Shown here piece after piece: positions 1 through 64,000 of a stretch of DNA of 64,000 nucleotides (positions within the stretch are counted from its first letter, which is position 1; each line of letters starts with the position of its first letter). The stretch comes from Patagioenas fasciata (taxonomy: Eukaryota > Chordata > Aves > Columbiformes > Columbidae), in assembly GCF_037038585.1 (NCBI RefSeq), contig NC_092520.1, positions 149,295,104 through 149,359,103 of the forward strand. Reading direction: 5' to 3'. The translations under genes and the position numbers were made by a program. The notes beneath the pieces are model-generated. The model was not told where the DNA came from. It did not search any database and saw only the letters and a program-made list of their open reading frames with translations.

Positions 1-1377
1 TGGAGCATTCTACAGCACAAGGACATGCTATGTAACAGCATTTGTAATGGCTGGCAGTTTTTCAAGGTTGGGTATATTAAACTAGATTCCTATGTCTATT
101 TGTTTGCTAATATACTGAAAAAGCCTGTTTTCCTTTTTTCTTTTTTTTTTTTTCTTCCATCTCCTGCTGTAGAGCCCATGAGCAACAGAAGCCAGTGGAT
201 GCCTGTCTCTCAACAAAATTACTTCTATTGAGGAACCTAAAACATAGATTGGGACTTTAATGTCAGCACGAGCAAGAACTTCAGGACGATTGTGTGACAA
301 GGGAGAAAGAGGCTGGAAAACTCAGACAGCTAGAAAGTAACCTGAAAACAATTTAGCATGCTCAACAACTGAAAGTACCTATCAGTGGAGACTGAGTAAT
401 GGCAAAAATTTCCTGTCCTATCCCATTTTCAATTTAAGTCCAAGAAAGAACCCATAAGTAGTCTAGCAGCTTTTCAGGATAGATAAAACAAACAAAATGC
501 CTAGCCCCATAGACAGACTTTGAGCAGTCAATACTATGCAATGAACTGAACCCATCCTTGCTGGCCAGAAGTAGGACACTTCTTGCGAGACGGTGACTGG
601 AGGTGCTTCCTACTGCCTCATCAGGAGGTGACTGCAGAGCAGCTACCTTACCAGCATGGAATATATCTCACATGTGAATAGTTCCCTGCTTTTTTGCCTT
701 ATTGTATGACTTTTGTCTACGTTTCTCAAATGGCATTTTTCCCGTGGTGATGGTGTGTTTGAATTTGCTTCTAGTTGTGCTATGAAACACTCTGCAGCCT
801 CCTGTGGTCCACCAGAGCCCCGGACCTGTGGCAAAGGTGCTGCTCCACTCCACTGGCCCTGCTGCTTTCAGTGTTGAATACCTGATACTCAGGGTTCAAG
901 GTCAAGTCAGTTGTCCAGTTGTTCAGTCAAGCTGTACAACCACTTCTCTCTAAAATGACCTTCTTGACCCAAGCTTCAAGAATGTACTAGCTTTCAAGAT
1001 GCCTTTATGGGCTTTCTGGAGTTGTTCCATGCAGAAGTTCTCAAAAAATAAGTGAAAATAGAACTGTCCTAAGCTGTAGCCTGGATAAAAATGGCTGTTA
1101 TGTAAATTCTGAAGCTTGAAACAAGCCTGAAGTAAGTTTGAGTTTTGTAGGATTATGATGAACGAGGTCTAGCCTGGTAGAATAAGAATGTAGTAGCTTT
1201 GCTAATTGGTTTGTCTTCTAATTGAATACACCTTTTTCTAAATTGACTCTCACTCATGATACACCCTTTCAATGGGAGTCATATGTTATCTAGGAATTGT
1301 CCTAGTACCCACTGAAATACCATATAAAAGTTACTAATAAAGCTGAATTTTATGCTCTATATTCTTACTCTTCCTAG
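1..1377. other. Left-edge non-coding sequence upstream of the first recognised exon
   Basis: AT-rich sequence with a T-rich run near 138-158. I recognise no coding exon. If the downstream relic has the full ovochymase layout, a first protease domain should precede the first CUB domain. I see no GDSGGP-like or TAAHC-like exon here, so that part is either left of the window or eroded past recognition. Confidence 0.4.
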
Positions 1378-1516
1378 GACAAAAACTTGGCAGTGCCTTA
1401 AAAAGTCCCAAGGAGATGAGCTCGGAGTTGTCACAATGCACGGATGTCATCCTTACAAATTGGGAAGCGAACATCCAGTCACCAGGCTGCCCCATGAGAT
1501 GTGCAAATGCTGCCAG
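1378..1516 (+). pseudogene. CUB1 exon a of the ovochymase-like relic
   Basis: A strong acceptor (pyrimidine tract ending TTCCTAG) and donor (CCAG|GTGAGC) flank 139 nt that are open in the phase entering with 2 bases and leaving with 2. The peptide contains CTDVILTNWEANIQSPG, the usual CUB start (Cys, hydrophobic strand, then an I-x-SP turn). The conserved tyrosines of the SPxYPxxY motif are replaced by Cys (SPGCPMRC), a first sign of decay. The last two bases join the next exon to complete a Ser codon. Confidence 0.65.
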
Positions 1517-2122
1517 GTGAGCACCCGAGTTATTCTGGCTTTTGAAACTCACATGAAAATCTGTAAACATCTGTGATGTGGTTTTCAATAAATCTATAGA
1601 TGGTACTTCAGTGCATTTCAGAAAATTGGGCAAGTTCCCCAAAGGGAGTTATGAAAGTTTGGGGACACCAGTATGTTCTTTCCAGCAAGCAGTAGACAAT
1701 CTGACATCTCTGGGCAAAGCTCTCATCTTAAAACATGTCAGAGGCCTGAATATGGTGTAACTGAGGGGTTAACAATGGCAATGATAAACTACGTCACTAA
1801 AAATCTTCTGGCACTTTCATCTCTTTCCTTTTCTTCCTCCTTTATCATGCTTAGTTAGGATGAGAGATAACTTTCCATTCACATGGCAATAGCATAGACT
1901 TCTAAACTGTTTGAAGGCTTAACTTCAGAACTAATGAATAATATGACTGAAATAGATTTGGACCAGTATCCCCTCTTTGATTTTTTTTTTTATTTTCCTC
2001 TTTTTAATGGGCATTAGAATTCCTTTTGCCTTTGCTCACGTTTTGATAGCTATCTCTAGGAAATAAGAGCCAATTGTAAAATATGCTGGCATTGTGACTT
2101 TGTTCTTTGCTTTGTGCTGCAG

Positions 2123-2262
2123 CCATCATTGGAGAATTGTAGCCTGATTAAAATCCATTATTCAGCTTGAAGTCCTGGACATCTGGACTGAAAGAAATCT
2201 GTCTCATTTTCATGACCAGTTCATGGAGTATGAAGGATTTGGACTAACCATAGAGCTGATAG
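2123..2262 (+). pseudogene. CUB1 exon b, carrying an in-frame TGA
   Basis: The acceptor is TGTGCTGCAG and the donor is GATAG|GTGAGA. The frame dictated by the preceding exon reads HHWRIVA, stop, LKSIIQLEVLDIW and ends FGLTIELIG, the CUB core pattern (C-x-W-R-I, then alternating hydrophobics, then a glycine-rich end). The cysteine expected before W-R-I is His. The TGA lies about 24 nt into the exon where a Pro is common in CUB domains. Everything after it stays open in the same frame, so the stop is an isolated lesion rather than evidence of a wrong frame. Confidence 0.62.
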
Positions 2263-2686
2263 GTGAGAAAGAGCTCACCTTAATGCTGGGGCGAGAGAAA
2301 CAGAGGAGCTGAACTAAGTTTCGTCTGCAGACAGACAGGGAGTTTTACATGGCACACTTCCACACTCCAGAAGGGATTTCTGATAATGGTTGGAGCTACT
2401 TCAGCCAGCTCAGTATCTTTCCCTTCCTAGAAATACCGTTCCAGCTGCATGTATTGGATGTGAGGTCCTAATAATGGCATGGCTGTGCCTCGGAAAAAAA
2501 AACGTGAGTCTGTCTGGGTCCTTCTTTCCCAGGCTTAAACTTGCAGTGTGACACCTCACTGTGTGTGTCTGCAGCCATGTGCCAAAGACAAGGCAGAAGG
2601 TCAAAATGATGGGGCCAAGGGAAGGGAAGCTTTTCCCTACCACCCTGCTGAGCAAGAAGAGGCATCTACAGTATAAGAAGGATATA

Positions 2687-3152
2687 AAGCTACTGGAGAA
2701 TGTCCAGAGGAGGGCCACGAAGCTGGTGAAGGATTTGGAGGGGAAGATGTATGAGGAGCAGCTAAAGTCACTGGGTTTGTTCAGCCTGGAGGAGACTGAG
2801 GGGAGACCTCAGGGTGGCTACAGCTTCCTCACAAGGGGAGGAGGAGGGGCAGGCGCTGATCTCTTCTCTCTGGCCACCAATGACAGAACCCGAGGGAATG
2901 GCAGGAAGATGTGCCAGGGGAGGTTTATGTTGTACATTAGGAAAAGGTTCTTCACCCAGAGGGTGCTGGAGCACTGGAACAGGCTCCCCAGGGAGGTGTC
3001 ACAGCCCCAAGCCTGACAGTGTTCAAGAAGAGACTGGACAAGCCCTCAGACACATGGTGTGAACTGTGGGGTTGTCCTGTGCAGGGACAGGAGTTGGACT
3101 CAATGATCCCTGTGGATCCCTTCTAACTCAGGACATTTTGTGTCTATGATCC
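2687..3152 (+). mobile_element. CR1 LINE 3' fragment
   Basis: Contains the CR1 reverse transcriptase C-terminal coding remnant ([41 protein letters not shown]) and runs to the CR1 3' end (GTTGGACTCAATGATCC and a GTGTCTATGAT tail). It is 5'-truncated, as usual. It lies in an intron of the ovochymase-like relic, between CUB1 exons b and c, in the same orientation as the gene. Confidence 0.9.
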
Positions 3153-3745
3153 TCCCCACCCTGACTAACAAGCATTGACTTGGTTTGGTAGGATATTGCT
3201 GGGGAAATTAAACCACACAAGTATGTTCTGTGCATGAAGGAGAAAGCATAGACGGGAAACTTAAACTGCTAAAACACCTGTGGCACTGAAGGACCTTGTA
3301 TCCATGTCTTAGTTATGTGAGACTCTCAAGGTGACTTATTCCCTGGGGAATATGGATGTCCCACAGTCTTGTGAGCTTTGCATAGTGTCTTGCACAAAGG
3401 AGCCTGAAGTGGGGGCTTCCTGTCAGAGAAGGAATTTCTTCTGACCAGAGTAGTCCAGGCAGTGGGGACTTGCTGCTGGAGATTTATAGTGGTTATAATG
3501 GGTGTCTTTAACTATATGTCTGTTTGAAGAAGGTCCTCATTCTGCTTACAAGTACAGAAAGCTGTCTTCTGGCCATGTCTGTGGTCTAATGTATGAATTC
3601 AAAGCTGAATGACATCAGGATTTTGTGTTAAAAGGTTTTTAGAAAGGGAAATCCTTTCTGACATTTTGAAAGACTGTGCCTTATAGCCCTCAAGAGAAAA
3701 AGGGGAAATTGGAAGGCTCATCTTCTACCCTGGTCTACTTTCCAG

Positions 3746-3880
3746 GCAACTTCTGTAACGATGCTTCCATCTATCCCATAAAATCTCGATGTTCAGTGGT
3801 GACAGTGACCTTTCTTTCCAGGGCTGAAGTAGGCATGAAAGGCTCTCTCTTGACTTACGCTACTCAAGAAACAGTGTCTG
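3746..3880 (+). pseudogene. CUB1 exon c
   Basis: The acceptor CTACTTTCCAG and donor GTCTG|GTAAGT bound 135 nt that enter and leave in phase 1. Exon b ends in phase 1, so the join reads ELIG-NFCNDASIYPIKSRC. The peptide continues SVVTVTFLSRAEVGMKG, matching the second half of a CUB domain (F-C-G, then S-x-x-V-x-V-x-F, then a G-F-like turn). The Gly after the conserved Cys is Asn and the usual KGF is KGS. This exon has no stop codon. Confidence 0.65.
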
Positions 3881-4979
3881 GTAAGTCTATTATGATTTTG
3901 GGGTGAGGGTAGAGAAGTAGAGCCTAAAGTATGACTGTTATATAAAACAAGCAAGCAAACAAAACAAAACCCAACCCAAACATAAAACTATCTGTTCTGA
4001 AAATAAATGGTTATTAAGAGATCTATTAGTGATGTTGAGTGCTGATGATTAAATGCATAAGTAGTGATCCAGTTACTGTGTTCATTCCCCGCTATAAACC
4101 TTTAAAAAAGTGATGCTAATGTAGCTGTTGCTAAGTTAGTGCCTCTTAATCTCCTCTTAGTCTTCTCCAGGCTAAACAATATGCCCCTTTCTATTCTGCT
4201 GAGCAAAACTAGAATCCTGTCTCCATGGTCAATCTGTTATTATTTCTACCATCTCTTTTCTGCTTTTTCACCTAGTAGGCAATACTGCTGTGGGCTGCTA
4301 CCGTTCCCATTGCTCTTCGCCAAACCTCATCTCCACCACACACCCAGGGAGCTACACAGTTAATTGGGCTTTAAGTTTAAAAAACAAAGGAAACCACTCT
4401 CGCTTTCTTGCTTCCCACGCCAGGGTACAGCTTGTGACACGGATGCACTGTTTTCTCTGTGAATAGCACTGGCCTGGCACCTTTAAGCAGATTGATACTT
4501 TGAAGCCTCAGATCAAAGAAACTTGGAGCTGGAGAGATGCATCCAGTCTGACTCCTCTGTTTTCATGGAAGCAAACCATTTTGCATTTCTAGTGACTTGA
4601 ACCACGTCTAATCTCCTCCCATCCCGCTTTCTCTTGTCTTACTTGTGCTCATCACTGCTGAGTGAAAGAGCACATCTGCTTCTCTATGTTTCAGGCAAGT
4701 ATGTTGGGCTTCAGAGGTAAATCGTAGCAATTAAATTTCTCATATTAAAATTCAGATTCAGACTTTACAGCACCATCAACAGAGATCTGTCTGCTTTTTC
4801 ATGTATGCACACATTTCCAAGTTGCACTTGAAGCCCTAGCTCTGAAAACTAGGAGGTGTTCTTTTCCATTCAACCACAGACTGGCTCTAAACTCCTCTTG
4901 GCTCAGGCTCTCCTCCCCAGAACAGCCCTGTAACCTCTTCTGTGTTTGTGTGCCTCAGGTAAGGCAGCGCTTTCCTTTC

Positions 4980-5013
4980 AGGTCTGGAACCTGGAAATAT
5001 GAAGGCTGCTGAC
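4980..5013 (+). pseudogene. Possible interdomain linker exon (weak)
   Basis: A good acceptor (GCTTTCCTTTCAG) is followed by sequence that continues the exon c phase as GLEPGNMKAADKEK. A short hydrophilic linker is expected here, between CUB1 and CUB2. No convincing donor follows and the frame stops about 60 nt on. It fits by position and phase only. Confidence 0.25.
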
Positions 5014-6154
5014 AAAGAAAAGACTGGTTTTAACTTTGCACAAAACTAGTGAGAGGAAAGGAGTAAAAAGCCTGATTTAAAAAAATAATAATAAAAAAAT
5101 TAAAGTACCCCACCTCCTTTTATGTACATTCTGTATTTATGGCTTGGGAATTAACCTCTGTCATAGTTAAGTGTGAGCATTCGAGCACGAGACTATCACC
5201 AGCAGCATTAGCCATGTCAGTACTAAATGTACTTTCTTCATTCACCACATCCCTATTTTGCCATATTTACTTTTGGTTCCTGCTGTCAGAGCTGCTATGT
5301 ATGCTTGGAGAAGGGAATAGCTACTTGAAGGGGAAAATAAAACAACACTCTACCAACAAACCCAAACCTTAGCAAATTCCAGTAATGTCAAATATGTTGG
5401 ATGTGAGATCCTCGAACCTGCCTCTGCTTTTTGTATAAGGACTGGAACTTAAGCCAGGTTGACCAGCCTGCCTGAAGCACGTTCCCAGCTGTTCAGCCAC
5501 AGGGACCCTCAAGGTGGAAGTTTAAAAGCCTCATGAAGTTTCTACACCATTTGTGTTTCCAGCAGGTTCGGTCTCCTCTCTCTCATCACCCCAGGAAGTG
5601 TGTTGTAATCACTGCTGCCTTTTCACCCTGGTAAACTGGGGGGTGATATTAGATAGGCATTGGCTATGTAGCATTTTATTTACAGAATTCCTGAAAACAA
5701 TGCAAAGTATTCCAGAAAAATATGTAATTAAAGGGTTAATATGCCTACAACCTGCTATTCTACATTTTGATCAGCTTTGTGGCTACTATAAATGCAAGGC
5801 GAAAGGAATATCTATGTAAATATTTTAGGAGCAGTTAATGGATTTTTAAGTTTTAATTTGGCCCATTAGGAAAGGTTGCTCCAAGTGATCCTGTATGTAG
5901 GGTCTCAATGCCCAACCTGTAGGTCATTCTTCAGAGTTCAAGTTGTTTCCCAAGTCTATAGGCCTTTTCCTGGTTGAAAAGTTCTCTGTAAAGAGCATGT
6001 AGAATTTGTGCTTTGAAGCCATGCAAATGTTCACTCCAACCAACAGAACTTAAACCACAAAGCTAAGATCTTTCTTCAATATTAATAGGCCTGCTTAAAC
6101 AAATTGATGAAGTAACAGGTTTTTCTTTGTGATATGCTTGTTTTCTCTTTTAAG

Positions 6155-6222
6155 AGTGCCTAGGCTTTGATCTAATCCCAGTTGGAGCCACTGAAATAAC
6201 TTCTCCCTGGCATTTACCCTGA
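6155..6222 (+). pseudogene. CUB2 exon a remnant with in-frame TGA
   Basis: After the acceptor TTCTCTTTTAAG the phase-1 frame reads CLGFDLIPVGATEITSPWHLP, stop, NAEPHW. This mirrors CUB1 exon a (Cys, about 12 residues, then E-I-T-S-P). The TGA falls in the segment that is normally Y-P-x-x-Y. I see no GT donor near the expected end, so the right border is approximate. The middle exon of CUB2 (expected between about 6.25 and 7.15 kb) was not found. Confidence 0.5.
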
Positions 6223-7156
6223 AATGCTGAACCGCACTGGGACAATTTATTCTACTTCAGGAAATAAGCTGAAGGCCATGCTTAAAGATTTTGTAACTGA
6301 GGGTGCAAGGGTTTGCATTTGCAATCATCAGAGTGTTTGTGGTGGACCACATCTCTCTTCAAGGCCTCTGGGAGGCTGAACTACATGTTCATCTACTGTC
6401 TTCCTTTTCTGCCCCCTTTTATTGAATGAGGGTGACCGTCATGGGATGTGGGAGGCAAAGGAGGAGGACAACACCATCTGATTAGTGCCTGTAAGGCAGG
6501 GCCAAGAGACAGCAAGCTTCCTGAGAGCCATTGAGAGCAGCTCTTGTTGCCCAGGGTTTCTTTGGTGGAAGTGTCCTGGGCTCATCAGCTCTTGGCTTCC
6601 AGCATCATGGCTGTGTCTGGGAGGATACTTGTAATAATCCTTCTCTTAAAACCTTTATTTTCTTAACTCTTTGTATCTTGGTACTTGTCTCACTCTGGGT
6701 CTGAAATAATTTGAGCAGATGCTGCCGTGAGTACTAAAGCTGCCTCGGGCCATATAGACATCAGGGTCTTAGCGAATGTTTCAGGAACGGCTTCGTGCAT
6801 TACTTGTTCTCCCATTGTCTCCCCCCTTTCTCGTCCGTGTACGTAGACATGTAGAGAACTGTTTATTGAAGTAATGCCAACAAAGTATGAGAGATGCACT
6901 CGTATAGAGTATAAGAATAATTTGACCATTGCACTAAGTGTCACCTCTTCAGCCTGGATAGGGAATGATACTGCATAGGCCACTAGAGATGTAGCTCCTG
7001 AGAAACCTCAGAGAAGTTCTGGCATCCACTAATACCTCTGAGTATCAAAAGGCTTGGATTAAAACATCCATCCCTGGAAAAAAAAAGTGTAGGGACTGTG
7101 TCTCAGACTGCTTGGCAATGACTACAACTGCAGTATCTTCTTCTTCCCCCCACCAG

Positions 7157-7321
7157 CAATCTTATGTGGCCAGAAAATATCTCTTAGCGTGTTCTCCAGC
7201 AGCAGCTTCCTGATCCTGCCTTTTAAAACTGATGAATCTGTGGGATACAGAGGCTTCAAAATCCTTCTTGAAGAGTTGTATCAGCAGCCAACACAAAGTG
7301 AACTGGAAGGCAGCAGCCCAT
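7157..7321 (+). pseudogene. CUB2 exon c
   Basis: This is the best preserved CUB exon. The acceptor is CCCCCCACCAG and the donor is CCCAT|GTAAGT; 165 nt are fully open and in phase. The peptide reads ILCGQKISLSVFSSSSFLIL and then FKTDESVGYRGFKILLEEL, an almost textbook CUB second half: L-C-G, S-S-S-x-F-x-I, F-x-T-D-x-S and R-G-F-K. The exon enters and leaves in phase 1, like CUB1 exon c. Confidence 0.7.
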
Positions 7322-7994
7322 GTAAGTAAGGCTTTGGGTCTTCCCCTGCCTGTGCCACGAAGCAATCCTGTTGTTAAAATAGCATTGAAAGTTACAGACG
7401 AGGACATTTGTGACGTTTATTTGCTGAATGTGCTTCCCCTAAAGCTATTGTCTGAGATAATTTCAATATATTCTTCCATGCTCTGATGCACCCAAAACTG
7501 CAGCAAGTTAATTTGGTGCTCACCCCAGGCACTTCACACTAGGTGGTCGTCCTTGTGTCTCTGCAGTTTTCACTGTCACCAAGCCAAAACCAGAAACGTG
7601 CCTGAGGAATGACTGTTTATTTAAACTAATTTTTGGGTTGGCTTGTTGTTACTTAAAACAGATGCTCATTGGGAGGAACAATTGGTCTCAGCATGTAAGT
7701 GACCTCAGATTAATTAATAACCACTGTCTGGAACCTGACACCACATAAACAGGATGCAGAATACCAAACAGTTTAACCCATCTGTGCTAACTTTCGCTTG
7801 AAAGCTTGGCTGCTCTTACTGAAGGGCCATGCCTTTTCCCAGGGGAAGGCAAGGGGAGCCTGTTATGAAAAGGCTAGTTCCCATGGTGTTGTACCTCATC
7901 CCTTAAAATTATCAATCAGTTTCTCTGAACTAGCTCTACCAATGACAAACTTTTAATGGACTTAATTTCTGTTAAATTTTTTTTTCTTCCCTAG

Positions 7995-8027
7995 ACTCAT
8001 CCTCTGTATCACTAATTTCCGAGGAAA
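7995..8027 (+). pseudogene. 33-nt linker micro-exon between CUB2 and the protease domain
   Basis: Flanked by a T-rich tract ending TTCCCTAG and by GAAA|GTAAGT. It is open in the inherited phase (Y-S-S-S-V-S-L-I-S-E-E) and leaves in phase 1, exactly what the next protease exon needs. It has no domain content of its own. The evidence is the phase fit on both sides plus two good splice sites. Confidence 0.5.
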
Positions 8028-8645
8028 GTAAGTACGGTTCGCTTCTGGTTTCATTTTTTTCCTTTCTCATGTTAACACCCCTTGTGATCAGTGAAAGCTG
8101 CTGGTGGTGGGATACAGGTTCCTTACACATTGTTCAATTTGCTATTACTGGAGATGGCTTGGAACACTTTAGTGAACTAATTCTGGAAAATGGAGACTTA
8201 CTGTAATGGAAACACTTCATAAATATCAGTCTTGACTAAAAAAAAGGGTCAGGAAATGCTTCTCACCTGCAGAATGTGACTTTCTGAAAGATCTGTGGAG
8301 ACATGCTCAGCCAGGACATTGCCAGCCTGTACACATCTGGAACAACAAAGTTCAGGTCCTTCCTCAGCTGGTATTAGTTCTGGTCTTTATTTTTTTGGTA
8401 TAGCATGTGTGGAAAACTTCTGTTATTTTGAAGAGAAAATTAAAGTGTTCCCCAGTCTCTACAATACAGATGCTTCAATCCCACCAGTGGGCTATTGTGG
8501 AACCTTTGGTGGACACAGCTGTCCAGAATGAGTCTGGTGCTTGTTTGGTGTATTAGTCCACCCAGCTGTGACAAAATAATTCCAGAGAAATACAGAATTC
8601 CAGTGGTGGATCCACAACCTGTGCTGCTGTCTGCAACACATACAG

Positions 8646-8801
8646 AATCTCCATGTGGGAAGGCCAGGATGGATGAAAGTGGTTGATCAACCCTCATGTC
8701 CTGGTCCTGGCTGGCCAGCCTGCAGTCTGAGAGCCACACTTCTGTTGAGGCTTTCTAATTGATGAAAAATGTGTCCTGACAGCTGTACCCTGCAAACCCA
8801 G
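8646..8801 (+). pseudogene. Protease 'His' exon: frameshift, stops, His57 to Pro
   Basis: Acceptor ACATACAG, donor CCCAG|GTAGGC. The exon begins SPCGKARMDESG and then stops. The same frame continues SWSWLASLQSESH, like the W-P-W-x-x-S-L-Q of S1A proteases. After a 2-base insertion (a CACAC stretch) another frame reads C, stop, GFLIDEKCVLTAVPCKP. The ancestral pattern is C-G-G-x-L-I-x-x-x-x-V-L-T-A-A-H-C, so A-H-C has become V-P-C and the catalytic His is lost. Exon length (156) is 2 nt over the 154 that the flanking phases require, which independently supports the insertion. Confidence 0.68.
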
Positions 8802-9580
8802 GTAGGCAATGTCTTCTCAGCCCAGAATGCTGAGGGCTTGCAGGCCTCCAGCCAGGACAATTTCTAAACCATCTTGTCCGTCCTGGCAAATATAGATCAG
8901 TTTATTTCTTCCTACATGTCTATACACATTCAGAGCTGCCCTCCAGCAGCTTAAACCTCACATTGTAGCTTTCTGTGCTGCTAGCAGTGGTAGCAGTAGA
9001 GATGGAGTGTGGGCTTTCATGTGTATCTGGTAACTAATGTGTGCATGCAGTCCCAGGAGAGCTTGTCTTCTGCTCCCCAAAAAACTGCTGATGCCTGTAT
9101 TATGTCTCTGGCCTCCCATTATGTACTTCCTGGCCTCAAATAGGCTGAGGTACAAGATGCTACGATTGAATCTTCATCTTTTTTGTGTGTAGACACCCAT
9201 GGTTGGCGGCATAGTTCTTGAATGGTTTGTCAAACCTAGTTATACAGACCAGACCTGTAGCTTCAATGTAAGCTACATCTATGTTGGCGTCTGGTTCCTG
9301 AGGAGGCAAGTGCCTGACTGACCTCTGGACTCCCTGTGTTAATTGTAACAGCAGCAAACCTCTGGAGGTGGAAATCATAGTTTTCTCTCAGCACAGCACA
9401 AAAATCATTGGTACTTCGACCGGGATTCCCAAAAGTGTCCCTGTGATGTAAAGTTTTGAGTCTCGAAGCATTAGTTTTGCTTGGCAGCAAATGTTACAAG
9501 TGAACTTTGGATTCTTCCTGTTGTCTCAACTAGTGGTTTTTAGACTGAAAATGTATTTGTTTTCCTTCTTTCTTGCTCAG

Positions 9581-9680
9581 TGCTCGGACAGACAGAATAG
9601 TTCTGGGGAGAAAATACTTGTTTCCAAATATGAAGGATGACAACCCTATGCTTGTGGAAGCCATGCACACTGTAACTTTG
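9581..9680 (+). pseudogene. Protease exon between His and Asp regions
   Basis: The acceptor is TTCTTTCTTGCTCAG and the donor is CTTTG|GTAGGT. The phase inherited from the His exon (one base needed) gives 100 open nt: RTDRIVLGRKYLF near the start and MLVEAMHTVTL at the end. D-x-I-V-L-G-x-x-x-L is the strand following the His loop in S1A proteases. No lesion is visible in this exon. Confidence 0.55.
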
Positions 9681-11374
9681 GTAGGTTTCCTTCCAGAAAT
9701 GTTTTGGCACTCCTGGAGCTGCAGAAACCCATCAAGCCAGATATTGCCTGGAGTCCCATTGTATTCAGCTGTGCTGGGGTCAATGATTATAGTAAGACCT
9801 TGACACAGGGCACAGTGTTCAGTATGCATGTGAGGAGGGGGGTGGAAGGGAATTTGTCTGTTTTACGCACTAAGGGATGCTAAGAGTGAAATGAATAGTG
9901 CAAGCCTTTGGACAGGCTTGCTTCCTCTCATCGTGTGTAGATACAGCAAAAGGATTAGGAAAGATTCTGCTCTCTTCAACAGGCTTTGAACCAGGCTCCT
10001 CTGAACAAACTCACCTGTGCCTTTAAGGTGCAAGTGTAGGCTAGACATGATCTAGAGAATAGTAAAGATCATCTATTCCACCTGTCTTCCCAACCTGTCA
10101 CAGCTGTACTATGACCGTTAAAGTTAATGAGCCAAAAATAAGCATGCACATCCCAAAGGAGCTGTTATTTTTTCTCCATAAAAATCGGTATGCACAGCAC
10201 TAATATGTTCTGCACCTCTGCTGGTAGCAAAGTAATGTGTCTGGGATAGCAGGGGCTGAAATTAGGAGAAAAAGCTTCTAGGTTGCCTGTACCTTTTGTC
10301 TAAACCACAGAATATTCTTGTTAGACAAATAATTTGCTGCAGTATATAATTTAGATTTTCTACAATAAAGTGCAGTGCTTGGATAGAGCTGAGAGAAGTT
10401 ACTCCTTCAGTTTTTGTACAGCATGGGGCAGGACTTGGGAAGGAAAGGGGAAGAACTGAAGACAAATGTTAAGCAATGGGAAAAGGTGATCTAAAGAGAG
10501 CTGATGCACAAGAACAAAGCATGTAAACAGGGCAGCTGTATAAGCGTACGGATATTGCCATGTCCTGTTAATATTATCCACAAAGAAAATGCCACAGTCC
10601 TTCCAAGAACTGCTTAACTATGTGCACTGATGACTGGAGGTTTCTGTACTCAAGCAGTGAGGTAACCTGGGGCAAACTAGCCTGAGGGAAGTGTCTTCCC
10701 CCAACTCCATGGCTCTGTGCCTCTTTGGAGTGTCTCTTCTCTCATCTTCTCACAAACAGCCTTCAAAAAATGTTCAGTTTGACTATGCTGTAGCCTCGCA
10801 GTGGTATTAGGAGAAAGCTAGACTTGATTCATTAAAACAGCGCTCTCGGGCATCCAGCAAGTACAGCGAGGGAACATGTACATCATTAAAGCTCTGTCTC
10901 ATCTGTTTTGCAGTCTTGTTATGGGTTATTTGGAGGAGGGGGGCGGGGGAAAAGGAATGAAGCAGTGAGTTAAGAGGCAAGAAAAGCAGGGTTCTGAACA
11001 GAAGTAAGAGCAAGGAAGCTGTACCTGGTGTTGATGGGAATTTGCTTTCCAACACAGGTAGTCCTGCAGCAAAAACTCTGCTCACCAGGCAGCGGGAGGA
11101 AGGAAGAACTGCTGCAAGGTGCTTAACAGTGGGATGGGCAGAGATGGGAGCTGGCAGTGAGTACAGGTTACTCTGACATAAAAGAGCATCTATGACCTAT
11201 TGAAGGCAGTGACAACTCAAACTGGAAGCATTGCCAGGAGAGACCTTGCCCCCAACCACCCCCAAATGTCACCTGCAGCATGTGAAATGCTTTCCAGATA
11301 GAAGCCAGACTGCCTCTTCTGTCAGAAAGCTGCCACATCTGGAAAAACAAAGCCAAGGCAGATGATAAATGAGA

Positions 11375-11530
11375 GGAAACAAACTCAAGGGAGATGAGAT
11401 CACCCTCATGGTCCTTCAATGCCTGGAGCCGCTGGCACCTGTCACCCTCACCGCCCAGCATGGTGGTCAGAAACGTCCTGGTGCCTGTCTCCTTGGGACA
11501 GCTTGGTGGCTGGGGAGGAAAAACTTCTCC
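11375..11530 (+). pseudogene. Protease 'Asp' exon remnant, frame-disrupted
   Basis: One frame reads GDEITLMVLQCLEPLAPV and then GACL; a second, offset frame reads GGWGGKTSP. Together these resemble the N-D-I-T-L-L-x-L, C-L-P and T-G-W-G-K-T landmarks of S1A proteases. This suggests Glu in place of the catalytic Asp102 and a frameshift before the TGWG segment. Exon borders are not clear, so coordinates are approximate. Confidence 0.4.
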
Positions 11531-12261
11531 CCTCACCTTCAAATTGAAGAGACCTGTACCACCTCCTCATTCAAAACAGCCATGGACCCCCTTGCCAAGA
11601 CACATGGGGTATGTGTGCCTGAACGCAGCTGGAGCAGAGCTTGTCTGTGTCCTGTTTCACCAGCTCTTAGCTGAAAGTCTGGCACAGATAGCAGCAAGGA
11701 AGCACCCTACCAGCTAGAGGTTAATCTGAGAAAGCTGCTGGGGTGATGACTGACTTGGGGATACTGCCAGAAAGTTTTGCGAGTGCTCATCTCTGCCCAG
11801 CAAAAGGTTTTTGTCTCTGGTGTGCTGCCTTTGCTCTCTCTTTGGGGCTTGCCCAACCCTTCTTGGGTCTTTTGGTGATTCCTGCGAGAGACAAGGGAGA
11901 GGTATGAGGACTACAGGGGTTAATATATCGTGCACACTTCCCGCTGGTGACTGCCACCCTATTTCCGCTCCTGGCTGATGGGCTTGGTTCCCCCTGCCAG
12001 CTGCATGCCTCTCAGCTTCAGAAAGCTCTACTCCAAGCTGACTGCAAAAGCCAAAGTGGCTCCATACAGCTGTCTGGAGAGAGACTCCTTCTCCTGAAGC
12101 ATATGGAAGACTGTTTTGTGTAATATTGGATAACATGCATGCAAAGGGAAGTAATCCCCAGGCTGGGGTCTGACCTCAGAAGTGCGTTGAATAACTACCA
12201 GGAGCAGTGACAGAGCTGTGATTCCTACATCTGCAGCCTCCCTGACTGTTGCATTTCGCAG

Positions 12262-12458
12262 AGGAAGAACTGGCTGCCAAACTCCAACAAGCAGAGATCG
12301 CTCTCCTCTCCCACAAGGCCTGTGCAAACTACAGGAGACAAAATAATGAAGAGACCAGCACCTGCAGGAGAGCTGCGAGGGCAGCCTTTGGCACGGCAGG
12401 AATGCTGCGCTGCACACAACCAGGACCCAAAGCCATGCCCTCCCCTGACTTCCAGCAT
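12262..12458 (+). pseudogene. Protease exon upstream of the catalytic Ser
   Basis: The acceptor is CATTTCGCAG and the donor is AGCAT|GTAAGC. The 197 nt read AAKLQQAEIALLSHKAC, the typical S1A segment L-Q-Q-A-x-x-x-L-L-S-x-x-x-C, and end near GTAGMLRC and DFQH, matching M-L-C-A-G and D-S-C-Q just before GDSGGP. The frame is open throughout, but cysteine spacing is abnormal and the segment is longer than usual. Confidence 0.6.
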
Positions 12459-12537
12459 GTAAGCGCTGTTGATACTGCTGGCAGGTGATAACTCCTTGCT
12501 TTCTCCTTCTCTGCCCTTCCTCTTTTCCTTCTCTCAG

Positions 12538-12711
12538 GGTGACTCTGGGTGGCCACTGACCTGCGGGATTGGCAGGTGTTATAAGCAGGTTGGCATTGCA
12601 AACTGGGGCAGCAGTAGGTGCCATCCTGAGTCACCAAGAGTCTGCACCAGGGTTTCTGCCCACAGACACCAGATTTCATCAGTACCAAACCAAAAGGTTT
12701 GCTTTACTTGA
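12538..12711 (+). pseudogene. Protease 'Ser' exon ending the relic
   Basis: The acceptor CTTCTCTCAG is followed directly by GDSGWPLTC, then QVGIANWGSSRC, then SPRVCTRVSAH, the canonical S1A C-terminus (GDSGGP, VGIVSWG, PGVYTRVS). The nucleophile Ser195 is kept but the next Gly of the GDSGGP motif is Trp, and PGVY is PRVC. The frame ends at a TGA at 12709-12711. Spliced in phase 0 to the preceding exon, this is the clearest protease signature in the relic. Confidence 0.68.
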
Positions 12712-15700
12712 AGAGGAGCTTTTCAGGTTTTTGTGTATTTTTGATCATTTAAAAGATTGTAGTGTGTACTGGGTAAACATGATTCAGGTCACCTTCCTGT
12801 AGACCCTTCCTCTTTGGAAGTTCAAACTTGAAAACTCACTTTCAGAAACCCTCTTTTTACTGCAGCAAAGCTTGTGGTGCTGTAGCATTACTATGTATTA
12901 AATTCCTGAAAGGTGCCTAGGAAATACTATCCCTTGGTATTTGGGTGCATGTTTAGTGTCAAGTCCTTTACACAGCTAGTACTCATCTGTCAAAATAAAA
13001 TTGGTACTTCCTGTTCCTCTCAGATAACCTGATTTACCAAGGCAAGTAGATGCTCCAGCAGCAGGGATAGCTAAGATGGACAGCAGCAGGACTTCACTGA
13101 AAAGAAAGTGATCTGGAATTTTGTGTGATGGCTCATCCGTTCTAAATGTATGTTTAGGTTTCAGAGAGATTTATCTATACCAAGCTCTTAGCCTTGTCTC
13201 TCATATTAGAAAAGCCACACTGATGTGATTCCATTTGCCAGAAGCTTGCTTTTTTGTTTGAAAGGGAAGGGTTTATATGTATTTTCTTGCCGGAGGGAAA
13301 GGTCAGGTCTGACTTATCTAAAGCTTCTTATGAGCTGGTAGCTAAAAACTAGACTTGGGAGCAAAGCGTATTTGTGAAGAAGGATTTTAGTGCTCAGCCC
13401 CGTCAGCATGTATCAGTGAATTACAAGCCAGGAAACTTCTGCCTCCATCTACCTCCTCTGGTTTCAGCACTATTGTGCACGACACATGTATCTGTCCTTT
13501 AAACTGAAGACAGCAGTCTCTTTTCCATCTCTGTGCTGTACATAGCAGTCCACTTAAACATGGAAATACAAACACAAGAGTGTTTGCAATGAGACAACTA
13601 CATGGCTGTTATCTGGCCAAGCGACCCTGACAACCACAATGGTTGAAGAACTACAGCCTGCCCTTACACCAGGTCATTTATGTACGATAGTTTAATAAAT
13701 CAAAAGTTAAACACATGATCTGTTGACTAACCAAATACTAGTCTCTCTGTTGCTTAAAAGAAACCCTTCTCGCTCCTATTTCCACCCCATGCTGCTTTGG
13801 GAAAGAAAACCGCATATTCTAGCACAATTCAGAAAACATCAGTCAATCTTTACAAAAATAATAGTTCCCCTGAACTAGCAGAGCTGTAAATTGCAGTATT
13901 TTGTCAGGCTGCTGTTGCTGATGACTGACTTGTCGTGTTGTAACTGACTTAAAAAAAGCTGCTCTGCCATCATAACAGCAAAAATCTTGTGGGTTTTGGC
14001 TCGAAGATGTGATTTCCGCAGTGTGTCTTCAGCTGTGCAAATAGAGCAGCTTAGGGTTTGTAATTCAGTGCCGTATCACAGATCAGGGAGGCTCCCTGTT
14101 GTGAAAATATCTGAGGCATTAGGTGAATAACATGCTCACTGAAACCTTTAAAGACATGGGGGTGGGATGGGTCACCAGGCCTGTTCTTGGTGGCAGGGAA
14201 CTAGGGAGAAGGAAACCTGTTCCCAGGACTCCTGAGCTGCCAGTAACCACTTCTTGCATCCAAAAAAGGGGACATGTTGCTTGGTGAAGTGACAGCCTCA
14301 TCGCAGGGAAGGTCCTGCCTGTGCCTTGGCAAACTGGCAGAGCTGCAAGGTGAAACCAGGATCTGGGGCACCTTTGTGGTGGCACCAGAAACCCCTGGCC
14401 TGCCATGCAGGATTTTACACCGTATATTTCAGTAGGAGAAGAGTGTTAGGAAAGCTTTTGGTAAAGCTGAAGAGAAGCAGTTAATGTTCACCTAATAGTT
14501 TTTTTTTCATTGTTGACCTAGAAATGGGCGGCCAGATACTAAGAGGAGTAACTACTGACTGGGAAGTGTCACTCTATGAAATAGCTTGGACTTCCATTAC
14601 AGAGCTAGAATTTAAATGAATGTGGAGAGGGTATCTGCTGTTTATGTTGCCCCTCAAGATGTGCTGCACGTTCTCCTTTTGGACCATCTATTTGATGCAG
14701 AGACAGTTGGTAAGAGAAGACAGAGCCCTGGTCCAGTGTGAGGTGTAGCACATTGTACAAAGGAATTTTCCCTCTCCACCTTTTTACAAGCAAGTCTGGC
14801 TCTTATAATGTAAATATATTTCCTGGGGTGCAGGGAACAGCAGAACCAAGAATGATTTTCACCTTTTGAAGGCAGAGGCAGTGAGTTACTGAAGAAGGAG
14901 ACAAGAATGGCGCAGGAAAGTAGAGTTGCACAATTACAACCTGACAAGTAATTCCCGAAAACATGGACCCTAATGAGTTCTCTTTAATTCTAGACTTGTT
15001 TGAAGCAAAAGCATATCATAAATTAATCTACACGGCACTGCTTCTTGGGGTGAACAGCTATGCTCTCCAGGACAGCAGTGTAGATTACATTTGCAGTGAT
15101 ACTGCCTACACAGGTATTCAAAATCAGGAGGAAGTTCTCCTGACCACCAGCCCAAGCTGCAGTTCTGATTGACTTGGCTTCCTCGTTCCATGGGCTTTGG
15201 GGTTTGTGTGTGAAGGTTTGGGGGGCGAGGGAGGGCTCCTACCTGGCACTGCCTGGATGTGCTTGGATGCTGTGTGCAAGTTTTATGTGGCACAAGAAAT
15301 GGGACTGTGAAATCTCAAATAGGCTTCTCATTAAAATTTTTCAAGTAGCTGGGAACACAGCACGTCCTGATGCTTCTAGAAATGTCCTTCCATTAGCAGT
15401 TACTGCACAAAGCTGATTGTCCTATCCGAGAGGCATGTTCTGCTTAATTGCGATGGAGATGTTATCCTGCTTCACTCTTCTCGCTTTGTGGATTTTTTTC
15501 TCTTTGCTTAAAAGTAGTTTAGCAAGAAACCACAAGCTGCTGGTTGTACAAGCAATTATTTTTTTTTTAATTTTAGCAAGTGCTGATTTAAGATGAGTGG
15601 TGAGATGATTTGTTTGTGCATGTTTTTAAAAACAAACAGGCAAAAAACACAAACAAATGATCTATTCCCAGAATAGCTCGTGCTTAATGTTGGGGCTCAA

Positions 15701-18700
15701 ATTTCTTCCTTTTAATGTTCTAAGTAGCCTGTCATATTTGCATATGGGCTGAAAGGCCTCCAAGAAGAATCTGTAACATTTGATGTAACTAAAACTTATA
15801 AGCTAAAAAGCAGATCAGTATATCCTTGAAGCAAAATAGCCTGAACTGGCTGGAAGCTGTGTTTTAGCATCTACATTTCCTTGCAAGAGCCAGTCCTTTG
15901 TGTGCATGTTTTCTTTGATACAAAATGAATGCACCCACACACAAATAAGGATCAGTTGCTATTTTTCTTTTCAAAATACATACACGATTTGATCTATGCT
16001 TGCTGTACTCTCTGCTTTCCCTCCGTTTAGTGGCACCATTTATATAATTGCTGCTATTCTGATTAAAGTGCATGAGTACAAGCTGAAATTTTGACACAAG
16101 ACAGCCAATGCTTTTTAATTGCCTTTAGCACGACTCTAGCTGTGGCACATCTCTTTGAATGCAGCTGACTTGCAAGAAAATCTGGGAGACAAATGATGCA
16201 CTTCTTATTTATGTTTTTTCACTGGCAGAATTGCTCTGTGAATTTTTATCACTTAATGGTTTCTCTGACACCTTTTAAAACTCTCTAGCTCTTCACCAAG
16301 AGACTATTTTATGTGAGACTTGGGCCAGTAAACCATTTCTTGGATCTGGGAAGTGCTATCCTTCCTTCACAGAGCAATCCATTTTGAAATTAGCTGGGTC
16401 TTTGTGCTCCAGAACAACCTACAACTGCTTGGCTGCTAGTCCTGAATGGACCTATTAAATGCCATATTTCTGTAAAAAAAGCGGCAAGTATCTATTGCTG
16501 ACTAGCAGGTCCTGAAATTAATGTGTATCAAGGGTAGCATAAATAGTTTCAGTGTGTGATTTTTGAGAGAGTACTGGTCTCTGGCTTAGTAAATACTAAC
16601 TTCTACCCAGTCTATTGAGAAAGGTGATTATATAAGGTAGTAAGTCAGCTGGGGCCTCAGCAGAGCTGGGAGGAACTGGCTTCTCTTCTGTTCAAAATGC
16701 CTTTTAAAATTGACAGCACTTAGTGATATGGTTGTTAATACACTTGTCCTCTACTAAGCTATGTCCAGCCTTGTCGTCCTTTTCCCATGTGGTTCCAAAG
16801 CATGGTCTGAAGCCGCAGGTTCTTTCTGTCCCTTGTCTAAGGCATCTTGTAGAAGCGCTGTCACCCTATATGACCCTCATTGATGTACAAGGGAGATCCG
16901 GTCTATGGCGGTTTAGATGGGACTTTGCTGGTGCCTCTGACAAGGTGGAGTTTGCTAAATTCATGCACTTTGAATTTCCTCCTGGAAGCCAGCATGTTAT
17001 AGACAGGTGTCTGCTCACTATGGCAAGTTGTAATGGCAGGCTCCTGACAAATTATGTGCTGCTCTCCACTATTTTCAGATGTTTCCAGCATGAGCCCTAA
17101 ACTATATTTCGTTTGCATTTGTATATGAGATTTAGTACTTAGAGTGGGACAGGAAACCTGGGACACCACAAGATACAGTGAATAATCCCAAAGAAGAGGC
17201 ACAAGGAGTGTGTGCTGTAGGCAGAGAATGGGGGCTTGTATGTGTAGGCATGACAGCAGGAGCACAACATGCTCTAAAATTATGACAGTCTCCATATTTA
17301 GACTTGCAAGCAAGACAGCAGGTCTCAGAAGGGGAGGGCACACAAGCTTTATTTGGGGGTGAATGCTCTTTAGCCTTAGCAGTAGGTTGGAGAGTAGAAC
17401 TAGGTCCTGAAGACTTGCAGTTGATCATCAGTGAAGACAGTCAATGACAGGTGTCCCATGGTCCCTAACCACTGCTATTTCTTCTCTTCCTTGCCCTGAC
17501 CTCAGAGAGGACTCCTAATTAATGGCAACTGCAGATCGTGCTCAAACAGGATTTCAGATCTTCATGATACAGAGCTACCCCAAACACTGATGCCAAGTGC
17601 TCATCCCCAGTCCTTATGGAGAACTATATTTCTGATGTTGTATGTCCCAGGGACACATTCCCCATCATACCTGAAGGTACCACACACTGACATCACCTCC
17701 TGAGGAACTGGAATTGCTCAGGAAACTGGTGCTGGGGATTTTTTATTGTTGTTGGTTTATGGTTGGCATTGCACCAGTTGGAAAAGGAGCTTACGCTGCC
17801 ATGAGCGCAGCACTGCTTGGGATATCTGGTGATGAAACCAGCTGGGAGGGAGCTATTCGCACTTTCTGATCGGGAAATTAAAACACTACAATGGGGCAAT
17901 TTGAGTTGAATTCTTTAGTAATTGTCCCTCTTCTCTTCCAGCAGTTTTTGAAAAGATACAGTTCCTGTAAAAAGCCAGAGGAGCACCTTACTCTACCACT
18001 CCCTCCTCTAGCTCAGATGGAATTCAGTATACTTTTTCTACCAAAGTAAAAGTACTAAATTTAGCAAAAGCATGTACTGTAGCCTACTCCTGCCCTATAA
18101 TTCCCTGGGAGATCTTCTCAGAGGTGACCTGTCTGGAAATATCAACATGGTCCAGTACCAGTTTGGAGTCCGGGATGCCTTTTTCAGCTATATCGGAGCC
18201 TTTGAGATGGTGAGGTAGAAGAAAAAGGATACAGCCACCTGCCTTGCAAGAAGCAAATCTAGCTTTCTAAAAGGTGCAACAGACTGAATTATACCACGTA
18301 TTTCTCAGAGTAGAAAACCATTACTTAGTTGCTTGAGGGTTTTTCTTTTCTGCCTCTGTTTTTATTAAGCTCATTTTTCTTTATTCCTGACCTGTGACAG
18401 CTGAGAGAGTCTTCCTGGGAGAGAGAAGATGAGTGTGTGCACGTACATGGCAAGGAGCTGGGGAACAGCTCTTGAACCAGCTTATTGTGTGAAGGATGCT
18501 GTACAGTTTGTGTTCAACACGGACCACCCTTGTCCTGTGGTTCCTACACAAGGCTGGGAGTCCAAGCAAGTCTCCACATTTTTTTTCTTTTTCCTCAGCT
18601 CTTCCATCCTGCTCAACCAAAGGCAAGTGAGCCGCAGGTTTCCTTAAAGCTGAGATTTTTATTTCTCAGAGCTACAAGCAGCAGTGAGAGACTCCTTACA

Positions 18701-21013
18701 GGTGGCTGCCACATTGCTAACATACATGGCAGGCTGCACACCACAATGTGCCTGTGCCTCTGGGGTGCAGAGGGAAAACCTGTCAGTTTTTGCTGCCCTT
18801 TGCCTGCTCTTGCTGCTACATTTCCAGCTGATGAAATCTGCTCCTCTCTTCTAGGTGCTGCTGGGTGTTGAGAGAATATGTGAAGCACAGGAAAGAAAAT
18901 GTGTCTTGTTGGCTGGTGGCAAGGTGTAAGGTGGTAAGCTTAGACATCTGTTTTCCCTCTTCAAAGCAGCTTCACTCCCAAATAGTGCCAGGTGACAACA
19001 TACTTGTCATTGTGATGGTGTGTAGACTTTGGTCTTCCGGCTGGATTTGGGTGGCCACAGTTGCTCACCACATTAGGTCACACTCTTAATTTTGAAGATT
19101 CAGGTAGCAAAGTGCACGCTTAACCAAGAAATGCTCCAGCTCAGGTAACTAATGTTTAGCTTCGAGCTTTCTGTAGATATTTCATCACTTTCCTCCTCTG
19201 CTGCCACCACGTGGGCACATCTCTGTGTTCATTTAAGGTTTGTATTAATCTTTGAGAAGAACATGCTCCATCCTTGATTGTATTGCAGTTTTTAACTGGG
19301 TGTAACATGTTTCTTCATTTGCTGTCAAATTTGTCTGGGGGGAATTTGACGTGTTAAAATAACAAAACAGGGAATGAAAATCTCCATCATTGTTTTCTTT
19401 CCCATTTTTCTTTTGAAGGACTTTCAGAGGGTGTACATTTTTCACACTCCAGAAAAGGTTATGCAGAGTAACTGAGTGTTCATAGCAAGTTACAAATCTC
19501 AGACAGAAGTTTCACAGACATCTCAATCAAAAGCCAGGCTCAAGCCTGAGCAAATTTTTTCCAAAGGGCTGCTTATGAGGCAATTATATACAGAAGAATC
19601 TGTGTCAGGAGGGTTGATTGACTGGCTTTTACATGCCATACATTCAGCTCCAAAAATTGCACTTGGGACTTGACACCATTTATGCACTCCTGGAAATACT
19701 ATTTTGAGAGCAGAACTCTACTAAAACTGCCAACAGGGAGTTCTGGAGAAGAAGGTTGACTAATGAAGATGTCTGGTGCAGCTCATACAGTTTAATGACA
19801 GAACAGCATCGGTGCAGTCGTGCAACCTGGATCCTGTTCACCTTGGGGCTTACTCAGACCGGAGCCAAGTGAATAATTGTATTTGAAGTTGGACAGAGAT
19901 AAGGATATGTAACTTATCTTCATATATTTCTCCACCAGTGATCTTCAGCATTCCAATAATTGTTTATAATCTGCTGCTGTATAAAAAAAGCAGTATATAA
20001 ATGTAATTCTATTAGAAGTAGGTGCATTATGCTGGGGCAGGTCCTGCAACCTTAGCTTCTGTGGGCTTAACTTATTTCAGTATCACACTTGAGCAAAAGA
20101 CTCAGCAAGTCCTTACTTTGCCTAGTGACAGGCTATCAGAAGGGAAAAGAACAGTACCCTTTCCCTCAGCAAGGAAATGTTGAACACAGTAGATAGTTTG
20201 GGATCAGGGGCCTGATCTTCCCTGTCAGTCCAGGATGCGGTTCAGAGGTAGTTCCTGGAAGCAAACACCTGAGAGTGCTTTGACCTCAGTTTGTATCAGA
20301 GAACATCCTTCTGAATGGCTGGAGTGGTCTCATTTGATCTGTTTACAGCCTTGTTTGGGGAAAAAAAGTTTAAATGAGACAGACTTTAATACATCAAATG
20401 CAGTTCTAGGTGTCTGGAAAGCTGTGCTGAGTACAGTTGCCCACAGCTGTCAGGACAGATCACAGCTGGATTCAGTCCTTGACAGCAGCCACATAGCAGG
20501 ATGTCCAGTGTGGTTGCAGTATCTAAAAAGAATAACTAAATCTCATGTGGTTTTATCCATTACAATAGCTCTGACAGAGCAAGTTTGGCCTCAGGGCTGT
20601 GAAGTCCTGGTGCCAATAAGAAAGAGAATTGCTATTCAGCCTTAGAGAATCAAGACTGACTCTCTTTTCATTTTCTCTCTCTTTCCTCCCTCTACTGGTG
20701 GACAGAATAAAATCATAAAGCATTTAGAGTTTTCTTTTGGTCTTCAGAGACATCTGAGTCTAGAATTCAGTAAAACTTCCAGCTCTGACTCATCTGAGCA
20801 AAAGCAGATGCATCGAAGACCTACCCAAAATTTCCGTGCTGTTCTGGGGCTAACCTTGGTTTCAGCCCTGGGCTAGCATCCGTCACAGCAATGCTCTAAA
20901 AAGGCCAGTGTCCACAACTGCCTTAGACAGGAAATGCCCCATGAGTGAGTCTGGTGTATCTGGTTGCCTGGGGTGAGGCTGACCATTATCATCCCAGCAT
21001 CTTTGAGGTGTGA
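12712..21013. other. Intergenic or relic 3' flank, no secure gene
   Basis: About 8.3 kb of AT-rich sequence without recognisable coding exons apart from one weak CUB-like candidate at 16863-17008. ORFs here are short, lack family motifs and are not flanked by matched splice signals. A third CUB domain would follow the protease in some ovochymases; only the weak candidate could represent it. Confidence 0.4.
16863..17008 (+). pseudogene. Weak CUB-like exon candidate
   Basis: An acceptor-like CATCTTGTAG at 16840-16850 lies upstream and a GACAG|GTGTCT donor-like site follows. The open frame contains GLWRFRWDFAGASDKVEF followed by FMHFEFPPG, which resembles the middle of a CUB domain (x-W-x-I, then K-V-x-L-x-F-x-x-F-x-L-E). 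The expected cysteine is absent and no neighbouring CUB exons were found. It could be a third CUB of the ovochymase relic or chance. Confidence 0.25.
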
Positions 21014-21597
21014 AGGCACCTCTGGAGGTCTCCAGTCCAACCTCTGCTCAGAGCAGGGTCACTCAGGACAGGTCGCAAAGGGTGGTGACTCGTCATGTTT
21101 TGAATATTTCCAAGGATGGGGACTCCACAACTGCTCTGAGCAGCCTCTTTCAGTAAAAAAAGCTTTCTCTTATGTTTAATTGGAATTTCCTGTATCTCTG
21201 CTTATGCTCACTGCTTCTCAAGCTTTCACTGGGCACCACTGAGAAATGCCTGGCCCTGTCTTATTTGCTCCTTCCTATCAGGTATTTATACACATGGATA
21301 AGATCCTACTGGGCCTTCTTGTCTCCAAGCTGCACTGGGCGGGGGGTGTTCCTCCCCAGGTGCAGGACTTTGCACTTCTACTCGTTGAACTTCACAGTTC
21401 TCCTGTCAGCCCATTTCTCCAGCCTGTTGAGATCCCTCTTGATGGCAGCACGACCCTCTGGCATATCAGATCCAATTACATTGGATCACCTGAGGGTGCA
21501 CTTTTCCCCCTCATCCAGGTCATTCAACAAGGATGTTAAACAGCATTGGTCTCACTTGCAACCCCTGGCCTACACTGCTGGGAACTGACCTCTAGAC
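21014..21597 (-). mobile_element. CR1 LINE fragment, antisense
   Basis: Read on the minus strand this is a CR1 3' segment. The plus strand shows the complementary phrases CTGGAGGTCTCCAGTCCAAC, GGGGACTCCACAACTGCTCT and GATCCCTCTTGATGGCAGCA. It is more diverged than the other copies and lacks the terminal repeat tail. Confidence 0.85.
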
Positions 21598-24500
21598 GGA
21601 CTAGAAAAAGAAAAAAAAACTTCTCTTCTAGAAGCTCTGCATTGTTCCATGTAGTGCATGGATCAAGGACAAGAAAATGAGTTTGCTGTTGGTTTCCCTA
21701 TGTGACATGAGGTCCTTTTATGGAGCTGCAAGACAGAGGTGGAGCCTGCTGAGGGACAAGCAGCTCCATTGCTTCCCAGCTGGCAGAAAAATTTGTCCAA
21801 ATGATAAAACTTCCAGCCCAGCTGATGTGGGAGATCCTGATGAACTCTTCCACTAGCTGTCTTCCTCAGATCTTGAGATCTTACTATGCAACACGTTGAT
21901 AACATTGCTTGGAAGCATGCCACAGCCTTTACTAGATGTGACCACCTCTGCAACCTGTATCATATCTGTTCCCTTGATATAACATATTTTGGACTAGAAG
22001 AGTCACTGTTCAAAGGGAATACAACCTGTGACATTCTGTTCCTTACAGAAGCTTTTGACATTGTTAAAAGCAAACTTTGCAAATATCCATTATTTGTGTT
22101 AAATGCTTTTACACCCCAGAGTTTTAGACTTCTCCTTCTATATTGCCTGCTGGTTTATAACTTCTGAAAAGCAATCTCTAAGTATAAAATAAGATGATAT
22201 AGTAAGAAACACTTTTTAAGGTCTGCTTCTGTTGAAAGAAAGTCTGTCCAGCTGCATTAAGAAAAATATGACCCTTTTAAATCTGCTAACCCCTCCGACA
22301 GAAGAAAGCTTTATTCTGTTCTGACACAGACAATTTAGTAGCAGCCATTTCGAAAACTGACTTCAGCATCTTAAAAGAAAACATGCTTTTGACAAAGCTG
22401 CTAAAAAGAAAAAAAGAAAGACTCTCATAAAGACCCATGATTAATAAAGGTATTGTCTTAAAATAGCCAATGCAATAATGTGCGGTATACTGTAAAGTTA
22501 CATTTTGCTGTAGTTTTGATTCCTAGCACCTCAATGCATGGGGTTTTTTTTCTCTCTCATGGTCTGTATGCGAGCCATTTGGAACAGATCTGCTTTAGAT
22601 TTAGTACACTTTTTAGACTGAGAGTGAGAAAAGCCATCTTTAACCACCTCTTTCACCCTCAGGAGAGCTCTTCGTCTTTCTTCTCAGCTTCTTCTAAGTT
22701 TTTAACCTGTGGCAGATTAGATGTTTCACAGCTTTTCTGCTGAGAGACTGTGCATTGTGGTAAGAAGCATTTCATAGAAGACTTCTCGAAATCCTCCACA
22801 CAGCAGGTTCACCCCCTGAGTGGAAACAATTTTGAAGATGTTAACCTACAACAATTTTGACAATGATTTATATGGCTATTTTACTATGGCACTTAGTAGT
22901 GTTTACCTCTTCTTGTCCCCAAATGGCAGCTTTTCAAAGGGCAATTGCCCTGCTGCCACAGACCACAGCAAATCCCATATACTAAGGAGGAAGTTACACA
23001 GTTTAGGATTGTTGTAAGGTTCACTGTCACAGTAGTTGTTGGTCTGATCGATTTTTGTTTGCTTGTTTTTAATTTCTGCAGAGGTTTGTGGGGACACAGT
23101 TCACTCACCACCTTGCCAAGATAAAAATTAAATATTTCAGTTCTGATCTGAAATTATTGCAGTGAAGTGGTGCCAGTAGGATGTTTACTCACATGAATAT
23201 AATGTGGATAGTCATAAGCAGCAGTAACAAACTTGTTGGCTTTCTTATCTTGGATACGTATGCAACACAACAGTGATGTAGATGGCCCCTCAAACACTGG
23301 TATCTTGCAGTGCCTGTTTACGGCTACAAAAAGCTAAATCCTTTGGAAACATCTGCAGAAAAAGGATATAAAGGATTTTACGACGCAGTGGTGTCCATTG
23401 GATGATATGTGATGAAAAATACCCTTGTGGTATCCAAATCTTTCAGGTTAGTTTCTCTCCAAGCACATCATCCATCAGCACTAGCTTAGAAGTTATGGAC
23501 TGCCATGTTAAACGCTGGAGAAGTAATCCCTGGAGGACTAAACAAAAGCTGTGACTATTTCTTACCCATGTAAGAGATTTTGAAAAACTGTTTTCCAGCC
23601 ACAGGGCTGGTGTGTTTCCATTACACTTGCTTCCCAAGAGATCCAAGGGTGTAACTAACTGGACTGGAAAAGCAGATCTGGCATTTTGTTGGACTACCCA
23701 GGTGCTGACTTTGCTGGGAAAAGTGATGGGAACATCCCCGCTAAATGTTCATTCTGGAAAGCATCACATCTGAGTGTTGCAGATATGTGAAATACCCTCC
23801 CACGTGTGGGATTTAGGAAGCCATCCCAATCAACTCAGCAATGAGCACTTCCATCTCCCTTTTCTTTTTCTAGAGGTACAACTCTTTCAGTCCAGCAAAC
23901 ATCATGCTGTTTGGCATGAGTGCTTTGTACTTCTTCAGGGTAAAAAAAAACTATGAATCACCCCACCTTTTCGGTCTTTTGTTTGATACGTGATTCTCTG
24001 TGACAGGTTCATGCTTTCTGTCATTGTGAAAATGTCATTAGTGAACAACCTTCTATAAACTTACTTGATGGCTGCTTTGGGTTTAGATGCTTTCAAACGG
24101 TCCTTTTCCTTAAAAAGACAGAGCACCTTTTTTTTTTTTTTTTTTTTTCCTTTGCAAAACAAACAAACAAACTTTCCATAAATATTTCCCCAAGCCTTCT
24201 GGGAGTACAAGGTAGTTGCACCCTCAAGGCTGCTGTATACATTTCTGTGGGAGCTGCAGTTAGCTCTGGTACATAAACACTGCTAACACATCCATGTAGC
24301 AAGAGGTATTGTGGGCTCTAAAATACAGCTGCATCCTAGATTTTAAAGTGCTGGTAATTGCTTTACAGCATCAGCTTTGACTTCATTATTGGTAGCAACG
24401 CGGTGAATGAGATGTTTGAGCATTTTGTTTGAAGACTTGCCTAGAACTTTTTAATCCTAATGGAACCATAATTGTTAGACATACAAAAATGGGGCCTGTT

Positions 24501-24965
24501 TAAGTAGCGAAAACTCAGTCTTCCACCTTCTCATTTAGCTGAAGAGCTCAGCTTAGGCATATTTAGACAAAGCTGCTACGCTGCTGTGATGGTCTGAGAA
24601 CTGACCAGCCCAACCTGCCGTTGTGCATCCCCATCTGAAACAGTAATTCTGTTTTTTATTTTATTTGTGCCATCTAGGGACAAAACTGTGAGAGTCCCGC
24701 TGCTGTCTGTCATTTTTCAAGACCTTAGTTTGTTTTGGCTTCTTGGAAAAAAGCATTTGCTCCTCTGGCAATATGAGGTTTGTAATACATTTTCTTTAGC
24801 AGTGACATATTTAACCTTTCTCAAAACCATTGCTATTATAAATATATGTTGCTTTTCAAATATACAGTAAAAATCACCCTATAAAACATGATTTATTAAC
24901 CATGTATGGAGGCCTGATATTTTGTAATAGTATTTTACTCTCCAGCTATCCAGAACTCTTCTCAT
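21598..24965. other. Intergenic sequence with a long poly-T run
   Basis: No exon recognised. A T-tract of about 20 bases lies near 24128-24148 followed by CAAACAAACAAA, a simple repeat. It may be the tail of an old antisense retrotransposition or plain microsatellite expansion; I see no attached source sequence. Confidence 0.4.
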
Positions 24966-25144
24966 CTGGGCAAGAAGCACTGGAAGAGGCTGCCCAGGGA
25001 GGTGGTTGAGTCACCATCCCTGGAGGTGTTTAAAAGATGTTTAGATGAGGTTCTTAGGGACATGGTTTAGTGCCAGATTTAGGTTATGGTTGGACTTGAT
25101 GATCTTAAGGGTCTCTTCCAACAAAAATGATTCTATGATTCTAA
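24966..25144 (+). mobile_element. CR1 LINE 3' end fragment
   Basis: Begins with the GCACTGGAAGAGGCTGCCCA phrase of the CR1 reverse transcriptase C-terminus, continues TTAGGGACATGGTTTAGTGC and GGTTGGACTTGATGATCTTA, and ends ATGATTCTATGATTCTA, the CR1 terminal repeat. It belongs to the same subfamily as the copy at 53.4 kb, which shares the TTAGGGACATGGTTTAGTGC phrase. Confidence 0.92.
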
Positions 25145-28013
25145 GAACAGCACCTGGCTGCACATGATGCCCTTGGAGGCATGAGGGTCAGCACTTGGCT
25201 CTCAGCAACTCAGAGGTCAAAAATCTGCTGGGCACAGGAATGGAAACCTAGGTCCTACTAAGAAAGCAAGAGGCAAGACCTTTTAAAGATTGCTGACTTT
25301 AAGGTACAAAAGAAGAGAGCCAGGTGCTGGATGGTGTCTGTATAATCTGACTCTGGTGGGGGGGATGTTAATAAGGACAAGTGTGACCTGCAAACGAGAC
25401 GATAGACTGGCCTCATAAAGATGTTGGCCACCACCCTCCTCAAACTGGGAAGGTAATTTTCCTTTTCTCCTCTTTTACCTGTTTTCTGCCTCAATTTTTT
25501 GTTGTTTTCCTATTTAAAAAAAAAAAAAACTTACTTTTTTTTTTTTTAATCCTGCTTGTTTGTTGTTTTGTTTTTTTCCATCTACACATTTTCTATCTTT
25601 TTGTTTTCTTCTTTTTAATTTTCTTTGTCCTTTCCTCAGGTGTAGGATGACATCCAGCCATGCAAAAAAGAACTCCTACAGAGAAGTCAGATTTAAAGCT
25701 ATCATAGAGGATTTTCTTTCTCATACTGGGCACTACACTCAAATAGTTGTTTTTAAATATGACCCCTCTTTCTCTCTGAGGAGCTGTAACATGAAAAGAT
25801 GCTTGAACAAACCAGCACCCACCTGAGCACCACTAACCTTGGCTTATCTCCCCACATCATACTTATTTTTTAATGAAAACCTGCTGGCTGCTTCAAAAGA
25901 TATAGTCTAAACAAGCACAGAACAGCTCCTTAGAGAGATGATCTCTCCAGTTTTACACACACAAATTTATTACTGCATCATACTTCTAAGAAAAGAGTGT
26001 TTCCTTATGCTTTTCTCTTCTGCAAAGCACTCTTCCCACAGATTTTTTTTAAACTTCCATTAAAAAAAAATCTATGAAACTTAAGTAACAGAATGAAATT
26101 ATCCTGATTTATTCATGTTAAGGGGCATATTTAAACTACATGGAAGCTGCTGTTGGTGTGAACACTTAAGGAGAGTACAGAAAGACAGATGAAACAACAA
26201 CAACAAAAAAAGTGAGTGGAGAGGTGCGTTTTAAAGACCTGGGAAACACCATCCCATGAAGACACCAGCTCAGTCAGCTGAGGATTCTCACATTGTCTCT
26301 GCTTTGACTGGATGACAGGCTTTTCCTTAAGACTGGCTGCTCTCGAGGTAGGTTTTGGGGATCCACACACACTCACAGTGTTCTTGTAGCATCATCCTCC
26401 ACACGTGTTAATGCACTGCAACCTCTAAGGATGCTTTTGAGTTTCTTCTGCTCCTCCACCCCAACGGGAGAAATCAGAGTCCCAAAAGGAACTCTTGGGT
26501 TTTATGGGCTGTCAGGCTGACCTGGTGGTAGGTAAGGTGCTTAGATGGAAAGTCAGCATTGAATCTTTTCTCACCTTTAAACCAGTTCACCTCTGCATCA
26601 TCTCAAGATGCAGACAGCTTTATGCCTAGCCAGGAAAAAGAATGGTGGATATCAAGTATCTGCACTTTTAAAAGTTATCAGCCATTTCCCCTAATTTATT
26701 GAATTAAATTGCTGATGGAGGAAGAAAACAGGATTTACCTGCATACATGTAAAGACTATTTCTGTTACTAACTTTTTCAGACCTCTGAAGATTTGTCTTT
26801 CTTCCCTCTCTCTCTTTCCTTTATCTGAAATCTGCCTTATTTCTCTCTGCATTGGCTTTGGTGTTTAGACTCTCTTGTTCATCTTTCATTACAAGAATGT
26901 TTTTTTCCCTCACCTGCTGGTTATTTCTTTTAACTTTCCCTACTGCAGAGAAGAAAGTGGCTTTCATTTAGAAAGGAAATCCAGCACTGAGACATCCAGG
27001 AGCTCCTAATCATTAGGACAACAACCCAGGTTTTTAGGTTTTTCTCCCACTTCATCTAAAGACTTGCACCCTCCAAAAGAGTTCTGCTGCTGTATGGGAA
27101 TGCAGCTCACCCAAATGTCATACATCATCATGCCCCACCACCAACAGTCCATAGGTGAGTTAGATACCGCGTTAGTGTATGTCTACTACCTTGTACTCTG
27201 AGTGCTATAAATATGAAAGATAATAGTTGAGACAGATTATGTTTTGGAAGTGCTGCCTTGAGTGTGAATTAGTCTTCAATAATGTTTTTGTTGTGTTTTT
27301 TAGGGAAAAACATGACTTTTCTTGTTAACACAAAAATCTGCCCACTTTGTGGGAGCATGGGACACCCACAGCCCCTTCTCTAATGATACCTGCAGAAGGA
27401 GGAACGGGCCCTGGCAGTGAATAACTGAGGAGCCTCTCTGCAACACAGTGATGGTTGCACATGCAGGAGACATCTCCTGGGAAAGCTCGTGGCTCCGCAG
27501 TATCACCATAGGGCACCAGAGTATGACAGGGCAGGCTGAGGATGGCTCCTGCCTTTCAGTGTAAGTTACTCTTCTATCTAGCACCATTTGTGTGTATTCA
27601 CCACTCTTTCTCTTGCTCTGTTCCCCGACAGGCCAGGTGCCCTCTCCTCTCTCCTGGGACTCGCTCTTTTTTGCTGTACTGCAGGTGAACCATATCGCTT
27701 TGGGCATGAAGGGGCAGTAGGTGGGTCCTGCCACCAATCCTACTCAGTCACAAGGCAAAGGCACCTGTATACTGAGAGAGATCCAGTCTGCTACAATAGC
27801 TGAGCGCAGAGGGTAGTCAGCAACCTGATGAGAGGTGACTGCAATCAAAACCTTAATTAAGGATGTGCAGCAGTAAAGGACATTGTTCTTTCACTGTTTG
27901 CTTTCTGCAGAGTAAGTGCCAGCCACCAAAAAGCTGTATGTAGCTCTTGTTTGGTGCAATGCAAAGGCAGGGTAGGAATAAGTGTGTTTTGGCTATATTA
28001 CTATACAACATAT
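25145..28013. other. Intergenic sequence
   Basis: Contains an A-run next to a T-run near 25516-25547 and other low-complexity tracts. ORFs on both strands reach 145 codons (minus, 27300-27737) but show no family motif, no splice-site context and no codon pattern that sets them apart. I see no supported gene. Confidence 0.4.
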
Positions 28014-28287
28014 AGGACCTGAGGGAATGGCAGGAAGACGTGCCAGAGGAGGTTTAGGCTGGACATGAGGAAAAGGTTCTTCACCCAGAGGGTGGTGGAG
28101 CACTGGAACAGGCTCCCCAGGGAGGTGTCACGGCCCCAAGCCTGACAGTGTTCAAGAAGAGACTGGACAAGCCCTCAGACACAGGGTGTGAACTGTGGGG
28201 TTGTCCTGTGCAGGGACAGGAATTGGACTTGATGATCGTTAGGGGTCCCTTCCAACTCAGGACATTCTGTGATTCTATGGTTCTAAC
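28014..28287 (+). mobile_element. CR1 LINE 3' end fragment
   Basis: Starts within GAGGGAATGGCAGGAAGACG and runs through AGGTTCTTCACCCAGAGGGT, CTGGAACAGGCTCCCCAGGG and GGGTTGTCCTGTGCAGGGAC to CATTCTGTGATTCTATGGTT. It is nearly collinear with the last 260 bases of the copy at 2.9-3.15 kb and in the same orientation, so both come from one subfamily. Confidence 0.92.
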
Positions 28288-31200
28288 AGTGCTTTACATG
28301 GCACTGCATGTGCTACCTGGGTAAAGAGCTGCTGTTAGTGCTGAAAGAGCACCTGGGGATGGGCTTATCATATTGGGTGTGAATGCAGACACAGGATGCT
28401 TGAAACATAAAGCTGAGCTCCAGAGTTGTTTGGTATCTCCGTGCAGACATAACTATTGTGAACTAAATTGTGGATGGTTACATGGTGCCTTGGCCAGGAT
28501 CTTCGAAGAGCTGAATGTCTATGTGTTTCTCTGCTTAAGACCAGCATTAATATGGTGCAGACTCTAATTTAGATTCTAGGAACGGATTTCAGGAATCTAT
28601 CTTTGCACAGCCAGGATGGCTATTGGAGGAAAAAAGTGAAATTGATTTTGGTTTAAAAGGGCTGTAAAGGAAGATACGAGTAAATATGGAGAAATATAAT
28701 CTAAAATTGATTAGAAAGGAGCCATTACCCAGCAGGCAGTAAAGCACTGAAGACAGGCCATTGAATAACCATGAAAAGAAAATGACAATGCTCTGGTATA
28801 TACACATAAGAATCACAACACTGCACTCCTGCAATGGTATTTTTTGCTTTGGTCCATATGTCACTCTTTCGTAGTTTAAGGTTATAAGACTAGACTTACA
28901 CCCTATAACTTGGAAAGAACTCTGGATTGGGATTGGTAACAATCAGAAGGATTTATACCAAAGTTCACCCTAGAAAGGCAGGAGTGAGGAAGCATTCTGG
29001 GAGCTGAGTGCAATCAGGATTTGTGTGAGACATTACATCAGAGATACCAAACCGAAGGAAAAATTTGGATTTCATACTTGATGCTGGTGTGGAAAAAGAA
29101 AATCTAGCTGTAAACTTGCAATATCTGGAACATGAAACTGTGGCAGTGGTTTTAATTACATAGATGAGACTTCCTGAATATATCAGTTTGGAGATTGTAG
29201 AGAGATTCCCAATGAGTGGCCATATCACAGACATCAAGTTACTGTACAAATTTTGACTACATTTTTACAACCGTACAGTGGACTTGGAACTTTTAGTGAT
29301 GTGTTCTGGGCATTCCTACTTCTAGTTCTCTGTTCAGCCCAGATTTGATACTGTATGTAGGGCATATCTAACATGTTAATGAGAAAATAAAATTATTCAT
29401 TCCACTTTGTCCTTGGGAATTTATAGAGGTTGTATTACCAAATATACCTGTGAACTCCTTAGACATATGGATTAGTTCCAAGACTGAAATAATTAATGTC
29501 TCACCAAGCTATATATGAGACTTAATTTAATATTTTAAGAGTAAGAACCTAACTGCTACTTTAACCATTCAACTTAATAAGAGTTCAGGTTTGGAATATC
29601 ACGTGTAATCTTAAATATCATTCACAGAATTCTTGGTGGGAAGTGCTTTTAGTGTAGTCCTCATAACAACCAGGACAATAGGTTTAATCTCACACCCATT
29701 TGTAATAATATGTATATTTCAAATAATTGCATTAATGTCAGCTGTTACATACGAGACCTGCAATGCCCTATAGAATGACTGGTTTGAGATAAAGCTCAGC
29801 ATTAGTCTGGACCCTGGCTGGTCAGACAGTGACCCAAGAGGCAGGACCTACTGTCTGACAGTCACGGTTTTTCACAAGGCCCTTAGACCTGCCTGTGACA
29901 CTGTGGTGTGACTCCTTAGGTGTTGTAAGTGGTCCACATGAGAGTATGTAAGACATATAAACCTGTGAAACCTATCTTAAGAAAAGTGCATTCTCCCTCT
30001 GCACAAGTCAAGGACTGAACTTCTCATTGGTGATGTCCATAGCATCTACGCTGCTGCTTTATAAAAGTGTCCCACAGGTACCCACCATGTGTCTTACTCC
30101 CTTGTAACAACTGAGCAACCAGTATCAGAATGTGCAATTATAAACCTATATTCATAGCTGTTGTTTGTCTCAAAAAAGCAATCTGGCTCACAGTTGGATC
30201 CAGCCTTTGCATCTTCTCTGTTCTGTACGTTCCCATGTTGGTTTTCTTCAGTCCATGGAGATACAGTAAGTCTGTGAGGGGATCAGCTTTTCCCTATATA
30301 ACGTGCAGCAGGGGGATCTGACTGAAGGAAAGGATGGCATTACAAGCAGCTGGTGGGGTGGGATGGAGAAGCAGTGCTTTTGTCTTTTGGGGTTCTTTTT
30401 TCTTTTGAGACCTTCAGTTTTCCTTTGGTCCGCTGTGTCTGAAATCCTGTGATTTTACACATGAATCTCTGTCTTTAGAAAGGGGAAAATTATGTTTTTA
30501 TCTAACGTATATGCATACAGAGAGGCTGAGAAGGGAGTTTTGAAGTGCCTTAATTTCCTGCTGGTGCTGGGGATGAGGAGACTAAAATGTATGTAGAGGC
30601 ACGGCCTCTTTCAGAGGACCAGTGAGAGCAGGTCTAAGCAAGCTAGGTACAGATATATATGCTTGTCTTATGCTCTTTGTTATATATTTAGTTTATTATA
30701 GCTGCTGGAGACAAAGAGGCAACATAAGGTTTGAAAACATGACTTATATAAGACAAAGGAACCCAGTAATACAGTGTACATAAATACAAGAAAAGGGAAT
30801 TGCTTGCTCTTAGAAATATGGAATAAATTTGCAGACGCACAGTAAAATATGAGAGATTATAAAAAGGCATTAGGGCTGTCACTGTAAAGGACTCAGGGAA
30901 TTACACAGCAAGCTCACATTACCAATTCAAACTGGAGTTTGCTGTAAAGAATGGCCTGGTCTTTAGAGGTAACAGAATAGCAGTGCAAAGTGCATTGAAA
31001 TCCGATATTCTGTGGAGAATTCAGCAGGCTCATATGGGTATAGAAAAATGTAAATGGAAAGCATAAGCCATCTACATGTAGCAGTTTCATAAAAACTCAG
31101 AGATAAAGAAAATTGCAAAAAATGAGCTATTTTTCAAAAATATCAACCTAGAAAAGAATAGAACTCATGCTGATAGATCAGGACACATTACAGCCATGGT

Positions 31201-33600
31201 TTGAAGTAAGTGTAGATATATTTATACTTCGCTTTTCTGGCAGAGACTACATGGCAGTGTTGGATCATTATTTGCATTCCCCTGTGGTTGTGCTATAGGG
31301 AACGTATCATTAGAGCATCTCATAATGCCCATCATATCTGCATTTGCCCAGCAGAGGACCACACAAGGAGGCTGAGCAGCGGTTCGAAGAAAAGAATTTT
31401 CAACTATTTTCAAGTGCTGACAGAGGAGATTCCACCGTGTAACATCTAGTCCCAGATATCCTGCATTGAAAGGTCTACTGAAAAATTGAATTAAGACACT
31501 TGACATTTCTTTAAAAAGCTACCAGATCCAAAAGAGATTCTTCTGCTGCTAAGCTTGAGAGACTGCCTTTAAAATATTTTAAGAGGCGGCTGAGAACTAA
31601 ACTTACTGGTACAAGACTAATCTGGGTGCTTATAAATATGGGTGAAGGTATGCAAGAGCCATACTATTTCATGGGGAACAAGGATAACAAAGTGCAAGTA
31701 GATGCAGAATGCATACGGAAACAAGATTTTGAAGACTCACAGAGCTCTGCCTGCCAAGGAGATTGCTTCTTTCTCCTTCAGAGAACACATGCCTGAAGGA
31801 CATGCTTTTGGGAGATAAGAAGAATATGGAGATGAAGCCTGGGGAAGCGCCGTCTGAAAAGACTTTACTGAGATCAGGCAGAGATCAGGAGGAGCTCCTG
31901 AAAGACGTTTTGCATGCTGTTAGAGCAGCTACTGCCGTTCTATTTTTTATTCTTTGTAAGAACCATAGTAGGAAAAAAAAAAAAAAGGGAAGACGGAGGT
32001 ATAATATATGCTATTATTAAGAAGATCAGTGATAACTGTCCTGAGAAGATCAGACTTGAGAGAAACTGGGGCAGAGAAGCCCATTCTGGTACCTATACTT
32101 GCCTACTGCACTATACACTTGTGTTAATTTTCCCTGCCATAAACCCTACTTAAGGTCTGCTTCCTAAGGAACACAAAAACCACAGAAACAGCGTTTTGGA
32201 CTTGTATGGCTGGATGGTTTGTTTGTTGTTGTTTATTCTAAGCTGTGGTTCAAGGGTTTAAAGAGCAGCTAAAAGTAACTTTGCAAGTGTTTTGCCTGTA
32301 TCTTTCAGCACACGCTAATGTCACTAATACATCTCTAACCATGGTGTGTTCTTCACTTGGCACAACCACTGTCTCACCAGAGCTCCTGCCCTACCAACAG
32401 CTCCCAGGGGTCTCTCCCAGCAGATGGGTTACTGACCATAAGCCACATTTCTCCAGCTGGAGCTTCTCCATGCTCCTGAGCTCACATGCACTCATGAACA
32501 AATGCCCCAGACCTTTAGCAGCCACCAGTTTAGGATATCTGGCTACCCTCTGCTGCTCCTGCTGTTTGCTGTATGGAAAGCCCCCACCACATTGATCTCC
32601 CCTGCCCTGAAGAGGGTGGTGTTTGCTTAGCAAACCCTTCAACCAACCCAAACCACACACCACCTCCGGCCATCACCTGTGTCACCCCCTTTCCTTCCCT
32701 GGCCTTTCCCACCTCCAGGACTCCCAGCTCTCCGCCTGTGCAGTTCAAAGGACTGACCCAGCTGTCCTGGGAAGACGAGGCACTGCTGGGGGTGCCGGAG
32801 CAAGCAGACATGGTGGGTAGGCAGGATCTGGAAGGAGCAGGTAAGAGCTGAGTTGGGTTCTGTACAGCGCAAGTGTGTCATCTTGGTAAAATAAAAGGAC
32901 CAATGTTTAGGATTCTGTGGCAGGGCATTACAGTACAAAAATCTTAGTAAACAGTCTGCTTACTGTAACGCTGGGAATACATTTAAATTTAGTCTGATTT
33001 TACTGCCTTGTCTTTGGGTGTGACTGAATGATGGCTTTGTTTGTAGCACTTTTTTTCATGTTCCAGTAAAGCTGCTCATGTAATGTTCAGGCAAGAAAGG
33101 GTGAGTCTTTCTGGACTGGGGGCAGAAGGAATTTGATGGGGATTCTAATTGTCAGAAAACTGCTAAGTCTTTACGGAACCTGGTGAGACTTCAGCAGCAT
33201 CTCTGATCTTATTTCATTTTGGAGAACCTCTACAGAGAAAAGAAACTATGTCCATTTGTACCAGACTGTGTATTTAAAGGAAATACACTCAATACACCTC
33301 TTTTTGACAGTGCTGAGAGACTAGCTCCATGGTCATTGTGTTATATTGGAGCAACATGGGGATAAACGGTTTTTGCCATGTTAGATGTGAAACTCCAGCA
33401 GAGTGCGCAACTCCCTCTTCTGTCTTGCAGTTTCTCTTCCTCAGCTTTGGAGTGGTTATGTTGCAATGCTGAGGCACCCATTGCACCTCCTTTTGGGGCC
33501 TTGGGAACTCTGCCCTGCATGCTTGTCTGTTGTTCGTAAGCTTTTTTAGGACAGTTGTACCTCACAGATGTGAATATTAAAAAAAAAAAAAGTCTCTTTT
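28288..33600. other. Intergenic sequence with one orphan splice-flanked ORF
   Basis: Mostly AT-rich, without recognised genes. Two minus-strand ORFs at 28589-28942 and 28965-29249 are adjacent but show no known domain. A short inverted repeat lies at about 29820-29866 (GTCAGACAGT and its complement). The only coding-like block is the candidate exon at 32718-32841. Confidence 0.35.
32718..32841 (+). other. Orphan candidate coding exon
   Basis: The acceptor CTTTCCCACCTCCAG and donor GAGCAG|GTAAGA bound an open frame ending QLSWEDEALLGVPEQADMV and DLEGAG. Base composition is GC-richer than the surroundings and the peptide looks soluble. I do not recognise the family and found no partner exon. 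It could be an isolated exon of a transcript running rightwards, or chance. Confidence 0.25.
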
Positions 33601-34430
33601 CACAGAATCACAGAATCACAGAATGTCAGGGATTGGGAGGGACCTCAAAAGATCATCTAGTCCAATCCCCTTGCTGGAGCAGGAACACCTAGATGAAGCT
33701 ACACAGCAATGTGTCCAGGTGGGTTTTGAATGTCTCCAGAGAAGGAGACTCCACAACCCCCCTGGGCAGCCTGTTCCAGTGCTCTGTCACCCTCACTGAG
33801 AAAAGGTTTCCTCTCATATTTAAGTGGAACCTCCTGTGTTCCCATTTGTACCCATTACCCCTTGTCCTATCATTGGTTGTCACTGAGAAGAGCCTGGCTC
33901 CATCCTTGTGACACTCACTCATTACATATTTATAAACATTAATGAGGTCACCCATCAGTCTCATCCAAGTTCAAGAGACCCAGCTCCCTCAGTCTTTCTT
34001 CATAAGGGAGATGCTCCACTCCTTCCATCATCTTTGTTGCCCTGCGCTGGACTCTCTCCAGCAGTTCCCTGTCCTTCTTGAACTGAGGGGCCCAGAACTG
34101 GACACAATATTCCAGATGTGGTCTCACCAGGGCAGAGTAGAGGGGAAGGAGAACCTCTCTCGACCTACTAACCACCCCCCTTCTAATACACCCCAGAATA
34201 CTGTTGGCCTTCCTGGCCACAAGGGCACAGTGCTGGCTCATGGTCATCCTGCTGTTCACCAGGACTGCCAGGTCCTTTTCCCCTACACTGCTCTCTAACA
34301 GGTCATTCCCCAGCTTCTATTGGAAGCTGCGGTGGTTCCTGCCCAGATGTAAGACTCTACTCTTTTCCCTCTTCCCTGTTGCTCTAACGCTTCTAATGTC
34401 CTTCTGCAAAGCCCTTAGGAGACTTACAGC
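33601..34430 (-). mobile_element. CR1 LINE fragment, antisense, longest copy
   Basis: The plus strand starts with repeats of CACAGAATCA, the complement of the CR1 tail, and continues GACCTCAAAAGATCATCTAG. Minus-strand ORFs (33689-33964 and 33948-34259) carry CR1 reverse transcriptase C-terminal phrases: [35 protein letters not shown] and [14 protein letters not shown]. The two ORFs overlap in different frames, so at least one frameshift has occurred. About 830 bases are recognisable before divergence. Confidence 0.93.
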
Positions 34431-37400
34431 ATGTAACTCTGCATCTCATATCCCTCATACCTCCTACCACTCACTGACCACCACTAGAGACAACATGCCT
34501 GACTAGCTGGACCTTTGTGTTTGAGACGTGGACTCACGCCTTCTCACCCTTATCTTAAAATTAAAGGAGACAAAAATAATTTTGCAGGTTACAGTTATAA
34601 CTGAATAAAAATCACGAGTCTTCGGGTTTACTGCTTTCTTTTCAACAGGCTGCCTTTCAGCCCCATTTTCTCCCACTTATGTGACTTCAGACCCAGGTAT
34701 GTGGGTGTTCTCCAGGAGGAACTGCTGCCTCGTTGGCTGCTGACACCGGTACCATCAGGGATCCATGGTCACACAGCAGCAGAACATAAATGTCTCATAG
34801 GCAAGACAGAGCTTTACTTGTGAAAGTAGTGAGACTCCTCAGGTACACCAATGGAAGTTAGGAAAGACAAGCTTTTTTATTTTAAGGCTATGGAAAAATA
34901 AATCTGATTTCCTCCCAGTCCTCAAAGCATTGCTGTGGGAGCAGAGTAAGGTCTGCGGGAGACTTTTTACTGTGTACTTCAGAATATTTTAATGCTTTGT
35001 TTTCTTTGAAAGTTATCTGCAAGCGAACTAGTTTCTTGTTGCTCCTTCCACACATCTCTTGCTTTTCTGAAAATCTCTGAAGTAACATACATGTAATTAC
35101 AAAGTCAGATCTCGTTTGCTCTGAGAGGCTGTGCCTAATGGGCAAACAAGTAATTAAGATTTCCAGCCAGCTGTAGACAATTTGAGCCACAAAACTGTCT
35201 GTTTCAGAGGGAGCCGGAATAATTGGCCCAACTTCAGTTTGCTTTGAAAAACTTAAACTGTTGTTTCAGAATATTGGAGAAAAAAAATAAATTGAACTCA
35301 CTGAATTGAGAATTGTTGTTTCTGGTTTCACGTTTGAGATTTCAGTGTTATTTAAGGTATTCCTTTCTAATATATAGTGGGCTGGGCCTTTTCACCTCTT
35401 AATTAACCAAGAAGATTTTTTAAGGACTTGAGTCCTTAACTGAAGGAATATACTCTTAAGATGCGTGAGACTGCCAAAAACCATAACCATCTAAGAAAGT
35501 GGAAAATAGTAACCCTATTATCACTGAGATTAAAAAGAAAATGAGGGTGAGGACTTGTGAAACTGTGAAATACAATCTGAAGAGGCTGATCTGAACATTT
35601 TTGTACAGTCACAAAGATAAAAAGTAAGCCTTGTTAACCTTTCTCATGTATACCAGTTTTCTTTACATTTAAATTTGAATGTGTAATGTTTCTTCCTTTT
35701 TCTCTTTTCTCTTTTTTTTTTTCCCATTACTATATAATGTAATGTAGTTGCTGTTATTGTTAATCTTCAGGCAGACAGAACATCAGAAGGTTGATGTATG
35801 ATATACTTTTATCTAGAATGAATAGCCCTTGCCCTCAGTTTCAAAGAAAATATTGTAAGACTTAATTTGTGATAAAGGTAGCAGGAATGAGAGGTAATGT
35901 GGCTCAGAAAAGCCATTTTCTGTTGTCTGATGGCAAACTCTACTTTTTTTGGCCACAGGTGTCTCACAGTGCAGAGGAAGGAGTTAGAGAAAACAGAGGT
36001 AATTAAGCCCCTACAAAAGCTTAATGTTCCATAAATGGCAGTGAAAAAAAGTGCAATGGTAGCTGTTCTTCAAACCCCAGCGAAGAAAATCTCTGCCTGG
36101 TAGAACCAGCTGTTATCTGTGCAGGGCATGCAACAGCAGAAGATTGATACAGCTGTCATTAAACCCGCTCTGTTGGGCTGCACTCTGATGGGACCTGTGG
36201 TTATGTGACCTCAGTGGGACTGCTGTCAGAAATGGGTTGAAAAGATGTGGAGGCATCCTCTGCCCAAAGAGGTGGCAACATTTATTTATTATGGTGTGAA
36301 TTCAGCGGGTCTCACATACGTCTGCAGACAGCAGCATCTGTGGGGAAAGAGGTGGGTTTTCATGGGGCTGCTGAGTGGGATGACTCGTATTTTCACAATT
36401 ACTGCTTTCACGTATGCCTGCAGTGTCGTCCATGTCGCATGGGTAACATCTGTCGAAGGGACTCACTATGCTGGGCTGCTGAAGATACAGCTGCCAAAAA
36501 ATAGTGCACCTGATTTACTATGAAACCAGGTTTACAGGGCACACAAGGGCAACAGGTGAACAGTAAGAGACAGGACCTTCAGGTCCTTATTTTGAGTTTA
36601 GAAATGGAGGTTTCTGAGTGGTGCTTAGACTATTCAGGGACATCTAACTAATGGTACTGGTACTATTTTGAAAAATTCAGCGACAGTTCTACTTAAGACG
36701 CAGGACGGTCAGGTACAGCATCCTCACATGCTAGCGAAAGGCAAAAACATAGACAGGGTGGAAGATCACAGCACAAGCCATAGGTGAATAAATGAGCTTA
36801 GGCTCATAAATCACATGACAAGCTCTGATAATACCAATGCTCCTGCTGTGGAACACTGATTACCACAAATTAATAAGTGACAATTTAGCTCTGTCATAAC
36901 TTGCTTTTGATAAAAATTGTTGTTGAAACAGGTTTTCCCCATGTTCCTTCGAGTTTGTTCTCTGAGCTGTGCTGCATGTGGCCTTTTGCAGCACTCTCTA
37001 GAATAAAAGGCAGAGGAGATCTCGCTCTGCCTAGCCATCAGAAATGCCTCCCCTTCTCTCCTTTTCCCCTCACTATGCTCTGGTAGCAGGACTTTTTGTA
37101 CAACTGCTTTGGTTTTCTCTACCTGCAAGGAGAGTGTCTTTTTCAAAAGAAAGGTGGAGGAAGCTGGGGCAGGGCTCATGAGAAAGAACGTGCAATCTGT
37201 GCAAAGTTCTTACCTCTGCAAAGGGAAAGCTGCAAAGTCTCGATTTGCTCAGGCTCTGTGTCTAATAGCTTTGGAGTTAGCAAATGCTTTGCTCAGGCCA
37301 GAGTTTGTATTTGGGAGTAACATTGCTCTCCATCTTTGGAAAAGCTGCTATCCACAGGCAGCAAGGGAAGACAGTCGGGTTCTTGGTGTTAAGGTGGAGG

Positions 37401-37900
37401 TGAGAATCCTCTTCAGTGTTGCTGCAGGCAATTAAAAATAAGGAAATGGCCCAGTAGTTACCAAGTCCCTGAATCATTAAGTTAATTTTCTTGAAATCAC
37501 CTATGGGGCATGACATTGTTCATCTCTGCTTATGTGATCAGTGCTTTTCTACCTTACAAGATCAGGAGACTTCTCCAGGAGTGGGCAAACCATCCCTGGG
37601 CCACTGAGAAGTCAGTAGCCCCCTGAAAAATCATAAACTTCTTCAGCTGCATGTGTGGAGGGCTGGATAAAGACTTTCCTACCATTCTTCTTAAAAGCCC
37701 ATAGAAAATAGTTCAGTCATTTCTAGAAACTCATGGCCACATACATCAGCCCCTTACTTATTGCCATATCTCAAAGGGAACAGCCATTCCTGCATTCCTC
37801 GGGGGAAAAAATACCTGGCTAAATGCCTGTGCATCAGTAGCACTTGCAAGATGTACAGTAACAGGTAGATTTTGCCTGGAGTGTGTCCCATCCCAACAGA
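34431..37900. other. Intergenic sequence
   Basis: No exon with a recognisable product. ORFs at 36245-36523 (plus) and 36811-37179 (minus) have no domain I know and no convincing splice context. A pyrimidine-rich tract lies near 35695-35725. Confidence 0.4.
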
Positions 37901-38690
37901 TGGGAAGAGGGGTAAGTTAACTCTGAATATGACATGCACCCTGACTCAACAGAAGAGATCAGGTGTGAATTAACTCCGGGTAGTTCTGTGTGGAAAAGTG
38001 AAGTGAATGACAGACAATCACTCTGGGGGTTCAATTATGAATTTACTAAAAGCACACGGTGGAATACAAATTACAGTGATCAGTGACTTGGCAAAAGTAT
38101 GTTATAATAACACAAAAATTATCAATGGCAAAAGCCCTTCTAAAAAACAGTGGATTGACAACAATTAGTAACTATAATGCACAACTTGACAAGATTTTAG
38201 CAGGAGAACTTACAATGATATTACTTTTATACGTTCAGGAGAAAGTAAAAGAGAGAGAGACAAGGAAAGCTAAGATGTCAGAGAGAGTAAGATATCACCG
38301 CTTCACAGGTCCCGCGATGGCCTCTGGAGGGGGGGACGCATTGAGGATTTACATGCCACCACCTCATAGCATTTGTGAGGTCGTTTTATAACCCAGTTCA
38401 TTTATATGTGAGATAGGAGAGGGCGGTTCATCTCCTCCCTCTGTTCACTCTTCATGCTAATTAGGAAGAGTCTTCTGGAAATGGGTCTGGGGTCTTCAGA
38501 CTAGGGGAATGTTCACAGTACTGACCAGAAGTGAGTTGTTTTGCCCTTCAGGGCTGCTGGTTTGTGGTTTCTTCTGGTAGCTGTTTGTCCATCTTTATCA
38601 TCCCAATTAGGCCATGAGGCCTTTCACAGCAACACTGTTAATTGACTTTATCTTCTGCCTCCATGGCCATCTATCTTTTTGGCTCAAAGT
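37900..38690 (-). mobile_element. Possible solo LTR, antisense (tentative)
   Basis: The block differs in texture from its surroundings: an AT-rich stretch with a TTCAATTATGAATTTACTAA phrase, a purine run of GAGA units near 38247-38290, and then a GC-richer, pyrimidine-rich segment. In antisense, an AGTAAATTCATAAT phrase could be a polyadenylation region of an LTR. I could not identify matched TG...CA ends or a target-site duplication, so this is a guess at an avian endogenous-retrovirus LTR. Confidence 0.25.
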
Positions 38691-39224
38691 ATCAATCACA
38701 AAATGTTGGGAAAGATGAGATGCCTGCCTCCACAACCATTTATTTTTTCCTCCCAAAGTAACAAAAAACATGCATTAAGGCATAACATAGGCCTTTGTTC
38801 TGCTAAGGATGGGGGAAGCGCTTCAAGGTTGTCACAGGGCAGATGGATCCTTTCCTGTGGCATGAGGTGTACACCTGTATTCTCTGGGATATATTACCCT
38901 GTACCCAAATAGCCAAAGATGCTGGGGTTAACAGCATCTCAGAAAACCTTTAGGCACAGCAGCAGAGTGATGCCCCTACTCACCCAAAATGTCCCCATGC
39001 AAGAAAATACTGCCCTGTCAACCGAGAGGTTGTGACAGAAAGCAGCTCTGGGCATTAGCTTCACGTTGGTGCTTCCCTACCTGCCAGGGCCTACAAGCAC
39101 GGTAAAACAGAGTCAGTGCTGGGAAACATGCACAAGGAGGTAAATCCGTGGGGCATGGTGCCCTGGGACTTGTGTGCTGTTGACTGTCGTATGTCTGGAC
39201 AGGTATGAGACGTGACCCGAGCAT

Positions 39225-40110
39225 TTCCAGCGCCGGAGCTGACTATGCTCTGGAGAGACCCTTGCACCGAACACGATGAAAACCCACGCCCAGCCGCCTC
39301 CCTTCGCCGGCCTTGTCCTGCCCCTCCAGGGAGGACGCCTGGGGACCGAGGGTGACACTGACCCCTCTGACCGGGCTGGCCCCGCAGCCCCCGGAGGCGG
39401 GTCTCCGCTCCCCCACCGCCCTCCCGCATCGCGGCGAGAGGAACCCTCCCTCCCAGAGGCGGCTCTGCCCGCATCAAGGGGCAGCTCCGCGCCGTACCCA
39501 CCACACCAGGACCCCCTCCCCAGCCCCGGGGGAGGCGGCGGGGCCGCTCCCGGCGCAGACAAGGGTTAACACCAGCGAGCGGAGCCGAACGGAGCGCGCC
39601 GCGCCGCCCCTCGCACAGCGACCGCACAGGGACCCCGCAGCGCCGCCGCCCGGCCCCGCCGCCGCCGTCCCCCGCCTCTCGCCTCCCCTCAGCCCCGCCG
39701 CCCTGGCTTCGGCCTGCCGCCGCTCACATGGCCCCGGCTCCGGTAAGTGCGTGCACCGGGAGAAGCGCGGCTCCTCCGCGCCCGCCGCGACAAAAACGGG
39801 GCGGTGCCGGGGCGGAGGGGGCCGGGCGAGCGGAGCCCCGCCAAGTAACGGGCCGGCAGCGCGGGGGGTTTCCCGGGGCGCTGGGAAGCGACGAGACGTT
39901 GTCGAGGCAGGCGCGGGGAAGCGGAGCGGGCGGGGACCCCGCGGGTCCGCGGCGCTGGGTCGGGGCAGGTGTCGGGGTCCCGCGCCCGGGCACGGCCCAT
40001 GAGGAGCGGGCGGTCCCTGCGGGGGACGATCGGCTGCCGGAGGGCGGCCCCGGGGCCGCGGCGCGGGGCTGTGGCATCGTGGAGGGCCAGGCCGGAGCCA
40101 TCTGATTAGG
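39225..40110. promoter_or_regulatory. CpG island without an assigned gene
   Basis: About 0.9 kb of very GC-rich, CpG-dense sequence with GGGGCGG and CCCCGCC boxes, in sharp contrast to both flanks. CpG islands of this size mark vertebrate promoters. Long ORFs here in several frames are a by-product of the composition and repeat no domain. ACRBP starts 6 kb away, so the island probably belongs to a different transcript. A plus-strand ATG-donor exon lies inside it. Confidence 0.7.
39728..39742 (+). CDS. Possible 5-codon first coding exon in the CpG island
   Basis: ATG followed by GCC CCG GCT CCG and then a consensus donor GTAAGTGCG. This is the right arrangement for a first coding exon (M-A-P-A-P) of a gene transcribed rightwards from the island. 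No downstream exon in phase 0 was identified. The zinc-finger terminal exon 10 kb downstream is one possible destination, but the minus-strand ACRBP gene lies between them. Low confidence. Confidence 0.25.
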
Positions 40111-40454
40111 AAACCTTTAGGGTTCGGGTCGCTGAGGGCAAATCGGGCGACCCCACGTGTGCACCGATCCACGCGAAGGCTGACAAATAGGAACCGAGGG
40201 TGATGATGGTAAGCGGGGCTGCTGTGAGAACTGCCCCGTGGGTGCCCTGCTGTGGGGCTGGAGGCGCTGCCACTGCCCAGGCAGCGCGGGGGGGACACAA
40301 AGCTCTGGTGCCTCGGGCAGGGATCCATCAGCTTTGGGCTCTTTCTAGGGAGAAGAGAATGAGCTGGCGTGCCAAGGGCAAGGCCAGGGCAGGCCGTGTT
40401 TTGTTATGGATCCCACCCAGTAAGGACTGTGCATGAAAACAAGTAAGCACTCTT

Positions 40455-40735
40455 AGAATCATAGAATTGTTTCAGTTGGAAGGAACCTTTAAGATCATCG
40501 AGTCCAACTGTTAACCTAACACTGCCAAGTCCACCTGTAAACCATGTCCCTAAGAACCTCAACTACGTGTCCTTTAAACACCTCCAGGGATGGTGACTCC
40601 ACCACTTCCCTGGGCAGCCTGTTCCAATGCCTGACAGCCCTTTATCTGAACAAGTTTTTCCTCCTGTGTACAACTTACCTTGAGCTGTTGGAAAGATTAT
40701 GCTTCCTAGGACAAACAGAGGACCTGTAATTTTGA
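40455..40735 (-). mobile_element. CR1 LINE 3' fragment, antisense
   Basis: The plus strand opens AGAATCATAGAATTGTTTCA, then GATCATCGAGTCCAACTG and TCCCTGGGCAGCCTGTTCCA, the complement of the CR1 3' terminus. It lies between the CpG island and the ACRBP exons. Confidence 0.9.
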
Positions 40736-41154
40736 GATCTTCTTCGAAGGAGCTCTTCTCCTAAAAGCTCTCTTTAAATGGATGTAGACAGAGGCTATAT
40801 TTCACTCAGCTGTGTTTGTGTCACGCAGATAAAGGGGAACAGATATCCTTGACCCTCTCCACAGGGATACACTTGATGTGGTGCATCCACAGGGAGAGCT
40901 GCCTTTCTCCTCACAGCCCTCGGTGGAATAGATTACAAGAAGGCGTGTGGGAGGAAAGGTAAATAGGGCATTCTCACTGTAACGGTGGTTTCCTGAAAGC
41001 CAAAACCAGGCTCTGGAGTTTAGAGTAGGTTTGAGATAGCTCTAAGCTCGTTCTGAGTGGAGGTTCAGAAAACCAGAGCTGGTTTCTGAAGAGTTCCCAT
41101 TCTGCTTTTAGCAGTAAGTGCTGGCTCCAGATGGCTTCACACAGTTTTACTTAC

Positions 41155-41223
41155 AGGTGTATCCAGTGTTTATAAAAGGAACAGCACTTCAGACAAAGTT
41201 CCCATAAATCACTCTCTGATTTT
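41155..41223 (-). CDS. ACRBP: Tentative ACRBP exon 5
   Basis: The acceptor CTTGTCTCTCTCAG and donor CACCT|GTAAGT flank 69 nt. The only frame compatible with exon 4 (one base completes a Lys codon) is open and reads SESDLWELCLKCCSFYKHW. A cysteine cluster is expected in this part of ACRBP, but the match is loose. If wrong, the gene continues elsewhere or ends after exon 4. Confidence 0.35.
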
Positions 41224-44200
41224 CTGAGAGAGACAAGAGGAGCTTCTTAAAGCGAGTATTTATCCTGTGTGTTTCCTAGCATCTATTTCACAAGTAGATG
41301 ACAACCATGTATGAACACCAGTAGAAGGAGAATGCTATACCAGCAGTTCCCTTGCAGGGTAAAGCCTTCCTGCACTTAGAAAGCACCCCTTGTATATACA
41401 TATCTCTATAGCTCTATATCTCTGTATCTCTAGGTATATTCATACACCTACTTCCAAAGAAGATTCTTCCCTTAATGCTTCTCAGCAGAAACACCTATAC
41501 TTCATGGAGAAAGGCCAGCATTCTCCCATGATGTTCATTGAATGACACAATGCAATGCCCAGGACGAAGAGCTAGTCATAGTGGGACAACCCCAAGCAGG
41601 AAAAATGAATTATTTTCCCAGCTTGCCTTGTTCAAGAACTTAACAACAGCAAGTGAACTGGTTTTGTGGCAGAGGACAGTATCTCTTCAATACAGTTATT
41701 TCCAAGAGGATGACATCTTTCTCTTTGAATCCTGAGCAATACCATTTCACATGCCTGGGTTCTCCCATGCACTCAGAAAAGATGGCTTTGCACCTTGTTT
41801 CCCACACTGTTGGCCTGGGGAAGCACTGTCAACCTCAAGGATGCCTCAGGCCTGGGAAGGAGGACTCCTCCTTGTGTTTCCCTCTTCCCACACATCCCCT
41901 CTGAGACAGCGTATCTGAATCTGTGCCACGTAGAAGAGCCACAGAGGCTGCTCCTCCTCCTTTGCTGCTCACTTTTTTCTTCTGTGCCATGTGTCAGTGC
42001 TGGCTGGCCGCTGAGACATTCTGGCGTTGTTCAGGTCTGCCAGCAGCCTCAGGGCGGCAGCCCGCACATCTGTCTCCCTCGCTGCATTCCCCATGGTCAA
42101 CAGCCACTGAAGTGTCTGTGCCGAACTCTGCACGTAGGTGTCTTGTAGCCTTAGGAGGAGATCCTGGATGTCACTGGTGGGCAGCCGTCCTTGCTGCTGG
42201 CCTCTGGCCGTCACCTCTGTGGCATGTGGGTCAGAAGGATTTGGTTGCGTGTTCTTTGACTCAGGTGAAGAGGCGGGGATCACAACTATTTTTGTGTCAG
42301 TGATGGAGTAAGCTGGCTGGGCAGTTGCTGGAGACATGGGAAAAAGGAGCTGGGGCCTGAGGATGCTGGAAGATATGGCATCACTGCTCATAGCCATGTC
42401 ATTGGAGGCTTGTGTTCTGCCCAGCTCTCCCGGGCATGCAGTCCTCTGTGGAGGAGAACATACACCTCTGTAGAGGCAGTGGATTTCAGGAGCAGACACC
42501 TAGCCACCCCCCTGTTCTGTGGGGTTAGCACTCACTGCACAGTCCCATCTTTCCCTCTCCCTACAAAGATGAGCCCAAGAAAGGAGAGAAACCTTCTTCT
42601 TTCCTTGTCAAGTCTCCCATTAAGTCTCTTCTTGTGACTCTTGGTTGTATTTCTCTTTGCTTTCCTTTCCTTTTACCCTGAATCAATCACCCTTTCTCCT
42701 GCAGTAACCTAGATTATCTCAACTTGGCTGTGAATAACAGCTGGAGATAAGGGCTGATGTGGTCCTCAAAGATTAATATTCTTCAAGAATACCTTCTGCA
42801 AAGTCTCCTTTTTGGCAAGTGGCTGCAGGTGCCATCTGTGTAAGCTAGTCAGCTTGGTGTGAGTGCCCCTGGAAGGTGGGCTGCCCATGGTTCCCTTCTG
42901 TCTTCTGTGTGTTTTAGCTTCCTGTTTTCCCATTTCCCCATTTTCAGGGCTTTCCCTTTTGCCTGCTCATTGCTCGGCACACCGTGGTCTTCAGGAAATA
43001 GCTAAATAACTCACCTTAATGAAATACCATTTCCTAGTACAGCGATAAAGAGAAAAGGTGCAGAAGTTGGGGAAGAAAGGATTTCCTGGCAGTTCGGAGC
43101 ATATGGGCCCTAGAAAGATGCAAATAAAGACACAGACTCAGTGATAAATTCCAGTACTGTGGTACCACCAGCCGTCAGCAATAACCTCAGTGTGGATTGA
43201 CATCCCTCCATGACAAGCCCCATGCCATTTGGGTGTCTATCTGAAATTCAGTGAGAAACCTGACCACTTCTTGGTCATGTCCATGACCCAGGGCGTGCCT
43301 TAGGGGCACACATGGATGCGATTGAGTGCGAGAGAGAATGCTCACAAGCAGTTGTTTTCTCCTCACTGCAGGATCGCTACCCACCCCTCTCCCCCATCAC
43401 TTCATGAGTCTACATCCCCTCCCAGCGATCAGATCCAGTTGCTGGCCATGGAGGACCCCCATCTATCTGCCTGTTGTTGGGAGTCGTGGTCAGCTTTACC
43501 CTCAGGGATGGCTCCATGGTTTTCATACTTGTCCAGTCTCTGCACCAGGGGGTTCTGGCAGCCGTACAATAGGCGAAGGAGGCAGGCAGTCCTGACACGG
43601 CCGGCGGCCTGAAGGGACATGAAGAACTGGCGGTACTCCTGGTCGGAGAGTGGTGTTCCCGGCTGCTGCGCCTTCCCGCCGGCTATGCAGCCCCAGCCCA
43701 AGAGCACTGGTGAAAAAATAGAATAAGCAGGGGGTCGGTGGGGAGGAAATGCTGACCAAGGTGGACTCAAAAGAGCTGGAGGGCTGAACTCAGGTCTCTG
43801 TTGCCTTCTCTGGATGCAGAGTCCAGCATGGAAATGCAATAAGATTACTGGAAATGCAGTAACATGCTTAACATGTGGGTCTAGACCTGAGGAGAACCTG
43901 CCCCACCCATATGGAAGGGGGTGTAGTATTTTGGGGACAGTGCGTAGCTGAGGAACCTTGACCAAAGTTCTGGAGATTCAAGTCTTGAACTGGGAAAAAC
44001 ATCTTGGAAGTCCTGGCTGAAACTGGGCATGCAGCTTTGCTGTCGAGGCTGGTGCAAGGACGTGGATTGCTTTCAAAATGTTTAGCCTCTGCAAATTCTT
44101 TTCCTCTGGTTAAGTGGGTCCAGACTCCTTGAGTTAACAGAGCATGCCCCAGTGGATGTGTGTATGCTCTTACAGTGGTCCAAGCATTCACTGAACACAT

Positions 44201-46065
44201 ATGCAAAACTTAAAGCTAGTTCTTCATTGTAAAGAACTTTATGAAAGCTTGTGAAATCAAACATTTGGGGGTTAGATGTGCCCAAATAAAAGCTTTGTGT
44301 GCAATCTTAATTTCACCTCCTCTTGCATATGCTTTTTATACATTCTTTAAGTACAGAGCAACCTACTCTTCTTTGCTTAAGGCTTGCAGCTCCTTCAGTG
44401 TAGAGACTGGACCTGCTCTGGCAGGGAATCAGTTGCTGGGCATAGGCACTTACCATATTCAGGACATCTGCTTAATTTCCCACAGGCTGGAAGGTGTACA
44501 GAAGAATGAGTCAGGAAGATGCTGGAAGGGCAAGGGTAGTGTTGCAGATACTCTTCCAATAAGTAGGTTTTATTCCTGGCTACACCACAGAGGCTCTTGT
44601 GTGATGCTAGGCAAGTACCAGCTTTCTTGGTGTGTTACAAATGGCATTTTCCATACCTTGTGGGTTGCAGTTTATAGGAAGGCTGAGCTATTTTGCGGTT
44701 TTGGAGTTTACATGTGGTGTATTTTCAATGGCAAATAAGTACTACATTAGCATATGTACTCTGAGAAGACAGGGCTGAGATATCTCAAACTGAGGTTCTA
44801 AAAGCAGTGGATGTTTTTGACTGTAATACCTCTCTGCCCTGATTTTGCCACTTGCAAAATCACTATAAACCAATTAATAGCTGTGAAGCACTGAAACATA
44901 GAGTATGTGAAAGTTCATGACAAAATGAGTCATTCTGTCTAAACCAGAGCATACAAATGGGATCCGTAAATAAATCAGAGCGTCAAACACTGAACAGTAA
45001 GGGTGACATAGCATGCTGAATAGCTGCTCATTAGAAAGGCAGTGTCCATCCATGGACTGAAGAAGCCAAAATCCATGTGAAAAAAGTGAAGCCAGGTAGT
45101 TGAAGAGCTGGGTTGCTAAGTCCATGCACAGGGGGAACAAATCTAAGGTTGCAAAATAACTGCGATTCAGGTGTGCTCCAAGTTTGACTTTGCAACCTCT
45201 GTAATAGTCTCTTAACTTATGATGTCTTTTTTTCTTTTGGTAAAAACAAATTAAAAACTTCCTCATGGCCTCTGTCTGATTAACACCTATGTATCCGTAG
45301 CAGGATCAAACCAAAGCATGAAACTTTCCCCCTAAGAGAACAGCGGGGGTTAATGAGCACTTGGTGAGGCAGTAGGAGAGGAGAGCACCACACTTTGCCA
45401 AGTGACCCTGTTTGCAGAAGGCAGGGGAGTGAGAGGATCGGGGAATACAGGGCCCCTCCATGGTCTCCCACTAGGATGTGGCCAGAGCAGCCTGGCCTTT
45501 CTCTCCATTTCTTCCAGCTACATCCCTCTCTGTTTGTCTTTAACCAAGGTCCTCTCTCAGGCCTCTTTCTCCTGCCTCCCCTGTCGCTTCACCCAGCCAG
45601 CTCTTCCCTTCTGGCCTTGCAGGTCAAGGCTAGAGCTCTGCCTTTGCACCTGCATCTGGTTTATGCACCCAGCTGTCCCTTTCATCGTGTCTCTGGTCTC
45701 TGCCACTGCTCCAGCCTCAGCCCTCTGCGTGCAGCTCCAAGTCTTCTCCGTCCCTCCTTGATGAACAAAATACCAGCTCCACTCCTCCTCCCCAGCAATT
45801 TGGTTACTCTCTGGCCCTCCTTAATGAATAAATTACCAGCTCCAATGAGTGAAAACCAGGCAAAATTTTAAGCACCAAGGTCTTTGCACCTGAGACATTC
45901 AAGGATGGTCGCATCTCTTCCTCTTGCCTCCAAATTGCCAAAGATGAGGAGCGACAGGGAGCGGTAAAGAGCAGCTGCGTTGGACACCCTTCCTCACAAC
46001 CTGGCTTGAAGGAGAGATGTTTCCTACTCACCAGACAAAACCAGACAAGCCCACATGGCCGACAT
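41155..46065 (-). CDS. ACRBP: Acrosin-binding protein (ACRBP), N-terminal part, spliced
   Basis: ACRBP (sp32) is a secreted sperm protein that binds proacrosin in the acrosome and controls its packaging and activation. Exons in transcript order: 46065-46032 (signal peptide), 43706-43500, 43109-43015, 42445-41973 and, tentatively, 41223-41155. The first four join in phase with consensus splice sites. The mature N-terminus contains GTPLSDQEYRQFF, YGCQNPLVQRLDKYENHGAI and PEG, then PICSELP and FCTFSLYRC. These follow the mammalian pattern (P-L-S-x-x-E-Y-x-x-F-F, Y-E-N-H-G, V-C-S-x-L-P, F-C-x-F-x-x-Y-R-C) with all its cysteines. The cysteine-rich C-terminal half of mammalian ACRBP was not located, so the gene is incomplete in my model. 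Recognition is from memory of the mammalian protein. Confidence 0.8.
41973..42445 (-). CDS. ACRBP: ACRBP exon 4
   Basis: The acceptor TGTTCTCCTCCACAG starts the exon in phase 0 as RTACPGELG, so the Cys falls at the same position as in the mammalian R-V-L-C segment. The 473 nt are open for 157 codons of Ser/Pro/Thr/Gln-rich low-conservation sequence ending in a helical stretch (DIQDLLLRLQDTYVQSSAQ). The donor is AAAAAA|GTGAGC. The mammalian counterpart is also a poorly conserved, low-complexity middle region, often Glu-rich; the Glu-rich repeats are absent here. Confidence 0.7.
43015..43109 (-). CDS. ACRBP: ACRBP exon 3
   Basis: 95 nt between acceptor TCTTTCTAG and donor ATTAAG|GTGAGT. Only one of three frames is compatible with the previous exon, and it reads GPICSELPGNPFFPNF, CTFSLYRCTRKWYFIK, without a stop. 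The V/I-C-S-x-L-P and F-C-x-F-x-x-Y-R-C cysteine pattern matches mammalian ACRBP closely. It is too short to appear as an ORF on its own and was found by phase and family pattern. Confidence 0.82.
43500..43706 (-). CDS. ACRBP: ACRBP exon 2
   Basis: 207 nt between acceptor TTTTTTCACCAG and donor CTGAGG|GTAAAG. It encodes the end of the signal peptide and the start of the conserved N-terminal domain, including RTACLLRLLYGC with two conserved cysteines and LDKYENHGAIPEG. It leaves in phase 1, and the next exon completes the Gly codon. Confidence 0.82.
45751..45844. repeat. Imperfect direct repeat of about 28 bases
   Basis: CTCCTTGATGAACAAAATAC followed by CAGCTCCA recurs about 68 bases later as CTCCTTAATGAATAAATTAC followed by CAGCTCCA. 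Two copies only, with a few substitutions. It lies in ACRBP intron 1. Confidence 0.6.
46032..46065 (-). CDS. ACRBP: ACRBP exon 1, signal peptide
   Basis: ATG TCG GCC ATG TGG leads into MSAMWACLVLS, with donor TCTG|GTGAGT. The split codon (one base here, two in the next exon) continues as VLLGWGCIAGG, completing a hydrophobic signal peptide just before the mature GTPLSDQEY segment. The signal peptide emerges only when the two exons, 2.3 kb apart, are joined, which is strong support for the model. Confidence 0.75.
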
Positions 46066-49000
46066 CACGCTGTGAGGGGGGCCCTGTAACAGCCTGGGTC
46101 CCCCTGCACTGCCAGAGGTGTCACCTCCACCGCTTTGCCCTCCTTCCTGCCTGCACGCTCCTCCTAACTTGCCAGGTTCCCCCAGGAGAGCATGGCTAGT
46201 GGTGTCACAGACACCTCTGTTCCCACTGTTCTCTCTTCCGCTGCCTCCTGCCCATGCCTCCCTCTGTCTTCTCTCCTTCCTGCCCTGCTGCTGGGCCAGC
46301 GTGCTGCCTGCCGCTGTGTTTGTGTCAGGGACGGCAGCGGAGGCCACCAGGCTGAGGCTCAGTTTGGACACAGCCAACCCCCGGCAGCAATGGCGTCTGC
46401 CCTCCTTCTTGCCATGCCGCTGGGTCAAAACTCAGAGAAAGCCCCCACGGAGGATGTTTGGTCTCCCCGGGCTGACATCCACGGCAGCTTTCTGTTCTCC
46501 ATGCCTCTCTGAGGTGGCCTCAGTAGTGGCTTGCCCACCCCTGCCCAGCCACGTCCTTCATGGTGCAGTCCTTTTGGAGCCTCTGTCTGTCCCTTGTCAC
46601 AGGAGCTTGGTGAAGCCCATGGCCTCCCCACACTACAGGTCACTTCTCTCATTCCTTGTTTGGCCTTGTAAGGACCAGTACCTCATCAGCCAAGACACTG
46701 CTTGGGGACTCATCTTTGTCCAAATGTGGCTGCTCTGGAGACTGAAACCTCATCCCTGTCTGGTGCTCAGTGGCATTTCGGGTTTCCTGTCTGTTTAGGG
46801 GACCAGATCTTTGCTACGTATCGCACAACATACTTTTCTGCTGTATCCCACAACCTGTCTGGCTCTGCACAGCATCTGATGTTTCCTGCTTCTGCTTTCT
46901 GCCTTCTGTAGGTGCCCACCCACCATTTCAGGATGCATGTGGACCAATATGCTTGCAGGATGGGGGGGTGGATGGAGAGGGAGACCTCGGCTTCCCTGCC
47001 TCTTAGCTGGATTTGGAGCCTGCAGCTGCTGCCTGCTGCTGGGAGGACTGGAAATACCCTCTCCCCAAGGGCTGATGCCCACCAAATCTACTGTGGAGAG
47101 GATGGTGGGGAGCAGGAAGGATGTGACTCCAGGCTGAGGCAGAGCCAACAAAATGTCAGCTCTCCGTTTTGCCAGGGGCCTTCTTTATCACAGTGGTATT
47201 ATGCAGGTGGGGAGGTCTTCCCTCTGTCCTTGGGAGAGTCCGGCAACTGACATCTATCACAATATCTCGTTTGAAAGGACATTTATTTTTCTTACGAACA
47301 CCCAGTCATGAGTAATTATACACTTGTTCCCGGTGGCATGGTGGGAATCCACGTGACCAAAATGGTGCAATGCTGTTGCAGAGCTGGCATTCACATACAC
47401 AGTTTTTAAGCATTTTCTCTCCATAGCCTGTATATTTCTAGGATGTCGCTGAGTCCTCAGCATCTTAAAATGCCTTTGTACAAACACCACTGCACAAATG
47501 TAGTGCTAAAGCTAAATGGGTGACCTAATTTTCTATCCCACAAACCCCAGTCCCATGCAGCCTACTTCTGCTCTGAAGACAGATCCTTGAGAAGTGGAAT
47601 TGCATGTTGGCTGACTAAATCATTGTGGTGTTCATGCACAAACAGATGTGTGTGACTTTTTTTTCTGTTCGTTGCCAGCCCTGTAAAATCCATCTGCCAT
47701 TTTTTCTGGAGAACAGGACAGGAAATTCTGCCGTTGGACTGCTCTAGTTGATAATGTGTGAGCAGACGGAATTCTCTCTTCCAGACCTAACCGAGCCACT
47801 GACAGCAATCGAGCAAAATATTCCTTTGGTAAAGGCAATAAACAGGACTCCAGACAGACGCAAAAAGCAGCCTGGTTGTGAAGGTGGCGTTTTTCCTCTG
47901 CCTGCAGAACAGAACTGCATTAACCACATTATGTTCTGATTTAGTTCACTAGGGAGAAAGGTGATGGAGAGAGAATGGTATGAGGAATTGATATTTTCTT
48001 GTACAAAACTCAGTAGGTGGCATTTTTGGTCTGAAAGTGCGGCAGGAGGAGCATCCAGGGACTCGTGAGTAGGCAGCACACTGGCAGGCAGCTCTCCCCA
48101 GCATGTGTTGTTGATGCCATCTTCGCTACGTGAGCTGGTCCTGGTTATTGGACCCAAACGGTGGTGTCATGTTGTGCGTGACAAAACAAGCGGTGACCCT
48201 GACTCATGTTTCTAGGTGTCACTTTCCTCTGGTTGCTTTCATCCCTTAAATACTTATTCTCCTGTAACCTCACTCTACAGCACTGCTACTATGCTGGGTA
48301 TTTATTATGTTTGTTTTCTTTCCTCTGATCAGGATCTGCAGTTCTTGACTTGGCTTTAACCTTCCAGATGGAGTGAAGAGGAACAGCTTTGTGGCCAGAA
48401 GCAGCTGAACACTGAGACAGCAGAGAGATTGCTCACAAGGTGAGAAATTGAATAGAGCACGTCTGGGAAGGGAAGATCTGAATGCTGAAAATTTGGCATG
48501 TACCATGCTGCATGCTCTGCACTCATCCCACCTCTTCTGCTCCCATACTATATAGATTCTGCTTTCAGGAAGATTTCATAGGCAGGGTACAATAAAGATG
48601 AAACATACTCCTGGGGAATCTAATACCCTTTCGGAAAGAGCCTATCTAAAATGAAATCAAATCCTGTGCATTTTTCAGCAAAAACTATACTCGGAATGTT
48701 AGAAGACATAGCTAACCAAAGTGTGGCTTTTTCTTCCTTTCACGCTGACAGTATTTTTAATGTTTTATTGGTCACGTTGCTGCCTTGGGTGAATGCCTTG
48801 GGCTGGCGCTATACCTTTATTTGTATTACAAATGTTTCTCAACCCTGAGTATTGTAAAACTTTGGAAATCAGTATAACCTGTGTGGTGTTGTCTTCCAAA
48901 ATCAGCAGGTCACCCGAAACAAAACCTGAGGGGTTTATCCCACTGCATTCGTCTCATATTTGGACCTCCCACATGTAAGAGAACAATGTTAACTCTGTGA

Positions 49001-49414
49001 GCAGTGCCATCTAGCTAAGCAGCTTACCTCACCTGCCAGGATCCATTTCCGAGGTGTGTTTTCCATATGACTATAAATAATAAAAAAACAGGAGCCTCTA
49101 TATGTTTCAGTCTAAATGTTCATTTCCATGCTTGATTAATAAAAGAGTTTGTCATTCCACTCACTTGCCTATCTGTTCTGTAGACAAAATCTAGATACAG
49201 ATGCTGCAGAATATGTAGGGCTTTCTTTTTAAGGAAAAGGGCTATGACTGGAAAGAAGAAAGAAAATAGTCTGCTTGGCAGGGTGGATGTTCCTGTGGTG
49301 TTAGCTGCTTGCTTCTTTGATTAAGCATAGGAATGCTGGAAGAAGAGCAGTGATTCATGGGCAATGGGAGGAGACGTAGCTACGGTGGGGGTTGCTGAGG
49401 AGAGCAGTGATGAT
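46066..49414. other. ACRBP upstream flank and intergenic DNA
   Basis: Pyrimidine-rich, moderately GC-rich sequence just upstream of the ACRBP start (46066 to about 47050), probably containing its promoter; I see no clear TATA box. ORFs on the plus strand here (up to 226 codons at 46118-46798) lack known motifs and lie antisense to the likely promoter. The remainder to 49.4 kb is AT-rich without recognised exons. Confidence 0.4.
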
Positions 49415-49943
49415 GTGGTGAGACCCCATCTAGAATATTGCATCCAATTCTGGGCCCCTCAGTTCAAGAAGGACAGGGAACTGCTGGAGAGGGTCCAGCA
49501 CAGGGCAACAAAGATGATGAAGGGAGTAGAGCACCTCCCTTGTGAGGAAAGGCTGAGGGAGCTGGGGCTCTTTAGTTTGGAGAAGAGGAGACTGAGGGGT
49601 GACCTTATTAATGTTTATAAATATATAAAGGGTGAGTGCCATGAGGATGGAGCCAGGCTCTTCTCGGTGACAAACAATGGTAGGACAAGGGGTAATGGGA
49701 TCAACCTGGAACACAAGAGGTTCCACTTAAATTTGAGAAAAAACTACTTCTCAGTGAGGGTGACAGAGCACTGGAACAGGCTGCCCAGGGGGGTTGTGGA
49801 GTCTCCTACTCTGGAGACATTCAAAACCTGCCTGGACATGTTCCTGGTGCGACCTCACCTAGGCGTTCCTGCTCCAGCAGGGGGATTGGACAACATGATC
49901 TTTTGAGGTCCCTTCCAATCCCAAACATACTGTGATACTGTGA
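49415..49943 (+). mobile_element. CR1 LINE 3' fragment with long residual ORF
   Basis: Starts at GTGAGACCCCATCTAGAATA and ends near ACTGTGATACTGTGATG. The plus-strand frame from 49364 to 49906 is still open and encodes CR1 reverse transcriptase C-terminal phrases ([54 protein letters not shown]). It is the same subfamily as the antisense copy at 33.6-34.4 kb and lies just upstream of the zinc-finger exon. Confidence 0.93.
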
Positions 49944-50280
49944 TGTTCCCCGACCTCGCTAGGTGTGGGAACTTTGAGGAGAAGCAAGTGACAGCTTTTG
50001 TCCTTTAGGACTGTAACTGTATGACAGAAGACCCTATTTGCAATCTGTGCCACCATGGCTGCCCATCCTTGGGTCACGCTCCGTTCCTGCGCTCCTCGGT
50101 CTCTGTGCCCTCATTCTGCCCAGAGAAGATACCAAAGGGCTGTCTCCTGCGCTGTTAGCTAATGGTGGCGGACGTGCAGCAGGTCTCTGTGGTTGCCCTG
50201 TTTGGGTTTCTCCCTCAGAGAAGCAGAGGGGTGTTTATTCATTGCTAGTTCCTCTGTTCACTCCAGCAGGTGACAGGACC

Positions 50281-51702
50281 ATGGGCGACACACAGAAGGG
50301 AAAGCTTCATCAGGCAAGTCATGTGAGAGCTGAACTGCATCTGTTCCCCTCCAGAAAGCTCACAGGAGATATCCTTCAGGACGCTGATCAAAGACAGGAC
50401 CGCAAACAGGAGCTGGAGACCGAAAATGAGGTGGAGACATCTTTTGGAAAGAGACAGGGAACAATAACTCCCCATGGGATGGAAGTCTGGGAGTGTGAGG
50501 TCAGTGATAGAGCCCACATTAGTAAGGTGATCCTTTCTGGGGACAAGCCAGATCCACCCTTGTGTGGGAACAGCACCATTTGGATTCAGCAGATGGGAGA
50601 GAAAACCTACGAGTGTCCTGAGTGTGGGAAGAACTTCAGCCGGAGCTCATACCTGAGCCAGCACCAGAGGATCCACCTGGCAGAGAAACCCTTCAGCTGC
50701 TCTGAATGTGGGAAGAGTTTCACCCGCAACTCAGACCTGATCAAACACCAGCGGATCCACACTGGTGAGAAGCCCTACCAGTGCACCGAGTGCGAGAAGA
50801 CTTTCAGCCAGAGATCCAATGTGATCAGGCACCAGCGGACCCACACAGGAGAGAGACACTACCAGTGCAACGAATGTGGGAAGAGCTTCAGCCAGAACTC
50901 GCATCTCATCGTCCACCAGCGAAGCCACAAGGGTGAGAAACCCTTCCATTGCCCCCGGTGTGAGAAACGCTTCAGCGACCGCTCCTCCCTGATCATACAC
51001 CGGAGAGTCCACACCGGAGAGAAGCCCCACGTGTGCCAGGAGTGCGGGAAGTGTTTCCGAGACAGCTCAGCCATCATTCGGCATCAGAGGATCCACACTG
51101 GAGAGAAACCATACGAGTGCGCCGAGTGCAGGAAAACCTTCCGGCAGAGCTCCTCGCTGGTGACCCACATGCGAACACACACAGGTGAGAAGCCCTACAA
51201 GTGCCCCGTGTGCGGGAAAGGCTTTACCCAGAGCTCGGCGCTCACCACGCACCGCCGGATCCACGGGGGAAAGGCCTTGCCCGTGTACCACGGTGACCTC
51301 CTGCCCAACCCTTACCAGTGTGCTGAGTGTGGCCGGAGGTGCAGCGACCGCTCCACGCTGGCCAAGCACCAGACCACACACGCCGAGGAGCGGCCCCACA
51401 TCTGCGTGGAGTGCGGGGACAGCTTCCGTCGGAGCTCGGCTCTCAACGTGCACCTGAGGATCCACCGTGGGGAGAGACCCTACAAGTGCGAGGAGTGCGG
51501 CAAAACATTCAGGCACAGCTCGGCCCTTGGTGCCCACCTGAGGATCCACGCAGGAGCCAAGCCCTACGAGTGCGGTGAGTGTGGGAAAAGCTTCCGGAAA
51601 AGCTCGACGCTTCAAGTGCATTTGAAAATCCACGTGGCCGAGAAACCTTATAAATGTACGGTGGGTAGGAGAACACTCACTTCACACTCACTTCTGCCAT
51701 AG
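50281..51702 (+). CDS. C2H2 zinc-finger protein, terminal exon (12 fingers)
   Basis: A presumed nuclear DNA-binding transcription factor. The first in-frame ATG is 50281 (ACCATGG context; the frame is closed by TAA at 50014), giving 473 residues. The frame is open upstream through good acceptors (CTCCCTCAG at about 50218, CTCCAGCAG at about 50270), so the real start may be in an upstream exon. About 110 acidic, non-finger residues precede 12 tandem C-x2-C-x12-H-x3-H fingers with TGEKP-type linkers (residues about 110-455). Fingers 8 and 9 are separated by an unusually long linker containing [10 protein letters not shown] 13th finger begins YKCT and breaks off, followed by the stop. No KRAB, SCAN or BTB domain was seen, so the subfamily is unknown. 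A possible AATAAA lies at 52156. Confidence 0.85.
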
Positions 51703-51911
51703 GGCTGGAGTAGGTGATCGGAGCAGGAAACAAAAGCGGTGTTTGGGGGGTCATGTGAAGAGGGTGGGTGACGAGAACCACGGTGGGAAGAGACTGACTG
51801 GAGATGTGGTGAATGGTGTCAGGGATGGGTGCTTGACCCCAGGGGCACAAAAACCTTTAGGAGGTCTAGAAGCAGGGAGTTAATCCTTGGAGCCAAGTGC
51901 TGGTAGTTTAG

Positions 51912-52100
<189 letters not shown>

Positions 52101-52267
52101 AACAACTAGGAGAATCAGGCTTGCAAAATAACTTTCCAGCTGAAGTAAAGATCAAAATAAAAAGTGCCGGATTGTTTCCAAGTCTGAATTTTGGCTTGTT
52201 AGACACTGTAGTTGTGTCTTAGAAACTCTCTTTTTGTTACCTTCCCTTTTTAAAATTTTTATGCCTT

Positions 52268-52536
52268 TGTCCTGATAGGCCAAAGGATAACATTTCTAAA
52301 CTAAAGGAGGGGAGATTCAGACTAGACGCAAGGAAGAAATTTTTTACAATGAGGGTGGTGAAACCCTGACCCAGGTTGCCCAGAGAGGTGGTAGATGCCC
52401 CATCCATGCAGACATTCAAGGCCGGGATGGATGGGGCTCTGAGCAATCTGATCTAGCTGAAGATGTCCCTGCTCATGGCAGGAGGTTGGACTGGATGAGC
52501 TTTGAAGGTCCTTTCCAACCCAAGCTATTATATGTT
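52268..52536 (+). mobile_element. CR1 LINE 3' fragment
   Basis: Contains GGGGAGATTCAGACTAGACG, TTGCCCAGAGAGGTGGTAGA, TGATCTAGCTGAAGATGTCC and AGGTCCTTTCCAACCCAAGC, ending before a tail near TATTATATG. It belongs to the subfamily of the antisense copy at 54978-55203, which shows the complement of the same phrases. Confidence 0.9.
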
Positions 52537-53382
52537 TTTTCATGAAAGGTGCTTCCAGACCTTTTGAGCCTGAGACTCTGGAGATGAACCTGAATCTATT
52601 TGTCTCTTCTTCCTTTTTTCCAAATCTCACACGGTGCAATGAATTCCTACCTCCACATGCAAATCCTGGTTGATATGACAGCTGAATAACACAAAACTGT
52701 CGCGGCAGTTCCCAGAAAATATGGACGTGCAAGCATTTCCAGTTGGAACTCTGCCCACTACTAGTCTGTGGCAGCTTCTCCTAACTTTGTCCTTGCTGGT
52801 TTGATACACTTTCCAACCTGGGTCACCAACACGGGCAAAAATGTGGCCTTACCTTATTTAACAAAAAAAATATTCGCCCACCAGATGTCCTACTCAGAAC
52901 TGGTACGTGATGATTTCTTACTGGTAATCCACAGACTGTTTGCAATTTTGTAGTCCTTTTTATGATAGTCTTCTTTAGCTCAGTATTGTTTGTAAAGTAT
53001 TAACATATAAAACTCAGCAGTTAGACGTTATTATATTTGCATTTATCACTACACTAATGACTGTATATTACATAAACCTCCTCTATATTGCTATGTTTTA
53101 TTACTAGTTCTGTGTTTCCATCCTAAATAAACCAATTTTTTGCTCTGTATAACCCACTTTTCTGTCCTTGTGTATGATGGGAGTGAAATTGTAAATGACG
53201 GTCGGCCCCGTGCCGAGTTTGGTGTGGTGAAGAACTTGTGAAGGGCAGTCTGACCAGAAAGGGGAGGACGAGAGCTCACTCCTGCATTGTTCTCTGAGAT
53301 GATTTTCTTTTCTCTAAGCCTGGGGCTGATGAGCAGGGCTGTGAGCCCTCCACGGTACCCATACCCAACTCAGCAAGAGTAG

Positions 53383-53586
53383 GATATTAGGAGAAATTTC
53401 TTCACGGAGCGGGTTGTCAAGCATTGGAACAGGCTGCCCAGGGGTGTGGTGGAGCCACCATCCGTGGAGGTGTTTAAGAGGTGTGTAGATGAGGTTCTTA
53501 GGGACATGGTTTAGTGCCAGGGTTGGGTTAGTGGTTGGACTTGGTGATCTTGAGGGTCAGCCAAACTGATTCCGTAATTCTGTGAA
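53383..53586 (+). mobile_element. CR1 LINE 3' end fragment next to the DDX11 promoter
   Basis: Starts TAGGAGAAATTTCTTCACGG, continues TTGGAACAGGCTGCCCAGGG and GGGACATGGTTTAGTGCCAG, and ends TTCCGTAATTCTGTGA. Its 3' end is about 180 bases upstream of the DDX11 start codon, abutting the CpG island. Confidence 0.92.
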
Positions 53587-53639
53587 ATGTATAGGGACAG
53601 GCACAAAGAGCCACCAAAGAGATCAGCAGCACCTACAGC

Positions 53640-54015
53640 AAGAAGCGGCTGACGGAACCGGGATTTTACCAGGGCTCCGCCCCTCCGGGGCTGGCCCGGG
53701 CCTTCCGGAGCGTCACGGGAAGGGGGCGGTGCGGCTCCGGTTCGAAGCGGGGCGGCGGCGGGCGGTATGGAGAGCGCGGTGGTGGCACCGGCACCGGCAC
53801 CGTCTGTGTGCCCGCAGACGGCGGGCGGCGCAGCGCCGGGCTCGGGCGGGGGCCGCGGGTTCCCGTTCCCCTACACCCCGTACCCAATCCAGGAGCGGTT
53901 CATGGCGGCGCTGTACGGCGCGCTGGAGGCCGGACGGGTCGGGATCTTCGAGAGCCCCACGGGCACGGTGAGGCGGGGCGGCGGGCAGGAGCCGCCAGGC
54001 GGGGGGAGGTGGGTG
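53640..54015. promoter_or_regulatory. DDX11: DDX11 CpG-island promoter
   Basis: CpG-dense block covering the 5' flank, first coding exon and start of intron 1 of DDX11, with GGGGCGGCGGCGGGCGG-like Sp1-type sites just before the ATG. No TATA box is visible, as usual for a housekeeping promoter. The island starts about 55 bases after the CR1 fragment ends. Confidence 0.75.
53767..53967 (+). CDS. DDX11: DDX11 exon 1 (Q-motif, start of Walker A)
   Basis: ATG in GGCGGTATGG. The first about 33 residues are Ala/Pro/Gly-rich and longer than in the human protein, then [20 protein letters not shown] matches the helicase start. The exon ends within Walker A: SPTGT here and GKS in the next exon, a phase-0 intron splitting the ATP-binding loop. 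Donor GGCACG|GTGAGG. Confidence 0.93.
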
Positions 54016-57000
54016 CGGAGGGACGGTGACACCGAAAAGTCGGCAAAAAGACTCCTTAACGCTGTTTTGAAAGTGTTAAAAAGCAGCACTTTTACTGCCG
54101 GGCGCTCGGAGGATCGTTCCTCAAATCGAGAGTGTGCATGATTCGCATTTCTTGGTATTTATTACATATACCTATTGCATATTCATTTTTTTCTACCGCT
54201 TGGTTAATGCATTAAACACAAATTATTTACATAACCCCGCCCTTTCCTGGTTGTCTGTCTTTGGTATTTGAGTCTTCAGGGGTCTCTAGTGGTCCTCGGT
54301 GTGTTCGCAGCCTGGTGCCCCCCCGGTGTCAGCTTCTTGACCTCTTTTATTGATCGTACACATTGTCATTTTGTCCTGCTACTCAGCAAGAGTCATGTAG
54401 CTCTTCCTTCGTTTAGTGGAATATTCCGCTTTCCCAGCTTGCAAGCCAAGGACATCCCCACTTTGCCTCATGCCCAGTCTCTATAGAGCTGTTGTTTCTC
54501 TATTGGGTTTCTGTTACATTAGGCCTAGTCTTGCTACATTATGCCTAGGGGTCTCTAAAAGGTTTCTGTTCCTTTTATCGATGTGGTACCTGGGGAGAGG
54601 GGCTGGGCCTGGGGCTGGTGATCAGAAGGGGCTGTCACCGAGTGTGTGAGGCAGCCTGGTGTGTGTGTGGGTGACATCATTGCTCCGCCACAGGAGCCTC
54701 ATCTTGTCTGTTTTCTACGTCAGGGGAAGTCACTGAGCCTCATCTGTGGGGCCCTGTCCTGGCTCCGAGACTTCGAGGAGAAGAAGCAGCAGGAGGAGGC
54801 GCGACTCTTGGCACCTGAGGAGAGCGGGCAGGAGGGGATGAAGCGGCTGACGCCAGCTGAGCCAGAGTGCCCAGACAGCAGGGACACTGCTGGGGAACCT
54901 GACTGGGTGACGGCCTTTGTGCAGAAGAAAGAAGAGCGAGACATGGTGGAGAGGCTAAAGGTTGAGAAATGCTGATTGTAGAGTCATAGAATAGTTTGGG
55001 TTGGAAGGGACCTTCAGAGGTCATCTAGTCCAACCTCCTGCCATGAGCAGGGACATCTTCAACTAGATCAGGTTGCTCAGAGCCCCGTCCGGCCCAGCTT
55101 TGAATGTCTCCAGGGACGGGGCATCTACCACGTCTCTGGGCAACCTGGGCCAGTGTTTCACCACCCTCATTGTAAAAAATTTCTTCCTCATGGCTAGCAT
55201 AAATAGCCTCATATGCAGAGGATGGGTAAAGCAATGAGGTGTGAGGGTAAGAAAGGCTGATAGCCTGGGTGCTGGCTGGAAAAAAAAGTGAGGTGCACTG
55301 TGATGGAGGTCTTCATCTTCTGCATGACTTTGTTTCAGTTACGAGGGATAAGCCATTGCTGTGCAGGTTGCATAAAATAGGGAACTATACTGCTCTGAAC
55401 ATCGTAACATATAATAGGTGTGCACTCCAGGGGAAAGGGATTGTGTACAGACAATTTGGTTTCGGAGTTAATTTTTTTTTATACCCAGGAATTAGGAAAG
55501 TAATTATATCCAAGGTTTAAGGACTAAATACACTTCATCCTTTTTTTCGCTTTCCATTTGTTTTAGGAAGAGCAGATCAAGAGAAAAAAGCGAGAAGATC
55601 GTCTTGAGAAAATTCGCCATAATGTGCAGTTAAAATATGCAGTAAAGAGAAAGGCGAGTTATTCCACAGAGATTAGAACTTTCTGCTTTGGTTATCTTGA
55701 GTGGTGTTCATACTTGTTTATATCTGTGACTTCACTTTGAATTTTCCAACCCATCTGTTTGGCGAGTTCTTTGTATTAGGTTGCTGAAATGGGCCATCCA
55801 AAATTTTTGGTTTTCTTTTTAAAGTACAAGTGTGAGAAACAATTCGTGCATAGACAATTTCCTGTGACACCACTTGTGTGTGGATAGAAGAGGCGTGTGT
55901 TCTGATGACCTTCTGTTTCTCTGCTTTTGTTTTAAAAGGTTTAATACTTTGATTATTTTTATTTTAAAGCGCTCTGTTTAATGAGCGTTTGCGAACACTC
56001 TGTACTGCTGGACTAAAACCTGTAGAACTGTGATTACATTTAAGATCGTGGGAATGGAAGACCCCTCAAAAAAAGCCAGGTCAGGCTTTGGTTGTACTTT
56101 GCCCACCACTAGGGAATGATTGTATTTGTTTACTTTCATAGCAAACATGATTGTGTTGTTCAGAAATGTCTCTTTTCCACATATAAAAAGTTCACAGATA
56201 TTCCTGCCATTTAGATGGGTGAACTGGCTTCAGTACTCCTGACTCTAAGAGCTTTTCGATGGTATAAGCCAAACTTCCCAGAAATACCCACTTCAGGTCC
56301 CCAAACAGGCAGATTTGCTGGGCTGCCAGGCTATTGGTTTTTAGTGTGCAGTGTCGTGTTTTAGTCAACTCCTGTCAAAAGAATATGGCAAAAATAGTGA
56401 AGGATGAGAGGTGAATAGCAAATCAAAACCAAGTAGAACAAAGAACTTTTGTCTCTTAAAAGAGGTTGAAGAGCATGACATGAGAAGCATGATTGAAAAA
56501 AAAAAAAGAAAAAACAAACAAGAAAGCTAATGAGAGAAGTGTTACAGAGATTTGGAAAAGCAACTGATTTCATCTCCTCTGTAGTGCTTGCTAACTGCTT
56601 TTCTTCACAATCCCATGGTAAAAGAATGCTTATTGAAGTTGAAAGATACTGTTTTCAGGTGGGGAAAAAACAAGCCATTCTTTAACAGAACACAAAATTA
56701 GTCAGAACACTGTTCTTCAAAGTTTAATGACATATTTGCAGAGAGGTAGAGCTATGTTAGAATAAGAACCACATAACTGGAGAAAAAAGGGCAAGAGAAA
56801 TCTTGTGCTCTGCATTCTAAAACAGGTGCTGAGTTGATCCTAGCCTTGAGTTAAGTGTGGATGGAGTATTTGATTATGTGCTTATATGTTTGCTTGATTG
56901 GGTTTTTTCAAACATACTGGGTTTTTTTCTCAGTTGTCTTTCATGGGCCGCTTTAAGCAACTAATACCGGATTACGCTGATATTGTCATTTCAGGATCTA

Positions 57001-60000
57001 GGAGTTCAGGAGACCTTTTGCATAGAAGACTTTTTCATGTTTCTCTCTTCACAAGTGTGTGTCAGCAAGTCTTTGGTTGTTGGTAGCAGCTGTGGGGCTG
57101 TACAGCTTCAGACACCTTGGTGTATTTGCTTGTCCTGCTGGGGGTTTACCCCACACGCCATTCCCTGTGTTACTGGGGAGGATCTGTGCTGTCTTCCCAC
57201 CTGTCTGTGTGCTGCCTCTCTTTCTGTAAGAGAAACTATGTGATCATGTGTTCCTTCTAGAGGTCTGAGGAGGATGAGACAAAGCGCCTTCTTCAGCTCA
57301 GCAAGGAGGTTCTTTCAGAGGGAGCTGGAATAGATGGTCTAGAGCAGCTGGACCATGATGAGGAGGAGCTGATTCTTGCTGAATATGAGAGTGACGAAGA
57401 AAAGAAAACTTCATCTGGGTAAGGACATGGAGTTCCATGCCAAGAAAATGTTTTCTGTATAATTTTTGACTTCCATTAATTAAAGGCATTTTATATGTGG
57501 TTGTGCAGATCTGAAGTTTCTCCCCTATTCAGGCTGTTTAAGGTAGTGGTTGTTATGGGGATTTGTTTTGTTTTTTTAAGCTTTTATTAGACTGATCAAA
57601 GTTGACCTGAAGTCTTTTCTGACAAAGTGCATTTTTCTTAAAATGTGTGGCAATGTCTTGCCTTCATCCATGCCCAGTTTCCCAAAGAATGCCTCTGGAT
57701 GCTGAGTGAATGACTTGGCATCAAGTTCCTTGCATTAGAAAACCAAAATGGAACCCAGGGCATCGGAGGAAGTTATCAGTCCTGCATACTAACAGCGGCA
57801 TATCTTGGTACGCTAACGGGAGAGGTGTTCAGATTTCTAATGACCGAGCTTCCACATGAAAATCCCATGCTCACTTTTCACTTTCATACATTTACTTTAT
57901 GCAGAAAGCCAGGAGCTATACATAGCCATGAAAAGTCAAATACATTTTAAATACAAATTTACTAATGAGTATCTAGACAGATCCTCCTGCCTTAAAAACT
58001 GCAAAACACATTAACTACTTCATTTTATGTAGTTTATCAAACATTAAACTGCTGTTGCCTTTGAGGAACTCTATGGCAGCTAAATATCTTCCTGAAGCTT
58101 CTCTTTATGTAATAGCTTGAGGGTGGTGGATTGTCTCCAAAGGGAAAGTTTTACAAAAATAAATAAGCTCACCAAAGAATAATATAGAACTGATTAACTT
58201 ATGCCTGGGGCTTACAAGCCCCAGATTTGAAAGAAAAAAAAAAATGCTTGACATTGCTAAAGACACAGCCCTATGGACATTTTCCTTTTAAAGAGCAAGG
58301 CTTGAGCTGATTGTGCATATGTACACTACTCTTAAAAAGTTGATTTTTCTTTTACCTCCTGAGTTAAGATGTGAGGCTCTTCTTGAGATGACATAACCAT
58401 CTCTCTTGAGACCTGTCTCTTGTAGTAGAGCATCATTTGATTCCAACTGTCAATGATCTGCTGAAAGGAAACTGTTTGAGCTTTCTCTTTTCTTAGGCTG
58501 GAAGAAGATGATGATGATTTGGAAGAGGAACACGTGACTAAGGTGAGATGAGGAAAGTAAATAGTGCCAACACACAGAACAGCATAGGAGTGAGCAGAAT
58601 TATGGTTTCTTTGCACCTTTCCAGGGTCATCGATACAGAAGGATTTAGGAACTAGCAGCCAAGAACTGCCAAGTTTGTTGATGATAGTGGCCAGTTTTGC
58701 TGTGCTCATCTCCTTCTAGACCACACTGGCTGCTTAGGCAGCTTGCTCTGCAATCACTGCTGAATTTTTGCTGTGACTTGCTGTAAAAGCATGCTGCAAT
58801 AAACAGCTTTTTATTACTCTCCAATGGTAAGTCCCTGTTTTTATAGGGACCTTGGAAAATTAAATGGAAACATGGGCAAATGCATAGGAGAAAGAAAGAT
58901 AAGGCTGTTGGCCTCAATGGTTATAAGTTGACACTCAACCATGTGCCTTCCCTTGTGTTTTTGAAGGTTTGAGCAAAATGTACCTTGTTGAGGTGCTTGG
59001 CCATGTCCTTGTGGAATTGGTTGTAAGCAGGGGATTTGCTTCCATGTTCTCCCTGTCTTCCCTTTGTGCTTCCTCATTGCAGATTTACTACTGCAGCCGC
59101 ACTCACTCCCAGCTGTCTCAGTTTGTGCGTGAGGTGCAAAAAAGTCCTTTTGGCAAAGACACCCGTCTGGTCTCCTTGGGATCCAGGCAGGTAAGTGGAA
59201 TTTTTCACAAGGGACCCAGAGTGCACGTTAACTTAATGTGAGAGACTTTCCAAGGAGGCGTGTGGATGTGACGCCACAGAAGGCATCTCAGGAATTGACT
59301 GAATCTCCCATTGAAAAACTCGAGCTGTCAAGGGCTGTGACACAGATCTGAGTGATGCATGTTTTTCTGTGAGCCGTGCTTTGGCCATTTACCGTTCGAT
59401 GTATATGCAGAAATCTGTTTTACCTTTCCTGATGTGGAATATTACAGATGTTTGAGTCACTGGGAAGGTGCTCCTCTTAGTATTACTTCTGGAAGTGTTA
59501 TTTAAAGCTGCTGTGTAGCTGTGAGCCATCTCAGTACACCTCATTTTTTTCTCCTTGCTAGATTTTTATGAGTTTTGAGCATATTTGTAGCAGTTAGTAT
59601 GTGCAGTGTCTGACCAATAGACTTTTCCTTTTTTCATTTTGGAATCAGACCTGCTTTAAAGAAATGTTTCATTTTACAGCAAAGGATGCACAGGGGGCAC
59701 TCAGTGCTTAATGACCCCCTAACGCTTCCTCTTTTGCATGTCCAAGAACCTGTGTGTGAATGAGGAGGTGCGACGCTTGGGGGCTCTCCAGCTCATCAAT
59801 GACCGCTGCATGGAGATGCAAAAGAACAAACACGGTAGGAACACTTGCAGCCTGGGGAAGCAGTCGCTGAAAAAGCTGGTATGAGACTCTGGAGACAGTG
59901 TGATCTGCCAGTCAGTTCTCTCTCTGGCAAGACTGTCTTGGTAGGAGCTTGAAAAATGGCAAGTTGGAGGAGCAGAGCTAGAGATCCTTAGTGCTTTGAC

Positions 60001-63000
60001 GTTTCTTGTCCTTCAGGCTAGGATGCTGAGATCTGTATGTACATGTATGAGTGCCCTAAGTTGGTTTGGACTTTTTCAACAGAAGAATGCTTGTCTTTAG
60101 CTCAGTACTAGAGATGTTGGAAAATGCCACGTGGCTAATCTAACTGGCAAGAGTAGCGTTCACTGTGGAGATGGAAATGTTACTGCTGAATAATCTTTAA
60201 ATAGGTCAAAAATACACATGACAAAGCCTGCTTTGAAATCCAAGAGGTTCTGCAAAGGGGTTGTTTTAGGCTATTGTGTTGTCCCTCATAGCTTGCTTTT
60301 GATTTCTGCTGTTAGAAAAGAAGACTGATGAAGAGTTGGAAGGAAAGAAGAGGCGTGTGAGTCGCGCTGTATGCCCCTTTTATTCCTATGAGCAAATGCA
60401 GTTTCTCTGTGATGAAGTTCTAGTGGAAGTGAAGGATATTGAGCAGTTGGTGGCTTTGGGAAGGGAGACCAAAGCCTGCCCATATTATGGGAGTCGATAT
60501 GCCATTCCTGCTGCTCAGGTAAGGTGTACATGCTTTTAGTGGAATTAATGACAGGGCCTCTAAGAATAAACCAATTGCCTGCTCGCCCCAGTACTGTTAC
60601 TCAATATTGTGGGAGTTTGTAAACAGCCTGTGTTTCTGTCAGCTGTAGTTTTGCTGAGAAAGCAAAGGAAAATAAGAATACCAATTTGAAATTAATATGG
60701 AGGCTCTAAGTATGTCTCAGCATTCTGAAACACTTGAAAGGCTCAGTAACTGTGAGGCAATACTGACGTGTGGGCATAATCTTTGCTCTTGCCACTGCTC
60801 TTCCTTGCTTGGTTCTCTGTCAGAAGACACACTGTCAGTGCTTCAGAGGAGATCTGGAGGGTAACCTGAGCCAGTATGCATTTGTAGCATAAACATTTCT
60901 CTTTAGCTTGCATCCCAGTGCCCCTCTCAAGCACGTGCTCCTGTCCCTTTTCCCATAATAAGAGTAGGTAACTTGATTGAACTCTGTGAGACCGTCTGAC
61001 ACGGGCATTTAAGGAGTTCTTGGGGAGCGCCCTCAGTTTGTAAGGATGAGAGCCAGAATCAGGGCAGTGTGTGCTTCCTCTGTAGCTGGTGGTGCTGCCC
61101 TATCAGATGCTCTTGCATGAACCTACCAGGAGCGCTGCTGGGATCAAGCTGAAGGACCAGATTGTAATCATCGATGAGGCCCACAACCTCATAGACACCA
61201 TCACCTGTATCCACAGCGCGGAGGTCAGCGGCTCTCAGGTGGGTCATAGCTTGGCCTGTTAATCATGAGCAAGTTCTGCATCCAGCAGACCACCTTTTCT
61301 TGACTCCTACCTAGTAATAGCTCCTTTTTTTCCTTCATGTAGCTGTGCTGTGCCCACTCCCAGTTGTTGCAGTACATGGAGCGATACAGGTGAGGATGTC
61401 AGAGGAAAACAGCACAACAGCGACCGGCAGTGTGGATGCCAGGGCTTGTCTCATGCCTGCAGAGTATTTCTTGCTTTTCCCTGGTGGAATGTCATTTGCA
61501 TTTATACTTCTGCAGATGAAAAGCCAATTGCTTCATTATCTCTGTCTAGATCCGTCTAAGTCAGGCTCTTGGGACTGGTATTAAGCAGTGAGAAGGGGGA
61601 TGCCCTGAGGATTCTGGCTTTCCCTTATACTCTCCATTCCTCTCCCAGTATCTCCCTCTAATCACTCCTGCTTTGTGATGCAGAGTTTAGAAAGATTCAG
61701 TCTTTCCTGTCTCTCCTGAACCTTAGTCTTTCATGTGCTGACTGGCATTATAGCAGAGGCAGTAAGATCTGCAGAGGAAGCTATGTGTGATTTTTGGCTC
61801 AGGCCAGATCTTGCATCTTTTCATCCCTGCAGGGATTGATTATTGTGATCAATGCTAATAACTTTGAATTTGTGGAGCATTATTGCAACAGGGACTTGAG
61901 ACGTCACTGCCATTGTAATAAACAAAATGTAATTAATGTGTGAGGAGAAAGGAGATGGTAGGGATGGTGTTGCAGAGATGAGTGCTTTGACATGACCTTG
62001 GGCAGGACATCCAGGGGTCTGTGCTCTGTCATCAATAAGGAGACTGAGCCTGAGAGAAGTCATTCTTGGTTCTCATCTACTCAAAATGAAGGAGAATTCA
62101 GGTGCTTGTCTCTGCAGCTCAGCCGCTGTGAGTTACTCTCTGAAGATGTTTTGGGGCCTAATACCTGTCTCATTTTTCATAGGAAACGTTTGAAGGCAAA
62201 GAACCTGATGTACATTAAGCAGATCCTGTATTTGCTGGAGCGGTTTGTGGCCATGCTGGGAGGTAAGCAAACCTATTCCATCTCCAGGGATGCTGATAGA
62301 CTCTGAGCTAGTTGGTACTTCCTCAGGGCACTGTCCCCCTTCCCCCTCTGCAGAATCTGTGGGGAGATGTTGCTCATCTATAGGTTCAGATGCCAGTAAT
62401 TTTATTTCTCAGGCTGTTTTGTAACATGGGGATGTTGACTGGTATCTTCCTGAACCCCTCTCTTTGTTTCATTAGCTGTGGAGCAGCAGATGACATCATA
62501 AGTTGGTAGAGGCAGTTTCCCTCTGTTTCTGTGTCGTCTTCTGATGTGATTAGAGTGGGGACAAGGTAGGGTGCTAAGTGAGGAATACAACAGATGTGTG
62601 ACAGTGATCAGGACAGCACTAGAGCTGTACAGAATAAATCTCCTGGGTCATCTGGTGGCATGGGCTCTAGCTGTGTCAGGTATGCCTCTGCAGAATGAGT
62701 CTTTCTTGAGCGGTGCCTTTCCTTTGTGAAAAAATACTATTTTGCTGTGATTTTTAAATCCACTGGCATTTGCAGGGCTCCTTTCCTCTAATGCTCTGTT
62801 TGTGAGAACACAGTGTGTCTGGAGAAGAGCCTGTCATAAGTTCATAAGGAGCTTTCTCCTTGGCCAAGGGAAATGCAGCTCTTGGGGGGCAGAGGCGTGG
62901 TGGTGCTCTTTGCCCTTCTCTCCAAAGTTTACTTCTCTTCCCACCCTGTTCCTGCCAGTCCTCTCTTCCCCACATTCAGTTAAGTCCTTTCATCAGAAAG

Positions 63001-63807
63001 ATGCAGCCTGTGTACATCTTCATGATTGAGGCTGCAAGAGTGAGATGTGAGGTGGGTGTTAAACACCAGGACACAGAACACAGTGAGTGGCAGCAAGTAA
63101 TCCTGTTCTGGCTGTCAGGGTCTGGGCATGGAGCCGTCCTCAGGTTTTCCCCTCTTCCCAATTGTCTGGCAGCCTACACGTCTCCCAGGTCCCCATTGCC
63201 GCACTGAGGAGGGGTGAGGGATACATCGCAGTCCCTCTCCTTTTGTCTGTCCCTTCGTCTGTGCAGCGTGATGACTACGTCGTGTGTGAGCATTTGTATG
63301 CGCCCGCCCTACCTGCTGCCTCCTGCTACAGAAGGAATGTAGGTGGTGTTTCTTAGGATGCAGCAGCATGCTTGTCCTGCAATGTAGGGCTGCTTTACAG
63401 AGGGAATGAAACCTGAGCAGGAGCTGATATTTTGTCTGTGTAGCTACATTTTGCAGATGTATAGTTATTTCTTGGGTTTTGTCCTGATGTGATGTCCCTT
63501 TCAGCTCAGTTGTTAATCTCTCACTTCGTTTTCAAGACAGACTCATTCCTTGAATTGGTTTCATGTTTTCCAGGTAATGTGAACCAAAATCCTAGCTATC
63601 AGGCAGTTTCCCAAACAGGTAAGACTGAGGTGAACACCTGGGTTGTGCAGCCATCAGTCAGGGACACAGAGATGGGCAGTAAGGGGCTGCAGGCCCAGCA
63701 GCTAATAATTTTTATTCTCCTTCCCCCTCTTTCTTTCAGGGACATTGCTGAAATCCATCAATGACTTTCTGTTTCAGAGCCAGACTGACAATATCAATCT
63801 CTTCAAG
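53767..63807 (+). CDS. DDX11: DDX11 (ChlR1) iron-sulfur DEAH-box DNA helicase, first 13 coding exons
   Basis: DDX11 is a nuclear 5'-3' DNA helicase of the XPD/FANCJ family that supports sister-chromatid cohesion and replication through secondary structures. Exons: 53767-53967, 54724-54960, 55567-55653, 57261-57418, 58497-58542, 59083-59190, 59747-59834, 60316-60518, 61086-61238, 61343-61389, 62183-62262, 63574-63618, 63740-63807. All phases agree, giving 507 open codons, roughly the N-terminal half of a protein of about 900 residues. Landmarks in order: [15 protein letters not shown] (Q-motif), SPTGTGKS (Walker A), charged coiled insert, [10 protein letters not shown] (motif Ia), four cysteines of the 4Fe-4S domain, [11 protein letters not shown] (Walker B), and [16 protein letters not shown] at the edge. 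No lesions were found. The gene continues to the right of the window. Confidence 0.95.
54978..55203 (-). mobile_element. CR1 LINE 3' fragment inside DDX11 intron 2, antisense
   Basis: The plus strand starts TAGAGTCATAGAATAGTTTG and continues AAGGGACCTTCAGAGGTCAT and AGGGACGGGGCATCTACCAC, the complement of a CR1 3' terminus. It begins only about 17 bases after the exon 2 donor. The element is intronic and antisense to DDX11. Confidence 0.93.
55567..55653 (+). CDS. DDX11: DDX11 exon 3 with a probable GC donor
   Basis: The acceptor GTTTTAG is followed by [16 protein letters not shown] and [10 protein letters not shown]. Joining to exon 4 ([11 protein letters not shown]) without a gap relative to the human KYAAKRLRQEEEE region places the donor at AGAAAG|GCGAGT, a GC-AG intron. 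The only nearby GT (GCA|GTAAAG) also keeps the frame but would delete four conserved residues. Confidence 0.75.
55654..57260 (+). other. DDX11: DDX11 intron 3
   Basis: 1.6 kb AT-rich intron between exons 3 and 4. It holds an A-rich/purine run near 56495-56522 and no further exon or repeat that I recognise. Confidence 0.6.
59747..60518 (+). CDS. DDX11: DDX11 exons 7-8, iron-sulfur cluster domain
   Basis: Exon 7 (59747-59834) encodes [10 protein letters not shown] and INDRCMEM; exon 8 (60316-60518) encodes [11 protein letters not shown] and [15 protein letters not shown]. The four cysteines in LC, RC, CPF and ACPYY contexts are those that ligate the 4Fe-4S cluster in XPD-family helicases, so an active cluster is expected. 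The split Glu codon joins the two exons in phase. Confidence 0.93.
61086..61238 (+). CDS. DDX11: DDX11 exon 9, DEAH box
   Basis: 153 nt in phase 0, from [11 protein letters not shown] through [18 protein letters not shown] to EVSGSQ. DEAH is the Walker B motif that coordinates Mg-ATP. The acceptor is CTTCCTCTGTAG and the donor is CTCAG|GTGGGT. Confidence 0.95.
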
Positions 63808-64000
63808 GTAATGCAAATGTTGTCATCTGCTAGGTCACCGGTGGTGGTGACTTTTTCAAGGTTATCAGAATGCGTGTATGAGAGCTGGAAGTAGAGCCAA
63901 GGCCCACATGGTGGGATCTGCTTTCTAGCAGATTATCCCCAATGTATAGATCTCTCTGCTGCTGTCTGGATGACAGTGCATTAAATCTGGATAGATGGTC

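What the first reader, a model, noticed from the sequence alone, without database searches (positions are those of the whole stretch)
1378..12711. A hidden, decaying ovochymase-like CUB/protease gene
No long ORF marks this region, yet nine exon remnants in correct order spell CUB-CUB-serine protease, with conserved exon phases and mostly intact splice sites. Lesions are few per exon, so inactivation looks recent relative to bird divergence, or recent relaxation of constraint. Seen directly: the frames, motifs and splice signals. Inferred: identity as an OVCH-type gene and its loss of function.
Basis: partly seen in the sequence, partly recalled or inferred. Interest (0 to 1): 0.8.

Follow-up and report, generated by a model that had tools for sequence, protein, structure and literature searches.

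The report
Broken OVCH1 egg-protease gene in bird
This is the last third of a dead copy of ovochymase-1, a secreted protease gene linked to eggs that still reads intact in some waterfowl and turtles but has fallen apart in this bird: one more example of gene loss in birds.

Summary
The remnants at 1378-12711 are the 3' third of ovochymase-1 (OVCH1): all four hits of the first protein search are gannet, turtle and owl ovochymase-1. Aligning duck, goose and turtle OVCH1 to the window plus flanks gives one collinear 42-kb gene, window coordinate -29408 to 12711, with three protease and five CUB domains. Three references agree on 12 in-frame stops and 14 frameshifts. Catalytic residues and 8 of 40 conserved cysteines are lost. 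No second copy was found, and an OVCH2-like paralogue in the same genome shows 0 stops with the same duck query. The stops look private: other neoavian models have sense residues at 11 of 12. Seven other Neoaves also change faster at invariant sites than four palaeognaths, and six of the seven models are flagged low quality, while Oxyura and Anser models are full length. Protease 2 lacks Asp194 in all 12 non-neoavian bird entries examined, so decay may have been stepwise. A unitary pseudogene: ordinary in kind, perhaps part of a Neoaves-wide loss.

The parts
775..900 (+). OVCH1 exon, end of CUB3, with in-frame TGA at 783; AG/GT borders
1378..1516 (+). OVCH1 exon, start of CUB4; AG/GT borders; two Tyr of the SPGYP..Y motif read Cys
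2123..2262 (+). OVCH1 exon, middle of CUB4; AG/GT borders; in-frame TGA at 2145; the Cys of C-H-W reads His
3746..3880 (+). OVCH1 exon, end of CUB4; open, AG/GT borders (the aligner stops at 3858-3860, the frame runs on to the GT at 3881)
4982..5016 (+). possible short linker exon between CUB4 and CUB5 (8 of 12 residues as in Oxyura); acceptor AG, no GT donor; tentative
6155..6371 (+). OVCH1 exon, first half of CUB5; frameshift at about 6208; donor position reads GA
7157..7321 (+). OVCH1 exon, end of CUB5; open, AG/GT borders
7995..8027 (+). short linker exon after CUB5, AG/GT borders; aligned with Oxyura, skipped in the Anser alignment
8604..8801 (+). OVCH1 exon, start of protease 3; AG/GT borders; TGA at 8684 and 8746, frameshift at about 8739; catalytic His57 (AAHC) reads VPC
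9581..9739 (+). OVCH1 exon, protease 3 with Asp102 (NDL reads NVL) and a frameshift at about 9664-9670; 3' edge uncertain
11058..11158 (+). weak remnant of the next protease 3 exon (16 of 34 residues as in Oxyura)
12262..12395 (+). protease 3 exon remnant (23 of 45 residues as in Oxyura)
12538..12711 (+). last OVCH1 exon with the Ser195 motif (GDSGWPL, the W shared with waterfowl) to the natural stop TGA

Best explanation
The locus is the 3' third of a unitary pseudogene of OVCH1. The ancestral gene, still readable in Oxyura, Anser and turtles, encodes a secreted polyprotease with three S1 protease and five CUB domains; the known relative in Xenopus acts at the egg surface. In this neoavian bird purifying selection on the only copy stopped, and the gene has since collected stops, frameshifts, splice-site changes, an unrecognisable catalytic-His exon and replacements at invariant residues along its whole length. 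It most likely makes no working protein. Shown: identity, domain order, lesions, no second copy found, a paralogue without stops. Inferred: secretion, past egg function, absence of a functional product, timing.
For: All four hits of the first search are ovochymase-1: Morus bassanus (flagged LOW QUALITY), Chelydra, Chrysemys, Otus. Spliced alignments to Oxyura, Anser and Dermochelys OVCH1 cover 1516, 1507 and 1504 residues in 35, 34 and 31 segments. 12 stops are placed identically by all three and 14 frameshifts within 6 bases. The window part scores 1363 against 58-66 in seven controls. Protease 3 reads VPC for AHC and NVL for NDL; protease 2's His motif is unrecognisable and its Asp102 is Asn; protease 1's GDSGGP is SDSRAP. 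80 of 371 residues invariant in five non-birds, Oxyura and Anser are changed; after the local-identity filter also applied to the other birds 64 of 332, against 8/276, 13/281, 16/278 and 13/260 in four palaeognaths. 8 of 40 cysteines invariant in five non-birds are lost, against 0 of 41 in Oxyura and in Anser. No other place in the 1.45-Gb assembly matches at OVCH1-level identity. With the same query (Oxyura residues 55-865) an OVCH2-like locus on C5 gives 0 stops and 2 edge frameshifts, the OVCH1 locus 8 stops and 12 frameshifts. A TMTC-domain exon lies about 81 kb upstream of exon 1 on the same strand, as TMTC1 does beside human OVCH1 (recalled).
Against: Several exons are fully open with good borders (1378-1516, 3746-3880, 7157-7321), so a short or exon-skipping product cannot be excluded from DNA. 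No transcript data and no DNA of a close relative were available, so dN/dS was not measured. Frameshift counts depend on the reference: 18-19 each, 14 in common. With a distant lamprey query the control locus shows 4 stops and 5 frameshifts (OVCH1 locus 8 and 18), so distant queries inflate counts. The LOW QUALITY flag also occurs on non-bird OVCH1 entries (Callospermophilus, Trichechus, Liasis). In one search only 30 of 309 first-look candidates were scored.
Confidence: 0.93

Rival explanations
1. A living but shortened OVCH1: this bird still makes a reduced product (for example one CUB module) from the open exons, the rest being skipped.
For: Some exons are open with intact borders. Four palaeognath database models also lack most of the part from CUB3 on, apart from a 29-residue stretch in Struthio, so shorter OVCH1 forms may exist in birds.
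Against: Invariant residues are replaced alike in the upstream part (55 of 259) and the window part (25 of 112), so neither part looks protected; single domains were not tested apart. Stops and frameshifts are spread along the gene.
Confidence: 0.04
2. Assembly or sequencing errors make an intact gene look broken.
For: Single-base indels are a typical error of some long-read assemblies (general knowledge).
Against: The same genome gives an OVCH2-like gene with 0 stops under the close query. Lost catalytic residues and 8 lost cysteines are not indel errors. Models of six other neoavian species are flagged LOW QUALITY.
Confidence: 0.01
3. A duplicated, non-orthologous pseudogene (OVCH2 or another CUB-protease), the true OVCH1 lying elsewhere.
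For: CUB exons are common: 152 CUB matches in this genome.
Against: Introns are kept, so it is not processed. The tree places it with seven other neoavian OVCH1 at support 100, though no OVCH2 was in that tree. Other places in the genome are at most 57% identical to duck OVCH1, against 59-79% for the 8 pieces of this locus listed. The OVCH2-like gene is separate, on C5. A TMTC-domain neighbour is present.
Confidence: 0.02

Closest known systems
Ovochymase-1 (OVCH1) of waterfowl and turtles (e.g. Oxyura P0014, Anser P0013, Dermochelys P0005)
   Same: Same order of 3 trypsin and 5 CUB domains (for Oxyura and Dermochelys), collinear exons, 67% identity to Oxyura and Anser and 55% to Dermochelys over about 1500 residues.
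   Different: Those three read as full-length open proteins with three Ser195-type and three His57-type motifs; here stops, frameshifts and lost catalytic residues.
Neoavian ovochymase-1 models: Morus, Phoenicopterus, Cariama, Theristicus, Ciconia, Rhynochetos (flagged LOW QUALITY) and Otus (not flagged)
   Same: Fragmentary, with raised change at invariant sites (10-19%) and altered catalytic motifs.
   Different: At 11 of the 12 stops found here at least one of them has a sense residue, at two of these (783, 8746) only one; the twelfth (8684) is not covered. These stops look private to this lineage.
OVCH2-type gene of the same genome (C5:9.47-9.49 Mb, minus strand; name inferred)
   Same: Protease-CUB-CUB-protease, same family.
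   Different: No stops with the duck query and complete triad motifs in both proteases; 44% identical to the aligned part of duck OVCH1.
Other gene losses in birds (MOXD2 PMC4830563, DCC PMC5327424, WDR93/CFAP46 PMC10445033; seen as listing rows with abstract starts only)
   Same: Same kind of event: a conserved vertebrate gene decayed in bird lineages.
   Different: A different, egg-associated gene.

Membership tests
OVCH1 orthologue | protease-CUB-CUB-protease-CUB-CUB-CUB-protease order | tested here: met
   Collinear spliced alignment to residues 1-1559 of Oxyura OVCH1; Pfam finds 3 Trypsin and 5 CUB stretches in duck and turtle OVCH1
OVCH1 orthologue | groups with bird OVCH1 in a tree | tested here: met
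   With seven other Neoaves at support 100, inside birds, turtles as outgroup; no OVCH2 in that tree; columns trimmed to local identity of 50% or more with Oxyura
OVCH1 orthologue | conserved chromosomal neighbours | tested here: inconclusive
   One of four TMTC-domain matches of the genome lies upstream on the same strand; which TMTC it is was not settled. No ERGIC-type match nearby among 3; recalled ERGIC2 and FAR2 probes found nothing in 264 kb. Human gene order is recalled
OVCH1 orthologue | working Ser-His-Asp triads | tested here: not met
   Protease 3 lost His57 and Asp102; protease 2 lost its His motif and Asp102; protease 1 keeps His, Asp and Ser but reads SDSRAP. It is a descendant of OVCH1, not a working member
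Unitary pseudogene | disabling mutations at the orthologous locus | tested here: met
   12 stops and 14 frameshifts agreed by three references
Unitary pseudogene | no functional copy elsewhere | tested here: met
   Own-genome searches with CUB4 and with full duck OVCH1; only 30 of 309 candidates were scored, and unassembled sequence is not covered
Unitary pseudogene | relaxed constraint | tested here: met
   80 of 371 invariant residues changed, alike in the upstream and window parts; longest tip in the tree, 0.246. dN/dS not tested
Unitary pseudogene | no functional transcript or protein | not testable with these tools
   No RNA or protein data for this bird

The most novel reading that the evidence does not exclude
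OVCH1 decayed in steps along the bird tree: protease 2 was crippled before crown birds (Asp194 to Gly), protease 3 was altered in Neognathae (Gly197 to Trp), and the whole polyprotease was released from selection at or near the base of Neoaves. Most living birds would then have dropped a conserved egg-associated protease of tetrapods, while waterfowl keep it.
Probability: 0.4. Interest if true: 0.6.

Novelty: new member of a known kind. Interest (0 to 1): 0.42.

Why it matters
Ovochymase sits in the perivitelline space of frog eggs (passages of PMC13079451). [quoted passage not shown] OVCH1 was higher in ovaries of high-laying ducks, at FDR 0.099 (passages of PMC9243076). If Neoaves lost OVCH1, egg-coat proteolysis may differ between fowl and most other birds, poultry would be poor models for it, and natural knock-outs would exist to test what the protein does and whether OVCH2 took over. 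Against great surprise: a study of 77 people lists OVCH1 and OVCH2 among genes with homozygous loss-of-function variants (one passage of PMC3868571, study size from its abstract start), so the gene can be lost elsewhere too.

Tried and rejected
Rfam scan of the window: 0 matches at gathering score among 4227 families. Considered and rejected: retrocopy (introns present), OVCH2 pseudogene (a separate OVCH2-like gene exists), assembly error, chance. Synteny probes: recalled human-like ERGIC2 and FAR2 proteins gave no tblastn hit in 264 kb; the ERGIC-type family search found 3 matches, none near the locus; the FAR-type family search did not complete. A shared first lesion of all Neoaves could not be tested, since only proteins, not DNA, of other birds were reachable. 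Among invariant sites with data from at least four of eight Neoaves, 2 were changed in all, 93 in one lineage and 43 in several but not all, which does not show where selection was lost. Papers: eight searches; none of the rows shown is about OVCH1 loss in birds, but searches show only 30 of 65, 15 of 1710, 12 of 753 and 12 of 2401 papers, and the library is partial. Read beyond listings: passages of PMC6839265, PMC3495648, PMC9243076, PMC13079451, PMC9114714 (mouse Ovch2 knock-out males are infertile) and PMC3868571. The 1999 Xenopus polyprotease paper is not held; it was seen only in reference lists.
Full report
What it is. The window is 64 kb of contig C1 (216 Mb) of a 1.45-Gb assembly, C1:149295104-149359103. 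The first protein search, with one CUB exon (about 2115-2270) in its own frame, returned four proteins, all named ovochymase-1: Morus bassanus (76% identical, flagged LOW QUALITY), two turtles, and the owl Otus sunia.

Size and anatomy. I joined 100 kb of flank on each side. tblastn with these four proteins laid out one collinear + strand gene. A spliced aligner that I wrote, which allows introns, stops and frameshifts, placed the first exon, with a signal-like leader, at window coordinate -29408, and the end at 12696-12699; the natural stop TGA ends at 12711. The gene spans 42 kb. Aligned segments number 35 (Oxyura query), 34 (Anser) and 31 (Dermochelys), a few of them probably spurious; with Anser, 25 of 33 donors are GT and 25 of 33 acceptors AG. 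Pfam finds three Trypsin and five CUB stretches in the duck and turtle proteins. The window holds the end of CUB3, CUB4, CUB5 and protease 3.

Is it more than chance? The last 536 residues of goose OVCH1 score 1363 on window 1-13000 and 58-66 on seven controls.

Lesions. Stops agreed by all three references: -19896, -16895, -14824, -13766, -9742, -9733, -8665, -1601, 783, 2145, 8684, 8746; one more (-4725) by two of the three. Each reference alone gives 13-15 stops and 18-19 frameshifts. Frameshifts placed within 6 bases by all three: 14, of which those at about 6208, 8739 and 9664-9670 lie in the window. Catalytic sites: protease 1 keeps His, Asp and Ser but reads SDSRAP for GDSGGP; protease 2 has no recognisable His motif and Asn for Asp102; protease 3 has Pro for His57 and Val for Asp102. 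8 of 40 cysteines invariant in five non-bird OVCH1 proteins are replaced, against 0 of 41 in Oxyura and in Anser.

Copy number and control. A CUB4 query finds this locus and two weak places with E of 7.0 and 8.5. Full duck OVCH1 finds 8 pieces of this locus (59-79% identical) plus other places at 57% or less; 30 of 309 candidates were scored. One of the others, on C5 minus strand, has the order protease-CUB-CUB-protease and complete triad motifs in both proteases; I take it as OVCH2 (the name is inferred). With the same query (Oxyura residues 55-865) it shows 0 stops and 2 frameshifts at exon edges, while OVCH1, which is closer to the query (524 of 771 against 349 of 799 identical), shows 8 stops and 12 frameshifts. 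With a distant lamprey query the control locus gives 4 stops (two inside an intron, two at exon edges) and 5 frameshifts, and OVCH1 8 and 18, so only the close query is a fair test.

Relaxed constraint and timing. Of residues identical in five non-birds, Oxyura and Anser, 80 of 371 are changed here, 64 of 332 after the local-identity filter used for the other birds. Filtered values: Rhea 8/276, Struthio 13/281, Eudromia 16/278, Tinamus 13/260; Ciconia 24/235, Theristicus 19/187, Morus 28/257, Phoenicopterus 34/267, Cariama 36/283, Otus 31/186, Rhynochetos 29/150. Anas and Aythya (6/350, 0/292) are not independent of how the sites were chosen. In the tree the eight Neoaves form one clade (support 100) and this bird has the longest tip, 0.246 against 0.080-0.181 for the other seven; relations inside Neoaves are weakly supported (62 or less), and the columns were trimmed to those locally similar to Oxyura. 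Twelve stops imply 0.064-0.083 neutral substitutions per site for transition weights 1-6; at an assumed 2e-3 per site per Myr (recalled) that is 32-41 Myr, Poisson range 17-72. Invariant-site change gives about 0.09. Other neoavian models have a sense residue at 11 of these 12 stops, at two of them (783, 8746) in one species only; 8684 is not covered. Those models are fragmentary, misaligned in places, and may be pipeline-corrected (they contain no X), so this is good but not perfect evidence that the stops are private.

Pattern across birds. Neoavian OVCH1 proteins seen: 7 species, 6 flagged LOW QUALITY, the seventh (Otus, 740 aa) fragmentary. Non-neoavian birds seen: Anser, Oxyura, Anas, Aix, Aythya, Cairina, Rhea, Struthio, Eudromia and Tinamus, 10 species, none flagged LOW QUALITY, Tinamus marked partial; Oxyura and Anser are full length, several of the others are shorter models. 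Three non-bird entries are flagged LOW QUALITY too. The lists are capped (best 120 of 1635), clustered at 90% and not chosen to sample birds, so these are not frequencies. Protease 2 reads GGSGGP, not GDSGGP, in 12 of 12 non-neoavian bird entries, whereas the 8 turtle entries examined, Elgaria, Pogona, lion, caecilian and frog read GDSGGP; Ahaetulla and Anolis gave no motif there. Asp194 is needed for zymogen activation in S1 proteases (general knowledge), so this domain was probably dead before crown birds. Protease 3 reads DSGWP in the four Anseriformes entries that show it, in Morus and here, and DSGGP in turtles, lion, caecilian and frog; it is therefore not a lesion of this bird. The Anas model also has Arg for His57 in protease 3. 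The four palaeognath models end about where CUB3 begins, apart from a 29-residue stretch in Struthio; whether the rest is gone or unannotated is unknown.

How it worked and what happened. By family knowledge OVCH1 is a secreted proenzyme chain of proteases and CUB domains. [quoted passage not shown] Duck ovary expresses OVCH1 (passages of PMC9243076). A hen gene named ovochymase-2 in 2012 and OVCH1 in 2019 (GeneID 769290) is a vitelline-membrane protease raised in liver at sexual maturity (passages of PMC3495648, PMC6839265); which paralogue it is remains unsettled, and no galliform OVCH1 was in the rows I saw. In this bird the chain cannot be made in full. I judge it a neutral relic; redundancy with OVCH2 is a guess.

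Verdict. The finding is correct, the gene is larger than seen, and the kind of thing is known. The possible bird-wide stepwise decay is the part worth following.

Noticed in passing
window 50017-51699 (+): A 561-aa open frame with 12 C2H2 zinc-finger matches, the longest ORF of the window; apparently a zinc-finger gene or last exon.
   Followed up: partly
window about 38000-40000: GC-rich stretch (57% GC) that may be a CpG-island promoter of an unidentified gene.
   Followed up: no
window 2552-3013; 49331-49903; L018:3899-4429; L016:7202-7771: Reading frames that look like pieces of CR1-type reverse transcriptase or CR1 repeat (recalled); three of the four lie inside the OVCH1 gene span.
   Followed up: no
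OVCH1 protease 2 of birds (P0013, P0014, P0015, P0016, P0019, P0022, P0023, P0040, P0051, P0052, P0059, P0084): GGSGGP in place of GDSGGP in 12 of 12 non-neoavian bird entries; both tinamous also have Arg for His57 in protease 2, and Anas has Arg for His57 in protease 3.
   Followed up: partly
G000:C5 about 9475000-9492000 (minus), L034-L036: OVCH2-like gene with two proteases carrying complete triad motifs and two CUB domains, no stops with the duck query.
   Followed up: yes
G000:C11:38442111-38484819: Array of near-identical CUB matches, many spaced 1790 bases apart, perhaps a tandemly repeated scavenger-receptor-type gene.
   Followed up: no
   Followed up: no
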